From Streptomyces sp. NL15-2K (GTDB lineage: Bacteria > Actinomycetota > Actinomycetes > Streptomycetales > Streptomycetaceae): a stretch of DNA of 64,000 nt. The position numbers and the translations under genes were made by a program. The number at the start of each line of letters is the position of its first letter. The stretch's first letter is position 1. The notes beneath the pieces are model-generated. The model was given only the letters and a program-made list of their open reading frames with translations, ran no database searches and was not told where the DNA came from. Below, piece after piece: positions 1-64,000 of this stretch. The DNA lies in NCBI RefSeq assembly GCF_030551255.1, contig NZ_CP130630.1:6801501-6865500 (forward strand), given 5' to 3'.

Positions 1-127
1 CGTGCCGGGCCTGTACTTCACGGGTCTGCCGGCGGCGGCGTCGTACGGGCCGGTGATGCGGTTCGTGTGCGGGACGGAGTTCGCGTCACCGAGGCTGGCG
101 AGGCATCTGGCGGCGGCGCACGGCTGA
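1..127 (+). CDS. FAD-dependent oxidoreductase, C-terminal end only (partial)
   Basis: Only the last 41 codons are in the window, read in frame from base 2 to a TGA at 125-127. The tail contains GLYFTGLPAAASYGPVMRF followed by SPRLARHLAA. From memory this resembles the end of flavin-dependent monooxygenases or amine-oxidase-like oxidoreductases of Streptomyces, where the segment closes the FAD-binding fold. Substrate and reaction cannot be judged from so little. Its stop codon lies about 75 bases before the left end of a Tn7-like element, so its 3' end is a candidate target site for that element. Confidence 0.6.
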   Translation, partial: VPGLYFTGLPAAASYGPVMRFVCGTEFASPRLARHLAAAHG

Positions 128-202
128 GGGCGGCCCGGGCGTTCCCGCGTGCCGGGCGCGGCGCGCGCAGCCGGCCGGTGTCCCGTATCGGTGAAGCCTG
201 CT

Positions 203-317
203 GTTCTCAGACGAGTTGGCAGTTCAGCGTGGCTGGTCTCGGTGGTGCATGTGAGCCGGTGCCCGGTTTTCCGACTTCAGGGTGGTTTGGGTCTCATCTG
301 ATCTGGTCTGTGTCATC
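203..317 (+). repeat. Left-end transposase binding repeats of the Tn7-like element
   Basis: Three related motifs precede tnsA: GTTCTCAGACGAGTTGGCAG at 203-222, CTTCAGGGTGGTTTGG around 275-290, and ATCTGATCTGGTCTGTGTCA from 296. They match, in inverted orientation, motifs at the right end. For example, 296-317 and the complement of the motif at 5197-5222 share TCTGA-n-CTGG and TGTCATC. Several spaced copies at both ends is the usual layout of TnsB sites in Tn7 relatives. Alignment was by eye. Confidence 0.6.
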
Positions 318-337
318 GAACCCTGGATGGTCGTCCC

Positions 338-1132
338 ATGAGGGTTCGTGTGGGGACGGCGGTGCCTGAAGGGCCGCAGGGGGTTGAGCACGTTTCCGTG
401 TACGCGGATGCGTCGAGGTACGAGATCGGCTGGGTTGAAGCGGACGGCGGGACGAGACGTCGGCCGTTGACCGAGGCCGGGGATGTCGCTTTCGAGGACG
501 CGCTGCCGGTGCGGGACTTCCCGTCGTACCGCGGCCAGCGCCATTTTCCGGGGCTGTACTGGGCGGTGACGACCGGTCGGCATGTGGGGTTCGAATCGTG
601 GCTGGAGCGGGATCACGCGATGCTGCTCGACTTCGATCCGCTGGTGACGGGGTTCTCCTCGCAGCCGTTCTGGCTGAGCTGGCGGGACGAGGGATCAGGC
701 CGCAGCCGGTCACACGCTCCGGACTACTTCGCGCGGGCTGCGGACGGAAGTGGCCTGGTGGTGGACTGCCGTCCGGCGGACCGGATCGACCAGAGGGCCG
801 CCGAGTCGTTCAAGCGGGCGCGGGAAGCGTGTGACGCGGTGGGCTGGGCCTACCGTGTCGCCAGTGAGATCGATCCCGTCCGAGTGGCGAATCTGCGCTG
901 GCTGGCGGGCTATCGCCATCCGCGCTTCGCCGTGTCGGAGGGGATGACGGCGGCGGTCTGCGCGGCCTTCGCGACTCCCGCACCGTTGCTCGGGCAGGCT
1001 GCAACGCTGGGTGATCCGATCGGCGTGCTCCCGGTGGTCTTCCACCTGCTCTGGCGCGGGCTGCTGCGGGCCGACCTGGGCCGTCGCCTGAGTGATCGCA
1101 CCGTGGTGATGACCGGGGAGGCGGGCCGGTGA
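338..1132 (+). CDS. tnsA: TnsA-like transposon endonuclease
   Basis: A 264-residue protein that probably cuts the 5' ends of the Tn7-like element as partner of the DDE transposase. Visible candidates for the restriction-endonuclease-fold active site are Glu in FESWLERD, Asp in SHAPDYF and the strand LVVDCRP; the last aligns with the Q/E-x-K position of classical TnsA but has Arg instead of Lys. Family members in actinomycetes have this size. It is first of four genes, and its TGA overlaps the GTG of tnsB. ATG 338 is preceded only by a weak GGATGG; GTG 350 or GTG 361 are alternative starts. Confidence 0.82.
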   Translation: MRVRVGTAVPEGPQGVEHVSVYADASRYEIGWVEADGGTRRRPLTEAGDVAFEDALPVRDFPSYRGQRHFPGLYWAVTTGRHVGFESWLERDHAMLLDFDPLVTGFSSQPFWLSWRDEGSGRSRSHAPDYFARAADGSGLVVDCRPADRIDQRAAESFKRAREACDAVGWAYRVASEIDPVRVANLRWLAGYRHPRFAVSEGMTAAVCAAFATPAPLLGQAATLGDPIGVLPVVFHLLWRGLLRADLGRRLSDRTVVMTGEAGR

Positions 1133-3174
1133 CTGCCTCGGGGCCTCGTGGAGTGCTGCGGGTCGGTGACCGGGTCCGGTTCGACGGACAGGTCCACCTC
1201 GTGGCGGGTCTGGCCGGCACCACGGTGCGGCTGCAGGGCGAGTCCGGCGGAGCATCGTTGGTGCTGTTCTCCCATCTGCTGGCGGCGGACGGCTTCGAGA
1301 TGCTCGACTCCCTGCCCGAAGCGCCGGGGTTGCCGTCGTTCGGACTGCTGGACACCGTTCCCGAGCCCGCCCTGCGGCGGGCCCGGTTGCTTGAGCGGCA
1401 CATGGTCGAGATGGAGACCGGACTGCTGCCCGGCGCGGAGCCGACCGCCAGGCCCCGGCCCGAGTACGACCCGAAGTGGCGCACGGTGAACGAACGGATC
1501 GCGGCGAAGGCGGAGGAACTGGCCGCTCTCGGGACGCCGATGACCGCCCGGACCCTGTTCCGGTTGCGGGGCTGCTGGCGCGAGCAGGGACTTTGGGGGC
1601 TGGTCGACCACCGTGCCACCCGCGTCTCCAAGCCGACCGGGCACGCGGACGAACGGCTGGTCACCGCCATCACGGAGGCACTGGCCGGGCAGGAGAAGCT
1701 GTCCACGGGAACCCGGAGCCGGGTGCTCCGCGAGGCTGAGCGGATCCTCGTCGAGCGTCACGGTGAGGGAGCCGTCGAGCTGCCTTCACGGTCCACCCTC
1801 TACCGGCTGGTGCGGTCCCTGTCGGAGGGGATGCACTCCTTCGGCACTGCCACGGCCCGCCGGTCACGAGCCCGCCGCCCGCAAGGGGTGTTCACCCCGT
1901 CGAAGGCCGCCCGGCCCGGCGAGGTCGTGCAGATCGACACCACCCCGCTGGACGTGCTGGCGATCCTGGACGACGGCGTGACGGGCCGGGTCGAGCTGAC
2001 CATCGCGGTCGACGTCGCAACACGGACGATCTGCGCGGCCGTCCTGCGGCCTGCGGGCACCAAGGCCGTGGATGCGGCTCTACTACTGGCCCGCATCCTG
2101 GTCCCCGAGCCGATGCGGCCGGGCTGGCACGACGCTCTTCGGATGTCCGTCTCGCTCATCCCGCACGCGCGGCTGATGAGCGTGGATGCCCGCCTGGAAC
2201 ACGCCGCCGCGAAACCGGTGATCGTCCCGGACACCATCGTGGTCGACCACGGCAAGGTGTTCATCTCGGAGACGTTCGTGACGGCCTGCCAGACCCTGGG
2301 CGTCTCCGTCCAGCCGGCCCGGCCCGCCACCCCGACCGACAAAGGCGTGGTGGAACGCACCTTTTCCTCGATCAACACGCTGTTCTGCCAGCACGTCGCC
2401 GGCTACGTCGGCTCCAACCCCACCCGGCGTGGTGAGGACGTCCAGGCTGTTTGGACCCTGCGAGAACTCGCCGACCTCTTCGACGAATGGGTCGTTGCCC
2501 GATGGCAGACGAGGCCCCACGACAGCCTCCGCAGCCCGTTCCTGCCGGGCCAGGCTCTGTCCCCGAACGACGTCTACGCGATGCTTGTGGCCCGCAGCGG
2601 ACACCTGCCGGTCTGCCTGACCGGCGACGACTACATCGAACTCCTGCCCGCGGAGTGGCGGAAGATCAACGACTACGGCGTCGTCATGGACTACCGCACC
2701 TACGACTGCCGCGACCTGGCGCCCTACCGGCGCCAGCCTTCTGGCGTCGACCTCAAGGGCGGCCTCTGGGAAGTCCACTACGACCCCTACGATCTGTCCC
2801 ACATCTGGATCCGCGATCACCGGGCAGGCGGCTGGATCACCGTCCCCTGGACCCGGCTGGACTCCGTCTCCGCCCCCTTCGCCGACTTCACCTGGCGACA
2901 CGCCCGTTCTGTCCTGGCCGCCCAGGGCGCCGACGACACCGACGAAGGCGCGATCGCCGCAGTTGTGGAAGACCTGCTCACCCGGGCTCAGAACGGCCCG
3001 GACCGCAAAGTTGCCGCCCGCACCCACGCGGCAGCCAGCCACCCCGTTCACCCTGGCCTTCGGCCTGCCCTCCCCGAAGAACCGCAGGAAGGCCCGGAGG
3101 ACGAGGACCAACCAGTCGGCAAGGTCATTCCCTTCGGGGTCTTCGACGCCTTCACCGACGGGAGCCGTCCATGA
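1129..3174 (+). CDS. tnsB: TnsB-like DDE transposase (Mu/retroviral integrase type)
   Basis: A 681-residue transposase that binds the end repeats and joins 3' ends to target DNA. The integrase core shows first Asp in VVQIDTTPLD (about residue 267), second Asp in TIVVDHGKVF (about 374) and Glu in DKGVVERTFSS (about 408), a complete DDE triad. An N-terminal helical DNA-binding region and a C-terminal Mu-transposase-like beta-barrel region flank the core. Length fits the TnsB/TniA family. GTG 1129 overlaps the tnsA stop, and the ATG of tnsC overlaps its own stop, so the genes are translationally coupled. Confidence 0.9.
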   Translation: MTASGPRGVLRVGDRVRFDGQVHLVAGLAGTTVRLQGESGGASLVLFSHLLAADGFEMLDSLPEAPGLPSFGLLDTVPEPALRRARLLERHMVEMETGLLPGAEPTARPRPEYDPKWRTVNERIAAKAEELAALGTPMTARTLFRLRGCWREQGLWGLVDHRATRVSKPTGHADERLVTAITEALAGQEKLSTGTRSRVLREAERILVERHGEGAVELPSRSTLYRLVRSLSEGMHSFGTATARRSRARRPQGVFTPSKAARPGEVVQIDTTPLDVLAILDDGVTGRVELTIAVDVATRTICAAVLRPAGTKAVDAALLLARILVPEPMRPGWHDALRMSVSLIPHARLMSVDARLEHAAAKPVIVPDTIVVDHGKVFISETFVTACQTLGVSVQPARPATPTDKGVVERTFSSINTLFCQHVAGYVGSNPTRRGEDVQAVWTLRELADLFDEWVVARWQTRPHDSLRSPFLPGQALSPNDVYAMLVARSGHLPVCLTGDDYIELLPAEWRKINDYGVVMDYRTYDCRDLAPYRRQPSGVDLKGGLWEVHYDPYDLSHIWIRDHRAGGWITVPWTRLDSVSAPFADFTWRHARSVLAAQGADDTDEGAIAAVVEDLLTRAQNGPDRKVAARTHAAASHPVHPGLRPALPEEPQEGPEDEDQPVGKVIPFGVFDAFTDGSRP

Positions 3175-4226
3175 ACCCGCCCCCGGACGCCGGGCAGGAA
3201 CCAGAGGACGTCCACCCGCTGAGCACGAAGGAGGGCTGGGCATGCTTCGTCGCCGAAGAGACCATGCCTCCCGAGGTGCTCTCACCCGCCGCAATTCAGC
3301 GTCTGAGTCCGGACCAGCGGACTGCCCGTGAGCGTGAACGCGAGGACTATCACGCGCAGTTGGTCATCGTCCGCACTCCCACGATCCAGCACGTCACCAC
3401 CACCGGCCGCAAGCGGATCCTCCTCAACCGTCGCCAGCAGTCGGCCCGCCGCGGACTGATCGTCAGCGGGCCCGCGGGCACGGGAAAGACCACCGCGATC
3501 ACGCAGCTCGGCAAGAACTACGAACTCCTCGGCCGCCGCCGCGGCGAAGTCGGGCACCAGGCCCTGCCCGTCGTCTATGTCACCGTCCCGCCCGCAGCGA
3601 CACCCAAGATGCTCGCGGTCGAACTCGCCCGCTTCATCGGCCTGCCGCTGCCCAGCCGTTTCAGCCAGGTCGACATCACCAACCGCGTCTGCGACCTGCT
3701 CTGCAGCAGGAGCTGCCGCCTGGTGCTGATCGACGAGCTCCATAACCTCGACATCCGCACCAAGACCGGCGCCGAAGCCTCCGATCAGATCAAGTATCTG
3801 TCCGAGCGCATCCCGGCGACGTTCGTCTTGGCCGGAGTCGATGTTGAGGACACTGGGCTGTTCACGGGCCGCCGCGGCGGGCAGATCGCCAGCCGCTACA
3901 CCGAGATCACCACTCGCCCCTTCCCCCACAAGACGGCCAAGGACAAAGAAGCCTGGCAGTCCTTGGTGACCACGCTGGAGGAGGCCCTACGGCTTTATGC
4001 CCACCGCCCGCAGACCCTCCTCAAGCTGAGCGCCTACCTGCACGACCGCACCGGGGGCATGATCGGCAGCCTGTCCCACCTCGTCCGCGAAGCCGCACTG
4101 GACGCCATCATCAGCGGCACAGAGAAGATCACACGCACCGGACTCGATGAAGTCGAACTCGACCGGGCCGTTGCACAGCAGACCAGACGCCGTCCCTCGA
4201 CTCCCGCGACGAGGAAGGCCAGTTGA
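3171..4226 (+). CDS. tnsC: TnsC/TniB-like AAA+ transposition regulator
   Basis: A 351-residue ATPase expected to link the targeting protein to the transposase. Walker A is GPAGTGKTT (about residue 103) and Walker B is LVLIDELHN (about 187). The sequence GGMIGSLSHLVREAA near the C terminus is typical of TniB/TnsC proteins. The start ATG at 3171 overlaps the tnsB stop (ATGA), and its stop overlaps the TTG start of the next gene. The protein carries the usual pairing signal of Tn7/Tn5053 systems: an AAA protein directly after a DDE transposase. Confidence 0.9.
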   Translation: MNPPPDAGQEPEDVHPLSTKEGWACFVAEETMPPEVLSPAAIQRLSPDQRTAREREREDYHAQLVIVRTPTIQHVTTTGRKRILLNRRQQSARRGLIVSGPAGTGKTTAITQLGKNYELLGRRRGEVGHQALPVVYVTVPPAATPKMLAVELARFIGLPLPSRFSQVDITNRVCDLLCSRSCRLVLIDELHNLDIRTKTGAEASDQIKYLSERIPATFVLAGVDVEDTGLFTGRRGGQIASRYTEITTRPFPHKTAKDKEAWQSLVTTLEEALRLYAHRPQTLLKLSAYLHDRTGGMIGSLSHLVREAALDAIISGTEKITRTGLDEVELDRAVAQQTRRRPSTPATRKAS

Positions 4227-5086
4227 GTACACACCCGCGCATACTGCCTGTCCCCCTCTCGCCAGTGCACCGCGAGACGGTCGGCTCCTATCTGAACCGG
4301 CTCGCGGACGCCAACCGCCTGCCGGTCCGCTATCTGGCCGGTCTTCTCGGTCACAACCGTCATCACCGCCGTGACGACAACCGCACGGACCACTGGACCC
4401 CACGGGCCCTGCTCGGACTATCCGCCCTGACCGGCCGGGCACCCGCCGAACTCGTGCATGCGATGCCAGCTCTCGCCGAACTCAGCGAGGGCCAACGAAT
4501 CGGTCCACGCCCGAGCACCGGCCACGGCGATGCCCTTCACCGTCCGGCATGCCGCCCCTGCATGGCCCGGCGCGGAATCGACGGCCTCGTCGTCCGCGAG
4601 ACCCTGCCCCACGAAGCAGTCTGCCCACGACATCACCGCTGGCTCCTGGGCGACGAGCAGCATCTCCTCCGCGTTCTGCCCGACGTTCGCAGAGCCAACC
4701 AGCGCCACCGGCGACTCACGAGCCGCCGCAGGGGCTCCGCCCCCGAGCAGAGCTACCGCACCGCACGTGACAGCTTGCTGAAGTGGTTCCACACCGCCGC
4801 CGAGACACAGCTCCAACAGCGGTGGACGGACCGGATTCATCTCCTCGGCGAAGACATCTACGGAGACCCACTCCGCCCGTCTCCGAACCGCATCGAGATC
4901 GCGACCTACCCCGAAACGGTCATCCTCACCAGCCTGCTCTCATCACCGCACTGGCGCGATCACCAGGAATCGGCCCCGGAGATCGCACGCCGGTTCCAGC
5001 TCAAGGCAGGGAGCCGCGAGCTGGCAGCCCTCCAGAAACTGGCAACTTCCCTGAGACCGAGGCTCTCCCTGTCTCAATCAGACTGA
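4223..5086 (+). CDS. tniQ: TniQ/TnsD-like target-selection protein
   Basis: A 287-residue protein that should choose the insertion site. It opens with the TniQ-type segment containing ETVGSYLNRLADANRLP and then a zinc-finger pattern, CRPCMARRG followed by CPRHHRWL (CxxC...CxxH). It starts with TTG at 4223 inside the stop overlap TTGA. It is short compared with classical TnsD, so it probably holds the TniQ domain and only a small target-reading tail. The 3' end overlaps one of the right-end repeats (5034-5057). No CRISPR array or Cas gene is near, so protein-directed targeting is inferred. Confidence 0.85.
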   Translation: MSTHPRILPVPLSPVHRETVGSYLNRLADANRLPVRYLAGLLGHNRHHRRDDNRTDHWTPRALLGLSALTGRAPAELVHAMPALAELSEGQRIGPRPSTGHGDALHRPACRPCMARRGIDGLVVRETLPHEAVCPRHHRWLLGDEQHLLRVLPDVRRANQRHRRLTSRRRGSAPEQSYRTARDSLLKWFHTAAETQLQQRWTDRIHLLGEDIYGDPLRPSPNRIEIATYPETVILTSLLSSPHWRDHQESAPEIARRFQLKAGSRELAALQKLATSLRPRLSLSQSD

Positions 5087-5254
5087 CAACCCGCAGGTCA
5101 GCGGTCCTACCGCTTCCACCCTCGTTGACCCACGAAGTCCTGGTCGAACCCGCCGCACAGCCCCTGACACATCAAGGTGCGGCACCGTCTCACTCCAAGA
5201 TGACAACTCCCAGCTCAGAGCCAGGCAGTCCACCAACCTCATTGAGAACGGACA
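5034..5254 (-). repeat. Right-end transposase binding repeats of the Tn7-like element
   Basis: Read on the minus strand, four motifs match the left-end family: TCTCAGGGAAGTTGCCAGTT (within 5034-5057), CTGACCTGCGGGTTGTCAG (5083-5104), CTCTGAGCTGGGAGTTGTCA (within 5197-5222) and GTTCTCAATGAGGTTGGTGG (within 5229-5250). The first lies inside the 3' end of tniQ. The interval 5087-5281 holds no gene; these repeats and the element boundary are its only recognisable content. Confidence 0.6.
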
Positions 5255-5281
5255 GCCGGGTCCGCGCCGGCGAACGTCGGT

Positions 5282-5893
5282 TCACGCCTCCTCGGCCGCC
5301 CGCTGCCAGGTCAGGAAGTCCTCGATCAGTTCGGGTGGGTTGGCCGCCTCGGTGGCCTCGATCTCCCAGCCGGGGCAGTCCATGTCGAAGACCACGACCG
5401 GCAGGGGGCGGCCGAAGAGCTGCTCGATACGGCCGCTGTCGTGCAGATGACGCGCGAGGTCGATGCAGGCGTCGGCGAAGTGGAGGTTGAGGAGGTCGCG
5501 CTGGGCGTCGATCACGTCGTCCGCGCCCACCTCCACGTCATCGCCGTCGTACCAGAGGCCGAGCCGCTTGATCTCCTCGACGTACAGCGGGCCGCCGGCC
5601 GGGTCCTCGGGGACGTTGCCGAGGGTCTCGAAACCGTCGAGGAGCCAGCAGGCGTAGTTCCAGCGGGCCTCACCGGGGTCGTCCGGGCGCCTCTCCCGCT
5701 CGTACTGGCCCTCGGTGTTGTAGCCGATGGCGACGTAGGGGCGGCGGTCGTCGTAGTCGATGCGCCAGATGTTGAAGGAGAGGGCGTAGATCTCGCGTCT
5801 CGACGCCTCGGGGAAGCGTTCCAGGATGCCGGCGGCGGCCTCCCGTAGATGCGCCTGAAAAACTCCCGGCGATTCTTTCGGCCGGTCTGTCAC
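5282..5893 (-). CDS. Conserved hypothetical protein, function unknown
   Basis: A 203-residue soluble acidic protein with no signal peptide, membrane segment or catalytic motif that I recognise. Conserved-looking stretches include REIYALSFNIWRIDYDDRRP and ARWNYACWLLDGFETLG. GTG 5893 was chosen because GGGGG lies about 8 bases upstream; a longer frame from 6154 would run through the neighbouring gene. It is divergent from the AhpD-like gene, with about 90 bases between them, so the two may share a control region. It abuts the right end of the transposon. A DUF4303-like or immunity-type family is possible, but I cannot confirm it. Confidence 0.7.
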   Translation of the reverse strand: MTDRPKESPGVFQAHLREAAAGILERFPEASRREIYALSFNIWRIDYDDRRPYVAIGYNTEGQYERERRPDDPGEARWNYACWLLDGFETLGNVPEDPAGGPLYVEEIKRLGLWYDGDDVEVGADDVIDAQRDLLNLHFADACIDLARHLHDSGRIEQLFGRPLPVVVFDMDCPGWEIEATEAANPPELIEDFLTWQRAAEEA

Positions 5894-5986
5894 AACAACT
5901 GCCCCCGCTCCGTCAGTGCGGTGAAAGCGAAAACGAAGCGCCAGCTTCTCACTCACCTGCTCAGCACTGACACAGGAGGCATCACC

Positions 5987-6448
5987 ATGCAGGCTCGGAT
6001 GACGAACCCGGCGTACGTCCTTCCCGGCGCGATGAAGGGCATCGGCACCATCTTCCAGGCGATCGGCGAGGGCGGCCTGTCGCAGGAGGTGGCGGAGATC
6101 GTCGGGCTGCGTGCCAGCCAGATCAACGGGTGCAGCGCCTGCGTGCACGGACACGTCCTGAACATGCGAAAGGCCGGCGCGAGCGAGGAGCGCATCGCGG
6201 CCGTCGCCGCCTGGCGGGAGGCACCCTTCTTCTCCGACGCCGAGCGGGCCGCGTTGCAGCTGACCGAGTCGGTCACCCGCCTCGCGGACCGGTCGCAGGA
6301 CGCCGTACCGGACGCGCTGTGGGACGAGGTCGCCGACTACTTCGACGAGAAGGAGCTGTCGGCGCTCATCCTCACCATCTCCCTCACCAACATGTTCAAC
6401 CGCATCAACGCCACCATCAGGGAGCCGGCGGGGACGACCTGGGGGTGA
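5987..6448 (+). CDS. Carboxymuconolactone decarboxylase / AhpD-like protein
   Basis: A 153-residue all-alpha protein of the AhpD-like superfamily. The redox motif is INGCSACVHGH (Cys49, Cys52, His56), the CxxC-x3-H signature of alkylhydroperoxidase-type members, so a thiol-based peroxidase role is more likely than decarboxylation. ATG 5987 follows AGGAGG at 5974-5979. The sequence FFSDAERAALQLTESVTRL is typical of the family. It stands alone and divergent from the unknown gene upstream. The physiological substrate is not evident. Confidence 0.88.
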   Translation: MQARMTNPAYVLPGAMKGIGTIFQAIGEGGLSQEVAEIVGLRASQINGCSACVHGHVLNMRKAGASEERIAAVAAWREAPFFSDAERAALQLTESVTRLADRSQDAVPDALWDEVADYFDEKELSALILTISLTNMFNRINATIREPAGTTWG

Positions 6449-6493
6449 ACGCCGGGCGCGCAGCGTGCACCGGCCAGGAGGCCGGGCGGCGCG

Positions 6494-6758
6494 TCACGAC
6501 GTACAGACGTCCGTCAACGCGTCGCCGCCGCATCGATCCTGCTGGAGTCGGGGTTGGTGTCGCCGTTCAGGATGGACTTGTCCAGGCCGGCCTCGTGGAT
6601 GGACTTGAGGCTGTCGGCGATCGTGTCGGCGTTGGAGACACAGTCCAGTGAGGTGTCGATGTCGTCGGGTTCGCAGGCGGTGGCGAGGGCGGCGGTCAGG
6701 GTGACGGCGCCACCGCGGTGGCGATCGTGGTGATACGGCGTCGGCGGTTCCTGGGCAC
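6494..6758 (-). pseudogene. Degraded small lipoprotein gene
   Basis: Three reading frames must be joined to recover one protein. GTG 6758 (AAGGGA upstream) gives a basic leader RNRRRRITTIATAVA, a one-base shift gives LTAALATAC (a lipobox) followed by EPDDIDTSLDCVSNADTIAD, and another shift near the end gives DALTDVCTS and a stop at 6494-6496. From memory, intact Streptomyces relatives carry a longer central helical region between the IHEAG and ILNGDTNPDSS segments; here HEAGLDKSILNGDTNPDSS joins directly, suggesting an internal deletion. At least two frameshifts plus the deletion make it a pseudogene. Confidence 0.65.
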
Positions 6759-6902
6759 GGGAGCGTCCCTTCGACGAGGTCGGTCTGTCTGTGCCGTCCA
6801 CGATCCCGTCGCCCGCCCGTTGCCACGGGGGAGCCGACTGCCGTATCCAGGGTGTAGCCCGCTACACCCGGGGCTGTCGGCTCCCAGCCGCACGACCAGG
6901 CA

Positions 6903-8051
6903 CTACGCCCGGTACCGGCCCAACGTCCGCAACCCCGGCAGCGCCTTGTCCTCGAAGTCGAACAGCGCGAGGTTCTCCCAGGCGTTGCCCGACGTCGGGT
7001 CCGCCGGGTCCCAGCCGCTGCCGGCGCGGTAGGTCCACACGCCTTCCCAGTAGCAGTGGCCCAGGCCCTGGCCGTCCGGCACGGCGGCGGCGAGATCGGC
7101 GACCGCGCGCAGCCACGCGGCCTGGCCCTCGGGGGTGGCGGGGAAGCCCGGCGTGAGCTGCGAGGGGCTGTTCATGATGTCGTTGATCGCGTCCTCGCTC
7201 TCCAGCGTGAACGGGTACGCGGTCTCGGCGATCACGCACGGCTTGCCGTAACGGGCCGTGATGTCGGCCATGTTGGCGGCGGCCTGCTCCACCGTGCCGT
7301 GCCAGAAGGGGTAGTAGGACAGGCCGATGATGTCGAAGTCGACGCCGAGCGCGACCGCGTTGTCGAACCACCAGCGGTACAGCCCGTTGTCGCCGCCGTT
7401 GGCCAGGTGGAGGATCGTGCGGATGCGCGGGGTGGTGTCGCGGGCCGCGCGCAGGCCGGCCTTGAGGAAGGCGGCGAGGTTGTCCCAGTGCTCCCAGTTG
7501 CCCTCGGGCCAGATCATGCCGCCGTTGAGTTCGTTGCCGATCTGCACCAGATCCGCCGGGGTGCCCTGCCGCCGGAGCGCGCCGAGGACGTCGGCGGTGT
7601 GGTCGTAGACGGCCCGGGTCAGGCCCGCCACGTCCAGGTCGGCCCAGGCGGCCGGCTTGGTCTGGTGCGCCGGGTCCGCCCACCGGTCGGAGTAGTGGAA
7701 GTCGATCCAGATGCCGATGCCGGCCCGCTTCAGGCGGCGGGCCAGCGGGAGTATGCGCTTCTTGTTGTTGTAGCCGTCGGCCGGGTCGACCCAGACCTTC
7801 AGGCGGGCGTGGGTGATGCCCGCGTGCGCGAGGATGCGGACCGGGTCGTCGCGGCGGCCGTCGGCCCGCCGGTACACGGCGCCGTTGGCCTCGTTCTTCG
7901 GCAGCGAGGAGATGTCCATGCCTCGGATCTCCAGGCGACGGCGACTGCCCGCCGCCGAGGCGGAGGTGCTGGCGACGGCAGGTGCCGCGCCCAGCACGGG
8001 AACCGCCAGTGCGGCGCCTCCGGCAGCGGTGAGAACACTACGTCTGCGCAT
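6903..8051 (-). CDS. Secreted arabinogalactan endo-beta-1,4-galactanase (GH53)
   Basis: A 382-residue GH53 enzyme that cuts the beta-1,4-galactan backbone of arabinogalactan I outside the cell. A twin-arginine-type signal (MRRRSVLTAAGG, ending near ASA) starts the protein. Mature landmarks are RGMDISSLPKNEANG, the acid/base Glu in LVQIGNELNGGM and the nucleophile Glu in VIAETAYPF. The ATG follows AGGGA. It lies downstream of the GH42 gene on the same strand, separated by a tandem repeat, and beside an ABC importer and LacI regulator, which together form a galactan-use locus. Confidence 0.92.
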   Translation of the reverse strand: MRRRSVLTAAGGAALAVPVLGAAPAVASTSASAAGSRRRLEIRGMDISSLPKNEANGAVYRRADGRRDDPVRILAHAGITHARLKVWVDPADGYNNKKRILPLARRLKRAGIGIWIDFHYSDRWADPAHQTKPAAWADLDVAGLTRAVYDHTADVLGALRRQGTPADLVQIGNELNGGMIWPEGNWEHWDNLAAFLKAGLRAARDTTPRIRTILHLANGGDNGLYRWWFDNAVALGVDFDIIGLSYYPFWHGTVEQAAANMADITARYGKPCVIAETAYPFTLESEDAINDIMNSPSQLTPGFPATPEGQAAWLRAVADLAAAVPDGQGLGHCYWEGVWTYRAGSGWDPADPTSGNAWENLALFDFEDKALPGLRTLGRYRA

Positions 8052-8078
8052 TTCAGGGTCCCTTCACGGTGAAAGCCA

Positions 8079-8155
8079 CAGAGGAAGAACAAACGCGGAA
8101 CAACAGAGGAAGAACAAAACGCGGAACAACAGAGGAAGAACAAAACGCGGAACAA
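8079..8155 (+). repeat. Three tandem 25-26 bp units between two glycosidase genes
   Basis: The units at 8079-8103 (25 bp), 8104-8129 (26 bp) and 8130-8155 (26 bp) are nearly identical, each built as CAGAGGAAGAACAAAACGC plus GGAACAA; the first lacks one A. The purine-rich array sits in the gap between the GH42 stop and the GH53 start, so it would lie in the 5' leader of GH53 or in the intercistronic RNA. It encodes nothing evident. Confidence 0.9.
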
Positions 8156-8166
8156 GGGCAGGAAAC

Positions 8167-10207
8167 TCAGCGCGGCTCGCGGAACACCTCGACCGCCCCC
8201 GCCGGCACGGCCGCCCGACTCCCGTCCGGCAGCACCACCTTCACCTCGGCGTCGGTGTGGTTGACGGCGAACCGGAACACCTCCGACTCGCCCTCCCGTA
8301 CGACGAGTTCGACATCGCGCGGAAGATCGGCAGGCGTGACCCCCGCATCCGCGAGCGCGAGATCCACCACCGCCGCCAGATCGGCGCCGGTCAGCCGGGT
8401 CGCCAGATACCAGGCCGCTCCATCGCCCAGCGCCCGCCGGGTGAGCGCCGGCCGTCCCGCCGTACGGCCGTCGGCGAACACGGCCACCGTCTCGCAGCCG
8501 TCGCCGGGGACGACGTACTCGGACCACACATCGGCCCGGAGTTCCCGGCGGTCCGGCGTGCCGTCCGGACACAGGCGTGCCAGGCTGCCCTCGGTCATGC
8601 GTACGGTGACGGTCTCGTCCGGCAGCAGCGGGTCGAACTCCTCGACGGTCAGCCCGAGCACGTCCCGCAGTGCGCCCGGGTACGGCCCGGGATGCACGGC
8701 GTCGTGCTCGTCGACGATGCCGGAGAAGAAGGAGACCAGCAGGGTGCCGCCGCGCGAGACGTACCGCTCCAGGTCGGCGGAGACGGAGACGGGCGCCGAG
8801 TACAGCTGGGGGACGACGAGGAGCGGGCAGCGCGCGGGATCCAGCTCCGACAGTCCGGCCGGCGGCACGAAGTCCACCGTCAGGTGGCGGTCGTACAACG
8901 CCTCGTAGAACGCGTCGAGCCGCTCCCGCGCGTCCAGGTCCTTGCTCGGCCGCCACTCCAGACCCTGCGCCCACCAGGAGTCCCACGACCAGACCATGGC
9001 CACGTCGGCGCGTGTGCGCGTCCCGCGCAGGTCCGCCAGGTCGGCGACCCGGCGGCCGAGATCGGTGACCTCCCGCCAGACCCGGGTCCCGGTACCCGCG
9101 TGCGGCAGCATCGACGAGTGGAACTTCTCCGCACCCCGCCGCGACTGCCGCCACTGGAAGAACAGCGCGCCCTCGGAGCCGCGGGCGACATGGCCGAGGG
9201 AGTTGCGGGCCATCTGGCCCGGCGTCTTGGCGGGGTTGCGCGGCTGCCAGTTGATGCCCGACGTGGAGTGTTCGAGCAGCAGCCAGGGCGCGCCGCCCGC
9301 GACCGAGCGGGTGAGGTCGGCGGCGAGGGCCAGGTTGACGTGGGTGCGGCGGCCGTCGGTGATCAGGTAGTGGTCGTTGGTGACGAGGTCGACCTCGCGG
9401 GCCCACGCCCAGTAGTCGACCGAGGAGCACTGACTGGGCGCGACCATGAAGTTGGTGGTCACGGGCACGCCGGGGGAGAGGCGGTGCAGGATGTCCCGCT
9501 CGGCGACGAAGTTGGCGCGGGCCTGGGAGTCCGCGAACCGCTGGAAGTCCAGCTGGTGGGCCGGGTTGCCCACCGTCGGCGTGGCCCGGGGCACCCCGAT
9601 CTCCTCCCAGTCGCCGTAGAGCTGGCCCCAGAAGGCGGTGCCCCAGGCCTGGTTGAGGGCGCCGAGCGTGCCGTAACGGTCCCGCAGCCAGACCCGGAAG
9701 GCGGCGGCGCAGGTGTCGCAGTAACAACCGAGGACCGGAGCGCCGTACTCGTTGTGGACGTGCCACAGCACCACGGCCGGATGGCCCCCGTAACGCGAGG
9801 CGATCCGCGAAGTGATCTCCGCCGCGGCCGCCCGGTAGTCCGGATCGGAGTGGCAGATCGCCCCGCGTGAGCCGAACGCCAGCCGCACCCCCTCCCGGGT
9901 CACCGGCAGCGCCTCGGGGTGCGCCCGGTAGAACCAGGCCGGCGGCACCACGGTCGGCGTCGCGAGGTCCACGTTGATCCCGGTCTCGTACAGCATCCCG
10001 ATGATCCGGTCGAGCCACTCGAAGTCGTACTCGCCGGGCCGCGGTTCGATCCGGGACCAGGCGAAGATGCCGAGCGATACCAGCGTCACGCCGGCCTCGC
10101 GCATCAGCCGTACGTCCTCCTCCCACACCTCCTGCGGCCACTGCTCGGGGTTGTAATCGCCCCCCGAAGGCGAGTGGCAGGCGGTCGTGCGGGGCGGCGG
10201 AGGGCAT
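8167..10207 (-). CDS. Beta-galactosidase (GH42), one-base frameshift near the N terminus
   Basis: A family 42 glycosidase that would release galactose from imported galacto-oligosaccharides. The core begins DYNPEQWPQEVWEEDVRLM; the acid/base Glu is in WHVHNEYGAP and the nucleophile Glu in WLLLEHSTSG. The trimer-domain and C-terminal beta regions are present, giving about 680 residues. The natural start seems to be ATG 10207 (GGGAG upstream), giving MPSAAPHDRLPLAFGG, but a run of six G on the coding strand at 10159-10164 puts this out of frame with DYNPEQWP. Five G would restore the family sequence FGGDYNPEQW. Either the run was misread or the gene is newly broken. No good alternative start exists in the downstream frame. 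Confidence 0.85.
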
Positions 10208-10257
10208 GCGGTGGCTCCCGGGGATGGGCAACGGTGACGGCGCAGATGACGCCGGTT

Positions 10258-10276
10258 TCTGTGATCGTGCACAGTA
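10258..10276. promoter_or_regulatory. Putative LacI-family operator, glycosidase side
   Basis: TCTGTGATCGTGCACAGTA is the exact reverse complement of 10356-10374. Its core TGTG-N6-CACA with central CG is a LacI-type half-site arrangement. It lies about 50 bases upstream of the GH42 start on the minus strand. The likely binder is the LacI regulator encoded at 13735-14763. Confidence 0.7.
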
Positions 10277-10330
10277 CGGGATACCGCCGACATCCATGAG
10301 CAACAAGTAGGTAACCCCAGCCCTCCGCCA

Positions 10331-10374
10331 TTGACAAGGGGCCGAAACAATTCTCTACTGTGCACGATCACAGA
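10331..10374 (+). promoter_or_regulatory. Importer promoter overlapped by the second operator
   Basis: A good -35 (TTGACA, 10331-10336) is followed after 17 bases by TCTACT as a possible -10 (10354-10359). The operator TACTGTGCACGATCACAGA (10356-10374) covers the -10 and start region, the expected position for repression. Transcription would read into the sugar-binding protein gene at 10492. The -10 is a by-eye choice. Confidence 0.6.
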
Positions 10375-10491
10375 GCCGCGCGGCCCTCGCGCCCAGCCCC
10401 TCGGTCACGTCCGCAGAACCTCCCCCCACGGCGGTTGCCGCGTACGCGGGACGTCGACGAGGTCGGCTCGTCCAAGTCAGGGGAGATGAAG

Positions 10492-11823
10492 ATGTCGATC
10501 CACCGCCGCCAGATCAGCAGGCGCAGCATTCTCGCCGGGGCCGCCGCCCTCGGCATCACCAGCACCCTCGCCGCCTGCGGCGGTTCCGACGACGAAGACT
10601 CCGGCGAGAGCAGCGGCCCGGTCAAGCTGACCTACTGGTCGTGGGCGCCGAACATGGAGAAGGTCGCCGCGATCTGGAACAAGAAGAACCCGGACATCAC
10701 GGTCACCGTCTCGAAGCAGGCCAGCGGCGGTGAGATCGTCTCCAAGCTGATCACCGCGAAGAAGGCCGGCAACGCCCCCGACCTCGTCCAGGCCGAGTAC
10801 CAGTCCCTGCCGACCCTGGTCTCCAACGACGTGCTCGCGGACATCTCGAAGTACGTCGGCGACGTCAAGTCCGAGTTCTCCGAAGGCCTGTGGGAGATGG
10901 TCACCCTCGGCACCGACGCCGTCTACGGTGTGCCGCAGGACTCCGCGCCGCTGATGTTCTACTACCGCGAAGACCTGTTCAAGGAGCACGGACTCAGCGT
11001 CCCCAAGACGTGGACGGAGTTCGCGGAGGTCGCCCGCGCCGCCAAGAAAGCCGTCCCGGACGCCTACCTGACCACCTTCTCCTCCAACGACCCGGGCCTG
11101 TTCGCGGGCCTCGCCCAGCAGGCCGGCGCCAAGTGGTGGACCGTCGACGGCAGCGGCAAGTGGACCGTCGGCATCGACGACGCCGCGACGAAGAAGGTCG
11201 CCGAGTTCTGGGGCGGCCTGGTCCAGGAGGGCGTCATCGACAACCAGCCGATGTACACCCCGGCCTGGAACAACGCCCTGAACAAGGGCACCCACCTCGC
11301 CTGGGTCTCCGCCGTGTGGGCGCCCGGCGTGCTGGTCTCCTCCGCCCCCGACACCCAGGGCAAGTGGCGCATGGCCCCGCTGCCGCAGTGGAAGGCGGGC
11401 GACAACGTCACCGGCAGCTGGGGCGGCTCCTCCACCGGCGTCTCCAGCGACTCGAAGCACGCCGAGGCCGCGGCCAAGTTCGTCCGCTGGATCAACACCG
11501 ACCCTCAGGCGCTGGCCGCCCTGGTCAAGGAGGTCGCCGTCTACCCGGCCGCCACGAAGGGCCAGACCGGCGACGTGCTCGCCACGCCCGCGTTCTTCCC
11601 GAACCAGAAGGACTTCTACACCACGGCCGCCGAGATCGCCGCGACCACGGCCGCCTCCGCCTGGGGCCCGAACGTCCAGACCGCCTACACCACCTTCCAG
11701 GACGGCTTCGGCAAGGCCACCAAGGCGAAGAAGGAGGCCCAGTTCGCCTCCGCCCTCAGCACCATGCAGTCCAAGACCTTCGACGACATGAAGAAGCAGG
11801 GCTTCGAGGTGACCGAGGCATGA
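10492..11823 (+). CDS. Sugar ABC transporter substrate-binding lipoprotein
   Basis: A 443-residue extracellular binding lipoprotein of the carbohydrate uptake (CUT1) type. The leader MSIHRRQISRRSILAG ends in the lipobox LAAC (Cys29), with a GGSDDEDSGES linker after it. Family marks include KLTYWSWAPNMEKVAAIWNK and the aromatic-rich pocket region YGVPQDSAPLMFYYREDLF. ATG 10492 has AGGGGAG about 6 bases upstream; the ATG at 10486 would have no spacer. Two permease genes follow with 4-base overlaps. No ATPase gene is here, so a shared MsiK-type ATPase probably energises the importer. Galactan oligosaccharides are the inferred cargo. Confidence 0.92.
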   Translation: MSIHRRQISRRSILAGAAALGITSTLAACGGSDDEDSGESSGPVKLTYWSWAPNMEKVAAIWNKKNPDITVTVSKQASGGEIVSKLITAKKAGNAPDLVQAEYQSLPTLVSNDVLADISKYVGDVKSEFSEGLWEMVTLGTDAVYGVPQDSAPLMFYYREDLFKEHGLSVPKTWTEFAEVARAAKKAVPDAYLTTFSSNDPGLFAGLAQQAGAKWWTVDGSGKWTVGIDDAATKKVAEFWGGLVQEGVIDNQPMYTPAWNNALNKGTHLAWVSAVWAPGVLVSSAPDTQGKWRMAPLPQWKAGDNVTGSWGGSSTGVSSDSKHAEAAAKFVRWINTDPQALAALVKEVAVYPAATKGQTGDVLATPAFFPNQKDFYTTAAEIAATTAASAWGPNVQTAYTTFQDGFGKATKAKKEAQFASALSTMQSKTFDDMKKQGFEVTEA

Positions 11824-12815
11824 CCAGCACTCCGCTCAAGGGCGCCGACCGCACCGCGGTCGGGCCCTTGGCGGACGGCACCGGCACCGCCCAGTCCGTC
11901 CGCCCCAGCCGCGCCAGCCGCCGAGGCCGCAGCGCACCGTACTGGTTCCTGGTGCCCACACTGGCCCTGTTCGCCGCCTTCACCCTCGTCCCGATCGGGT
12001 ACGCGATCTGGCTCAGCCTGCACAAGGTCAAGGTCAAGGGCATCGGACTCGGCAAGGGCGCCCGCGAGGAGGTCTGGAACGGCTTCGGCAACTACACGGC
12101 CGTACTCCAGGACTCCGAGTTCGGGCACAGCGTGCTGCGCGCCTTCGGCTACGGCCTCATCGTCATCCCGACGATGCTGGGCCTGGCGCTGATCTTCGCG
12201 CTCATGCTGGACACCCCCAAGGCGCGCAGCGCGCCCTTCGCACGGCTCGCGATCTTCCTGCCGTATGCCGTGCCCGGCATCATCGCCGCCCTGATGTGGG
12301 GCTTCCTCTACCTGCCGGACGTCAGCCCCTTCTACTACCTGCTGGACAAGTTCGGCCTGCCGCAGCCGGACCTCTTCGACGGCGGCAACCTCTACCTCTC
12401 CTTCGCGAACATCGCGGTCTGGGGCGGCACCGGCTTCAACATGATCGTCATCTACACCGCGCTGCGGGCCATCCCGCCGGACATCTACGAGGCGGCGCGG
12501 ATCGACGGGGCGTCCGACCTCAAGATCGCCCTCCGGATCAAGATCCCGATCGTCATGCCCTCGCTGGTGCTCACCTTCTTCTTCTCGGTGATCGCCACCC
12601 TGCAGGTGTTCACCGAGCCCATGGCCCTGAAGCCGCTCACGAACAACCTGCAGAGCACGTGGAGCCCGCTGATGGCCATCTACGACAGCGCCTTCCTGAA
12701 GTCCGACATCTACGGCGCCTCCGCCACCGCGGTCGTCCTGGCCCTGGCCACGTTCGTCCTCTCCTTCACCATGCTGCGCATCTCCGACCGCTACACCCGG
12801 GAGGACCGGGCATGA
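11820..12815 (+). CDS. Sugar ABC transporter permease, MalF type
   Basis: A 331-residue inner-membrane permease with about six membrane helices, the first at PYWFLVPTLALFAAFTLV. The EAA loop that contacts the ATPase reads YEAARIDGASDLKIALRIKI. Its ATG overlaps the binding-protein stop, and its own stop overlaps the next permease start, so the three genes are one coupled unit. It forms a heterodimer with the next gene product. Confidence 0.93.
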   Translation: MTSTPLKGADRTAVGPLADGTGTAQSVRPSRASRRGRSAPYWFLVPTLALFAAFTLVPIGYAIWLSLHKVKVKGIGLGKGAREEVWNGFGNYTAVLQDSEFGHSVLRAFGYGLIVIPTMLGLALIFALMLDTPKARSAPFARLAIFLPYAVPGIIAALMWGFLYLPDVSPFYYLLDKFGLPQPDLFDGGNLYLSFANIAVWGGTGFNMIVIYTALRAIPPDIYEAARIDGASDLKIALRIKIPIVMPSLVLTFFFSVIATLQVFTEPMALKPLTNNLQSTWSPLMAIYDSAFLKSDIYGASATAVVLALATFVLSFTMLRISDRYTREDRA

Positions 12816-13687
12816 CCCCCCTCACCCTCACCGCCGACGCCACCGGCAGGACCCGTGCGCGGCGCGTCGCCTGGGTCCCCACCCTCGTACTGATCCTCGG
12901 CGCGCTGTACTGCCTGATCCCCATCGCCTGGGTGGTCATCGCGGCGACCAAGGACCGGTCGGAGCTGTTCTCCACCTTCAGCTTCACCCCCGGCACCGGC
13001 TTCTTCGGCAACCTGGGCGACCTGACCTCCTACCGGGACGGCATCTACTGGCAGTGGATGGCCAACTCCGCCTTCTACGCGGGCCTCGGCGCCATCCTGT
13101 CCGCCGCGGTGTCGGCCGCCGGCGGCTACGCGCTCGGCCGGTTCGCCTTCCGCGGGCGGGAGTTCATCTTCAAGATGATCCTGGCCGGCGTGCTGGTGCC
13201 GAGCATCGTGCTGGCCGTACCGCAGTACCTGCTGCTGTCGAAGATGGGCATGGCCGACTCGTACTGGTCGATGCTGCTGCCGTCGATCCTCTCCCCGTAC
13301 GGCGTCTACCTGGTCCGCATCTACGCGGCCGCCGCCGTGCCCGCCGAACTCCTGGAGGCCGCCCGGATGGACGGCGCGAGCGAGTGGCGGATCTTCTCCC
13401 GGATCGCGGTGCCGATGATGATGCCGGGCCTGATCACGGTGTTCCTCTTCCAGTTCGTCGCCATCTGGAACAACTTCCTGCTGCCGTACGTGATGCTGGC
13501 CGACGACACCAAGTTCCCGCTCACCCTCGGGCTCTACACCCTGCTCGCCCAGGGCGCCTCGCAGCCCGCCCTCTACACCCTGGTCATCACCGGATGCCTG
13601 CTGGCGATCGTCCCGCTGATCGCGCTCTTCCTGGTGATCCAGCGGTTCTGGTCCCTGGATCTGTTGAGCGGCTCGGTCAAGTCCTGA
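12812..13687 (+). CDS. Sugar ABC transporter permease, MalG type
   Basis: A 291-residue permease with about six membrane helices. The EAA loop is LEAARMDGASEWRIFSRIAV, followed by the typical PGLITVFLFQFVAIWNNFLLP-like segment of MalG proteins. It overlaps the preceding permease by four bases. The LacI gene begins 47 bases after its stop and is probably cotranscribed. Confidence 0.93.
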   Translation: MTPLTLTADATGRTRARRVAWVPTLVLILGALYCLIPIAWVVIAATKDRSELFSTFSFTPGTGFFGNLGDLTSYRDGIYWQWMANSAFYAGLGAILSAAVSAAGGYALGRFAFRGREFIFKMILAGVLVPSIVLAVPQYLLLSKMGMADSYWSMLLPSILSPYGVYLVRIYAAAAVPAELLEAARMDGASEWRIFSRIAVPMMMPGLITVFLFQFVAIWNNFLLPYVMLADDTKFPLTLGLYTLLAQGASQPALYTLVITGCLLAIVPLIALFLVIQRFWSLDLLSGSVKS

Positions 13688-13734
13688 GATACGCATGGAC
13701 TGATGGACCGTATGAACTGTCACGAACGAGGAAC

Positions 13735-14763
13735 ATGACCACCAGCGCGAACGGACGCCGCAAACCGCCCACCATCCACGACGTGGCGCGGGAGGCGGGT
13801 GTGTCGCGGGGCACCGTCTCCCGCTTCCTGAACGGCGGCCGCTACGTCTCGCCGGCCGCCCGCCGGGCCGTGGAGGCCGCCATCAGGAAGACGGGGTACG
13901 TCGTCAACCGACATGCCCGCAGCCTGAGCACGGGACGTTCGGACTCGGTGGCCTTCTTGTTGACGGAGCCACAGGAGAAGTTCTTCGAGGACCCCAACTT
14001 CAACGTGCTGCTGCGCGGCTGCACCGAGCACCTCGCGCAGCACGACGTCCCGCTGCTGCTGATGCTGGCGGCCAGCGACGACGACCGGCGCCGGCTGACC
14101 CGGTACATCACTTCGGGTCATGTCGACGGCGTGCTGCTGGTCTCCAGCCACAGCGGCGACCCGGTGGCCGCCGAACTGCGGGACGCCGGCATCCCGTTGG
14201 TGGCCTGCGGCAAGCCGCTCGGGCTCGGTTCCAGGGTCAGCTACGTGGCGGCCGCCGACCGCGACGGCGCCCAGGAGATGGTCCGCCATCTGATCGCCGG
14301 CGGCCGCCGCCGCATCGGCATGGTCACCGGTCCGCTGGACATGCCGGGCGGCACGGACCGCCTGGCGGGCTACCGCGATGTGCTCATCGAGGCGGGGATG
14401 CCCTACGACCCGGCGCTGGTGGTGGAGGGTGACTACCGCCGCGCCGGCGGCGAGCGGGCCGCCCGTCGGCTGCTGGAGCAGGCTCCCGACATGGACGCCG
14501 TGTTCGTGGCGTCCGACCTGATGGCGCTGGGCGTCGTCAACACCCTTCAGCAGGCCGGGCGTTCGGTCCCCGATGACATCGCTGTCGGCGGTTTCGACGA
14601 CTCACCCGCCGCCACGGCCATCACCCCGGCCCTCACCACCATGCGACAGCCCTTCGACCGCATCAGCGCCGAGATGGTCCGCATGCTGCTCACCCAGATC
14701 GCGGGCGAGGACACGGCCGGGGTGATACTGCCGACGGAGCTGGTGGTGCGGGACTCCGCATGA
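13735..14763 (+). CDS. LacI-family transcriptional repressor of the galactan locus
   Basis: A 342-residue regulator. The N-terminal helix-turn-helix and hinge read TIHDVAREAGVSRGTVSRFL and then an RHARSL hinge segment; the remainder is a periplasmic-binding-protein-like effector domain with IPLVACGKPLG and ITPALTTMRQPF near the end. ATG 13735 follows GAGG. It lies at the end of the importer operon, and the paired 19-bp inverted repeats around the divergent promoter (10258-10276, 10356-10374) are its likely operators. A galacto-oligosaccharide inducer is inferred from the neighbours. Confidence 0.92.
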   Translation: MTTSANGRRKPPTIHDVAREAGVSRGTVSRFLNGGRYVSPAARRAVEAAIRKTGYVVNRHARSLSTGRSDSVAFLLTEPQEKFFEDPNFNVLLRGCTEHLAQHDVPLLLMLAASDDDRRRLTRYITSGHVDGVLLVSSHSGDPVAAELRDAGIPLVACGKPLGLGSRVSYVAAADRDGAQEMVRHLIAGGRRRIGMVTGPLDMPGGTDRLAGYRDVLIEAGMPYDPALVVEGDYRRAGGERAARRLLEQAPDMDAVFVASDLMALGVVNTLQQAGRSVPDDIAVGGFDDSPAATAITPALTTMRQPFDRISAEMVRMLLTQIAGEDTAGVILPTELVVRDSA

Positions 14764-14844
14764 GCGGGTAACCGGAGCAGCCGTCAACGCATGTGAAGGA
14801 AACAGCCGTCCGGTTCCCGTCGAGTCGGTGGGGCGTTCCATCCG

Positions 14845-14850
14845 TATTCT
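14845..14850 (+). promoter_or_regulatory. Candidate -10 box for a leaderless HAD transcript
   Basis: TATTCT ends six bases before the ATG at 14857, which would place transcription start at or next to the start codon. No Shine-Dalgarno sequence precedes that ATG. No convincing -35 box is visible. Leaderless messages are common in Streptomyces. Confidence 0.4.
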
Positions 14851-14856
14851 CTGATC

Positions 14857-15666
14857 ATGGCCGCACCCACCGCATATTCACTCATCGCCACCGACCTGGA
14901 CGGGTCACTGCTCCGAGGCGACGACACGCTCTCCGATCGGTCGCTCGCCGCGCTGGCGCGGGTGTCGGCGGCCGGTGCCCAGCACCTCGTGGTGACGGGC
15001 CGACCGGCGCCCCGAGTGCGGCCGCTCCTCGACGACCTGGGCAGCGAGGGGCTCGCGGTGTGCGGGCAGGGCGCGCAGGTGTACGACGCCGGCGCGGACC
15101 GTCTGCTGTGGTCGGTCACCCTGGACCGGGAGTTGGCCGAGACCGCGCTCGGCAAGATCGAGGCCGAGGTGGGGCAGGTGTACGCGGCCGTCGACCAGGA
15201 CGGCGTCGACGGCCTCACGCTCATCGAGCCCGGCTATCTGATGCCCCACCCGACCCTGCCCGCCGTACGGGTCGGCCGGCGCGACGACCTGTGGTCCGCG
15301 CCCATCAGCAAGGTCCTGCTGCGCCATCCCGACCTGTCCGACGACGAGTTGGCGGCGACGGCGCGCGGAGTGGTCGGTTCCCTCGCCACGGTCACCATGT
15401 CGGGCCCCGGGACCGTCGAACTCCAGCCATGCGGCATCACCAAGGCGACGGGGCTGGCCCTGGCCGCCGAACACCTCGGACTGGGACCCGGGCAGACCAT
15501 CGCCTTCGGGGACATGCCCAATGACATCCCCATGTTCGACTGGGCCGCCCACGGCGTCGCCATGGCCAACGCCCACCCCGAACTCAAGGCCGTGGCCGAC
15601 GAGGTCACCCTGTCGAACGAGGAGGACGGCATCGCCGTCGTCCTGGAGGGGCTCTTCCGCCGGTAG
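14857..15666 (+). CDS. HAD-superfamily hydrolase, Cof type
   Basis: A 269-residue haloacid dehalogenase-like phosphatase. Motif I is IATDLDGSLL (nucleophile Asp13, Asp15), motif II lies in LVVTGRPAP, motif III is the Lys in PISKVLL, and motif IV is IAFGDMPNDIPMF. The C2-type cap places it among Cof/SupH-like sugar-phosphate or FMN phosphatases; the substrate cannot be told. A strong hairpin follows immediately. It lies after the galactan locus but with its own promoter signal. Confidence 0.9.
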   Translation: MAAPTAYSLIATDLDGSLLRGDDTLSDRSLAALARVSAAGAQHLVVTGRPAPRVRPLLDDLGSEGLAVCGQGAQVYDAGADRLLWSVTLDRELAETALGKIEAEVGQVYAAVDQDGVDGLTLIEPGYLMPHPTLPAVRVGRRDDLWSAPISKVLLRHPDLSDDELAATARGVVGSLATVTMSGPGTVELQPCGITKATGLALAAEHLGLGPGQTIAFGDMPNDIPMFDWAAHGVAMANAHPELKAVADEVTLSNEEDGIAVVLEGLFRR

Positions 15667-15707
15667 GCCGGCGGTGCTGTTCGGTCAGGTGAACAGCACC
15701 GCCGGCC
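15666..15707 (+). terminator. Strong hairpin after the HAD gene
   Basis: A perfect 17-bp stem pairs 15666-15682 with 15691-15707 around an 8-base loop, starting at the last base of the stop codon. There is no U tract, which is usual for Streptomyces terminators. Confidence 0.8.
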
Positions 15708-15716
15708 GGACGGGTC

Positions 15717-15897
15717 CTAGGGCCTGTTGCGAAAGTCCCGCCTGCCCCGCGACGCCCGGCACGCGCTCTCGCCGCACCGGGCACAAGCCCAAGTACATCC
15801 AGTACGAGGGCTTGCGCCCGGCACGCCGAGAGCACGCACCGGACGCCGCGTGGCCCGCCCTCCGGGCGGACGACGGGACTTTCGCAACAGGCCCTAG
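15717..15897. mobile_element. MITE copy 1 (181 bp) with perfect 24-bp inverted ends
   Basis: The ends 15717-15740 and 15874-15897 are exact reverse complements and begin CTAGGGCCTGTTGCGAAAGT. No protein is encoded. The interior matches, in opposite orientation, the element at 24593-24812, including GGATGTACTTGGGCTT and TGCGTGCTCTCGGCGTGCCG. CTAG at both ends suggests duplication of a TA or CTAG target, as for IS5/IS630-type transposases acting in trans. The right-hand CTAG supplies the TAG stop of the LysM gene. Confidence 0.85.
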
Positions 15898-16652
15898 TAC
15901 GCGCCGAAGACGTTGTCGATCGAGCCGTACCGCGCGGCCGCGTAGTTGCAGGCGGCGGCGATGTTCGCGACCGGGTCGTACGGGTCGAAGGACGTGCCGG
16001 CCACGTGGTACGCGTTGAACGTCGGGTCGATCGTCTGGAGGAGCCCCTTGGAGGGGGTGCCCTTCGCGGCGTTGGAGTCCCAGTTGTTGATGGCCATCGG
16101 GTTGCCGGACGACTCACGCATGATGTTGCGGTGAATGCCCTCGTACGAGCCGGGGATTCCCTTCTGCGCCATGATGTCCATCGCCTGACGGATCCAGCCG
16201 TCGAGGTTGTTGGCGTACGTCTTGGCGGAGGCCTGGGTGACCTTGGCGACGGACTGGGCGGGCTTCTCGGCGGGCGCGGAGGCCTTGTCGGCGGTCTTGC
16301 CCGCCGTGCTCGCCTTCTTCGTCGTCCTGACCGTCAGCTCGAGACCCGCGTGGATCAGCCTGGGGTCGTCGCCGATGGCCTTGCGGTTGTCCTTGTAGAG
16401 CTGTCGCCAGCCGCCGGGGGTGTCGTATCGCTCCGCGATGCCGTAGAGCGTGTCGCCCTTGACCGTGGTGTACGTGACGGACTTGACCTGCTGTGCGGCC
16501 TGCGCGGTGGTGGGGGCCTTGGCCGGCTGTGCGGCGCTGGCGGCGGTCGCGCCCAGGAGCGGGAGGGCGAGGGCGGCGGTCCCGGTTCCGGCGGCGATGA
16601 CGCCTCGGATGAGCGGGCTGGTTCGGGGACGGCGGTGCTTACCTGCGGCCAT
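15894..16652 (-). CDS. Secreted LysM and lytic-transglycosylase-like cell-wall protein
   Basis: A 252-residue exported protein. A signal peptide (basic start, cleavage near ASA, about residue 40) is followed by a LysM peptidoglycan-binding domain (about 58-108, TYTTVKGDTLYGIAERY), a Lys/Ala/Thr linker and a C-terminal SLT-type domain (about 145-252). The catalytic Glu is in NIMRESSGNPMAIN, and GLLQTIDPTF is the usual substrate-groove motif. The long leader carries a c-di-AMP riboswitch. The stop codon TAG lies within the inverted end of a MITE, so native downstream sequence has been displaced. Confidence 0.9.
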   Translation of the reverse strand: MAAGKHRRPRTSPLIRGVIAAGTGTAALALPLLGATAASAAQPAKAPTTAQAAQQVKSVTYTTVKGDTLYGIAERYDTPGGWRQLYKDNRKAIGDDPRLIHAGLELTVRTTKKASTAGKTADKASAPAEKPAQSVAKVTQASAKTYANNLDGWIRQAMDIMAQKGIPGSYEGIHRNIMRESSGNPMAINNWDSNAAKGTPSKGLLQTIDPTFNAYHVAGTSFDPYDPVANIAAACNYAAARYGSIDNVFGAY

Positions 16653-16714
16653 GGCGCTGTTCCTCTCCGGCGCCTACGAGGTGAGCTGTCGGGTTCGGGC
16701 GGGAGTTGCCCGGC

Positions 16715-16868
16715 CGCGCCGCCTTGTGGCGATGCGACTTCACCCCTAGCCGTTCCGGTGCGACGTGCGTCGTCCGGCCCGGCGACTTACCTGGTTCCCC
16801 CGCTCCTGCCGTGCGAGTGTCTTCGTCGATGAGTCTCGGTCCGGGCGGCGGCAGGATTCGGCGTCCGC
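16715..16868 (-). ncRNA. ydaO/yuaA-type c-di-AMP riboswitch upstream of the LysM gene
   Basis: On the minus strand the leader contains GAATCCTGCCGCC, then GCAGGAGCGGGGGAACCAGG (GGGGGAACC near 16794-16802), and then GGCTAGGGGTGAAGTCGCA (GGGGTGAA at 16739-16746). These are the conserved blocks of the ydaO riboswitch, which in actinomycetes usually precedes cell-wall hydrolase genes and switches expression off when c-di-AMP is high. Limits are approximate because I folded it only by eye. Confidence 0.85.
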
Positions 16869-16869
16869 C

Positions 16870-17113
16870 CGACAGGCCGGGAACGTATGCGAGAGCACAC
16901 GCCAGGAACAAGTGGCGGACTCGCATGTCATGCCTTTTGACCTTGGTAGGAGGCGAATGCGGCACTTGATCCTTTGCTGCTGCCAAGCCTCAACTCGTGC
17001 GCGACGCAAGGGGAAGCGCGGGTGCGGTGAGGTGGAGCCATGAGAGGGTGCGAGTGACTCAACTCACGGGAATCCGCAAGAGCGGCAAATCGGGCAATGA
17101 GCCCAACTCATTG
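16870..17113. other. Non-coding interval upstream of the riboswitch
   Basis: About 240 bases without a supportable gene. It should contain the promoter of the riboswitch-LysM transcript (minus strand), but I could not choose -10 and -35 boxes with confidence. It is somewhat richer in A/T than its surroundings near 16915-16990. Confidence 0.5.
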
Positions 17114-17452
17114 TCAACCGGGCGTCCGTGGGATCCACGTCTCCCAGGTCCGATGGAAGGCCACCTTGTCACCGGCCGCGCAAATCACCTCGTTCGAGAG
17201 GGGAAAGTCCGTTTGAGCGGCTCGGGCGCGAGGGCCGCGATCTGCGGGCCCCCGTCGGCCGGCTCCGTCGTCGAGTACTCGTCCGTCGGCATGCCCTCGC
17301 GGTTGCCGTGCCCGCGCACGTCAACCCGGACGGAGGCGTAACCGTGGCCCGCGTACCAGGGATGGCGTTGCCAGTCGCGGGGCGCGGTCCAGTCGGTGAG
17401 GCTCCTCGTGGGTCGTCTCGTAGGGGAAGGACGTACGGATGTGCAGGCTCAT
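17114..17452 (-). pseudogene. Remnant of a CocE/NonD-family hydrolase gene
   Basis: ATG 17452 starts SLHIRTSFPYETTHEE, the N terminus of CocE/NonD (X-Pro dipeptidyl-peptidase-like) hydrolases. After a frame change comes RDWQRHPWYAGHGYASVRVD and then VRGHGNREGMPTDEY, an early part of the catalytic domain. The end reads AGDKVAFHRTWETWIPRTPG and a TGA at 17114-17116, which matches the C-terminal jelly-roll domain of the family. Some 400 residues between these parts are missing, so internal deletion plus frameshifts have reduced the gene to its two ends. Confidence 0.65.
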
Positions 17453-17462
17453 CTCGATGACC

Positions 17463-17890
17463 TCGGTGGGCGGGGTGCATGGTGCGCCGCAGCCACGGTG
17501 CCGCGGCGATGACCGCCCGGCCCGCCGCCACCGCGATCGCGCCGTTGACGCCGAAGCAGGCGGGCTGGGTGCTGGAGAAGGCGGCCGGGGCGAGCTTGGT
17601 CGTGGCCGACATGAGGCAGGTGCCGCCGTCGTGTCCGCTCGTCGGCAGGGCCATCCAGGTCATGGTGGCGGTGGGCACCGAGGCGGGGGTTCCGGCCGAC
17701 ATGCCCGGGCCGCCGTGGGTGACCGTGTCGGCGAAGCAGAGGACGAGGATGGCCTGCATGCCGAGGAACGAGAGCCGTTCCCAGGCCTCGAGACCGGAGA
17801 AGGTGAGCAGGCCTGTGGGCTGGCCGAAGAAGGCGTGGTCGTCCTCGGGGTGCGGCGGTCGGCTGTCGGGCGTGGCGTCGGTGCCGATTC
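17463..17890 (-). pseudogene. Remnant of a POT-family oligopeptide transporter gene
   Basis: One open frame joins a POT/PTR2 N terminus (AFFGQPTGLLTFSGLEAWER and then LSFLGMQAILVLCFADTV) to a POT C terminus (GTCLMSATTKLAPAAFSST, then VNGAIAVAAGRAVIAAAPWL and RRTMHP). Most of the roughly 12 membrane helices expected between them are absent, and no start codon remains before the N-terminal part. With the adjacent CocE remnant this looks like one decayed peptide-use locus. Confidence 0.65.
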
Positions 17891-17892
17891 AG

Positions 17893-18104
17893 GACACGCG
17901 CTACTGCTTCCGTGTAAGTCGGTACATATCAGTTCTTATCGGGTGATCAAAAATATACCGGGAGTGATCCGATACCGCCCGAGCTGGACCGGCGGGCGCT
18001 ATCGGTGATCGAAACTTGACCGGATACGCTGACTTGAGTGATGTCAGCGACCTATCGACAAGCCGTGTAATCGCCAGTAGACACCAGCAGACAGGAGACC
18101 CCTC
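17893..18104 (+). promoter_or_regulatory. A/T-rich leader and promoter region of the polyprenyl synthase gene
   Basis: About 210 bases with unusually A/T-rich patches (for example GATCAAAAATATACC) and repeated GTGATC words. A possible -35, TTGACC at 18016-18021, lacks a clear -10 at the right distance. No gene seen. Confidence 0.35.
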
Positions 18105-19115
18105 GTGACCGTCGTCGGGCCGTTCGGGCTGAGCGTGCGGGACCAGGCTCTGGAAGCCGATGTCCAGGCCGGGTTGGCGGCTGTCGAGGAGGGATTGCTC
18201 GAAGCCACCAAGAGTGAGGTCCCTTTCATCACGGAGGCCGCCCAGCATCTGGTGCGGGCGGGTGGAAAGCGGTTCCGGCCGCTGCTTGTGATGCTCTCTG
18301 CCCAGTTCGGGGATCCGTATGCGCCCGGGATCGTTCCGTCGGCGGTCGTGGTGGAGCTGACGCACCTGGCGACGCTGTATCACGACGACGTCATGGACGA
18401 GGCGGAAGTGCGGCGCGGGGTGCCCAGCGCGAACGCCCGCTGGGGCAACTCGGTCGCCGTCCTCACGGGTGACTTCCTGTTCGCCCGGGCCTCGCACATC
18501 CTGGCCGACCTCGGGCCGGAAGCGGTGCGGGTCCAGGCGGAGGCGTTCGAACGGCTGGTCACCGGACAGATCCTGGAGACGGCGGGGCCGACGGACGGGC
18601 GCGACCCGGTCGAGCACTACCTGGACGTGCTCGCCGGCAAGACGGGGTCGCTGGTGGCCGTGTCGTGCCGGTTCGGGGCGATGATGTCCGGCACCGACGA
18701 GACGGTGGTGGACGTCCTGACGCAGTACGGCGAGCGGCTCGGCGTCGCCTTCCAGCTGGCGGACGACGTGCTGGACATCGCGTCCGACTCCCAGGAGTCC
18801 GGGAAGACGCCGGGGACGGACCTGCGCGAGGGCATCCCGACCCTTCCCGTGCTGCGGCTGCGGGAGCGGGCGGCGCGGCTGGGGCTGGCCGAGGACATCG
18901 CGCTGTGCGAGCTGCTGGACTCCGACCTGAGCGACGACGCGCGGCATGCCGAGGCGTTGACCGCGCTGCGGGCGCATCCCGCCCTGGAGCAGGCGCGGCG
19001 GGACACGGTGCGGTACGCGGAGGACGCGCGGGCGGCGTTGGCTCCGCTGCGCGAGTGTGACGCGAAGGTGGCGCTGATGGAGTTGTGCGATGCGGTGGTG
19101 CATCGGGCGGGCTGA
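18105..19115 (+). CDS. Polyprenyl diphosphate synthase (trans-isoprenyl type)
   Basis: A 336-residue class I prenyltransferase that condenses IPP with allylic diphosphates. The first Asp-rich motif is LYHDDVMDEA (Asp94, Asp95, Asp98) and the second is AFQLADDVLDIA; GGKRFRPLL binds IPP. Length and a small residue pattern before the first motif fit heptaprenyl/octaprenyl diphosphate synthases that make the menaquinone side chain, which suits a neighbourhood rich in complex I genes. It starts with GTG after AGGAG. Chain length is inferred. Confidence 0.9.
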   Translation: MTVVGPFGLSVRDQALEADVQAGLAAVEEGLLEATKSEVPFITEAAQHLVRAGGKRFRPLLVMLSAQFGDPYAPGIVPSAVVVELTHLATLYHDDVMDEAEVRRGVPSANARWGNSVAVLTGDFLFARASHILADLGPEAVRVQAEAFERLVTGQILETAGPTDGRDPVEHYLDVLAGKTGSLVAVSCRFGAMMSGTDETVVDVLTQYGERLGVAFQLADDVLDIASDSQESGKTPGTDLREGIPTLPVLRLRERAARLGLAEDIALCELLDSDLSDDARHAEALTALRAHPALEQARRDTVRYAEDARAALAPLRECDAKVALMELCDAVVHRAG

Positions 19116-19243
19116 CCCACCCGAGTGCTCATGCGTGGCGCACATCACAGGTCTGGATTGAATTCAAGCCAAGATCATCTCGTATGCATGCCCAGAAGCT
19201 GACGCAGGGGCTGTCAGCTGTCCTACGGGAAGAAAACATCATC

Positions 19244-20191
19244 ATGGGCATGAACACGACGTTGTCGACACGCCGTAAGACCCTGATCACCGCCGCCGTC
19301 GTCCTGACCACCGTCGGCGGCATCGCCGCCACCACGATTCCCGCGTCCGCCGCCACCGCCACCGAAGACACCGGCACCCTCCTCGCCGCCAGCCTCAGGG
19401 GCGCCAACGAGGTACCCGTGGAGGGCGGGCCGGCCGCGGGGGACCGCGACGGTGTCGCACTCCAGTTCGTCAAGGTCGACGGCGACAAGGTGTCCGTCGC
19501 CGTCGATTGGCGCGGCACCGACAAGCCGACCGCCCTCCACATCCACCAGGGCGCCAAGGGCGCCAACGGCGGCGTCAAGATCGACTTCACCAAGCTGTTC
19601 GGCAGCAGGGGCAAGGGCCACAGCGTCACCGGGACCGTCAAGGTCAAGGACACGGCGCTGCTCGACGCGCTCAAAACCGACCCCGGCTCCTTCTATGCCA
19701 ACCTCCACACCGCCGAGTTCCCGGGCGGAGCCGTCCGCGGGCAGCTTCACAAAGTCACCGTCGCCTCCTTCGACTTCCGCGACGCGCTCGACAACTTCCA
19801 GGCCACTGTCGTCAAGGGCAAGCAGATCTACGAGTGCAAGCCCGCCGAGGGCGGCGGCCACGCCTTCGCTCAGCGTGACGTGAGCGCCGTACTCGCCGGC
19901 CGTATCGCGCACTCCTTCGTCGAGCCCAACTCCGGTACCCCGCAGTGGATCGCGCCCGACGGCAGCGCGGTCACCGGGGCGGTCATCTCCAGGACCCCCA
20001 ACGGGGACGGGAACATCCCCGAGCTGGACCTCAGGGCCACCCAGTCCGGCAAGCAGCGCGGCCTGCTCGCCGGCACCGCGGAGATCCTGCGGCTGAACAC
20101 CGTCGGCGGCGTCGCCCCGGCCGGCTCCTGCTCGCCGGGCGCGATCGTCGGCGTGCCGTACCAGGCGGACTACGTGTTCGTGGGCAGCTGA
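19244..20191 (+). CDS. Secreted CHRD-domain and DUF3455-type protein
   Basis: A 315-residue exported protein. The signal peptide (TLSTRRKTLITAAVVLTTVG, cleavage near PASAATA) leads to a CHRD domain (about 40-160) with LHIHQGAKGANGGVKIDF and FYANLHTAEFPGGAVRGQL. The second half (about 165-315) begins FDFRDALDNFQATVVKGKQI and resembles DUF3455 proteins. Role unknown; CHRD domains are found in surface and extracellular proteins. ATG 19244 was preferred to ATG 19250 without strong ground, with GGGAAG about 11 bases upstream. A hairpin terminator follows. Confidence 0.85.
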   Translation: MGMNTTLSTRRKTLITAAVVLTTVGGIAATTIPASAATATEDTGTLLAASLRGANEVPVEGGPAAGDRDGVALQFVKVDGDKVSVAVDWRGTDKPTALHIHQGAKGANGGVKIDFTKLFGSRGKGHSVTGTVKVKDTALLDALKTDPGSFYANLHTAEFPGGAVRGQLHKVTVASFDFRDALDNFQATVVKGKQIYECKPAEGGGHAFAQRDVSAVLAGRIAHSFVEPNSGTPQWIAPDGSAVTGAVISRTPNGDGNIPELDLRATQSGKQRGLLAGTAEILRLNTVGGVAPAGSCSPGAIVGVPYQADYVFVGS

Positions 20192-20217
20192 GTCGTCGCT
20201 GAGTGACCTCTACGGCA

Positions 20218-20261
20218 GGCGGCGCCTCCCCCAACCCCTACGGGTCGGAGCAGGCGCCGCC
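20218..20261 (+). terminator. Hairpin after the CHRD gene
   Basis: GGCGGCGCCT (20218-20227) pairs perfectly with AGGCGCCGCC (20252-20261), 27 bases after the stop codon. Confidence 0.65.
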
Positions 20262-20304
20262 GCCCTGTGTCATACCGCAGGTGTACACGGAGTTGAGCCC
20301 GGGG

Positions 20305-20336
20305 TCTGACGAATCTTCCCGGAAGATTTGGTCAGA
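20305..20336. promoter_or_regulatory. 32-bp palindrome upstream of the LolA-like gene
   Basis: Two nested arms form an imperfect palindrome: TCTGAC/GTCAGA outside and AATCTTCC-C-GGAAGATT inside. It is about 110 bases before the start codon at 20445. It could be an operator or an RNA hairpin in the leader. Confidence 0.5.
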
Positions 20337-20444
20337 TGGACATCACGGAAAACACCACTCCTCACCGATTCGGGTGAGAATGGCGGCTACGGGGTGGACG
20401 CAGGGGAGTTGACAGCCGCCGCCGACGACGGAGGTAAGGCACAC

Positions 20445-21668
20445 ATGGCACCGTTCGAAACCGAAGACAGCACGACCGCCGCGGAGGAGGTCGACGACCG
20501 GTACACGGGTCGGCGCAAGGCCGCGCGGTACGTCGTCCCGGTCGCGGTGGTGGGGGTGGCCGCGGCGACCATCGGGCTCGTCCCCGCGCTCGCCGACTCC
20601 GGCGACCCGGACCTGCCGAAGATCAGCGCACAGGAACTCATCGAGAAGATCGCCGCGTCGGACGTACAGCAGCTGTCCGGCACGGTGAAGATCAGCACGG
20701 ATCTGGGTCTGCCCGACCTCGGCGGACTGGAGAGCAGCTTCGCCTCCGGCGCCATGGAGTCGGGCAAGGGATCGGACGGCTCCTCCGCCGACCCGTCCTC
20801 GAAGCTCACCGAGCTCGCGTCCGGCACGCACACCGTGCGCGTCGCGGCCGACGGCCCCGACAAGCAGAAGCTCTCGCTGCTGGAGAACGCCTCCGAGTAC
20901 AGCCTGATCCACAACGGCAAGGACGTCTGGGGCTACGACAGCAAGTCGAACGAGGTCTACCACGCGACCTCGTCCGAGAGCGCCGGCAAGGAAGCGAAGG
21001 ACAAGCAGGACGTCCCGGCCACGCCCAAGGACATGGCCGAGGAGGCCCTGAAGGCGGTCGACGACACCACGTCCGTGACCGTCGACGGCACCGCGCAGGT
21101 CGCGGGCCGGGACGCCTACCGGCTCGTCATCAAGCCGAAGGACTCCGGCTCCACGGTCGGCCAGATCACCGTGGCCGTGGACTCCAAGACCGGAACGCCG
21201 CTGAAGTTCACGCTCACCCCGGCGAGCGGCGGCGCCGCCGTCGTGGACGCGGGCTTCACCCAGGTCAGCTTCGCCAAGCCGGCCGCGTCCGCCTTCGACT
21301 TCACCCCGCCCAAGGGCGCGAAGATCACCGAGGGCGAGAAAATCGAACACGGCGAGCACGGCCGGGCGCCTGAGAAGTCCGAGGAGGACCTCGGCAAGGG
21401 CCTCGAGGGCCTGAAGGTCATAGGCAAGGGCTGGAACTCCGTGGCCACCTTCGACACCGGCGGCCAGGGCATGCCCTCCGGCGCCGAGGCCGGCGGCGAC
21501 CTCGGCGGCTTCCTCGACTCGCTCGGCGACAAGGTGACCGGCAAGTTCGGCTCGGGCACGGTCTTCAAGACCCGTCTGGTCAACGCCCTGATGACGGACG
21601 ACGGCAAGGTCTACGTCGGCGCGGTCGACAAGGACGCCCTCGTGAAGGCGGCGAACGCCGGGAAGTAG
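20445..21668 (+). CDS. LolA-like (DUF2092-type) membrane-anchored exported protein
   Basis: A 407-residue protein with one N-terminal membrane segment (YVVPVAVVGVAAATIGLVPA) and an extracellular domain related to LolA/RseB-like outer-membrane-lipoprotein carriers. This domain contains ELIEKIAASDVQQLSGTVKI, NASEYSLIHNGKDVWGYDS and a KPKDSGSTVGQITVAVDSKT-like beta region. Streptomyces has no outer membrane, so its ligand is unknown; a lipid or signal-sensing role is plausible. ATG 20445 follows GGAGG. It lies directly before an ABC exporter with the same orientation, so it may supply or regulate it. Confidence 0.82.
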   Translation: MAPFETEDSTTAAEEVDDRYTGRRKAARYVVPVAVVGVAAATIGLVPALADSGDPDLPKISAQELIEKIAASDVQQLSGTVKISTDLGLPDLGGLESSFASGAMESGKGSDGSSADPSSKLTELASGTHTVRVAADGPDKQKLSLLENASEYSLIHNGKDVWGYDSKSNEVYHATSSESAGKEAKDKQDVPATPKDMAEEALKAVDDTTSVTVDGTAQVAGRDAYRLVIKPKDSGSTVGQITVAVDSKTGTPLKFTLTPASGGAAVVDAGFTQVSFAKPAASAFDFTPPKGAKITEGEKIEHGEHGRAPEKSEEDLGKGLEGLKVIGKGWNSVATFDTGGQGMPSGAEAGGDLGGFLDSLGDKVTGKFGSGTVFKTRLVNALMTDDGKVYVGAVDKDALVKAANAGK

Positions 21669-21733
21669 GCACCGTACGCACGTACGGTGAATGCCGTACG
21701 CGTACGACGCATCGAGGAAGCCAGAGGAAGCCG

Positions 21734-22720
21734 ATGGGCGAACCGTCCGCCACGGAGCCGGATCCGCGGGGCGCGGGAGGCACCGATGACGACAGCGTCA
21801 TCGCCACCCGCGCGCTGACCAAGCGCTACCGCGGCGGGCAGCTCGCCGTCGACGGTCTCGACCTGACCGTCCCGGCGGGCAGCGTCTTCGGCTTCCTCGG
21901 TCCGAACGGCTCGGGCAAGACCACCACCATCCGCATGCTGATGGGGCTCATCGAGCCCACCTCCGGCTCGGCCCGCGTGCTGAGCCGGCCCATGCCCCGC
22001 TCGGCGCGCACTGTGCTGCCGCACGTGGGCGCGCTGATCGAGGGGCCCGCCCTCTACGGCTTCCTCTCCGGCCGCGACAACCTGATCCGGTACGACGCCG
22101 CCGACCCGACCGCCGACCCGCGCACCCGGCGCACCCGCGTCGCGGCGGCGCTGGACCGGGTGGGCCTCGCGGCAGCCGCCGGAAAGAAGACGAAGGCGTA
22201 CTCGCTGGGCATGAAGCAGAGGCTGGGGCTGGCCGCCGCGCTGCTCCAGCCGCGCAAGCTGCTCGTCCTCGACGAGCCGACCAATGGCCTGGACCCGCAG
22301 GGCATGCGCGAAATACGCGCGCTCATCAGGGAGCTGGCCTCCGACGGCACCACCGTCTTCCTCTCCTCCCACCTGCTCGACGAGATCGAGCAGGCGTGCA
22401 CGCACGCCGCCGTGATGGCCCAGGGGCGGCTGATCACGCAGGGCGCGGTGGCGGACCTGGCGGCGGGGGCCCGTGGCCGGCTGGTCGTGACGACTCCGGA
22501 CGCGGCGGACGCGGCGCGGGTGCTGAAGGAGCAGGGCGCTTCGGACGTCGTGATCACCGAGGACCGGGTGAGCGCCGAGCCACCGGACGGCGATCTCGCC
22601 GATGTGAACGCCGCGTTGGTGACGGCGGGCGTGCGTGTCCGTGGCTTCGGGGTCGAGCGGGCCTCCCTGGAGGACGCGTTCGTGGCGCTGACGGGGGAGG
22701 GCTTCGATGTCGCGGGCTGA
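21734..22720 (+). CDS. ABC transporter ATP-binding protein (exporter type)
   Basis: A 328-residue ATPase. Walker A is GPNGSGKTT, the signature loop YSLGMKQRLGLA (a variant of LSGGQ), Walker B LLVLDEPTNGLDP, and the switch His is in LSSHLLDE. A C-terminal extension of about 90 residues is usual in DrrA/CcmA-like exporters. ATG 21734 follows GAGGAAG. The permease gene overlaps its 3' end by 14 bases. Substrate unknown. Confidence 0.92.
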   Translation: MGEPSATEPDPRGAGGTDDDSVIATRALTKRYRGGQLAVDGLDLTVPAGSVFGFLGPNGSGKTTTIRMLMGLIEPTSGSARVLSRPMPRSARTVLPHVGALIEGPALYGFLSGRDNLIRYDAADPTADPRTRRTRVAAALDRVGLAAAAGKKTKAYSLGMKQRLGLAAALLQPRKLLVLDEPTNGLDPQGMREIRALIRELASDGTTVFLSSHLLDEIEQACTHAAVMAQGRLITQGAVADLAAGARGRLVVTTPDAADAARVLKEQGASDVVITEDRVSAEPPDGDLADVNAALVTAGVRVRGFGVERASLEDAFVALTGEGFDVAG

Positions 22721-23612
22721 GACGGCGGTACAGGCTGAGCGGGTCGTACAGGCCGGAACCGCCCGTGCTCCACGGCTGGTGTGGACCCTCGGACTCCTCC
22801 GCAACGAACTGCTGACCACCTTCCGGCGCTGGCGCACCCTCGCCCTGCTGGGCGTGCTGGCCGCCGTGCCGATCCTGGTCGGGATCGCCGTGAAGATCGA
22901 GACCGGTGACGGCTCGTCGCCCGGCGGCGGGGGCGGCGGGGGTCCGGCCTTCATCTCGCAGATCACCAACAACGGCCTGTTCCTCGTCTTCACCGCGCTC
23001 GCCGCGACGCTCCCCTTCTTCCTGCCGATGGCGATCGGCGTCATCGCGGGCGACGCGATCGCCGGCGAGGCGAACGCGGGCACTCTGCGCTACCTCCTGG
23101 TCGCCCCCGCCGGGCGCACCCGCCTGCTGCTCACCAAGTACGCGACCGTGCTGGCCTTCTGTCTGCTGGCCACCCTCGTGGTCGCGGTCTCGGCCCTGAC
23201 GGTCGGCGCGCTGCTCTTCCCACTCGGCGACCTGACGACCATCTCCGGCACGCAGATCAGTTTCACCGAGGGCCTGGGCCGCGCCTTCCTGATCGCCCTG
23301 GTCGTCGCCGCGTCACTGATCGGCGTCGCGGCCCTCGGTCTGTTCGTCTCCACCTTGACCAACAGCGGCATCGCGGCGATGGCGACCACGGTCGGCCTGC
23401 TGATCACCATCCAGATCCTCGACCAGATCCCCCAACTCCACGCGATCCAGCCGTACTTCTTCTCCCACTACTGGCTGTCCTTCGCCGACCTCATGCGCGA
23501 ACCGGTGTACTGGGACGACCTGGTGAAGAACCTCGGCCTCCAGGCCCTGTACGCGGCGGTGTTCGGCTCGGCGGCCTGGGCGCGCTTCACGGCGAAGGAC
23601 GTCTCCTCCTGA
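22707..23612 (+). CDS. ABC-2 type exporter permease
   Basis: A 301-residue membrane protein with about six helices and the ABC-2 pattern: a first helix near LALLGVLAAVPILVGIAVKI, an extracellular Gly-rich loop (SSPGGGGGGG), and AGDAIAGEANAGTLRYLLVA after helix 2, the coupling segment typical of this class. It pairs with the preceding ATPase. Confidence 0.9.
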   Translation: MSRAETAVQAERVVQAGTARAPRLVWTLGLLRNELLTTFRRWRTLALLGVLAAVPILVGIAVKIETGDGSSPGGGGGGGPAFISQITNNGLFLVFTALAATLPFFLPMAIGVIAGDAIAGEANAGTLRYLLVAPAGRTRLLLTKYATVLAFCLLATLVVAVSALTVGALLFPLGDLTTISGTQISFTEGLGRAFLIALVVAASLIGVAALGLFVSTLTNSGIAAMATTVGLLITIQILDQIPQLHAIQPYFFSHYWLSFADLMREPVYWDDLVKNLGLQALYAAVFGSAAWARFTAKDVSS

Positions 23613-23619
23613 GCCGCGC

Positions 23620-24204
23620 TCACTCGGCCTCGTAGGGGAAACGTGCCGGCGGTGCCTCCCGCGCGAAGAACGTCTTCGCGCGCGCCAGCGCCTCGGTGTC
23701 CCTCAGTACGTCACCGGGCTTGCTGCCGTTGCCGAGCAGCACCCCGCCGAAGCGCATTCCCATGTACGCGGCCGAGTTGTTGAGCGTGCCGACCAGCGGA
23801 TCGGCCACCTCGGACTCCTGGTGCGCGAGCACGGTGACGCCCCACAGCGTGCGCCCGGCCAGGGTGGCCTTGAAGTCCAGGCCGGGCGTGCGCAGCCAGC
23901 CCGACCAGAAGTCGAGGTAGCGCTTGGTGGGGGCGGACACCGAGTACCAGTACAACGGCGAGGCGATCACGATGTCCGTCGCCGCGAGCGTCGCGTCGAG
24001 CAGCAGCGCGGTGGTGCCCTCCGTCGGGCGGACGTGGTCGCTGTCGTGCCGCAGGTCCTCGAACTCGGGCAGCGGGTGCTCGGCGAGGTGGATCCACTGC
24101 TGCTCGGCATCCGCGGGGAGCTGCTCGGCGGCCCTGCGGGCCAGCATCTCGGTATTGCTCTCGGTGCGGCTGCTGCCCAGGACGAACAGGAAGCGGCGGG
24201 CCAT
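23620..24204 (-). CDS. NAD(P)H-dependent FMN reductase / flavodoxin-fold oxidoreductase
   Basis: A 194-residue flavodoxin-fold enzyme. It starts ARRFLFVLGSSRTESNTEML, where the SSRTESNT loop binds FMN phosphate, and SPLYWYSVSAPTKRYLDFWS is the typical flavin-ring segment of the NADPH-dependent FMN reductase family. ATG 24204 follows GGGGGAT; an upstream ATG at 24234 has no good ribosome site. It converges with the ABC permease gene, with only 7 bases between stops. Confidence 0.88.
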   Translation of the reverse strand: MARRFLFVLGSSRTESNTEMLARRAAEQLPADAEQQWIHLAEHPLPEFEDLRHDSDHVRPTEGTTALLLDATLAATDIVIASPLYWYSVSAPTKRYLDFWSGWLRTPGLDFKATLAGRTLWGVTVLAHQESEVADPLVGTLNNSAAYMGMRFGGVLLGNGSKPGDVLRDTEALARAKTFFAREAPPARFPYEAE

Positions 24205-24302
24205 GGGATCCCCCAGATAGTCGGCGTGCAGCATCTTCGTGCGCCTGCATCATATGCACACGCATGCAATCAGGGCAATCATCTGGGCAATCACCTGGGC
24301 AA

Positions 24303-25685
24303 TCAGTCGGGCGTGGTGCCGCCGATCGTCCGAAGCAGCAGATCCTCCCGCCCGTGCGGCGCCACCAGCTGGAGCCCCACCGGGCAGCCGTCGGGCCCGA
24401 ATCCCGCCGGGACACTGATCGCCGGGTGCCCGCTCAGGTTGAACGCCCAGGTCAGTGCCGTGGAGTAGCGGTCGCCCGGGCCTTGGTGGCCGTGCGGGGC
24501 GGTGGGCGTCGTCGGCGTCAGGAGCAGCTGGGCGTCGGCGAAAAGGCCGGACAGTCGCCGGTCGTTCGTGGCTCGGATGAGGTGGGCGTGCGCTAGGGCC
24601 TGTGTCGAAAGTGGCGTCGTCCGCCCGTAGGGCGGGCCGGGCGGCGTCTGGTGCGTGCTCTCGGCGTGCCGGGCGGAAGGCCCCGTCGATGGACCGGATG
24701 TACTTGGGCTTTCGCCCGGTGCGGCGAGTGGGGGCACCTCCCACGCCCTTAAGGCAGTGGGGGAGCGTGCCAGGCGCCGCCCGGCAGGCGCCACTTTCGA
24801 CACAGGCCCTAGGTCCGCGCCGGGCGTGCGCAGCGCGAGCCAGGCGGGCGCCGGGTCTTCGAGCCGGAGGGCGGTGCGTGGCCGTACGAGCCGTACGGCA
24901 CCGGCGTCCGCGAGCCGCACGGCCGCCGCACGAGCCACCGCGACGACCTCCGGGTCGGGGTCGGCGAAGCCGAGGTCGGGGGACCAGACGGCGGTCGGGG
25001 GCAGTGGGTGGCGCTTCCCCGCCGCGGGCCCGGTACTCGGGGGCAGTGGGTCGCGGCTCCCCGCCGTGTCCCCGGTATTCGGGGGCAGCGGGTCGCGCTT
25101 CCCTGCCGTGTCCCCGGGACTCGCCGCATCCTCCGCCGCCGACACCACCCGCCAATACGCCGCCGCGTCCGAGGCGTGGCGGGTGAGGACGCCGGGCGCC
25201 GTGAGGCCCGTACGGTCGGCTGTGGGCAGCCGTCCGTTCGTGACCTTCAGCCCGACCACACCGCACCACGCCGCCGGGATCCGCACCGACCCCGCCCCGT
25301 CGCTCCCGGTCGCGAGCGGCACCAGCCCCGCTGCCACGGCCGCCGCGGACCCGGCAGAGGAACCGCCCGGCGTACGGTCCGCCCGCCACGGGTTGACGGT
25401 ACGGCCGTGCGCGCCAAGTCCCCAGGTCTGCCAGGTCGTTCCGGGGCCGGGGACGGATGTGGCGCCCACCGCCACACATCCGGCGGCCAGCAGCGGAGCG
25501 GCCGATCGCAGCCCGTGCCGCCCCTTCACCCCGATCGGAACCCCGGCCAGCGGAAGCGACTCGCCCGCGGTGATCCGCGCGTCCACGTCAGCCGCCCGCC
25601 GCAGCGCCGCCTCGCCCCACACCTCGACGAACGCACACAGGGCCGGTTCGACCCGCTCGATCCGCTCCAGCGCCGCCGCGACCAC
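24303..25685 (-). CDS. Amidase-signature family protein carrying an in-frame MITE
   Basis: An amidase (GatA-like fold) hydrolysing an unknown amide. The catalytic triad is visible: Lys in PIGVKGRHG, cis-Ser in [14 protein letters not shown] and the nucleophile Ser in [16 protein letters not shown]. Near the C terminus the native sequence GADL...[13 protein letters not shown] is split by a 220-bp MITE that adds exactly 72 codons with no stop, beginning [10 protein letters not shown]. Whether the product folds is unknown. GTG 25685 is the first standard start, but the frame stays open and family-like upstream ([20 protein letters not shown]) to a CTG at 25787 that overlaps the stop of the preceding gene. 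Confidence 0.85.
24593..24812. mobile_element. MITE copy 2 (220 bp) inside the amidase gene
   Basis: Perfect 24-bp inverted ends (24593-24616 and 24789-24812) begin CTAGGGCCTGTGTCGAAAGT. Apart from about 38 extra bases near 24731-24768, the interior is homologous to the MITE at 15717-15897 in reverse orientation. The extra block is itself a palindrome (GGGGGCACCTCCC against GTGGGGGAG), a nested small repeat. Subtracting one duplicated CTAG leaves 216 bp, a multiple of three. Confidence 0.85.
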
Positions 25686-25783
25686 CTCGACGGCCCGCAG
25701 CGCGCGCGACCGTACGGCGGCGGCGGTCTCCCCGGCGGAGAGGGCGGCAACGCCGGTAAGCCGCCGAGGACTCGGCCGGTCGC

Positions 25784-26299
25784 TCAGCTGGACCGTCCGG
25801 GTGATGCGGTCAGGCGGGCCAGCGCCTGGGTCTCGCGCGGCGGGGTCCCGCTCAGATCGCCCAGCCGCCAGGCCTGCACCCAGGGCACGCGGTACACGTC
25901 GATCGCCGACTCGATCACCTTGATCTGCTGGGCGAGCGGACGCGGCAGCCGGCCGGGCGCGTCCGCGACCAGTACGACGGCATCGAGGTCGAGCCCGGGC
26001 GGAGCCTGGCCGCGCCGGAACATCTCCAGCGCGTGCAGAGCGGCCCGCAGCCCGGTCGCGTGGGTACGGGCGACGAGCAGCACCGACCTCGGGGCGGCGG
26101 GGCCCGGCCAGTCGCTTCCGCAGTCATGGCCGCCGTAGACCGTGGCGAGGGTGGAGGTGCCGGCGCCGCCGTGCGTGCCGACGAAGGAGTAGCTCCGGGG
26201 TGTGGCGGAGGCGTGGGCGGGCTCGGGCGGTACCGGCTCCGACACGGCCACCGGTCCCCGGATCCAGATCTCGGGTCCTTGGGTCACGTCCGTCCGCAT
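25784..26299 (-). CDS. P-loop (CpaE/MinD-like) protein of unknown role
   Basis: A 171-residue protein whose N-terminal half has the deviant P loop [14 protein letters not shown], as in CpaE/MinD-type ATPases. Later sequence includes [20 protein letters not shown] and a predicted strand-helix pattern. It is short for a full MinD domain. ATG 26299 has GGAAGGAG 8 bases upstream and was preferred to ATG 26320. It lies upstream of the amidase and divergent from a TPR gene, a pairing I recall among Streptomyces hypothetical proteins. No specific function can be given. Confidence 0.72.
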
Positions 26300-26400
26300 G
26301 CCCGCGCTCCTTCCTGTCATGTGCCTCCGATGATCTGCCTCCGATGATCACGGAATCCCGGGCGGGGCCGTGACAAGGTGCGAGTCCCTGGCACAAGCCT

Positions 26401-26418
26401 GTGACGTCACAGTGACGT
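26401..26418. promoter_or_regulatory. Palindrome in the divergent P-loop/TPR control region
   Basis: GTGACGTCAC (26401-26410) is a perfect palindrome, followed at once by AGTGACGT. The 275-base gap 26300-26574 holds no gene and must contain the promoters of both divergent genes. An operator role is inferred. Confidence 0.4.
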
Positions 26419-26574
26419 GAGAACCGTGGGCGAGCGGAGAGACTCGACAGTACGTGAGTACGTGTACGACCGGATGTGGACGCCGCGGGGCGCGAGCCCG
26501 ACGGCGGGAGGGAGCACCATGGAACCCGAACGCGTCGTCCGGCCACTCCCCGACGCATCCGAGTGAGGGAACCG

Positions 26575-27927
<1,353 letters not shown>

Positions 27928-27933
27928 CGGCTG

Positions 27934-29001
<1,068 letters not shown>

Positions 29002-29058
29002 TCAAGAGCGCAATCCGGTCAGCGTTGTTCGCATAGCGGAGCGGGGAGTGCCCTGTGC

Positions 29059-29538
29059 TCAGTGCACGCAGAACTCGTTCCCCTCCGGATCCGTCATCAC
29101 CACCCACTCGCCCCCGGGTTCCTTCACCTCCCGCAGCACGCTCGCGCCCAGCTTCGACAGTCGCTCCACCTCCGCCGCGCGCCGCCCCTCACCCGGATGC
29201 AGGTCGAGATGGAGCCGGTTCTTCACCGTCTTCGCCTCCGGCACGCGCTGGAACAGCAGCCGCCGCCCCAGCCCGGTCCCGCTCTCCTTGTCGTACGGGT
29301 CCTCGGGATGCCGTACGGCGACCAGGTCCCGCCAGGCGCGGCGGCCGTGCGACTCGACGGTGAGCTCGGCGGGTACCGCGCCGAAGCCCAGCAGCCTCTC
29401 GATGAGCGCGCTGTTGTCCTCGACCTCGTAGTGCAGCGCGGCGGCCCAGAAGTCGGCCTGCGCGTGCGGGTCACCGGCGTCGATGACGAGTTTCCAGTGG
29501 ACGGGAGTGGATGTCGTCTGCGTCATGTAGCTGTTCAT
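29059..29538 (-). CDS. Glyoxalase/VOC-family protein
   Basis: A 159-residue protein of the vicinal-oxygen-chelate fold with two beta-alpha-beta-beta-beta modules. Marks are HWKLVIDAGDPHAQADFWAA in module one, NRLHLDLHPGEG at the start of module two and VVMTDPEGNEFCVH at the end. Metal-binding His and Glu positions are plausible, but a reaction cannot be assigned. Starts at ATG 29538 or ATG 29526; neither has a clear ribosome site. Confidence 0.85.
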   Translation of the reverse strand: MNSYMTQTTSTPVHWKLVIDAGDPHAQADFWAAALHYEVEDNSALIERLLGFGAVPAELTVESHGRRAWRDLVAVRHPEDPYDKESGTGLGRRLLFQRVPEAKTVKNRLHLDLHPGEGRRAAEVERLSKLGASVLREVKEPGGEWVVMTDPEGNEFCVH

Positions 29539-29599
29539 AGCGGTTTCGTGCCGTGACCGCAGGCATATGCGCGAGCGCGAGTGAGGGAAGCTCGCCCGT

Positions 29600-31633
29600 T
29601 CACGGGACCCTTGGTGTCGCCAGGAGGTCGCGCCAGTGGTCGCGGAGGGTGACGCCGAGGGCGTCGTGGAAGAGGCGGTAGACGGTGGTGCCGTCGGCGG
29701 TGTCCGCGGTGAGGTAGCCGCCGAGGGGCGAGGCGAGCAGATCGGCGATGTCGGTGTCGCCGTAGGAGCGGTCGGGGTCGTCGGCGATGGCGTTGGCGAA
29801 CACCGGCCAGATGCGGCGCCAGGGGATTCCGCGGCCGCGGGCGAAGGCGACCGCTCGCAGCAGATGGACGGCCTTGAGGCGGTCCTCGGGGTCCTGGCGG
29901 TGGGTGTGCAGATCGGCGCGGAACACACCCAGGACGCCGTCGTCCACGGCCGTGAGCCAGGACCGGTCGTCGGGATCGACGACGGCGGGGCGACGGGCGA
30001 GGTTGGCGGCGGTGATGCGGGTGATCAGGAACGAGGTGCCGGCCCGCGCGGCCAGTGCCCGCGCCACGGATCCGGCCGCCTCGGGCGTGGCCGGGATGTA
30101 CGGGCTGCCGGGATGACCGGTCAGGACGCGGCAGGCGTACTCCTCGAGATCGCGCTGATTCCACCAAGGAGCCTCGTCGACGCGGACGCGGTGTGCCGCC
30201 AGGGCGCGTTCGGCCTGGTCGGCGAGAGGGATGCCCCGGGTGGGACGCACATCGGGAGAGGTGCCGTCGTCGCCGCCGGGGGAGCGCACGCCCACCAGCA
30301 GCCGGACCCGGTCCCGGCCGGGGTCGAGCCGGCTCAGGACCGCGGTGAGGACGGTGGCGGGGCTGTCGGCCTCGTCCAACGCGTCCACCACGACGGTGAC
30401 CGGCCTGCCGCGTGTGCCGAGCCACTGCTGCCAGGCGTCGATCCACTCCGCGGCCGACGGCCTCGCGGCCGCCGCGGCCGGTGCCGGTACACCGAGCGCG
30501 GTGGCGAGCTGCGCGATGATGTCGGCGGCGGTCTTCCCCGTGGCCAGCACCGCCACGTCCACCGCTCCCTCCGCGGGCCTCAGATCGGTGGGGACGGCGG
30601 CGAGCTTGTCATGGTGACGTGCGCGGAAGACCGGGTCGCTGAAGGTCACCAGCCAGGCCAGCGCGGCGGACTTGCCGCTGCCCGCGCCTCCGGTGACCAC
30701 GGTCGCCCCCGCACCGTCGGACGTGGCGGCGATCAGGTCGCGCAGCAGCTGGTCCCGGCCGGTGAACAGCCACCCGGCCTCCCCGGCGTGGGCCACGCCA
30801 CGGGAACGCGGCTCCCAGTGCGTCTCCAGGTCCTGCTGCGGCAGCGCCAGGTCGCTGCGCTGGACCTGGACGGGGGCGCTGTCCGGCGGACGGTAGTGCG
30901 GGTTGGGCAGACACGGGTGCATGCCGGACAGCTGGCTGCCGTGCAGCGGGAGCAGGCGCTGACCGGGGCCGAGCTTGGCCGCCACCCCTTCCAGGAAGAC
31001 CTGCACGTCCAGCAGCGGATACAGCCGCCCCGCATACTGCTCCCCTTCCCGTGACCGCAGCTCCGCCAGGAACTCGGTCACCGCTTCGGTCAGCGCGCCC
31101 TCCACGGCCTCCTGGTCGCGGGTGGCACTGGGGAGCACCAGCCAGGTCTCGGGCAGGTCCTTCTCGAACGCGGCCACCTCACGCAGGGTCGCCCCGGCGA
31201 AGCACTGGTCGAGGATCAGGAACAGGTACCGGATCCGGGTGTCCTTCAGCCACATGATCAGGTCGACCGTGCGCAGCGCGGTCGCCGCGAGCCGGTCCGA
31301 CTCGCTGGCCTGCAGCACCGTCCAGTGGACCCCGTCCCGGACGACGCCGTGACCGGTGACGAACACGACCGCCGCGTCCGCCTCCCGCCAGCGCCCGCGC
31401 GGCGGTGGATCCTCCAGCGCGTCGCGCACGGCCTGTTTGGTCGGGTTCTTCGCCAGTTCCGGATGCGCGTGGACGAAGGGCAGGGTTTTCAGGTCCCGCG
31501 AGCACAGCCACTCGGCCAGCGCTCGCACCTCGGCACCCACCGCCAGCGGCTTGAACACGGGGTCGTCGTACTCGCCGGTCGCGATGGCCACGAAATGACG
31601 GCGCCGGATCCCGGACCCCGACGACGCGCTCAC
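29600..31633 (-). CDS. Caspase-like protease fused to a STAND/NACHT-type NTPase
   Basis: A 677-residue protein. Residues about 13-160 form a caspase/metacaspase (C14) domain with catalytic His95 in FVTGHGVV and Cys144 in LILDQCFAG. A linker leads to a P-loop NTPase: Walker A TGGAGSGKSA (about 313-322), Walker B PVTVVVDALDEAD (about 411-423), then a winged-helix/arm region ending RLFHDALGVTLRDHWRDLL. It lacks the sensor repeats that usually follow such a core; a separate WD40 gene upstream could provide them. GTG 31633 overlaps the hydrolase stop (GTGA). Proposed role: regulated proteolysis in defence or cell death, by analogy with caspase-STAND proteins. Confidence 0.88.
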   Translation of the reverse strand: MSASSGSGIRRRHFVAIATGEYDDPVFKPLAVGAEVRALAEWLCSRDLKTLPFVHAHPELAKNPTKQAVRDALEDPPPRGRWREADAAVVFVTGHGVVRDGVHWTVLQASESDRLAATALRTVDLIMWLKDTRIRYLFLILDQCFAGATLREVAAFEKDLPETWLVLPSATRDQEAVEGALTEAVTEFLAELRSREGEQYAGRLYPLLDVQVFLEGVAAKLGPGQRLLPLHGSQLSGMHPCLPNPHYRPPDSAPVQVQRSDLALPQQDLETHWEPRSRGVAHAGEAGWLFTGRDQLLRDLIAATSDGAGATVVTGGAGSGKSAALAWLVTFSDPVFRARHHDKLAAVPTDLRPAEGAVDVAVLATGKTAADIIAQLATALGVPAPAAAAARPSAAEWIDAWQQWLGTRGRPVTVVVDALDEADSPATVLTAVLSRLDPGRDRVRLLVGVRSPGGDDGTSPDVRPTRGIPLADQAERALAAHRVRVDEAPWWNQRDLEEYACRVLTGHPGSPYIPATPEAAGSVARALAARAGTSFLITRITAANLARRPAVVDPDDRSWLTAVDDGVLGVFRADLHTHRQDPEDRLKAVHLLRAVAFARGRGIPWRRIWPVFANAIADDPDRSYGDTDIADLLASPLGGYLTADTADGTTVYRLFHDALGVTLRDHWRDLLATPRVP

Positions 31634-32481
31634 CGCGCCAGCTCCGGCAGTACGGCGAGCAGCGCGGCACCGGTCCGTCCCTTGCCCAGATACCGGGGGG
31701 CCGCGTGCGCGTCGCCCTCGTTGTCCACGGTCACGTCCCGCAGCCCGGGCCAGTAACGCTCCAGGCTGCCGGCGAACGCGACCGGGTCGTGGGGATCCCG
31801 TACGTTGACCCACGCGCCTACGTTGGCCGGCAGCCCCGCCGACCCGAGGGCGGGGTCGGGCATCAGGGCCCGCACGAACCGGGCCCCCAACGGCGATCCG
31901 AGCGTCAGCAGCAGGTCGATCCGGCGCTCGGGACGGCGACGTACGACCTCGAAGGCGACGACCGAGCCGAGGGAATGCCCGACCAGAACGCGGGTGTCGG
32001 CCGTCACCGCGGCGTCGACGATCCGGTCGACGGCCGTCTTGAGCGCGCCGTCGCGCAGATAGCGGCGGACCTGGCGGAACGCGCCGACGAACAACAGCGC
32101 CGCTCCGGGACCGTAACGCCAGTCCAGCGCCCGGCAGACCAGCTGCAGCACGGTCGGGACGCGGGTGTAGCCCTTGGCCGCCGCCCCCTCCACCGCTCGC
32201 AGCGCCTCGTCGCCCGCCGCTTCCGCGCCCACCTGAGCGAGCTCTGTCAGCTCGTCCGCCGGGAGGTCTGCCAGGTCGTTCGGATCGGTGCCGCCCTTCT
32301 TGCCGTCAGGGGTGCCGAGGAACAGACGCCCGTAGTAGGCGAGGTCGAACGGCGGCTCCCCGACGGGCGTTCCGGCGGCGGCCTCCAGGCCGTCCTCGAG
32401 AGCGGGGCCCCAGGCGGCCAGCAACTGCTTGCGCCCGAGCTGTTGTTGGGCGATCCCGTGCACACCCACTACGACTGCCAT
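31630..32481 (-). CDS. Alpha/beta hydrolase of the caspase/WD40 cassette
   Basis: A 283-residue hydrolase. It opens AVVVGVHGIAQQQLG, a strand with an oxyanion-type HG; the nucleophile is Ser170 in LVGHSLGSVVAF, with Asp near 236 (RDPHDPVAF) and His near 263 (GDAHAAPRYLG). It resembles lipase- or PGAP1-like esterases, with no signal peptide. ATG 32481 follows GGGGG. It lies between the WD40 gene and the caspase-NTPase gene and overlaps the latter by four bases, so the two are made together. It may be a second effector, but the substrate is unknown. Confidence 0.82.
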   Translation of the reverse strand: MAVVVGVHGIAQQQLGRKQLLAAWGPALEDGLEAAAGTPVGEPPFDLAYYGRLFLGTPDGKKGGTDPNDLADLPADELTELAQVGAEAAGDEALRAVEGAAAKGYTRVPTVLQLVCRALDWRYGPGAALLFVGAFRQVRRYLRDGALKTAVDRIVDAAVTADTRVLVGHSLGSVVAFEVVRRRPERRIDLLLTLGSPLGARFVRALMPDPALGSAGLPANVGAWVNVRDPHDPVAFAGSLERYWPGLRDVTVDNEGDAHAAPRYLGKGRTGAALLAVLPELAR

Positions 32482-32518
32482 ACACACCCCCGGTATCGGA
32501 AAGAACGAACCCCGCCGC

Positions 32519-34840
32519 TCACGCGTCCAGGCGCAACGACGCCATCAACAGGCCACCCCCGCCGACGAGCACGGTGAGTTCCGGGCCCGTCTCGACCGCC
32601 GCCATCACCCCCATCAGTCCCGGAACACGCAGCACTTCGCCCAGGGTTCGGCGCGCGGCCAGGTCCCACACCCGTATCTCACCGTCGACGCTGCCGGTGA
32701 CGGCGAGGGCGCGGCCGTCGGGCAGCACGGTCGCGGCGGTCGTGGTCACCCAGCTGGTGTGGCCGGTGAGGGGGTCCGCGATCGCTTCACCCGTCAGGGG
32801 GTCCCACACCAGGGCGTCCCGGCCGTGGCCGGTGACGGCGAAGGCGCGGCCGTCCGGGAGCACCGCGGCGGACAGAGATGTGAGGAACCTCCGTTCAAGA
32901 CCGGACAAGGGGGCGCCGACGGGTCTGCCTGTCGCGAGGTCCCATGTCAGTACCGTGTCGTCGTCGCCGGAGATGACGAGAACGCGGTCGTCGGGCAGGA
33001 GCAGGGCGCTCACCGCGGTGACGGGGTCGGTGTGGCCGGTCAGGGGTTCCCCCACCGGCCGGCTCGTCGCCAGGTCCCACACCCGGACCGTCGTGTCCTC
33101 GCTGCCGGTGACGGCGAGGGCACGGCCGTCGGGGGTGGACAGGGCGGCCACCGTGTTGACCCAACCGGTGTGGCCCCTCAGGGAACTGCGTTCGCCCGTG
33201 TCCAGGTCCCACACGTATGCGGCCGTGTCGTCGGCGTCGGTGATGACGAGGATGCGGCCGCCCGGCAGGACCAGGGCGGTGGTCGCGTTGACCGGGCCGC
33301 TGTAGCCGGTCAGGGGCTGTCCGACCGACTGGCCCGTCGCGGCGTCCCGCACCTGAACCGTGTCTTCCCCTTCCCTGCTGGTGAGGGCCAGGATCCGGCC
33401 GTCGGGAAGGGCGAGGGCGGCGACCGAGTTGACCATGCCGGCGGGATCGTTCGCAGGTCCGTCGAGCGCCCCGCCCGATGCCAGGTCCCACACCCGTACG
33501 TCCAGGCCGCCGGCGACGGCCAGCGTGCGGCCGTCGGGCAGCATCACATCGGTCACCGACAGCAGCCCGCTGACGCGGGACACGACTTGGCTGGTCGGCG
33601 GGCTGGTGGATATGTCCCAGACGCGCACCTCACCGTTGTCGTCACCGGAGACGGCGATGGCGCGGCCGTCCGGCATCGCCACCCCGGTCACCGCCGCGAT
33701 CGATGAGCGGTGCCCGGTCAGGGGCGGGCCGGCCGGGCGGCCGGACGGGATGTCCCAGAGCCGCAGAGTCTTGTCGTCGCTGCCGGTGACGGTGAGAGTG
33801 CGACCGTCGGGCAGGGTGAAGGCGCCTGCCGCGGTGACGCGGGAGGTGTGCCCGGTGAGGGGTTGGCCGACGGGCCGGCCCGATACGAGGTCCCACATCC
33901 GGACCGTCGTGTCGTTGCCGCCGGTGACGGCGAGGGCGCGGCCGTCGGGCAGCACCATTGCGGCCATGGCTCTCACCCCGCCGGTGTGCCCGGTCAGGGG
34001 CGGGCCGACGGGGTGGCCGGACGGGATGTCCCACATCCGGACCGTCGTGTCGTCGCCGCCGGTGACGGCGAGGGCGCGGCCGTCGGGCAGGAGGAGGGCG
34101 CTCACCGCGGTGACGGGGCCGGTGTGGCCGGTCAGGGGTTCACCCACCGGCTGGCCCGTCGCCAGGTCCCACATCCGGACCGTCTTGTCGTCGCTGCCGG
34201 TGACGGCGAGGGCGCGGCCGTCGGGGAGCGTCAGAGCGGCCACGGCGTTGATGCCGTCGGCGTGGCCGGTCAGGGGTTCGCCGACTTCCAGACCCGTTGC
34301 CAGGTCCCACACGCGCACCGTGGGGTTGTCACCGACGATGTCGCCCGTGACGACGAGGGCGCGGCCGTCGGGCAGCACCGCCACCGTGGCCGGGCCGACG
34401 GTTCCGGTGACACGTTCGCCGTGCTCCAGCGGCCAGTCCACCCAGCGCATGCGCCACCCGCCGGAGGTCTCGGGAAGGCCCGGCAGACCGGCACAGCGGG
34501 CATACGCCCACAGCGTGGTCGCATTGCCCCGCGGGCTGTCCCACTCCCAGGCGTGTGCCGCCTGCCGCCACACCCCCAGCAGATCCCGTCCGCGCCTTTC
34601 CAGCGACAGCGCGTCGAACGTCCCCGCGGCGGACACCGCTCGCAACCGGCCGGCGTCCACGTACGGCAGGAACTCCCACGACAGGAACCGCTCGTCCAGA
34701 ACTCCGCCCGCCGCCGCGTGCTCCACGGCGTGCCGCCGCACATACGCGGGCGGGACTCCGGCCGGGTCGGCCATCCGCGCCAACTCCCCGGCGATCCGCG
34801 CCTCTACCGCGCGGCGCTCCGCCGCAGCATCCGCCGCCAC
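32519..34840 (-). CDS. WD40 double-propeller protein with an N-terminal STAND-type arm
   Basis: A 773-residue protein. The first 130 residues are helical and include YVRRHAVEHAAAGGVLDERF, a segment that in fused caspase-STAND-WD40 proteins lies between the NTPase and the propeller. The rest has about 14 WD40-like repeats (cores such as VRVWDLATG, VRMWDIPSG, with PLTGH and LPDGRALAVTG), enough for two seven-bladed propellers. GTG 34840 was chosen because GGGAG lies 7 bases upstream; GTG 34909 would add 23 low-complexity residues. It is first of three genes on this strand and is probably the ligand-sensing half of a split STAND system. Confidence 0.87.
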   Translation of the reverse strand: MAADAAAERRAVEARIAGELARMADPAGVPPAYVRRHAVEHAAAGGVLDERFLSWEFLPYVDAGRLRAVSAAGTFDALSLERRGRDLLGVWRQAAHAWEWDSPRGNATTLWAYARCAGLPGLPETSGGWRMRWVDWPLEHGERVTGTVGPATVAVLPDGRALVVTGDIVGDNPTVRVWDLATGLEVGEPLTGHADGINAVAALTLPDGRALAVTGSDDKTVRMWDLATGQPVGEPLTGHTGPVTAVSALLLPDGRALAVTGGDDTTVRMWDIPSGHPVGPPLTGHTGGVRAMAAMVLPDGRALAVTGGNDTTVRMWDLVSGRPVGQPLTGHTSRVTAAGAFTLPDGRTLTVTGSDDKTLRLWDIPSGRPAGPPLTGHRSSIAAVTGVAMPDGRAIAVSGDDNGEVRVWDISTSPPTSQVVSRVSGLLSVTDVMLPDGRTLAVAGGLDVRVWDLASGGALDGPANDPAGMVNSVAALALPDGRILALTSREGEDTVQVRDAATGQSVGQPLTGYSGPVNATTALVLPGGRILVITDADDTAAYVWDLDTGERSSLRGHTGWVNTVAALSTPDGRALAVTGSEDTTVRVWDLATSRPVGEPLTGHTDPVTAVSALLLPDDRVLVISGDDDTVLTWDLATGRPVGAPLSGLERRFLTSLSAAVLPDGRAFAVTGHGRDALVWDPLTGEAIADPLTGHTSWVTTTAATVLPDGRALAVTGSVDGEIRVWDLAARRTLGEVLRVPGLMGVMAAVETGPELTVLVGGGGLLMASLRLDA

Positions 34841-34939
34841 GCGACCACTCCCGCCCCCGTCCCCGCCGTCCGGTGGGGCTCCACTGTAGGAGCAATACCC
34901 ACTCGTCACCCGGAAGTTCGCGGAACTGTGCGATGGGCA

Positions 34940-35380
34940 CTAAACGGCTTCGGCCCCACCTCGGTCGTATGCCGACCGCGCCGCCGCGATCTCCTCCTGG
35001 TGCGCCTCGGTCCACGTCACCAGGGACCGGATCGTGGCGTGCAACGTGCCGCCCAGCGGCGTCAGTTCGTACTCCACCTTCGGCGGCACCACCGGATGCA
35101 CCGTCCGCTTCACCAGCCCGTCCCGCTCCAGCGAGCGCAGCGTCACGGTCAGCATCCGCTGGCTGATGCCGTCGATCTCCCGGCGCAGCTCCGTGAACCG
35201 CAGCCGCCGGTTCTCCAGCAGCGCGATGACGAGCAGCGACCACTTGTCGGCCACCCGGTCGAGGATCTGCCGCACCTGGCAGTCCTCCCGGGTGTCCCAC
35301 TGGAAGGGGTCGGTGTCGCCGTAGTCCACGGCGTCGGTGCCCGCGCAATAACTCGGTGACTTCAAAGTGCCCTCTTCCAT
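34940..35380 (-). CDS. HxlR-family transcriptional regulator
   Basis: A 146-residue winged-helix regulator. The HxlR core runs CQVRQILDRVADKWSLLVI, then RRLRFTELRREIDGISQRML and TVTLRSLERDGLVKRTVHPV. A Cys precedes the first helix (TREDCQVRQ), as in redox- or aldehyde-responsive members. It is divergent from an MFS exporter gene 80 bases away and most likely controls it; an inverted GCGGTTAC repeat lies between them. Confidence 0.9.
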   Translation of the reverse strand: MEEGTLKSPSYCAGTDAVDYGDTDPFQWDTREDCQVRQILDRVADKWSLLVIALLENRRLRFTELRREIDGISQRMLTVTLRSLERDGLVKRTVHPVVPPKVEYELTPLGGTLHATIRSLVTWTEAHQEEIAAARSAYDRGGAEAV

Positions 35381-35408
35381 AGTCTCTTGATGCTGCCGCA
35401 GGGTGGAG

Positions 35409-35448
35409 GCGGTTACAAGAGGGAACCGACCCTCAGTCCCGTAACCGC
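35409..35448. promoter_or_regulatory. Candidate HxlR operator pair
   Basis: GCGGTTAC at 35409-35416 and its exact reverse complement GTAACCGC at 35441-35448 are 32 bases apart, three helical turns, in the gap between the HxlR gene and the MFS gene. A dimer-binding or promoter-blocking role is inferred. Confidence 0.5.
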
Positions 35449-35460
35449 TCCGATCTCTAC

Positions 35461-36942
35461 ATGTGGAGTGCTGCCATGGGCACGCGCGCTTGGGCGCTGT
35501 TACTCGTCCTCTGCGGAACGATCTTCCTGGAGGGCATCGACGTCGCGATGATGGCGGTCGCGATCCCGTCGATCAGATCCGATCTCGGGCTGACGACCGG
35601 CACCGCGGCCTGGGTGATGAGCGCCTACGTCCTCGGCTACGCCGGATTCACCCTGCTCGGCGGCCGGGCCGCGGACCTGCTCGGCCGCCGCCGGATGTTC
35701 CTGCTGTGGCTGACGGTGTTCCTGCTCTTCTCGGGGCTCGGCGGCTTCGCGACCGAGGGCTGGATGCTGGTCGTCGCCCGCTTCGTGACCGGGGTTTCCT
35801 CCGCGTTCATGACGCCGGCCGCGCTGTCCCTGATCACCACGTCGTACGAGGAGGGCCGGCAGCGCGAGAAGGCTCTGCTGGTGTTCGCCGGTACGGCGGC
35901 CGGCGGTTTCTCGCTCGGGCTCGTCGTCGGCGGCCTGCTCACCGAGCTCGGCTGGCGCTGGGTGTTCTTCGCGCCCGTACTGATGGCGGGCGCGCTGCTC
36001 CTGGCGGCCGTACGGCTGATTCCGCGTCAGCGGGAGGTGCCGGCCCCGGACCGGCGCACGTTCGACCTCCCCGGTGCGCTCACCGCCGCCGGGGCCATGC
36101 TGCTGGCCGCCTACGCCGTCGTACGCCTCGAACACGGTCTGGACGGCTGGCAGTTGACCGCGGCGTCGGCCCTCGCGGCGCTGCTGCTGGCCGCCGTCTT
36201 CGTAGCCGTCGAGCGGCGCACGGACGCCCCGCTGGTGCGGCTCGGCATCCTGCGCAAGGGCCCGGTCGTGCGTGCCGATCTGGGGGCGCTGCTGTTCGTC
36301 GGCGCCTTCTTCGGCTTCCAGTTCATGGTGACCCTGTACTTGCAGGAGCTGCGCGGCTGGTCGTCCCTCCAGACGGCGATCGCCCTGGTGATCATGGGCT
36401 GCGACGCGGTGCTGGCCCCGACCCTCACCCCGAAGCTGGTCACCCGCTACGGCAACGCCCGCGTGATCGTCGGCGGCTTCGCTCTCGCGGTCGTCGCCTA
36501 CGGGCTGTTCCTGCCGGTCGGCATGGACTGGCCGTACCTGGCGATGTTCCCGACGCTGTTCATCGCGGGCACGGCCTTCGCGCTGGCGTACGGGCCGCTG
36601 ACGATCGCCGCGACGGACGGGGTGGCGGAGTCCGAGCAGGGGCTGGCGAGCGGGTTGCTGACCACGGCCACGCAGTTCGGCTCGGCGGTCGGGATCTCGG
36701 CGGTGACGGCCGTCTACGGCTTGGCGTCGACCGGATCGGGTCCGGAGGCGACGCTCTCCGCGTTCCGTGCGGCGCTCACCGTGCCCGTCGTCATGGTGGT
36801 GCTGGGCCTGGTGGTCTCGGCCCTGAGCGTGCGGGCGGCCCGGCGCGCGGTGCGCAGGGCGTCCCAGGTGAGCAGGGTCAGCGCCAGCCAGACCAGCGCG
36901 AACCCGGCCCAGCGCTCGGGCGGCATGGCCTCGTCGAAGTAG
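35461..36942 (+). CDS. MFS drug-exporter-like transporter (DHA2 type)
   Basis: A 493-residue major-facilitator protein with about 14 predicted membrane helices, consistent with the EmrB/QacA class of proton-driven exporters. The A-loop motif is LLGGRAADLLGRRRMFL, and motif C-like Gly/Pro sequence occurs in helix 5 (AGGFSLGLVVGGLL). It is divergent from an HxlR regulator. The last 30 or so residues (RRASQVSRVSASQTSANPAQ and on) do not look like an MFS tail and lie antisense to the rarD gene, so the original stop seems to be missing. ATG 35461 or ATG 35476 may start it. Confidence 0.87.
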   Translation: MWSAAMGTRAWALLLVLCGTIFLEGIDVAMMAVAIPSIRSDLGLTTGTAAWVMSAYVLGYAGFTLLGGRAADLLGRRRMFLLWLTVFLLFSGLGGFATEGWMLVVARFVTGVSSAFMTPAALSLITTSYEEGRQREKALLVFAGTAAGGFSLGLVVGGLLTELGWRWVFFAPVLMAGALLLAAVRLIPRQREVPAPDRRTFDLPGALTAAGAMLLAAYAVVRLEHGLDGWQLTAASALAALLLAAVFVAVERRTDAPLVRLGILRKGPVVRADLGALLFVGAFFGFQFMVTLYLQELRGWSSLQTAIALVIMGCDAVLAPTLTPKLVTRYGNARVIVGGFALAVVAYGLFLPVGMDWPYLAMFPTLFIAGTAFALAYGPLTIAATDGVAESEQGLASGLLTTATQFGSAVGISAVTAVYGLASTGSGPEATLSAFRAALTVPVVMVVLGLVVSALSVRAARRAVRRASQVSRVSASQTSANPAQRSGGMASSK

Positions 36943-37727
36943 AAGATGCCGAGCAGGAACTGGAACACCGGGGCCAGGTACTGCAGCAGCCCCAGCGTGG
37001 ACAGGGGCACGCGGATCGCGGCCGCGCCGAAGCAGACGAGGGGCAGCGCGGTGACGACGCCGGTAGCGGCGAGCAGGGCCGCGTGTCCCGGGCCCTCGGT
37101 GGCGAAGGTGGCCTCGCCGTGCGCGCCCAGCCACAGCAGGTAGCCGAGCGCGGGCAGGAACTGGATCGCGGTCTCGGCGGTCAGCGACTCCACGCCGCCC
37201 AGGTTGACCTTCTTCTTCACCAGGCCGTAGGTGGCGAAGGAGAAGGCGAGGGTGAGGGAGATCCACGGCGGCTGCCCGTACCCGATGGTCAGCACGAGCA
37301 CGGCCGCGAAGCCGATCCCGACCGCCGTCCACTGCACGGGCCGCAGCCGCTCCTTCAGGAGCAGCACGCCCATCGCGATGGTGACCAGCGGGTTGATGAA
37401 GTAGCCGAGCGAGGCCTCGACGACGTGACCGGAGTTCACGGACCAGATGTACAGGCCCCAGTTCACGGTGATGACGGCCGCGGCCACGGCGACGAGGCCG
37501 AGCCTGCGCGGCTGCCGCAGCAGTTCGCCGGCCCATGCCCAGCGCCGCACGACGACGAGCGCGACGGCGACGAAGACGAGGGACCACGCCATCCGGTGGG
37601 CGAGGATCTCGGCCGCTCCGGCGGGCTTCAGCAGGGGCCAGAAGAGAGGGACCAGGCCCCACATCCCGTACGCCGCGAAGCCGTTCAGCAGACCTATGTG
37701 CCGCTCGCCCTTCGACGTCCCGGTCAC
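36714..37727 (-). CDS. rarD: RarD/EamA-family permease
   Basis: A 337-residue protein with about ten membrane helices in two EamA repeats. Family marks are GLLNGFAAYGMWGLVPLFWP at the start, IWSVNSGHVVEASLGYFINP and LGLLQYLAPVFQFLLGIF. RarD proteins were named for chloramphenicol sensitivity; their substrates remain unclear. GTG 37727 follows GGGAGGGG. The family body ends near LLTWDALRTARRAARTLRA; the next 35 residues run antisense through the MFS 3' end, so the native stop seems to be missing here too. Confidence 0.88.
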   Translation of the reverse strand: MTGTSKGERHIGLLNGFAAYGMWGLVPLFWPLLKPAGAAEILAHRMAWSLVFVAVALVVVRRWAWAGELLRQPRRLGLVAVAAAVITVNWGLYIWSVNSGHVVEASLGYFINPLVTIAMGVLLLKERLRPVQWTAVGIGFAAVLVLTIGYGQPPWISLTLAFSFATYGLVKKKVNLGGVESLTAETAIQFLPALGYLLWLGAHGEATFATEGPGHAALLAATGVVTALPLVCFGAAAIRVPLSTLGLLQYLAPVFQFLLGIFYFDEAMPPERWAGFALVWLALTLLTWDALRTARRAARTLRAETTRPSTTMTTGTVSAARNAESVASGPDPVDAKP

Positions 37728-37780
37728 GGGCCCCTCCCTCTCACGTCCGCCTCGCCTGCACGAAGGTAACGCCGAACGCT

Positions 37781-37824
37781 CCCGCCTGTCATGCCCGTAT
37801 CGACATACGGTCATGACAGGCGGG
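37781..37824. terminator. Long hairpin between the quinone oxidoreductase and rarD genes
   Basis: CCCGCCTGTCATG pairs with CATGACAGGCGGG, and inside it CCGTAT pairs with ATACGG around the loop CGAC, with one mismatch between the stems. It lies after the oxidoreductase stop in the direction of transcription and before rarD, so it is most likely a terminator; a rarD operator is possible. Confidence 0.55.
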
Positions 37825-37906
37825 GGTGGTGCGCCCGAGGCCCTGAGGGGGGAGTACGGCCCCGGGCGCGGGTCCGGCTGTTCGTCGCGCTGTGTGCGCG
37901 GGCGCT

Positions 37907-38761
37907 TCAGCCCTTGAGTGCGGTCGCTATCGAGTCGGCGATCGGGCTCGTCGGGCGGCCGATCAGGCGGGAGAGGTCGCCGCTGGAGACGACCAGCTCA
38001 CCCTTCTCGACGGAGGCGTCCACGCCCGCGATGGTCGCGGCGAGCGGCTCGGGCAGGCCGGCGCCGGTCAGGATGCCGGTGTAGGCCTCCACGGAGACCG
38101 AGTTGTAGCCGATCTCCTTGCCGGTCTGCCTGCTGAGCTCGGCCGCGAACTCGGCGAAGTTCCAGGCCTCGTCGCCGCCCAGCTCGTACGCCTTGTTCTC
38201 GTGTCCCTCACCGGTCAGCACGGCGACGGCCGCCGCGGCGTAGTCGGCGCGCGAGGCGGAGGAGACCCGGCCCTCGCCGGCGGCCTGGGTGACGGCGTTG
38301 TACTGCAGCACCGGGGCGAGGTTCTCGGTGTAGTTCTCGTGGTACCAGCCGTTGCGCAGCAGCACATACGGCAGGCCGGAGGCGAGCAGCGCCTCCTCGG
38401 TGCCCCGGTGGTCGTCGGCCAGGGAGGCGGTCATGCTCTCGATGACGCTGGTGTAGGCGAGGAGCGCCACGCCGGCCGCCTTGGCGGCGTTGATGACGGC
38501 CTTGTGCTGGCCGACACGGTCGTTGCCGATCTCGCTGCCGGAGATGAGCAGTACCTTGTCGCCGGCCGAGAACAGGCCGTCGAAGGAGGCGGGGGCGTTG
38601 TAGTCGGCGAGGGCGATCTTCACGCCGCGGGCCGCGAAGTCGGCGGCCTTCTCGGCATTGCGGACGACCGCGGTGATCTGGTCGGCCGGAACCTTCTCCA
38701 GAAGCTGTTCCACGACGTGCCGGCCGAGGTGGCCGGTGGCTCCGGTGACGACGATGCTCAT
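37907..38761 (-). CDS. NmrA-like NAD(P)H:quinone oxidoreductase (QorB/Qor2 type)
   Basis: A 284-residue atypical short-chain dehydrogenase. The dinucleotide site is VVTGATGHLGRHVVEQLL; LLAYTSVIESMTASLADDHR and LPYVLLRNGWYHENYTENL are characteristic of the QOR2 group, which reduces quinones with NADPH. It is divergent from an HxlR regulator with an N-terminal Cys, the standard pairing for a quinone- or oxidant-induced reductase. Structural start ATG 38761. Confidence 0.9.
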   Translation of the reverse strand: MSIVVTGATGHLGRHVVEQLLEKVPADQITAVVRNAEKAADFAARGVKIALADYNAPASFDGLFSAGDKVLLISGSEIGNDRVGQHKAVINAAKAAGVALLAYTSVIESMTASLADDHRGTEEALLASGLPYVLLRNGWYHENYTENLAPVLQYNAVTQAAGEGRVSSASRADYAAAAVAVLTGEGHENKAYELGGDEAWNFAEFAAELSRQTGKEIGYNSVSVEAYTGILTGAGLPEPLAATIAGVDASVEKGELVVSSGDLSRLIGRPTSPIADSIATALKG

Positions 38762-38846
38762 GTGATCAGTACTCCTTGTGGGGTGCGTCTGACCACTAAC
38801 CGTAGGGGCTGCGCTAACTATGCGAAAGTACCCACTTTGAGGTAAG

Positions 38847-38864
38847 TTACTGGTATGGCAGTAA
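38847..38864. promoter_or_regulatory. HxlR/QorR-type operator overlapping the regulator start
   Basis: TTACT-N8-AGTAA is a perfect inverted repeat spanning the ATG at 38855. The YodB/QorR group of HxlR regulators is known to bind TACT-N7-AGTA-like sites, so this probably mediates autorepression and control of the divergent reductase gene. Confidence 0.6.
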
Positions 38865-39244
38865 GTAACTGGGGCAGTGACAGTGAAGAGATGTGCCCGC
38901 ACCGCTTGATCCTGGAGCACGTCACCAGCCGCTGGGGCGTCCTCGTGCAGATCCAGCTCCTGGAGCGCCCGCACCGCTTCAGCGAACTGCGCAGGGCGAT
39001 CGGCAGGGTCAGCGAGAAGATGCTCACCCAGACGCTCCAGACCCTGGAGCGCGACGGTCTGGTGCACCGCGACGCCAAGCCAGTGATCCCGCCGCGCGTG
39101 GACTACTCCCTCACCGAGCTGGGCCGCGAGTCCGCCGAGCAGGTGCGCGCGCTGGCGATGTGGACGGAGAAGCGCATGGACGACGTGGAGAGCGCGCGCC
39201 GGGCATACGACGAGGCCCGGGCGTCGCAGGCCCGGGCCTCGTGA
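38855..39244 (+). CDS. HxlR-family redox-type regulator
   Basis: A 129-residue winged-helix regulator with CPHRLILEHVTSRWGVLVQI at the start, HRFSELRRAIGRVSEKML as the recognition region, and LVHRDAKPVIPPRVDYSLTE as the wing. A single N-terminal Cys (Cys14) occupies the position used by YodB/QorR proteins to sense diamide or quinones. It is divergent from the quinone oxidoreductase gene and has an inverted repeat over its own start, so negative autoregulation is likely. Confidence 0.88.
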   Translation: MAVSNWGSDSEEMCPHRLILEHVTSRWGVLVQIQLLERPHRFSELRRAIGRVSEKMLTQTLQTLERDGLVHRDAKPVIPPRVDYSLTELGRESAEQVRALAMWTEKRMDDVESARRAYDEARASQARAS

Positions 39245-39264
39245 ACCGCTGACGTACGGCCTGC

Positions 39265-40344
39265 TCAGCCGACGACCGTCCAGGTGTCGCCGCCCGCCAG
39301 CAGCGCCGCCAGGTCTCCCTTGCCGTTCTGCTCGACGGCCGTGTCGAGCTGGTCGGCCATCTGGGTGTCGTAGACCGGGCGCTCCACGGACCGCAGCACC
39401 CCGATGGGGGTGTGGTGCAGCGTGTCCGGGTCGGCCAGCCGGGACAGGGCGAAGGCGGTCGTCGAGGACGTCGCGTGGGCGTCGTGGACCAGGATCCGGT
39501 CCTCGTTCTCGGGGGTCACCGTGACGACCGTCAGGTCACCGGTGGCCGGGTCCCGTACGACCCCGCGTGCGTTGTCGGTGCCGAAGCGGATGGGCTGTCC
39601 GTGTTCGAGGCGGATCACCGCTTCCTCGGCCTGTTGCTTGTCCTTGAGGGCGTCGAAGGCGCCGTCGTTGAAGATGTTGCAGTTCTGGTAGATCTCGATC
39701 AGGGCGGTGCCCGGGTGGGCGGCGGCCTGCCGCAGCACCTCCGTCAGGTGCTTGCGGTCGGAGTCGATGGTCCGCGCCACGAAGGAGGCCTCCGCGCCGA
39801 TCGCCAGCGACACCGGGTTGAAGGGAGCGTCCAGCGAGCCCATCGGCGTGGACTTGGTGATCTTGCCGACCTCGGAGGTCGGGGAGTACTGGCCCTTGGT
39901 GAGGCCGTAGATCCGGTTGTTGAACAGCAGGATCTTCAGGTTGACGTTGCGGCGCAGGGCGTGGATGAGGTGGTTGCCGCCGATGGAGAGGGCGTCGCCG
40001 TCGCCCGTTACCACCCACACGCTGAGGTCGCGTCTGCTGGAGGCCAGGCCGGTCGCGATGGCGGGCGCACGGCCGTGGATGGAGTGCATTCCGTACGTGT
40101 TCATGTAGTACGGGAAGCGGGAGGAGCAGCCGATGCCGGAGACGAAGACGATGTTCTCCTTGGCCAGGCCGAGCTCGGGCATGAAGCCCTGGACCGCGGC
40201 GAGGATCGCGTAGTCACCGCAGCCGGGGCACCAGCGCACTTCCTGGTCGGACTTGAAGTCCTTCATGGACTGCTTGGCCTCGGCCTTGGGAACGAGTGAA
40301 AGCGCCTCGATCGTGCCCGTGCCTTCCGTGGACGTCTCAGCCAT
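39265..40344 (-). CDS. korB: 2-oxoacid:ferredoxin oxidoreductase, beta subunit
   Basis: A 359-residue TPP- and Fe-S-binding subunit. Cluster Cys are in VRWCPGCGDYAIL and SGIGCSSRFPYY, with another in YQNCNIFNDG. The TPP/Mg motif is VVTGDGDALSIGGNHL through FNNRIYGLTKGQ. With KorA it oxidises 2-oxoglutarate (or a similar acid) with CoA and reduces ferredoxin. Its ATG lies eight bases inside the korA 3' end, so translation is coupled. Confidence 0.93.
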   Translation of the reverse strand: MAETSTEGTGTIEALSLVPKAEAKQSMKDFKSDQEVRWCPGCGDYAILAAVQGFMPELGLAKENIVFVSGIGCSSRFPYYMNTYGMHSIHGRAPAIATGLASSRRDLSVWVVTGDGDALSIGGNHLIHALRRNVNLKILLFNNRIYGLTKGQYSPTSEVGKITKSTPMGSLDAPFNPVSLAIGAEASFVARTIDSDRKHLTEVLRQAAAHPGTALIEIYQNCNIFNDGAFDALKDKQQAEEAVIRLEHGQPIRFGTDNARGVVRDPATGDLTVVTVTPENEDRILVHDAHATSSTTAFALSRLADPDTLHHTPIGVLRSVERPVYDTQMADQLDTAVEQNGKGDLAALLAGGDTWTVVG

Positions 40345-42265
40345 CGATGGCCTCCTTCAGAGCCGTGGCGAGCTGCTGGGCCTTGAACGGCATGCCGTTG
40401 ACCTGGTTGTACGAGTGGGCGTCCACCAAGTACTTCGCCCTGACGAGCGTGGCGAGCTGGCCGAGGTTCATCTCGGGGATCACCACTTTGTCGTAACGCT
40501 TCAGGACCGCGCCGAGATTCCGCGGGAAGGGGTTGAGGTGGCGCAGATGAGCCTGCGCGATGGACTCGCCGGCCGTGCGCAGCCGCCGTACCGCCGCCGT
40601 GATGGGTCCGTAGGTCGAGCCCCAGCCCAGGACCAGGGTCCGCGCCTCGTGCGGGTCGTCGACCTCCACGTCCGGCACGTCGATGCCGTCGATCTTGGCC
40701 TGGCGGGTGCGGACCATGAAGTCGTGGTTGGCGGGGTCGTAGGAGATGTTGCCGGTGCCGTCCTGTTTCTCGATGCCGCCGATGCGGTGCTCCAGGCCGG
40801 GCGTGCCCGGGACCGCCCAGGGGCGGGCGAGGGTCTGCGGGTCGCGTTTGTACGGCCAGAAGACCTCGGTGCCGTCGTCCAGGGTGTGGTTGGGCCCCTG
40901 GGCGAACTGGACGGTGAGATCCGGCAGCTCGTCCAGCTCCGGGATGCGCCAGGGCTCGGAGCCGTTGGCCAGATAGCCGTCGCTCAGCAGCATCACCGGG
41001 GTGCGGTAGGTGAGGGCGATGCGGGCGGCTTCCAGGGCGGCGTCGAAGCAGTCGGCCGGGGTGCGGGGGGCCACGATGGGCACCGGTGCCTCGCCGTTGC
41101 GGCCGAACATCGCCTGGAGCAGGTCCGCCTGCTCGGTCTTGGTGGGCAGGCCGGTGGACGGGCCGCCGCGCTGGATGTCGATCACCAGCAGGGGCAGTTC
41201 GAGAGAGACGGCCAGCCCGATCGTCTCGCTCTTCAGGGCCACACCCGGGCCACTCGTCGTCGTCACCGCGAGGGAGCCGCCGAAGGCCGCGCCGAGCGCG
41301 GCGCCGATGCCGGCGATCTCGTCCTCGGCCTGGAAGGTGCGCACGCCGAAGTTCTTGTGCTTGCTCAGCTCGTGCAGGATGTCCGAGGCCGGGGTGATCG
41401 GGTACGACCCCAGGAACAGCGGCAGGTCGGCCTGGCGGGAGGCGGCGACCAGGCCGTACGACAGGGCCAGGTTCCCGGAGATGTTTCTGTAGGTGCCGAC
41501 CGGGAACGCGGTCGCGGCCGGGGCCACCTCGTAGGAGACGGCGAAGTCCTCGGTGGTCTCGCCGAAGTTCCAGCCCGCGCGGAAGGCGGCGATATTGGCC
41601 GCCGCGATGTCGGGCTTCTTCGCGAACTTCGAGGTCAGGAACTTTTCCGTGCCCTCGGTGGGCCGGTGGTACATCCATGACAAAAGGCCGAGCGCGAACA
41701 TGTTCTTGCTGCGCTCGGCCTCTTTGCGGGTGAGGTCGAATTCCTTCAGCGCCTCGACGGTCAGGGTGGTCAGCGGGACCGGGTGGAGGTGGTAGCCGTC
41801 GAGGGAGCCGTCTTCCAGCGGTGAGGTGTCGTACCCCACCTTCTGCATCGCCCGTTTGGTGAACTCGTCCGTGTTGACGATGATCTCCGCGCCGCGTGGC
41901 AGGTCGGCGACGTTGGCCTTGAGCGCGGCGGGGTTCATCGCGACCAGGACGTTCGGCGCGTCGCCGGGGGTGAGGATGTCGTGGTCGGCGAAGTGCAGCT
42001 GGAAGGAGGAGACGCCTGGCAGGGTGCCGGCGGGGGCACGAATCTCGGCGGGGAAGTTCGGCAGCGTCGACAGGTCGTTGCCGAAGGACGCCGTCTCCGA
42101 GGTGAAGCGGTCACCGGTGAGCTGCATACCGTCACCTGAGTCGCCCGCGAAACGAATGATCACCCGGTCGAGGCGGCGGACGTCCTTCGCCCCTGCCGCT
42201 TTGCGCTGCTCTCCCACGACGGTTCCGTCGGCCTGCTCCGCTGGGCTACTGACCTGGCTGGTCAC
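40337..42265 (-). CDS. korA: 2-oxoacid:ferredoxin oxidoreductase, gamma-alpha fusion subunit
   Basis: A 642-residue subunit in which a gamma domain (about 30-210; FAGDSGDGMQLTGDRFTSE, PNFPAEIRAPAGTLPGVSSF) precedes the alpha pyrimidine-binding domain (about 230-642; GSYPITPASDILHELS, FQAEDEIAGIGAALGAAFGG). This fused layout is standard in actinobacteria. GTG 42265 follows GGGAGGT. It delivers electrons to ferredoxin for low-potential uses, possibly the partial complex I encoded nearby. The 270-base gap upstream probably contains its promoter. Confidence 0.94.
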   Translation of the reverse strand: MTSQVSSPAEQADGTVVGEQRKAAGAKDVRRLDRVIIRFAGDSGDGMQLTGDRFTSETASFGNDLSTLPNFPAEIRAPAGTLPGVSSFQLHFADHDILTPGDAPNVLVAMNPAALKANVADLPRGAEIIVNTDEFTKRAMQKVGYDTSPLEDGSLDGYHLHPVPLTTLTVEALKEFDLTRKEAERSKNMFALGLLSWMYHRPTEGTEKFLTSKFAKKPDIAAANIAAFRAGWNFGETTEDFAVSYEVAPAATAFPVGTYRNISGNLALSYGLVAASRQADLPLFLGSYPITPASDILHELSKHKNFGVRTFQAEDEIAGIGAALGAAFGGSLAVTTTSGPGVALKSETIGLAVSLELPLLVIDIQRGGPSTGLPTKTEQADLLQAMFGRNGEAPVPIVAPRTPADCFDAALEAARIALTYRTPVMLLSDGYLANGSEPWRIPELDELPDLTVQFAQGPNHTLDDGTEVFWPYKRDPQTLARPWAVPGTPGLEHRIGGIEKQDGTGNISYDPANHDFMVRTRQAKIDGIDVPDVEVDDPHEARTLVLGWGSTYGPITAAVRRLRTAGESIAQAHLRHLNPFPRNLGAVLKRYDKVVIPEMNLGQLATLVRAKYLVDAHSYNQVNGMPFKAQQLATALKEAIDG

Positions 42266-42493
42266 TGAACTGGACCTCCCTCGAGGCGGCTGTCTGGGAG
42301 CGGCCTTACCGCAGCCCCTCCCAGGATCAACCCTACGACCGTAAGGGTCGCCTTCCCGCGGCCATTCGCATGATGGACACGGTTTTGAGACGGTACGACA
42401 CCCTGACTTGTCACGATTTACTCGCCCCTCGGCGCTCCCCCTTGAGGACGCTGTCCTCAGCTTCTGCGGTTCTCGCCCTGTGTGGTTCATGGA

Positions 42494-42521
42494 CAGGATC
42501 CATCTGGCAGGATCCACCTGG
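42494..42521 (+). repeat. Two 14-bp tandem units between korA and the response regulator
   Basis: CAGGATCCATCTGG and CAGGATCCACCTGG follow each other directly. The surrounding 42266-42536 gap has no gene and carries the korA promoter region and the end of the response-regulator transcript. Confidence 0.7.
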
Positions 42522-42536
42522 CAGGGTGTCAGATGG

Positions 42537-43208
42537 CTAGGAGTTCAGATAGGTGAGGACGGCGAGGACGCGCCTGTGGTCCCCGTCGCTCGGGGACAGC
42601 CCGAGCTTGAGAAAGATGTTGCTGACGTGCTTCTCGACGGCGCCGTCACTGACCACCAGCTGCCGCGCGATCGCCGAATTGGTCCGCCCCTCGGCCATCA
42701 GCCCCAGGACCTCGCGCTCCCTGGGGGTGAGTCCCGCGAGCACGTCCTGCTTACGGCTGCGCCCCAGCAGCTGCGCGACAACCTCCGGGTCGAGGGCCGT
42801 GCCCCCCTCGGCCACCCGCACCACCGCGTCCACGAACTCACGGACCTCGGCTACCCGGTCCTTGAGCAGATAGCCGACTCCGTGGCTGGAACCGGCCAGC
42901 AGTTCGGTGGCATACCGCTCCTCCACGTACTGCGACAGCACGAGCACGCCCAGCCCCGGATGCGCCTTGCGCAGCTGTACGGCCGCCCGGACCCCCTCGT
43001 CGGTGTGCGTCGGCGGCATCCGCACGTCCGCGACGACGACATCGGGCAGCTCCCCCTGCGCATCCAGCTCGGTGATCGTCTTGATCAACGCCTCCCCGTC
43101 CCCGACCCCGGCGACGACCTCGTGCCCACGGTCGGTCAGCAGCCGGGTCAGGCCCTCCCTCAGCAACACCGAATCCTCGGCGATGACCACCCGCACCTTG
43201 TCCTCCAC
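42537..43208 (-). CDS. NarL/LuxR-type response regulator
   Basis: A 223-residue regulator. The receiver domain has an acidic pair in VVIAEDSVLLREGL, the phosphoacceptor Asp61 in VVVADVRMPP, and a Lys in YLLKDRV. The C-terminal LuxR-type helix-turn-helix reads LTPREREVLGLMAEGRTNSA and continues with VEKHVSNIF. It lies downstream of two sensor kinases on the same strand and should be their common output. Targets may include the nearby nuo operon. Confidence 0.92.
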   Translation of the reverse strand: MEDKVRVVIAEDSVLLREGLTRLLTDRGHEVVAGVGDGEALIKTITELDAQGELPDVVVADVRMPPTHTDEGVRAAVQLRKAHPGLGVLVLSQYVEERYATELLAGSSHGVGYLLKDRVAEVREFVDAVVRVAEGGTALDPEVVAQLLGRSRKQDVLAGLTPREREVLGLMAEGRTNSAIARQLVVSDGAVEKHVSNIFLKLGLSPSDGDHRRVLAVLTYLNS

Positions 43209-43395
43209 GATCTACGGCCCCCCACACCCGACTCCACGCCCAACCGGACGACAAGTCCAGCATTCCAGCATTGGGGCGCGGGCGCGGGCGGGGGCGGGAA
43301 TCGGGGGAAGTCAGGAGGGGGAAGTCAGGAGAGGGGCGAGGAAACTCAGAACCACCACCCCGCTCAGCCCCGCTCCCGCTCAGCCCCGCTCCCGC

Positions 43396-44808
43396 TCAGC
43401 CCCGCCCCGATCCCCCACGCCACGGCAACTCCGCAGTCACCCGAGTAGGGCCACCCACCGGCGAATCCACCACCAGAATCCCGTCCACCGCGTCCAACCG
43501 CTCCGCCAGCCCCGCCAACCCGGACCCCGCGGACACATCGGCACCCCCCACCCCGTCGTCCGCGACCTGAAGCATCAGCCGGTCGTCCACCCGCCACACA
43601 TCCACCGCCGCCCACGTAGCCCGCGCGTGCTTGCTGATGTTCTGCAGCAGCTCCGACACCGTGAAGTACGCGATCCCCTCGATCGCCGGCACCGGCCGCG
43701 CCGACAGGTCCACATCCACCTGCACCGGCACCGTGCACCGCGACGCCACCGCCGACAGCGCCGCATCCAGCCCCCGGTCCGTCAGCACCGCCGGATGTAT
43801 CCCGCGCGCCAGGTCCCGCAGCTCCTGCAACGCCGTCTTCACCTCGCCGTGCGCCTCGTCCACCATCCGCGCGGCCGCCCGCGGATCCTCCGTCAGCTTC
43901 TCCTTCGCCAGACCCAGGTCCATGGCCAGAGCCACCAGCCGCGCCTGCGCCCCGTCGTGGAGATCCCGCTCGATCCGCCGCAGGTCGGCCGCCGCGGTGT
44001 CGACGACGACCCCCCGGTCCGACTCCAGCTCCACCACCCGCGCCGACAGCCGCGACGGACCGAGCAGCCCGTGCACCATCAGCCGGTCCACCATCGTCAG
44101 CGCCCGCACGATCCACGGCGTGACCAGCGTGAACAGCACCCCCACCAGCGCGGTCACGGTGATCTCGAAGGGGTTGTCGAGGTAGACGTGGTGGCCCTCG
44201 TCGCCGTACAGCTGGATCCCGCCCTGCCCGCCGTACATCGGGAAGAGCCAGAACCACAGCGGATACGTCATCAGCGTCCACCCGAACGCCCAGAAGGTCA
44301 CCGCGACGGCGAAGGAGAACACCGACCACGGCAGGTACAGCAGTGCGTACAGCAGCGTCCGCCACGACGTGCCGCTCTTGAGGACGGCCCCCATCCAGGC
44401 CATCGCGCCCTGCTTCTTCATCCGCAGCGGCTCCGGAGCGCCCACCTCCAGCCCCAGCAACCCGCGTGCCCGGGCCCGCTCCAGCGCCCCGAACCCACGG
44501 CAGCCCGCCAGCCCCGCCGCCAGCACCGGGATCCCGAGGAAGGTCACGAGCAGGCCCGCGCCGAGCGAGACCATCGTGACGGCATACGTGAACAGCAGGA
44601 CGCTGATCGGCAGACCCAGCAGCACGTACGCCAGCTCGCGCCAGCTGCGCGCCTCGAACGGCGCCCGCAGCCCGGCGGGCAGACGATGCCACCGCCCGCC
44701 GCCGCCCGCGCCCGCCCCGCGGGCCCCAGGGCCGCCGTAGGACCCCAGGTCCCGCCCGTACTCGGTTTCGTACGCCGTTCCGTACGCCGTTCCGTACTCC
44801 GTGGCCAT
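43396..44808 (-). CDS. Membrane sensor histidine kinase 1 (sensor + HisKA_3)
   Basis: A 470-residue kinase. A Tyr/Gly-rich N-terminal tail with repeated EYGTAYGTAY-like units precedes a 'putative sensor' membrane domain of about four to six helices (LAYVLLGLPISVLLFTYAVT through ARALTMVDRL). The dimerisation helix RRIERDLHDGAQARLVALAM holds the phospho-His, and the ATPase domain has FTVSELLQNISKHA and DDGVGGADVSAGSGL. ATG 44808 follows AAGGA. It is closely similar to the next kinase upstream, probably by gene duplication. Confidence 0.9.
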   Translation of the reverse strand: MATEYGTAYGTAYETEYGRDLGSYGGPGARGAGAGGGGRWHRLPAGLRAPFEARSWRELAYVLLGLPISVLLFTYAVTMVSLGAGLLVTFLGIPVLAAGLAGCRGFGALERARARGLLGLEVGAPEPLRMKKQGAMAWMGAVLKSGTSWRTLLYALLYLPWSVFSFAVAVTFWAFGWTLMTYPLWFWLFPMYGGQGGIQLYGDEGHHVYLDNPFEITVTALVGVLFTLVTPWIVRALTMVDRLMVHGLLGPSRLSARVVELESDRGVVVDTAAADLRRIERDLHDGAQARLVALAMDLGLAKEKLTEDPRAAARMVDEAHGEVKTALQELRDLARGIHPAVLTDRGLDAALSAVASRCTVPVQVDVDLSARPVPAIEGIAYFTVSELLQNISKHARATWAAVDVWRVDDRLMLQVADDGVGGADVSAGSGLAGLAERLDAVDGILVVDSPVGGPTRVTAELPWRGGSGRG

Positions 44809-44942
44809 CGCCGTCGTCCTTCTCCTCGTCCTACGGCTGTGCTGTCGTACCGCCGTACGGCTGTGCTGTCGTACCTCCACCCTGCTCGGCCGCAGGTCCG
44901 CGGACCATGGAGTCCGTCGGCGTTTTGAACGGGGGGTTTTCC

Positions 44943-46184
44943 CTACCTCTTGCTCGACTTGCTCGACGCTTTGCCCGGCTCGTCGGTCCGGTCCCGCCAC
45001 GGCAGCTCCGCCGTGACGACCGTCGGGCCGCCCGGCGGCGAGTCGATGACGAACAGGCCGTCGACAGCGCCCAGCCGGTCGGCGAGGCCCCGCATGCCCG
45101 TACCGGCATCCAGGCGCGCGCCGCCGCGCCCGTCGTCCTGCACCTGGATGAGCAGCCGGTCGTCCGACCGCCACACGTCGACCGACGCGGACCTCGCCCC
45201 GCTGTGCTTGCTGACGTTCTGCAGCAGCTCGGAGACGGTGAAGTAGGCGATGCCCTCGATGGCCGCCACCGGTCTGGAGTCCAGGTCGGCGGTCACCTTC
45301 ACCGGCACCGTGCAGCGCGAGGCGACCGAGGAGAGGGCGGCGTCCAGGCCGCGGTCGGTGAGGACCGCCGGATGGATGCCCCGGGCGAGGTCACGCAGCT
45401 CCTGGAGCGCGAGCTTCACCTCGCCGTGTGCCTCCTCGACCATCGCCGCCGCGACCTTCTCGTCGACCTGGCCCTCCAGCAGCTTCTCCTTGGCCAGGCC
45501 CAGCCCCATGGCCAGGCTGACCAGCCGGGCCTGCGCCCCGTCGTGCAGATCGCGCTCGATGCGCCGCAGGTCGGCGGCGGCCGTGTCGATCACCACCCCC
45601 CGGTCCGACTCCAGCTCGGCGATGCGCCGCTCCAACTCGTCGGAGGGCGACAACAGCCCGCGCACCATCGCCCGGTCGGCGTTGGCCAGGCCCCGCGCTA
45701 TGAACGGCAGCACCGGCCACAGCACGAACAACGAGGTCAGCGTGATGGCGAAGGTGAGGATCCCCCAGGGCAGCCGGATGAACTCGTACAACACCGTGCG
45801 CCAGCCCACCGGGTCCTTCAGCCCCATCCACAGCTGTGGGAAGAACCCGCCCGCGCCGCGCAACGGCAGCGGACTCGGCTCGTCCACCCGCACCCCCAGC
45901 AGCCCCCTGGCTCGCGCCCGCTCCAGCTTGCCCAGCTGCCGGGCGCCCAGCAGCCCCGCCGCGAGCAGGGGGAACCCGATCACCGTCACGGTCAGGAAGG
46001 CGCCGGTGGACAGCACCGTCACGACGTAGATGAATCCGAGCAGCGACACCGGAAGGTTCGCCAGGAGGTGCGCGATCTCCTTCCAGGTGTGCCGGTCGTA
46101 GGCGAAACGGGCCGGTGGCAGGCGGTCGCTGTCCGCGCTGCCGGCATCTCCGGCGCGGCCCGTGGGCGCGAGGCGTTCGGTCAT
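44943..46184 (-). CDS. Membrane sensor histidine kinase 2, paralogue of kinase 1
   Basis: A 413-residue kinase with the same layout: sensor membrane domain (IAHLLANLPVSLLGFIYVVT and on), a phospho-His in RRIERDLHDGAQARLVSLAM and an HATPase domain (FTVSELLQNVSKHS, DDGRGGARLDAGTGM). The dimerisation and linker sequences are nearly identical to kinase 1, while the membrane parts differ. It is divergent from nuoA, with a shared control region of about 240 bases. No clear ribosome site precedes ATG 46184. Confidence 0.9.
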   Translation of the reverse strand: MTERLAPTGRAGDAGSADSDRLPPARFAYDRHTWKEIAHLLANLPVSLLGFIYVVTVLSTGAFLTVTVIGFPLLAAGLLGARQLGKLERARARGLLGVRVDEPSPLPLRGAGGFFPQLWMGLKDPVGWRTVLYEFIRLPWGILTFAITLTSLFVLWPVLPFIARGLANADRAMVRGLLSPSDELERRIAELESDRGVVIDTAAADLRRIERDLHDGAQARLVSLAMGLGLAKEKLLEGQVDEKVAAAMVEEAHGEVKLALQELRDLARGIHPAVLTDRGLDAALSSVASRCTVPVKVTADLDSRPVAAIEGIAYFTVSELLQNVSKHSGARSASVDVWRSDDRLLIQVQDDGRGGARLDAGTGMRGLADRLGAVDGLFVIDSPPGGPTVVTAELPWRDRTDEPGKASSKSSKR

Positions 46185-46423
46185 ACGGCTTAGCGTGCCG
46201 CGCGGTGCGCCGCCGCGCCATGAGGTCGACCGCCAGGTTCCACTGGGGAAAACCCCACCCCCACACCCTGTGGTCCACCTCAAGGCGTGACGGGCTGCTT
46301 ACGGTCTCTTTAGCAGGGCCTAGACTCCCGTGCGTACAGATCGTCGAACGACACCGTTCGCGAGCTCGCGAGCTAATGGGTTCGCGAGTTCACGAGACCT
46401 AGGTCAGGGAGCGAGGGACGGAC
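46185..46423. promoter_or_regulatory. Divergent control region of the kinase and nuo operons
   Basis: No gene is seen. It contains the perfect palindrome CGCGAGCTCGCG (46359-46370) followed by further TTCGCGAG words at about 46381-46388, and a possible -10 (TAGACT, 46321-46326) for the nuo operon. A regulator binding the repeated CGCGAG word is possible. Promoter boxes are tentative. Confidence 0.4.
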
Positions 46424-46831
46424 GTGCCGGAACCGACCGTCGTCGATTCGACCGTCGTCGCGGCGGACTATTTCCAGTCGTATTCGGTCGTCGGGCTGCT
46501 AGCCGTCGTCGGCGTCCTGTTCGTCGCCGTCGCCTTCGGCGCCGGGCGCCTGCTGCGGCCCGTGGTCCCCACCCCCGAGAAGCTCCTGACGTACGAATGC
46601 GGTGTCGACCCCGTCGGCGAGGGCTGGGCACACACCCAGGTCCGCTACTACGTCTACGCGTTCCTGTACGTGATCTTCGCCGTCGACTCGATCTTCCTGT
46701 TCCCCTGGGCGACGGTCTTCGCCGCCCCCGGCTACGGCGCGACCACCCTCGTGGAGATGTTCATCTTCCTCGGCTTCCTGGCCGTAGGATTGCTGTACGC
46801 GTACAAGAAGGGCGTCCTGGCATGGACGTGA
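46424..46831 (+). CDS. nuoA: NADH-quinone oxidoreductase subunit A
   Basis: A 135-residue membrane subunit with three helices. The conserved loop between helices 1 and 2 reads [20 protein letters not shown], ahead of [20 protein letters not shown]. It forms part of the quinone-chamber side of complex I. GTG 46424 follows GAGGGA. It is first of ten nuo genes, and nuoB overlaps its end by 10 bases. Confidence 0.95.
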
Positions 46832-47478
46832 CCCCCGATTCTGTGACACGCGAGCCCGCGGCCCCCGAGTCCGCGGCCCCCGAGCCCGCGGCCCAAGAGC
46901 CCGTTTACCTGCCGGAGCCGAAGCGGCTGGGCGCACTCGCCCGCCTCGCCCCCGAGCCGATGAAGGTCGTCCTGAACTGGGGCCGCCGCTACTCGCTCTG
47001 GGTCTTCAACTTCGGTCTCGCCTGCTGCGCGATCGAGTTCATCGCCGCGTCCATGGCCCGCCACGATTTCATCCGCCTCGGCGTCATCCCGTTCGCGCCC
47101 GGACCGCGCCAGGCAGACCTGATGGTCGTCTCCGGCACGGTCACGGACAAGATGGCGCCGGCCGTGAAGCGCCTGTACGAGCAGATGCCCGAGCCGAAGT
47201 ACGTCATCTCTTTCGGGGCCTGTTCCAACTGCGGCGGCCCCTACTGGGACTCGTACTCCGTGACCAAGGGTGTCGACCAGATCATCCCGGTGGACGTGTA
47301 CGTCCCCGGCTGCCCGCCGCGGCCCGAAGCGCTGCTCCAGGGGATCCTGAAACTCCAGGAGAAGATCGCGCGGGAGTCGCTGGGAGAGCGGTACGGAGCC
47401 GTCGCCCGGCCGTCGACCGCCGCCCTGCAGAGCGGCTTGGTACAGCCGCCGCCCGCCGGCACGGGAGAGAGCCGATGA
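46822..47478 (+). CDS. nuoB: NADH-quinone oxidoreductase subunit B (N2 cluster)
   Basis: A 218-residue subunit carrying the terminal Fe-S cluster N2. All four cluster Cys are visible: the pair in [11 protein letters not shown], one in [10 protein letters not shown] and one in [11 protein letters not shown]. An N-terminal Ala/Pro/Glu-rich stretch of about 30 residues precedes the conserved domain. In normal complex I it contacts NuoD at the quinone site, yet no nuoD is present in this operon. Confidence 0.95.
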
Positions 47479-49094
47479 CCGGCGTCGGCTGGCTGCCCGC
47501 CCCCGCCGAAGACCTGTTCGGTACGGAGGCCACGGCCGAGGAGTCGTACGAGGTCCTGACGGTGGACGTGCCGCCCGCCTCCTGGATCACGGCGCTGGAG
47601 ACCGCCCGTGACCGGCTGGGCTGCACGTACTTCGACTGGCTGAGCGCGGTCGACGAACCGGGCACGGGCTTCCGCGTCTCGGCGCACGTCGCGGCGCTGT
47701 CCCCGGTACGCCGCCTGCTCCTTCGTACGACGGTCCCGCACGAGGCCCCGGCCCTGCCCAGCGCGGTCGGCGTGTTCGCGGGCGCGGCCTGGCACGAACG
47801 CGAGACCCACGAAATGTTCGGCGTCGTCTTCGAGGGCCACCCCGCCCTGGACCACCTCCTCCTCCCAGAGGGCTTCGAAGGCCACCCCCTCCGCAAGGAC
47901 TTCGTCCTCGCGGCCCGCGTCGCCAAGGCCTGGCCCGGCGCCAAGGAACCGGGCGAGTCCGAGCACGGCGGCCCCAAGCGCCGCCAGATGCTCCCCCCAG
48001 GCGTCCCCGACCCGAACGAGTGGGGTCCGCTGAAGGGCCAGCTCCCCCCGGCCCCGGCCCGCCCGGCCCGAGGCACGGCCCGCGCGGCAGGCGAACGCCC
48101 GGCCCGTGCCGCGGGGGAACGCCCAGTGCGCCGTACCCGCACCGCATCCGAGGGCTCGGCCAGCCAGACGCCGACGTCCCCGACCGCCGACGCCCCGACG
48201 CCACCGCGCCGCGCGCGTACTGCGGCGGAGGGCTCGGTGAGCCAGGGGACGGGATCTGAGACATTGGCCGGTGCTCGGGAAACGTCGGCCGGTACTCGGG
48301 AAACGTCCGCCGGTACTCGGGAAACGTCCGCCGGTACTCCTGCCGGTACTCCGGATTCGGCAGCCGATACTCCGGAGACACCGGAGGACACAGCCGCGTC
48401 CGCGTCCACGTCCCCGGCCGTGGAGACGCCGATTGCCCGGCGTCGGGCGCGCACCGCGAGTGAGGGATCGGCGTCACAGCGGGAGGAACGTCCGGGAACG
48501 GGCTCCTCCACCGACCCCCGCCGTGCGCGCAGCGCGCCGGACGGATCCGCGAGCCGGCGGGCCGTATCAGGTACGACGTCGTCGGCGGACGCCACGGACG
48601 AGGGCGCCGCACCGCCCCGGCCCCAGGGCGCGACCCCGAAGCCTCCCACCACCCCGCGCAGCCCGGACGCCCCCTGGCACCACGCCCGCCCGGCCTTCGA
48701 CGAATCCGAAGCCGAGGCTGGCCGGTCGGCCGAAGCGGAGCAGCGTCCGGGAGCCGAGCCGGCATCCGAAGCCGAGGCCGGACCGTCGGCCGAAGCCGAG
48801 CAGCGTCCGCGGGCCGAGCCGGCATCCGAAGCCGAGGCCGGACCGTCGGCCGAAGCCGAGCAAGCTCCGGGGGTCGAGTCGGCATCCGAAGCCGAGGCCG
48901 CGCCGAAACGCGAAGGTGAGACCGAGCGGGTCCCCAAAGCCAAAGCCCAGGCGGAGTCGGCGGACGAAACCCCCGCCGAGTCGGCTACCGAAACCCCCGC
49001 CCAGTCGGCGGCCGAAGCCGAGCAGCCCCCCACGCCTGCCACGCCCCCCGCCTCGACCCCCAACCCCGAAGACCCCCCAGGAGGCCCGCAGTGA
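47475..49094 (+). CDS. nuoC: NuoC (30-kDa type) subunit with a 370-residue repetitive tail
   Basis: A 539-residue protein. Residues about 1-165 are a normal NuoC domain ([36 protein letters not shown]). The rest is a Pro/Ala/Glu/Ser-rich, apparently disordered extension unlike the family's usual length of about 200-240. It contains four copies of an [17 protein letters not shown] motif, three ETSAGTR units and three 20-residue acidic units ([14 protein letters not shown]...). It is not a NuoD domain. It overlaps nuoB by four bases and nuoH by four bases (GTGA). Confidence 0.92.
48270..48887 (+). repeat. Tandem repeats in the nuoC extension
   Basis: Three 21-bp units at 48270-48290, 48291-48311 and 48312-48332 (GGTACTCGGGAAACGTCCGC core) and three 60-bp units at 48708-48767, 48768-48827 and 48828-48887. 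All keep the reading frame. The high identity suggests recent expansion. Confidence 0.88.
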
Positions 49095-50059
49095 ACGACG
49101 CTCTCGACGTCGCCCTGCGACTCCTGATCGTCTTCGTCGTCTTCCTCACCTTCCCCCTGATCGTCGGCCAGACCGAACACAAGGTCATGGCCCACATGCA
49201 GGGCCGCCTCGGCCCGATGTACGCCGGCGGCTTCCACGGCTGGGCCCAACTCATCGCCGATGGCGTGAAGTTCGCGCAGAAGGAGGACGTCGTCCCGGCG
49301 GGCGCGGACCGCCGTATCTTCCAGCTCGCCCCGGCCGTGGCCCTCCTCCCGTACCTCTTGGTCCTCCTCGCCATCCCCATCGGCCCCGGCGAGGGCGCCG
49401 TCGGCGAGGTCATCGACGCGGGCGTCTTCTTCGTCCTGGCCGTCATGGGCGTAGGTGTCCTTGGTTCCCTCATGGCCGGCTGGGCCTCCGCCAACAAGTT
49501 CTCCCTCCTCGGCGGCCTGCGCACCGCCGCCCAACTCCTCGCCTACGAACTCCCGATGCTCCTCACCGCCGCCTCGGTGGCCATGGCGGCCGGAACGGTG
49601 TCGATCCCCGGCATCCTCGACGCCTTCCAGTGGTGGTGGCTGCCCTGGCAGATCGTCGGCGCGATCGTCTTCTTCGTGGCGGGTCTGGCCGAGCTCCAGC
49701 GGCCCCCCTTCGACATGCCCGTCGCCGACTCGGAGATCATCTTCGGCGCCTACACCGAGTACACCGGCCTCCGTTTCGCCCTGTTCCTCCTCGCCGAGTA
49801 CGCCGGGATCATCGTCCTGTGCGGCTTGACCACCGTCCTCTTCCTGGGCGGCTGGCACGGCCCCTGGGGCGCCGACGGCCTCGGCTGGGTCTGGACCCTG
49901 CTGAAGACGGCCGTCCTCGCCTTCATCGTGATCTGGCTCCGCGTGACCTACCCCCGGCTACGCGAGGACCAGCTCCAGAAGCTCGCCTGGACCCTCCTCG
50001 TCCCCCTTGCTCTCGCCCAGATCGCCCTCACCGGCATCGTCAAGGTGGTGATCCAGTAA
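49091..50059 (+). CDS. nuoH: NADH-quinone oxidoreductase subunit H
   Basis: A 322-residue membrane subunit with eight helices that forms the quinone entry channel and links it to the pump arm. Marks are [20 protein letters not shown], then [13 protein letters not shown] and [20 protein letters not shown]. The last segment has VAD where many bacteria have EAE; from memory this is usual in actinobacteria. GTG 49091 overlaps the nuoC stop. Confidence 0.95.
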
Positions 50060-50061
50060 CC

Positions 50062-50622
50062 ATGGCCCCCATCCCCGGCTCCGGCTTGGCCAAAGGCCTG
50101 GCTGTCACCCTGCGCACGATGACGAAGAAGACCGTCACCGACCAGTACCCGGACGCCCAGCCCGACCTCCCGCCCCGCACCCGCGGCGTGATCGGCCTCT
50201 TCGAGGAGAACTGCACGGTCTGCATGCTGTGCGCCCGTGAGTGCCCGGACTGGTGCATCTACATCGATTCCCACAAGGAGACGGTCCCGGCGGCGACCCC
50301 CGGCGGCCGCGAACGCAGCCGCAACGTCCTCGACCGCTTCGCCATCGACTTCGCCCTGTGCATGTACTGCGGTATCTGCATCGAGGTCTGTCCTTTCGAC
50401 GCCCTGTTCTGGTCCCCGGAGTTCGAGTACGCCGAGACCGACATCCGCGACCTCACCCACGAGCGCGACAAGCTCCGCGAGTGGATGTGGACGGTCCCGG
50501 CCCCGCCCGCCCTCGACCCCGGCGCGGAGGAACCGAAGGAGATCGCCGCCGCCCGCAAGACCGCCGAAAAGCTCGCGGCGGCACAGGCCGAACCGAACGA
50601 ACCCCAGGAAGGAGAGTCGTGA
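50062..50622 (+). CDS. nuoI: NADH-quinone oxidoreductase subunit I (two 4Fe-4S clusters)
   Basis: A 186-residue ferredoxin-like subunit with two cluster motifs, [12 protein letters not shown] and [12 protein letters not shown], corresponding to N6a and N6b. It passes electrons to NuoB. Because NuoE, F and G are missing here, NuoI would be the outermost Fe-S carrier and a possible docking point for ferredoxin. A helical Ala/Glu-rich tail of about 35 residues follows the conserved domain. Confidence 0.95.
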
Positions 50623-51302
50623 CCCTCGCTCAGTCACAGCAGGGCTTCCTCTCCCCGACCGGCGTCGAGATCGCCTTCCTCCTCGTCGGCCTGGTCACCC
50701 TCGGCGCCGCGATCGTCACCGTCACCACCAAGCAGCTGGTGCACGCCGCCCTGTGGCTGGTGGTGACCCTCGGCGGTCTCGCCGTCGAGTACCTCCTGCT
50801 CACCGCCGAGTTCATCGCCTGGGTGCAGGTCCTCATCTACGTCGGTTCCGTCGTCGTCCTCCTCCTGTTCGGTCTGATGCTCACCAAGGCCCCCATCGGC
50901 CGCTCCCCGGACGCCGATTCCGGCAACCGGTGGGCCGCCCTCACCGTGGCCGTCGCCGCCGCGGCGGCGTTGGTCTGGGTCGTCGTCGACGCCTTCCGCA
51001 CCACCTGGATCGACCTGGACGGTCCGGCCGCCGGCTCCACCGAGGCCACCGGAGCCAGCCTCTTCCAGAACTGGGTCCTCCCCTTCGAGGCCCTCTCCGT
51101 CCTCCTCCTCGCCGCCCTCGTCGGCGCGATCGTCCTGTCCCGCAAGGCGAAGGCCGACCAGCCGCGTCAGACCGACCAGCCGCGTCAGACCGACCAGCCG
51201 CGTCAGACCGACCAGCCGCGTCAGACCGACCAGCCGCGTCAGACCGACCAGCCGGGCCAGGCTGACCAGCCGGGCCAGGCCGACAAGGGTGGTGTCCGCT
51301 GA
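50619..51302 (+). CDS. nuoJ: NADH-quinone oxidoreductase subunit J with a DQPRQT-repeat tail
   Basis: A 227-residue membrane subunit with five helices; [20 protein letters not shown] is the conserved helix 3 region with its pi-bulge. After residue 178 the tail consists of seven six-residue units, five DQPRQT and two DQPGQA, then DKGGVR, which I do not know from other NuoJ proteins. GTG 50619 overlaps the nuoI stop and its own stop overlaps the nuoK ATG. Confidence 0.94.
51156..51281 (+). repeat. Seven 18-bp tandem units at the end of nuoJ
   Basis: Five units of GACCAGCCGCGTCAGACC are followed by two of the form GACCAGCCGGGCCAGGCT/C. The frame is preserved and no member carries a stop. Confidence 0.92.
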
Positions 51303-51709
51303 TGCACCTCGCCTATCCCGCCGTGCTCTCCGCCCTCCTCTTCTGCACAGGCCTGTACGGCGTCCTCGCCCGCCGCAACGCGATCCTGGTCCTGATGTCG
51401 GTCGAGCTGATGCTCAACGCCGTCAACCTCAACCTCGTCGCCTTCGACGTCTGGCTCAGCAGGACCGCCGAGGAGACCCTGCACTCCGGCCAGGCCCTGA
51501 CCCTGTTCACCATCGCCATCGCCGCCGCCGAGATCGGCATCGGCCTGGCGATCGTCCTGGCCGTCCACCGCAACCGTGGCACCGCGGACATCGACAAGCT
51601 CCGCGACAGCGCCGAGGGCCACGAGAGCCACCCGGCCGCCGGCTCCGACAGCGACGCCCTCACGGCCGAGCAGGCCGACCGGGCCGGGAAGGCTGAGGCC
51701 ACCGCGTGA
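51302..51709 (+). CDS. nuoK: NADH-quinone oxidoreductase subunit K
   Basis: A 135-residue subunit with three helices; the proton-path Glu is in [16 protein letters not shown], and a second in [17 protein letters not shown]. It is about 35 residues longer than typical NuoK because of a charged, disordered C-terminal tail, matching the trend to tails in NuoC and NuoJ here. The ATG overlaps the nuoJ stop (TGATG). Confidence 0.95.
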
Positions 51710-53700
51710 CCACGACCACCCTCGCCGTCCTAGTCCCCCTCCTTCCGTTCCTGGGCGCTGCCGCAGGTCTGCTCCTGGGCCGCACGGCCCCCGGCTTCGT
51801 CCGCCCGCTCGCCGTCCTGCCGACGCTCGCCTCCCTCGTGCTCGCCGCGCTGGTCGCCGTACGCCAGGGCGGTGACCAGGCGGTGAACGCCGCCACCGAG
51901 CTCACGCCCACCGGCTCGATCCCGATCGAACTCGCCCTGCACATCGACGGCTTCGCCGCCCTCACCGCCGTCCTGGTCGGCGTCGTCGCCACCTGCGTGC
52001 AGATCTACTCCACGGGCTACCTGCGCGACGACCCGCGCTACCCCTCGTACGCCGCTCTCGTCTCCCTCTTCACCTCCGCGATGCTCCTCGTCGTCTACTC
52101 CGGCGACCTGATGGTGCTGCTGGTCGGCTGGGAGATCATGGGCATCTGCTCGTACTTCCTGGTCGGCCACTACTGGGAGACCCCGGAGGCCCGCGCCGCC
52201 TCCCTCAAGGCCTTCCTGGTGACCAAGCTCGGTGACGTCCCCTTCCTGATCGGTCTGTTCGCGCTGGCCACCGACGCCGGGTCCTTCCGCATCACGAAGG
52301 TCCTCGGCGCCGTCGCGGGCGGCGGACTCGACCACCCCACGCTGATCGCCCTGCTGCTCCTGGCCGGCGTGGCGGGCAAGTCGGCGCAGTTCCCGCTGCA
52401 CACCTGGCTTCCCGACGCGATGGCGGGCCCCACCCCCGTCTCCGCGCTGATCCACGCCGCGACCATGGTCGCCGCCGGTGTCTACTTCATCGCCCGTCTC
52501 CTCCCGGTCTTCGAGGCCTCCCGGGCCGCGATGATCGTCCTCGCTGTCATGGCCGCCGTCACCATGGCCGGCTCGGCGCTCGCCGCGCTCGCCCAGGACG
52601 ACATCAAGCGTGTCCTCGCCTACTCGACGATCGGCCAGCTCGGCTACATGACCGGCGCCCTCGCCGTCGGCGACCGCGGTGCCGCCGTCTTCCACCTCAT
52701 CTCGCACGGCGCCTTCAAGGCGCTGCTGTTCCTCGCCGCGGGCGTGATCATCCACGCCGTCGGCACCAACTCGCTGGCCGCCATGTCCCGTATGAAGGAC
52801 CTGCGCCACCGTGTCCCCGGCGCCTACTGGACGATGACCGTGGCGCTCCTCGCGCTAGCCGCGATCCCGCCCTTCAGCGGCTTCTTCTCCAAGGAGTCCG
52901 TCCTCGGCGCCGCCGAACACGTCGCCACCGGCCACACCGAGCACGCCCCCGGCGCCGCCGGCTGGACAGTCCTCGTCGCCGGCCTCCTCACCGCCCTGCT
53001 CACCGCCGCGTACGCGACGCGCCTGTGGCTCCTGGCCTTCCGCGGCCGGGGTGCCGAGGCCCCGGACCACGGCAGGCAGCCGCGCACGATGACCGTCGTG
53101 CTGTGGGTGCTCGCCGTCCCGTCCCTCGCCCTCGGCGGGCTCGCCTACCGCGTGCTGCCCGACTGGTTCGACGGCCGCGATCTGACACCGACCCTCGCCA
53201 CTTCCGTCCTCGGCACGGGCGTGGCCCTGGTCGGTGGCGTCGTCACCTACGCGGCCTGGCGCCACACCACCGAGCTCGCGACCCGCGTCCCGCTGGGTGC
53301 GGTCGCGGCCCACCCCGAAGGGGATGCCGGTCAGGTGGAGGCCGAGGCGATCGCCAGCCACGCACCCGCCTACGGAGGCGTGGCCTACGCGCCCGACCCC
53401 GCCGACCCCGGACGACTCCTGCTCGGCCCGCTGCACCGGCACGCGGCCGTCGGCTTCCACCTCGACGCCGTGTACGCGGGCCTCTTCGTCCGCCCGGTCC
53501 AGGCCGGAGCCACCCTCGTCCGGTTCCTCGACCGCGAGGTCGTCGAGACCTACGTACGCGGCGCGGGCGCCCTGCCCCGGCTCCTCGGTGCCGCCGTACG
53601 ACGCGCCCAGACCGGCAATCTGCAGACCTATGTGAGCGCGCTGCTCGCCGGCACCGTCGTCCTGGTGGTCGCCGCCGTCCTCGTCGCCACGGGAGCGTGA
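51706..53700 (+). CDS. nuoL: NADH-quinone oxidoreductase subunit L (antiporter-like pump)
   Basis: A 664-residue Mrp-like proton pump with about 16 helices including the long lateral helix at the end. Marks are [60 protein letters not shown] with its pumping Lys, and [23 protein letters not shown] 51706 overlaps the nuoK stop. Confidence 0.95.
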
Positions 53701-53706
53701 GCAGGC

Positions 53707-55281
53707 GTGATCGATATCAACGAGTCAGTGATGCAGTTCCTTCTGGCATTCGTCGTCGTCGGCCCGCTTCTCGGTGCCGCCGCCGCTCTCCTTCCGGCCC
53801 CGCCCGGACTGAAGGGGAAGTCGCCCGAGCAGGCCGTGCTGCGACACGGTGTCACGGTCACCGGCGTGATTCTCATCGCCGCGATCGTCCTGGCGCTCGG
53901 CTTCGACCACGACCACCCGTCGAAGATGCAGGCCACGACCGACATCAGCTGGATCCCCGCACTCGACGTGCGGATCCACCTCGGCATCGACGGCATCTCC
54001 CTCCCCCTCCTGGTCCTGACCGCGCTGCTGACCTTCCTCTGCGCGCTCTACTCGTACTTCAAAATGCCCTCGGGCCCGACCCCGAAGGCCTTCGTCGCTC
54101 TGCTGCTCGTCCTCGAGTCCGGCACCCTCACGACCTTCGCCGTCCTCGACCTGATCCTGTTCTTCCTCGCCTTCGAGATGGTCCTCATCCCGATGTACTT
54201 CCTCATCGCCCGCTGGGGCGGTGAGCAACGGACCCAGGCAGCTTGGCGGTTCATCCTCTACACGCTGCTCGGCTCCGTGGTCATGCTGCTCGGCCTGCTC
54301 CTGATCGGAATCAAGGCGGGCACATTCGACATGGTGGCACTCGCCACTGACAACGGCCGGTCGCTGACCACATCCGTGCAGGTCATCGCCGTTTTGGCGA
54401 TCGGAATCGGGCTCGCGGTCAAGACGCCGATGTGGCCGCTGCACAGCTGGCTGCCCGACGCCCACACCGCCGCGCCGACCGTCGGCTCGGTCCTGCTGGC
54501 CGGCGTACTGCTGAAGATGGGTACGTATGGTTTCGTCCGGATTCTGCTGCCGGTCGCGCCCGACGGCTTCCGGACCTTCGCGCCCTACCTCGCCGCCTTC
54601 GCCGTCGTCGGGATCATCTACGGGTCCCTGGCCTGCCTGGCCCTCGCCAAGCAGGGCGCGAAAGGCGATCTCAAGCGCCTCATCGCCTACTCCTCCGTCG
54701 GCCACATGGGCTTCGTCCTGCTCGGCATCGCGACCATGACCCCGACCGGCGTGAACGGCGCCCTGTTCGCCAACATCGCCCACGGCCTCATCACCGGCCT
54801 CCTGTTCTTCCTGGTCGGCGCGCTGAAGGACCGCACCGGTACCACCGATCTCGACACCCTCGCCGAGGAGACCGGCGCCGCTCTCTACGGCAAGGCACCT
54901 CGCCTCGGCGGCCTGCTCGCCTTCGGCGCCGTGGCCTCGCTCGGCCTGCCCGGGCTGGCCGGATTCTGGGGCGAGATGCTGGCGCTGTTCGGCGCGTTCC
55001 GGCCCGCCGACGACCTAAGCCGCCCCGCCTTCCTCACCTTCATGGCGATCGGCGCGTTCGGCACGCTGCTGACAGCGGCGTACATGCTGATCGTGGTCCG
55101 CCGGGTCTGCATGGGCACCGTACGGCAGGAAGCCCCGAAGCTCGCCGACGTCCAGACCTACGAGTTCGCGGCCTGGACCCCGCTCGTCGTCCTCACCGTC
55201 GCCGCAGGCCTGTGGCCGAAGGCCCTCCTAGGCCTGACCGACCCGGCCGTGCAGCAGCTCCTCTCAGGAGGCACCCGATGA
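53707..55281 (+). CDS. nuoM: NADH-quinone oxidoreductase subunit M (antiporter-like pump)
   Basis: A 524-residue pump subunit with about 14 helices. Marks are LDVRIHLGIDGISLPLLVLT, FFLAFEMVLIPMYFLIARWG with the conserved Glu, and VKTPMWPLHSWLPDAHTAAP with the conserved Lys. It begins with GTG six bases after the nuoL stop, and nuoN overlaps its end by four bases. Confidence 0.95.
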   Translation: MIDINESVMQFLLAFVVVGPLLGAAAALLPAPPGLKGKSPEQAVLRHGVTVTGVILIAAIVLALGFDHDHPSKMQATTDISWIPALDVRIHLGIDGISLPLLVLTALLTFLCALYSYFKMPSGPTPKAFVALLLVLESGTLTTFAVLDLILFFLAFEMVLIPMYFLIARWGGEQRTQAAWRFILYTLLGSVVMLLGLLLIGIKAGTFDMVALATDNGRSLTTSVQVIAVLAIGIGLAVKTPMWPLHSWLPDAHTAAPTVGSVLLAGVLLKMGTYGFVRILLPVAPDGFRTFAPYLAAFAVVGIIYGSLACLALAKQGAKGDLKRLIAYSSVGHMGFVLLGIATMTPTGVNGALFANIAHGLITGLLFFLVGALKDRTGTTDLDTLAEETGAALYGKAPRLGGLLAFGAVASLGLPGLAGFWGEMLALFGAFRPADDLSRPAFLTFMAIGAFGTLLTAAYMLIVVRRVCMGTVRQEAPKLADVQTYEFAAWTPLVVLTVAAGLWPKALLGLTDPAVQQLLSGGTR

Positions 55282-56801
55282 GCTCCCTGACCCAGCCGCT
55301 GGCCGCGAATCTCGTCCAGTCCGTCGACTGGCTCGCCATCGCGCCGCCCACCATCGCGGCGGTCGTCGGGCTCGTCGTCCTCGTAGCCGATCTGTTCGTC
55401 GGCGAGCACAAGAAGGCGCTGCTGGGTTGGCTCTCGGTCGCGGGCCTGGCCGCCTCGACGCTCATGCTGCTGCCCCTCCTGGACGGCGACCGCTCCACCT
55501 TCTGCCTGACCGGCGACCCCGACGTGTGCAGCTACACAGCCGACCGCTTCACCCTCGTCCTCCAGCTCCTGGTCCTCGGCGGGGCCCTCCTCGCGGCCCT
55601 CCTGTCCGTCACCGCCCTGAAGGACGCGAACAAGGGACTGCCCGAAGGGGAGTTCTGGTTCCTGCTGCTCTCCTCCGCGGCCGGCGCCGCCCTCCTGCCC
55701 GCCTCCCGCGACCTCGCGACCCTGATCGTCGCCCTGGAAGTGGCCTCCCTGCCCGCCTTCGCCCTCGTCGGCCTGAGGCACGGCGACCGCAAGTCCTCCG
55801 AAGCCGCCCTGAAGTTCTTCCTGTCCTCCGTCACCGCCACGGCGGTCAGCCTCATGGGCATCAGCTTCGTGTACGCCTCCACCGGCACCCTCTACCTCAC
55901 CCAGGTCGCCGACCGGATCCAGAACGTCGACGGCCAGCTCCACACCCTCGCCCAGACCGGCGTCGTCCTCACCCTCGTCGGCTTCGCCTTCAAAACGGCC
56001 GCCGTCCCCTTCCACTTCTGGGTCCCGGACACCTACGTAGGCGCGCCCCTCCCGATCGCCGCCTACTTGTCGGTCGTCGGCAAGGCGGTCGGCTTCTCCG
56101 GCCTGATCCTCGTCACAGTCGTCGCCCTGCCGTCGTACGCCGACGTCTGGGGCCCGGCCCTCGCCGCGCTGGCCGCCCTCACCATGACCGTCGGCAACGT
56201 CGGCGCCCTGCGCCAGCAGGCCACGCGCGCGTACAGCGCGGTACGGCTGCTCGCCTGGTCCTCCATCGGCCAGGCCGGCTACCTCCTCGTCCCGATCGCC
56301 GCCGCCGCGTACTCCGACGACGCGGAGCGGTCCATCGGCTCCACGGTCGCCTACGCCCTCATGTACGCCGCCGTGAACCTCGGCGCCTTCGCGGTGGCCG
56401 CCCTGGTGGGCCGTACGAAGTCCCTCAACCGCGTCTCCGACTACCGCGGCCTGTACGCGTCGAACCCCCTCGCCGCCCTCCTCCTGGCCTTCTTCCTGCT
56501 CTGCCTGGCCGGTCTGCCGCCGGGCATCATCGGCCTCTTCGCCAAGGTCACCGTCTTCTCCGCGGCCGTCGACGCGGGCCTCGGCTGGCTCGCCGTGGTC
56601 ATGGCAGTCAACGTAGTGATCGCGCTGTTCTACTACCTCCAGTGGACGACCCTGCTGTTCCGCGCCCCCGAGGGCGAGCCCGTGAAGCACCTCGTCCCCG
56701 CCCCCGTGACCGCCACGATGGCCCTGACCGGCGCCCTCGGCATCGCCCTGTCCGGAGCGCCCCAACTGGTCCTGCGCTTCACCGACACCGGGCTCTTCTG
56801 A
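55278..56801 (+). CDS. nuoN: NADH-quinone oxidoreductase subunit N (antiporter-like pump)
   Basis: A 507-residue pump subunit with about 14 helices. Marks are [40 protein letters not shown] (pump Lys) and [24 protein letters not shown] sequence at the second half. It is last of the ten nuo genes. The operon therefore has A-B-C-H-I-J-K-L-M-N and no D, E, F or G. Confidence 0.95.
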
Positions 56802-56991
56802 GCACGTACCGCCGCTGGTCACTCGTACGGCCCACGCCCGGCACCGGACGCACAAGGGAACTAGTGGCCCCCGCCTGGCGTTGACCAGTACGGGAGGGTC
56901 CACTGGACGTGACACCACGGCACCAGTGGCATCGGACATCGGAGATCAGCAAGCAAAGGGTTCCCCTGCTGCACGACTTGGAGGGCGTACC

Positions 56992-57855
56992 GTGCACCGC
57001 CGGCACAACGGGCTCAGGACCGCAGTACTCCTCGGGGGACTGTCCGCACTCATCATCGTCATCGGCAGCTTCTTCGGCCGTATGGGGCTCGTCGTCGCGG
57101 TCCTGATCGCCCTGGGCACGAACGCGTACGCGTACTGGAACAGCGACAAGCTGGCTCTACGCGCGATGCGCGCCCGCCCGGTCAGCGAGTTCGAGGCCCC
57201 CGCCCTCTACCGCATGGTGCGCGAGCTCTCCACCCAGGCCCGCCAGCCCATGCCACGCCTGTACATCTCGCCCACCGAGGCGCCCAACGCCTTCGCGACC
57301 GGCCGCAACCCGCGCAACGCCGCCGTGTGCTGCACCGACGGCATCCTGCGCCTCCTCGACGAGCGCGAGCTGCGCGGCGTCATCGGCCACGAGCTCAGCC
57401 ACGTCTACAACCGCGACATCCTGATCTCCTCGGTCGCCGGTGCCCTCGCCTCCGTGATCATGTTCCTGGTCAACTTCGCCTGGCTGATCCCGATCGGCCG
57501 CTCGGACGACGACGACGGCCCCGGCCTCCTCGGCATACTGCTGATCATGATCCTGGGCCCGCTCGCGGCCACCCTCATTCAGCTGGCCATCAGCCGCTCC
57601 AGGGAGTACGAGGCCGACGCGTCCGGATCCCAGCTCACCGGCGACCCCCTCGCCCTCGCCAGCGCCCTGCGCAAGCTCGAACTCGGCACCAAGCAGCTTC
57701 CCTTGCCCCCGGAGCCCCGCATCGAGACCGCGAGCCACATGATGATCGCTAACCCCTTCCGGCCTGGCCAGGGACTCTCCAAGATGTTCTCGACACACCC
57801 GCCGATGGCGGAGCGCATCGCCCGGCTCGAGAAGATGGCAGGTCCCCCACAGTGA
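56992..57855 (+). CDS. htpX: HtpX-like membrane zinc metalloprotease (M48)
   Basis: A 287-residue protease that degrades damaged membrane proteins. Two N-terminal helices ([20 protein letters not shown] and on) precede the catalytic domain with the HExxH site [11 protein letters not shown] (His133, Glu134, His137); the third ligand is Glu in [16 protein letters not shown] 56992 was chosen because GGAGGG is 6 bases upstream and the length then matches the family; a GTG-independent extension to 56881 would add 37 low-complexity residues. It lies 190 bases after nuoN. Confidence 0.9.
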
Positions 57856-58244
57856 AAACCATCCTGAACGTCATATGGCTCGTCCTGAGCGGCTTCTGGC
57901 TGTTCCTCGGTTACCTGGCCGCGGGCGTCCTGCTCTGCATCACCATCATCGGTATCCCCTTCGGCATCGCGGCTTTCCGCATCGGCGTCTACGCCCTGTG
58001 GCCCTTCGGGTACACCACGGTCGAGCGCCGAGACGCCGGCGCGCCCTCCTGCATCGGCAACGTCCTGTGGCTGGTCCTCGCCGGCTGGTGGCTGGCTCTC
58101 ACCCACATCGTCACCGGCATCGCCCTCTGCATCACGATCATCGGCATCCCGTTCGGCATCGCCAACTTCAAGCTGATCCCGGTGTCGCTGCTCCCGCTGG
58201 GGCGCGACATCGTGCGCACGGACCAGCCGTTCGCGGCACGCTGA
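57852..58244 (+). CDS. YccF (DUF307) membrane protein
   Basis: A 130-residue membrane protein built from two repeats, each with a LW.VL.G.W hydrophobic segment and the motif [17 protein letters not shown] or [17 protein letters not shown]. This is the YccF family; its biochemical role is unknown. Its ATG overlaps the htpX stop by four bases, so it is made with the protease. Confidence 0.92.
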
Positions 58245-58259
58245 CGGGCAGGCCAGGAG

Positions 58260-59426
58260 GTGGGGACGCCGAAGTACGCCCTGCTGTCGTACGACCAAGA
58301 GGCCGAATTCGAGGGCCAGGAGGACTACGAGGAGACGTGGGCGCTGTGCCAGGACGCCGCGGACCTGTTCGCCGACCCTCCGCCTCCCGTCCGCGGTACG
58401 TACGAACTGCTCGGCTGCGCTCCCGAGGGCGAGTTGCGCACAGCCCTCGCACGCGCGCGTGCCGACGGTTCGGCACCGCTCGGGTCCCTCACCCTGGAGA
58501 TCCTGACCAAGTCCGGTACGGCGGTGGGGGAGTGGTACCTGGAGGACGTACGCGTCCTCGATGACCGCCCCTGCGCCCGTGACCTGACGCTGAGGGACGT
58601 CACGGTCGAAGCGCGAGAGCCCGACTACAACGCGTACGACTATCCGCGGTGCCCGCCGCTGTCCCCGGGTTACCGTCTGTCGGGCGCGGAGGGCGACCCG
58701 TTCGGCACCTGTCGCGACCTGGCTCGGGTGCGAGAGGCCGGTGAGGGTGGCGACGAGCCCCTGGAGCCCCCACTGCGGCTGCTGGGCTGCTCCCCCCGAG
58801 GAGCCCTGCGCGCCGCGCTGGACGCCGGCGAGGAGGACCTCGGTCACGCAAAGGTCCTGCGCATCGACTCGTCCGGCCGGCCCGTGCAGGCCGCAGCCGA
58901 GGGCGAACTGCGCGCATGGATCCCGTCCGCCCGCGGTCCCGGCCTGGTCGACCTCACCCTCGACCTGTGGTCGGAGCGGCCCCCTCTCGCAGCCCGCGAA
59001 GTGTGGGAGCTGTGGGGGGAGGGACGGCCTGCGGACCCCAACCGGTGGGCGCGGTGCGGTCCGGAAGGTCGTGAGTTCTGGCTGCGCACGGCCTTGGCCA
59101 ACCACGTGTACGGATCACCGGACAAAGTCTCCGGCAACACGTATCACCTCGATGGCCGTCACATCACCGACAACCCCGGCTTCTTCTGCGCCCTGGGCGA
59201 GGCGGTGAACGGACCCGGCGGGTACTTCGGCTGGGGCCTCGACGCCCTGAACGACTGCCTCGGAGGCCGCTGGGGCGCCGCCCCGCCACTCACCCTCATA
59301 TGGCATGACGCCCACGTCGCCCGCACCTGCCTCGGGCTCACCCCGCACGTCGACCACCGCCCGCCGACCTTCGATGAACTGCTCACGTTCCTGACGGGGC
59401 AAGGCGTCGAGGTCCGCCTCACCTGA
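58260..59426 (+). CDS. Barstar-domain protein with a long N-terminal region
   Basis: A 388-residue protein. The last 100 residues form a barstar (barnase-inhibitor) fold: NTYHLDGRHITDNPGFFCAL, YFGWGLDALNDCLGGRWGAA and TFDELLTFLTGQGVEVRL. The first 280 residues contain two copies of a module (LLGCAPEGELRTALARA and LLGCSPRGALRAALDAG) of unknown role. No barnase-like ribonuclease gene is adjacent. GTG 58260 overlaps its own AGGAGG (58255-58260), which is odd, but I see no better start. Confidence 0.85.
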   Translation: MGTPKYALLSYDQEAEFEGQEDYEETWALCQDAADLFADPPPPVRGTYELLGCAPEGELRTALARARADGSAPLGSLTLEILTKSGTAVGEWYLEDVRVLDDRPCARDLTLRDVTVEAREPDYNAYDYPRCPPLSPGYRLSGAEGDPFGTCRDLARVREAGEGGDEPLEPPLRLLGCSPRGALRAALDAGEEDLGHAKVLRIDSSGRPVQAAAEGELRAWIPSARGPGLVDLTLDLWSERPPLAAREVWELWGEGRPADPNRWARCGPEGREFWLRTALANHVYGSPDKVSGNTYHLDGRHITDNPGFFCALGEAVNGPGGYFGWGLDALNDCLGGRWGAAPPLTLIWHDAHVARTCLGLTPHVDHRPPTFDELLTFLTGQGVEVRLT

Positions 59427-59434
59427 CCGCAGGG

Positions 59435-59461
59435 TTTTCCACAGGCCGGCGGTTGTCCACA
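59435..59461 (+). other. Two DnaA-box-like sites
   Basis: TTTTCCACA (59435-59443) and TTGTCCACA (59453-59461) lie in the same orientation, 18 bases apart, in the 153-base gap between the barstar gene and the convergent permease gene. TTGTCCACA matches the preferred Streptomyces DnaA box. Two boxes do not make an origin; titration or regulatory binding is possible. Confidence 0.5.
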
Positions 59462-59579
59462 GCCCCGCCCGATTGTCAGTGGCGCCGTGCATGATGAAGT
59501 CATGACTCACAGCGAGCGACTTCTGACAGAAGGTGATGGATGCATGCATCACGACAGGCCTCTGACCTCGCCTCGGCTA

Positions 59580-60824
59580 CTACCCCGCTGCCGCCCGCCG
59601 CCGCACGCCGTACGCGATCGCACCGACGGCGAGCACACCCGCCCCCACGACCACCGAGACCGTCGGCAGCGCGAACGCCAGCACCACGCACCCGAGCAGT
59701 CCCACCGCCGGCACCACCCGCGCCGCCGGAGCCGAACCGAGCGTCCAGGCCGACGCGTTGGCCACCGCGTAATACGCCAGCACACCGAAGGAGGAGAACC
59801 CGATCGCGCCCCGCACGTCCACCGTGGCGGCCAGCACCGCGACCACCGCGCCCACGGCCAGCTCGGCCCGGTGCGGCACCTGGAAGCGCGGATGTACGGC
59901 GGCCAGCGCGCCGGGCAGATGCCGGTCCCGGGCCATGGCCAAGGTCGTCCGCGAGACACCCAGGATCAGGGCGAGCAGCGAACCAAGCGCGGCCACCGCT
60001 GCTCCCACCCGCACGACCGGCACGAGCCCCGGCACCCCGGCCGCGCGCACCGCATCGGCCAGCGGCGCGTCCGCCTGCCCGAGACCGCTCGCCCCCAGCA
60101 CGGAAAGGGCAGCCACCGCCACACACGCGTACACCGCCAGCGTGATGCCCAGAGCCAGCGGAATCGCGCGGGGGATGGTGCGCGCCGGATCCCGTACCTC
60201 CTCGCCGAGGGTCGCGATCCGCGCGTACCCGGCGAACGCGAAGAACAGCAGTCCGGCCGCCTGAAGTACTCCGCCCGCACCGCCCGACGCCCCGATGTCC
60301 AGCCGCCCGGCATCGGATTCGCCGGACCCCAGACACACGACCACTACGGAAGCGAGGACCGCCAGGACCACCGCCACGATCGCCCGGGTCAGCCAGGCCG
60401 ACTTCTGGACGCCGCCGTAGTTCACCGCGGTCAGCGCCACCACGGCCCCGACCGCCACGGCGTGCGCCTGCCCCGGCCAGACGTACGTCCCCACAGTGAG
60501 CGCCATCGCAGCACAGGAGGCCGTCTTCCCGACCACGAACGACCAGCCCGCCAGATAACCCCAGAACGCACCGAGCCGCTCGCGCCCGTAGACATATGTG
60601 CCACCGGACGCCGGATACAGCGCCGCCAGCCGAGCCGACGACGTGGCATTGCAGTAAGCGACGACGGCGGCGACCGCAAGCCCGAGCAGCAGCCCCGACC
60701 CGGCCGCATGCGCCGCCGGTCCCAGGGCGGCGAAGATGCCGGCACCGATCATCGAGCCCAGCCCGATGACCACCGCGTCCCCGACTCCCAGGGTGCGCCG
60801 CAGCTCGGCGCCAGAACGTGTCAT
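59580..60824 (-). CDS. APC-family amino acid permease
   Basis: A 414-residue membrane protein with about 12 helices. The APC signature at helix 1 is GLGSMIGAGIFAALGPAAHA, and helix 6 has GLLFFAFAGYARIATLGEEV followed by RDPARTIPRAI, typical of the group. It probably moves a neutral or basic amino acid; the substrate is not evident. ATG 60824 is preferred to upstream starts because similarity to the family begins there (RTLGVGDAVVIGLGS). Confidence 0.9.
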   Translation of the reverse strand: MTRSGAELRRTLGVGDAVVIGLGSMIGAGIFAALGPAAHAAGSGLLLGLAVAAVVAYCNATSSARLAALYPASGGTYVYGRERLGAFWGYLAGWSFVVGKTASCAAMALTVGTYVWPGQAHAVAVGAVVALTAVNYGGVQKSAWLTRAIVAVVLAVLASVVVVCLGSGESDAGRLDIGASGGAGGVLQAAGLLFFAFAGYARIATLGEEVRDPARTIPRAIPLALGITLAVYACVAVAALSVLGASGLGQADAPLADAVRAAGVPGLVPVVRVGAAVAALGSLLALILGVSRTTLAMARDRHLPGALAAVHPRFQVPHRAELAVGAVVAVLAATVDVRGAIGFSSFGVLAYYAVANASAWTLGSAPAARVVPAVGLLGCVVLAFALPTVSVVVGAGVLAVGAIAYGVRRRAAAG

Positions 60825-61044
60825 GAGCCGCACCCTACTGATCGCTGCAACCGCCGAGTGCAGCGGTGACGTCCTCTTCATCAACACGGCACGAACACTG
60901 CGCCGGCAAGCAGTACGCGGACGTGGCTCATGCGGCCCACGGACGCGGCACGCGCACCACGTACGACCGCGAGCATCGCCCGTCGCGACGAAGATCACAG
61001 CGCCGGGACAGTGCGGGCACAGCACGGAAGGGCAGGTTCACGGC

Positions 61045-61311
61045 ATGGGCATCATCGGTTGGATCATCCTGGGGCTGTTGGCCGGAGCCATCGCCAAGTT
61101 CCTGCTGCCGGGCCGCGACCCGGGCGGCTTCATCGGCACGACCCTCATCGGCGTCGCGGGCGCGTTCCTCGGCGGCTGGATATCGGCCCGCTGGCTGGAC
61201 CACCCGATCACCAAGGACTTCTACGACGGCGCCACCTGGGCTGCGGCGATCGGCGGCTCGCTCGTCCTCCTGATCGTCTACCGCCTCCTGTTCGGCAACT
61301 CGCGCAACTGA
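61045..61311 (+). CDS. GlsB/YeaQ/YmgE-family stress membrane protein
   Basis: An 88-residue protein with three membrane helices: GIIGWIILGLLAGAIAKFLL, GTTLIGVAGAFLGGWI and AAAIGGSLVLLIVYRLLF. The GLLAGAIAK-P-G-DPGG pattern is the transglycosylase-associated/GlsB family mark. In other bacteria members are induced by envelope or acid stress; the mechanism is unknown. A hairpin follows the stop. Confidence 0.9.
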   Translation: MGIIGWIILGLLAGAIAKFLLPGRDPGGFIGTTLIGVAGAFLGGWISARWLDHPITKDFYDGATWAAAIGGSLVLLIVYRLLFGNSRN

Positions 61312-61342
61312 GCACATCCCCGGCACGCGGCCGACAGACGAG

Positions 61343-61378
61343 AAGGGTGGGCACCGCCGGGCGCCCACCCTTCCTCTT
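61343..61378. terminator. Bidirectional hairpin between the GlsB-type gene and yajQ
   Basis: AAGGGTGGGC (61343-61352) pairs with GCCCACCCTT (61363-61372), followed by CCTCTT. It lies between convergent genes and could end both transcripts. Confidence 0.7.
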
Positions 61379-61416
61379 ACATACGAAGTGCCGTGATGTG
61401 CCGCTGTGCGCTCGGA

Positions 61417-61470
61417 CTACCGGTAGCCCACGAACTACCGATAGCTCACGAACTACCGATAGTTCACGAA
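61417..61470 (-). repeat. Three 18-bp tandem copies of the yajQ 3' end with its stop codon
   Basis: In coding orientation the units are TTCGTGAACTATCGGTAG (61470-61453), TTCGTGAGCTATCGGTAG (61452-61435) and TTCGTGGGCTACCGGTAG (61434-61417). Each would encode FV(N/S/G)YR and stop, so three in-frame stops follow one another. Confidence 0.92.
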
Positions 61471-61941
61471 CTGAATCGCGAAGTCGAAGTCCTTGCCCTT
61501 CAGCAGGGAGATGACGGCCTGTAGGTCATCGCGGCTCTTCGAGCTGACCCGCAGCTCCTCACCCTGCACCTGGGCCTTCACGCCCTTCGGACCCTCGTCG
61601 CGGATGATCTTCGCTACCTTCTTCGCGTTGTCCTGGGAGATACCCTCCTGGATCGAGGCGAAGATCTTGTAGTCCTTGCCGGAGAGCTGAGGCTCGCCCG
61701 CGTCCAGCGCCTTCAGCGAGATCCCGCGCTTGATCAGCTTGGACTGGAAGACGTCGAGGACAGCCTTCACCCGGTCCTCGGAGTTCGCCTCCATCAGGAT
61801 CTGGTCACCGGACCACGAGATCGAGGCACCCACGCCCTTGAAGTCGTAGCGCTGCGAGACCTCCTTGGCGGCCTGGTTGAGGGCGTTGTCGACCTCCTGC
61901 CGCTCGACCTTCGAGACGATGTCGAAACTGGAGTCGGCCAT
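61453..61941 (-). CDS. yajQ: YajQ-family nucleotide-binding protein
   Basis: A 162-residue protein with two ferredoxin-like halves. Marks are [35 protein letters not shown] and [20 protein letters not shown]. Relatives bind cyclic di-GMP or nucleic acid in other bacteria; the ligand here is unknown. Its 3' end including the stop codon is repeated in tandem. The gene is divergent from tRNA-Tyr. Confidence 0.94.
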
Positions 61942-62174
61942 GTCCTGTGGCTCCTTGTATTGGGTGCGTGTCGGGTGCGTACGAGTGCGTATCGGCGTAC
62001 GTGGGGGTGGCCGCCGAGCCCGGCGTCGTCCCGGGCCGCATCCGGACAAGCCTAGCCATCCCCCGGCCTCCGAGCGCAGATCAATCGGGTGGCGAAGCAC
62101 CCCTCCGTATCGGGTATTGTTTACGTCGTTGCCACGGAGCACCGCCGAAAAGCGGTTCGAAGGGCAGCGACCCC

Positions 62175-62256
62175 GGCGGTGTGCCCGAGCGGCCAAAGGG
62201 AGCAGACTGTAAATCTGCCGGCTCAGCCTTCCCAGGTTCGAATCCTGGCGCCGCCA
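62175..62256 (+). tRNA. tRNA-Tyr (anticodon GTA)
   Basis: 82 bases with a long variable arm, as expected for bacterial tRNA-Tyr. The acceptor GGCGGTG pairs with CGCCGCC, the anticodon stem-loop is GCAGACTGTAAATCTGC, and the T arm is CCCAGGTTCGAATCCTGG. CCA is not encoded. Confidence 0.96.
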
Positions 62257-62280
62257 CACTCGTAAAGTTGAGACGAGATA

Positions 62281-62322
62281 CCCCCTCCGATCTGCGGAAA
62301 CGCAGGACGGAGGGGGTTTCTT
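62281..62322 (+). terminator. Terminator downstream of tRNA-Tyr
   Basis: CCCCCTCCG pairs with CGGAGGGGG around a short inner GCG-rich loop, followed by TTTCTTC. It is well placed for the tRNA transcript and perhaps also for the convergent MFS gene. Confidence 0.8.
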
Positions 62323-62340
62323 CGTGTGTGCGGCCGCGAA

Positions 62341-64000
62341 CTACTCGCCGGCATGGGCCAGTTCGATGTCGTGGTCGTCCACGCCGCCGCCGGAGACGGC
62401 CACCGTGGTCGCCCGGGGTGGGTAGCCGGTCGCGATGACCGTGTACGCGCCGCCGTCCAGGTCGGAGAAGACGTACGCGCCGTCGAGGTCCGTCGTGGTC
62501 GTGGCGACCACGTTGCCCGCGGCGTCCACCAGTGTCACCAACGCGTCGCCCAGCGGGGTGCCCGCTCCGCTGACCGTGCCCCGCACATGGACGCCGGGCC
62601 GCAACTCCACCTCGATCCGTGTGGTCCCGGTGCCGCCGATCTCGACGGGCAGGGCGAGCGGCCGGTGCTTGGGGGAGTTGACCGCGAGGGTCACCGTGCC
62701 CGGCACCAGGTCGGTGATGGAGAACTCGCCCAGAGCGTCGGTGCGTCCGGTGGCCAGCACGTCCCCGCGGACGTCGGTCACGATGACCACGGCCTCCGCG
62801 ACCGGCGCCCCGCTGTCGGCGGACAGCACCACACCGGCCAGGCCGCTGGTGCCGCTCAGCAGGACGTCGTACGACACCTGTGCGTCCCCGGCGACGACGA
62901 TCGTCGAGGCCTGTGGCTGGTAGCCGTCGGCGGAGGCGATCAGGACGTACGAACCGGCAGCGGGCGCGTCCACGCCGTACCTGCCGTCGCCCCGCGAGAC
63001 CGACCTGCCCAGTTGTTTCCCGCCGAGGGAGATCAACGTCACCGCGGCGCCGGCCACAGGGGCGCGCTCCGCGCCGAGGACGTGCCCGCCGACCGGGATC
63101 CCGCCGGTGACGGAGCCGCCTTCGACGCCTTCGACGCTCTCAACGCCTTCGACGCTCTCAACGCCCTCGTCGTCCTCGACCCGCAGGGGCACCGGCGAGG
63201 TCAGAGCGGGTGCGTGCCCGCGCATCGGCTCCGGCTCCACAGCAACCGCGTCCGGCTGCGCGGTCGCGACCGTCGGACCCTCCGCACTCACACCGACCGC
63301 GCCCACGCCGCCCGCCGCACCCACGTCGCCCGCACCCACACCACCCGCACCCACGGGCACCCGCTCCCCGGCCAGGTCCCCCGCCGCAGGCCCTCCGCTG
63401 AGCACGCTCACGCCCTGCGACGCCCCGTCCGCTGCCGCGGGCTGCCGTCGCGGAATGAACCCCGCGAGGACGAAGGCCAGCAGTGCCGCCCCGCCGCCGA
63501 TCGCGAGTACGGTCTTGAAGCCGTTCTCCGAGGGCAGGGCGACCGGGCCGAGGCTGGTGGTCATCTGCGCCAGGATGACGCCCGCGACGGCGCTGGCGAC
63601 CGACGTACCGATGGACCGCATCAGGGTGTTGAGGCTGTTCGCGGCGCCCGTCTGGGACGGCGGCACGGCGCCCATGATCAGGGCGGGCATCGCGCCGTAC
63701 GTGAAGCCGATACCGGAACCGATGACGCAGGAGACCAGCACGAACTGCCAGACCTCGTCCATCAGCAGGATCTGCAGGCCGTAGCCGGCGGCCACGATCA
63801 GGGCGCCGACCATCAGGCTCACCTTCGGGCCCTGGGCCTTCGACAGGGCCGCGGAGACGGGGGCGATGACCATCATCACCAGGCCGGACGGGGCCATGAC
63901 CAGCCCGGCGGTGAGCAGCGACCTGCCCAGGCCGTAGCCGGTCGCCTCAGGCAACTGCAGGAGCTGCGGAAGGACCAGGGACATGGCGAACATGCCGAAG
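62341..64000 (-). CDS. MFS transporter fused to carboxypeptidase-regulatory-like domains (5' end outside the window)
   Basis: At least 553 residues; the start is beyond the right edge. The first 180 residues seen are membrane helices of an MFS exporter (GRSLLTAGLVMAPSGLVMMV, TGAANSLNTLMRSIGTSVAS). A Gly/Val/Ala and VEGVES-rich linker then leads to three beta-sandwich domains of the carboxypeptidase-regulatory or CNA-B type (GRYGVDAPAAGSYVLIASAD, GEFSITDLVPGTVTLAVNSP, GAYVFSDLDGGAYTVIATGY). Which side of the membrane the domains occupy depends on the unseen helices. Transport substrate unknown. Confidence 0.88.
   Translation of the reverse strand, partial: FGMFAMSLVLPQLLQLPEATGYGLGRSLLTAGLVMAPSGLVMMVIAPVSAALSKAQGPKVSLMVGALIVAAGYGLQILLMDEVWQFVLVSCVIGSGIGFTYGAMPALIMGAVPPSQTGAANSLNTLMRSIGTSVASAVAGVILAQMTTSLGPVALPSENGFKTVLAIGGGAALLAFVLAGFIPRRQPAAADGASQGVSVLSGGPAAGDLAGERVPVGAGGVGAGDVGAAGGVGAVGVSAEGPTVATAQPDAVAVEPEPMRGHAPALTSPVPLRVEDDEGVESVEGVESVEGVEGGSVTGGIPVGGHVLGAERAPVAGAAVTLISLGGKQLGRSVSRGDGRYGVDAPAAGSYVLIASADGYQPQASTIVVAGDAQVSYDVLLSGTSGLAGVVLSADSGAPVAEAVVIVTDVRGDVLATGRTDALGEFSITDLVPGTVTLAVNSPKHRPLALPVEIGGTGTTRIEVELRPGVHVRGTVSGAGTPLGDALVTLVDAAGNVVATTTTDLDGAYVFSDLDGGAYTVIATGYPPRATTVAVSGGGVDDHDIELAHAGE

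Follow-up and report, generated by a model that had tools for sequence, protein, structure and literature searches.

Three minus-strand genes make up the cassette

The window analysed here is a stretch of 64,000 nucleotides from Streptomyces sp. NL15-2K (contig NZ_CP130630.1, positions 6,801,501 to 6,865,500); the host genome assembly is 12.4 Mb. Coordinates below count from the first letter of the window. Three genes on the minus strand encode, in reading order, a WD40 protein (32519–34840), an alpha/beta hydrolase (31630–32487) and a caspase-NTPase (29600–31633). An initial annotation of this DNA had listed these genes in this order, and each was found where it had been placed. The nearest named relatives of the three proteins are from Streptomyces and other actinomycetes. 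A homologue search gave 204 entries, and most of the 120 listed are about 680 residues long. As a set, the three genes resemble components of the cell-death switch of animals, with an ATP-driven switch fused to a protease, a WD40 sensor encoded separately and a lipase-like enzyme.

The WD40 gene starts with GTG and encodes 773 residues. A helical N-terminal arm (residues 1–145; 34406–34840, minus strand) precedes the WD40 blades (PF00400, E = 7e-68). Thirteen WD repeats were scored, about 46 residues apart, from which we infer some 14 blades arranged as two propellers. The blades are encoded by a tandem DNA repeat with a 138 or 276 bp period (32954–34321) and are up to 82% identical to one another in DNA. 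Tandem repetition of this kind is described for amplified propellers in general (PMC9218822).

The hydrolase has 285 residues if translated from GTG at 32487, or 283 from ATG at 32481. The serine of its GHSLGS motif is thus residue 172, or 170 if counted from the ATG as in the initial annotation. The caspase-NTPase gene also starts with GTG and encodes 677 residues. Its start lies within the hydrolase stop, in a 4-base overlap (GTGA). The caspase domain (residues ~9–245; 30899–31609, minus strand) has the dyad His95/Cys144 with the motif DQC. The STAND NTPase (residues ~280–677; 29600–30796, minus strand) has a Walker A motif at G315–S322 and a Walker B motif reaching E421. It ends in a winged-helix region that is also the end of the chain.

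The caspase-NTPase resembles Apaf-1 with an N-terminal caspase

We compared the caspase-NTPase, hereafter the core, with its relatives. His95 and Cys144 were conserved in 92 of 92 core sequences, as were Walker lysine 321 and the acidic residues 417 and 421. For the hydrolase, all 72 rows conserved Ser172 and Asp234 and 71 conserved His261, the window sequence being counted twice among these rows. Such conservation of catalytic and Walker residues argues that our reading of the cassette is not due to chance. The dyad and Walker motifs noted initially are thus invariant features of the family. The caspase motif was DxC in 65 of the 92 cores and NxC in 27.

Curated families hint at the caspase and hydrolase parts. 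The Pfam search did not report C14 in the window caspase-NTPase, and the caspase domain scored 56.6 bits against NF047832 (NCBIfam), below the cut-off of 140. The domain has a caspase-superfamily (C14-like) fold with the His/Cys dyad. For the NTPase, AAA_22 exceeded its Pfam cut-off (E = 1.6e-8); nSTAND1 and NACHT were below theirs. A search of solved structures by sequence gave no convincing relative for the core or the hydrolase. We also modelled the homologue L078 of Streptomyces flavidovirens, covering caspase to arm, on an alignment of 69 rows (pLDDT 88, pTM 0.89). In structural comparisons, residues 1–243 of this model matched caspases and residues 250–811 matched Apaf-1; MalT was also matched. 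The P-loop, Walker A and B motifs and winged helix are those of an Apaf-1-like STAND NTPase. Taken together, the conserved residues, the AAA_22 match and the fold matches of L078 support the view that this protein is a caspase joined to an Apaf-1-like NTPase.

The chain is broken between the NTPase and the arm

The window caspase-NTPase (56% identity over 664 columns) and WD40 protein (41% over 793 columns) align consecutively to a single 1640-codon stop-to-stop frame in L078. The first window chain stops just beyond the final helix of the winged-helix part; the helical arm that comes next opens the WD40 protein. This arm corresponds to the part that follows the winged-helix region in the Apaf-1-like model. 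Hence, the unbroken relative is predicted to be an Apaf-1-like ATPase with an N-terminal caspase, of which the window encodes two pieces. The initial annotation had the WD40 protein start with the helical segment found after the NTPase in single-chain proteins, and had the order apparently cut at this border; the alignment confirms the first point and locates the break there. The parts do not share one chain in the window; the WD40 part is a separate gene and the hydrolase gene lies between.

To survey this break we searched the fetched loci, translated in six frames, with profiles for caspase, NTPase, arm, hydrolase and WD40 repeat. Loci L106, L114, L126, L132 and L133, six partial genes and six duplicates were excluded before trees and counts were made. 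Among the remaining 92 full-length, non-duplicate core genes, 60 had the arm in the same chain and 32 were split, as assigned with domain profiles built from the caspase-NTPase/arm-WD40 family itself. The WD40 protein can therefore be called separable, as had been proposed.

The split loci, classed by their arm-bearing genes, differ in layout. In most (21 of 32) the WD40 gene is downstream and the upstream side lacks an S-family hydrolase. The arrangement of the window, with the WD40 gene upstream beyond the hydrolase, occurs in four (the window, L074, L077 and L035). Two have a downstream WD40 gene and an upstream hydrolase (L034, L076), and one, L173, has a WD40 gene on both sides. The WD40 gene is upstream on the other strand in three more, with a hydrolase in L082 and L086 and without one in L080. 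The last, L101, has a WD40 gene downstream and another on the other strand. In L034, WD40 repeats also lie upstream of the hydrolase, cut by the contig end so that the arm is out of view. The WD40-hydrolase-caspase order, which the initial annotation suggested seeking in other genomes, is thus present in four loci and in the both-sides case L173. In the annotated plasmid records L173, L176 and L177, the caspase-NTPase gene and the WD40 gene downstream of it share 4 bases.

A quick tree needed 7 changes between fused and split forms, of which 6 were forced by starred branches. In a careful tree of the 16 nearest leaves the forks were open, and a single all-split group of seven was not rejected (p = 0.081). 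The number of independent breaks is therefore uncertain. When 35 and 70 genomes of two other genera were searched for further near relatives, the one recovered was already known.

The hydrolase is a near-constant partner of the core

The initial annotation had the hydrolase gene placed between the two halves of a cut gene. We therefore asked where else this hydrolase occurs. The same family lies just upstream, on the same strand, of 38 of the 60 fused genes, although 19 of those 38 loci had been picked by that hydrolase. For 68 core genes that had been picked by other means, and in which a single frame scored for both caspase and NTPase, an alpha/beta hydrolase from either of two profile families lay within 9 kb in 66 (raw count). 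This count draws on 5 fetched records of the 30 from plasmids. It omits loci L034–L071, picked by a hydrolase, L072–L073, from the genome of the window itself, and the core-picked duplicates L075 and L083. A further 29, more distant loci, with the NTPase scored alone, comprised 25 with a hydrolase and 4 without (L111, L120, L125, L139); L142 and L143 had no scored NTPase. As the hydrolase adjoins unsplit genes too, we reject its insertion between the halves. That a second enzyme goes with the caspase-NTPase is upheld by the same counts. This pairing extends a published remark on caspase-hydrolase neighbours to the Apaf-1-like caspase-ATPase family, with two alternative hydrolase families. The one clear exception among the 68 cores is L080 (Lentzea aerocolonigenes, 7515–12076); this core is split, its WD40 gene is divergent, and no hydrolase was found.

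The window protein has the fold and the nucleophile-acid-histidine set of a serine-type alpha/beta hydrolase (model pLDDT 89), in keeping with the GHSLGS hydrolase first described. It had no Pfam match above cut-off; its family matches, PGAP1 and LCAT, were both weak. The alternative partner family was LCAT-like above cut-off in 3 of 3 members tested. The window enzyme is probably a lipid ester hydrolase, a putative assignment from sequence. We also considered the DDHD phospholipases, to which the longest structural alignments and a motif pointed. DDHD was not among the 25 Pfam families, of 27, listed for the 33 members, and we leave it as a lead.

All 33 near hydrolases have a lysine in a variable loop at about residues 57–75 (about 32319–32263). 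The wider hydrolase family does not conserve this lysine, and the model has pLDDT below 50 at residues 62–67. DxC caspase-type enzymes prefer basic residues. The loop could conceivably be a cleavage site for a basic-specific caspase, which we offer as an idea only.

Rather than an effector, the hydrolase might be a partner required to control the caspase, whether by inhibiting it, by acting as an antidote or by helping it to mature; or it might be an everyday lipid enzyme that cleavage regulates. That one of two hydrolase families accompanies the core almost constantly, in several orientations, is expected of an antidote or substrate as much as of a second toxin, and the start of the caspase-NTPase gene overlaps the hydrolase stop. 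Conversely, conservation of Ser, Asp and His in 71 to 72 of 72 rows argues that catalysis matters, and the LCAT-like second family suggests lipid substrates. We regard such a partner role as possible, if somewhat unlikely.

The upstream WD40 gene is probably not a relocated half

According to the initial annotation, a local single-chain gene appeared to have been cut once and its own sensor half moved upstream, with the hydrolase gene placed between. The recurrence of the WD40-hydrolase-caspase order in four loci and L173, and the continuity of the arm with single-chain relatives, are what such a history would leave. The hydrolase beside unsplit genes speaks against it, and so do the arms. The window arm is 70, 56, 54 and 49% identical to the other upstream WD40 arms but 35–36% to the downstream arms of the nearest cores; that of fused L081 is between, at 42%. 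In an arm tree, the upstream genes of the window, L074, L173, L035 and L077 grouped together (88/87, and 83/83 after three rows were dropped; suggestive, not starred), as did the downstream genes of L173, L076 and L034 (98/95). Forcing the window and L074 arms in with the downstream arms was rejected (p-AU = 0.007, for a group named after the tree was seen). Forcing the two L173 WD40 genes together was rejected far more strongly.

Locus L173 has a WD40 gene both upstream and downstream of its core. The annotated start of the upstream gene lies downstream of the arm, and the arm was read from a longer open frame. A careful core tree places L173, L034/L076 and window/L074 in one starred group. 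These comparisons suggest that upstream WD40 genes form a lineage of their own, present beside a downstream WD40 gene in the near relative L173. The upstream gene is thus probably not the local half relocated; the arm identities and tree test disfavour simple relocation, and we consider the single cut-and-move history improbable. The simplest history would be an ancestor of the L173/L034/L076/window/L074 group with WD40 genes on both sides of the core, the downstream gene being lost in the line of the window and the upstream gene in L076.

The propeller diverges faster than the core

Between the window and L074, identity is 80% for the caspase, 83% for the NTPase, 82% for the hydrolase, 70% for the arm and 48% for the propeller. 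The arm thus diverges faster than the core and the propeller faster still. We extended the comparison to pairs of related systems whose cores share 45% identity or more. The propeller was less alike than the core in 441 of 446 pairs, fused systems included; the pairs were prefiltered on shared 4-letter words, share members and are not independent. In the other 5 pairs the propeller was as alike as the core or more so; for example, the core of L044 is 57% and its propeller 65% identical to those of L053. Quick propeller change may reflect relaxed constraint or blade turnover rather than selection for sensing. Among the fused systems L044, L043, L053 and L064, some pairs have propellers slightly more alike than their cores. 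Such pairs, judged on these identities, may record sensor exchange between cores.

Divergence of the arm also bears on whether the two window chains still meet. The upstream WD40 protein might have given up the docking mode of the fused half and serve as a scaffold or regulator, with the caspase-NTPase acting alone or with another sensor encoded elsewhere. A chain break removes the covalent tie, and the arm has changed faster than the core since the window and L074 parted. Furthermore, in Trebonia (L082) and Streptomyces 13-12-16 (L086) the WD40 gene lies some kilobases off on the opposite strand, and the arm of L086 is not part of the near group. However, gene order is conserved in several near relatives. 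We also sought orphan WD40 sensors in the genome of the window with the arm profile, scoring 150 of 649 first-look candidates. No clear orphan was found; there were two clear genes, each beside its own core, and one weak match. We consider the loss of docking unlikely.

The second clear gene belongs to another split system in this genome (L072, G000:C1 about 7163700–7168330, at 7.17 Mb; core frame 7698–9986, WD40 frame 9958–12330). Here, the caspase-NTPase is followed directly by the arm-WD40 gene and accompanied by a divergent LCAT-like hydrolase.

Signs of an accessory trait

Flanks were read in three relatives. Genome G257 has an empty site, the matching flanks being 626 bp apart compared with 5.4 kb in the window, so that the extra DNA spans 29551–34939. 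In G262 and G252 the spacing between the flanking genes is 3.6 and 5.1 kb, and the cassette genes have no match there at the DNA level. Some relative of the cassette is present in 30 plasmid records. A linear plasmid of 346 kb in Streptomyces sp. Alt1 carries a core 72% identical to that of the window. The empty site, the other DNA in two relatives and the plasmid copies fit an accessory, transferred trait. On the Alt1 plasmid (L173), genes for a HEAT-repeat protein and for a TnsA-like transposase subunit (1886–3988 and 17382–18185) lie close to the four-gene system. No relative was confirmed in phage and viral contig collections.

Among the window neighbours that Pfam assigns to families are an HxlR regulator, MFS and EamA transporters, a glyoxalase-like protein and an M28 peptidase. 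PADLOC, run on ten chosen neighbouring open frames, gave one weak match, to a regulator model; the defence-island setting that the initial annotation proposed looking for was not seen among these frames. Ten neighbours of four plasmid loci included an AbiEii-like gene (L175) and a ParA-like protein matching a candidate model (L173). In PADLOC-DB 2.0 the cassette did not correspond to a known anti-phage system, the caspase-NTPase and the hydrolase each matching 0 families at E up to 1. The WD40 protein matched HEAT-ARM_XIII (E = 2.3e-16), which we read as a repeat match, and a Cas6 model by chance (E = 0.03).

The cassette might serve Streptomyces development or programmed mycelial death rather than defence. 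The relatives confirmed in one of the searches are actinomycetes, except for one weak NTPase-only match in Pseudomonas, and PADLOC found no defence neighbours among the ten window frames. Conversely, a trait that is accessory and exchanged is suggested by the 30 plasmid records, the AbiEii-like gene by L175 and the site found empty in one of the three genomes. A developmental role seems unlikely to us, and anti-phage action plausible.

A putative two-chain switch

Our main reading, to which we give a probability of about 0.55, is that the cassette encodes a putative two-chain, apoptosome-like switch, with a caspase-ATPase that has its protease built in, a separate, fast-diverging WD40 sensor and two effectors. 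Chain 1 would comprise the caspase, nucleotide-binding switch and winged helix; chain 2, the arm and WD40 propellers. Judging from the fused homologue, the arm would dock on the winged-helix end of chain 1. The propellers may hold chain 1 inactive, making the WD40 protein both sensor and brake, until a ligand on them releases the switch. Chain 1 would then assemble with ATP, bringing caspase domains together for cleavage. The co-encoded hydrolase could be a second effector, acting on lipids, or a caspase substrate. The outcome would be cell arrest or death, possibly against phages. If this reading is right, the window carries a natural two-chain Apaf-1-like switch, whose sensor and motor could be prepared as separate proteins, combined and swapped with no engineering. 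The way in which WD40 propellers restrain and then free an ATPase that bears a caspase would become directly testable.

A bolder and less likely extension is a bacterial apoptosome with exchangeable sensors. One caspase-ATPase core would accept arm-WD40 proteins in trans, encoded upstream (as in the window), downstream, or both (L173; in part L034; in tandem in L101). If so, the lineage could multiply and swap sensors while the protease and lipase stay fixed. In L101 (Pseudonocardia lacus, 98–8851), two arm-WD40 genes in tandem, their arms closely related, come after one core, and the opposite strand has a third arm gene near the contig end.

Relation to known systems

Apaf-1 recruits caspase-9 through a CARD. 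The Apaf-1 and CED-4 apoptosome ATPases (STAND, AP-ATPase clade) differ from the window system, where the caspase is on the ATPase chain and the arm and propellers on another. The Apaf-1 apoptosome is described in PMC7159879. Bacterial caspase-NACHT/STAND-WD40 single chains ('Metacaspase-NACHT-WD40', PMC3501461) have the same domain kinds in the same order; in the window the gene is broken at the NTPase/arm border and the WD40 part is an upstream gene. Cyanobacterial WRAP and STAND-TIR(-caspase) operons, as set out in PMC9218822, resemble the window in having a STAND protein with 14 recently amplified WD40 blades and an adjoining second signalling protein. In that description, however, each protein has its own STAND domain, and the window WD40 protein has none.

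The caspase-STAND-WD40 chain and the caspase-hydrolase pair are already known; the split and double-sensor forms are a variant. Among open-licence papers, judged by titles, openings of abstracts and selected passages, the literature searches brought up none on a split caspase-STAND/arm-WD40 pair or on a core with two WD40 genes.

Two multi-gene systems share parts with the cassette. VMAP ternary systems have a caspase domain with a neighbouring alpha/beta-hydrolase gene, said there to be always present (Kaur et al. 2020, PMC7159879). The window shares this neighbourhood but has no VMAP-C match, the nearest being ~0.9 Mb away, and on this ground we do not assign it to these systems. The EACC1-caspase two-gene system, from the same paper (Kaur et al. 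2020, PMC7159879), was likewise set aside; the three EACC1 matches in the genome all lie away from the window, and the NF047832 match is weak. VMAP-C matches lie at four places (G000:C1 3535801, 7774575, 8801202 and 10067054) and EACC1 matches at 4144324, 6106702 and 211007, marking other multi-gene conflict-type systems in this genome.
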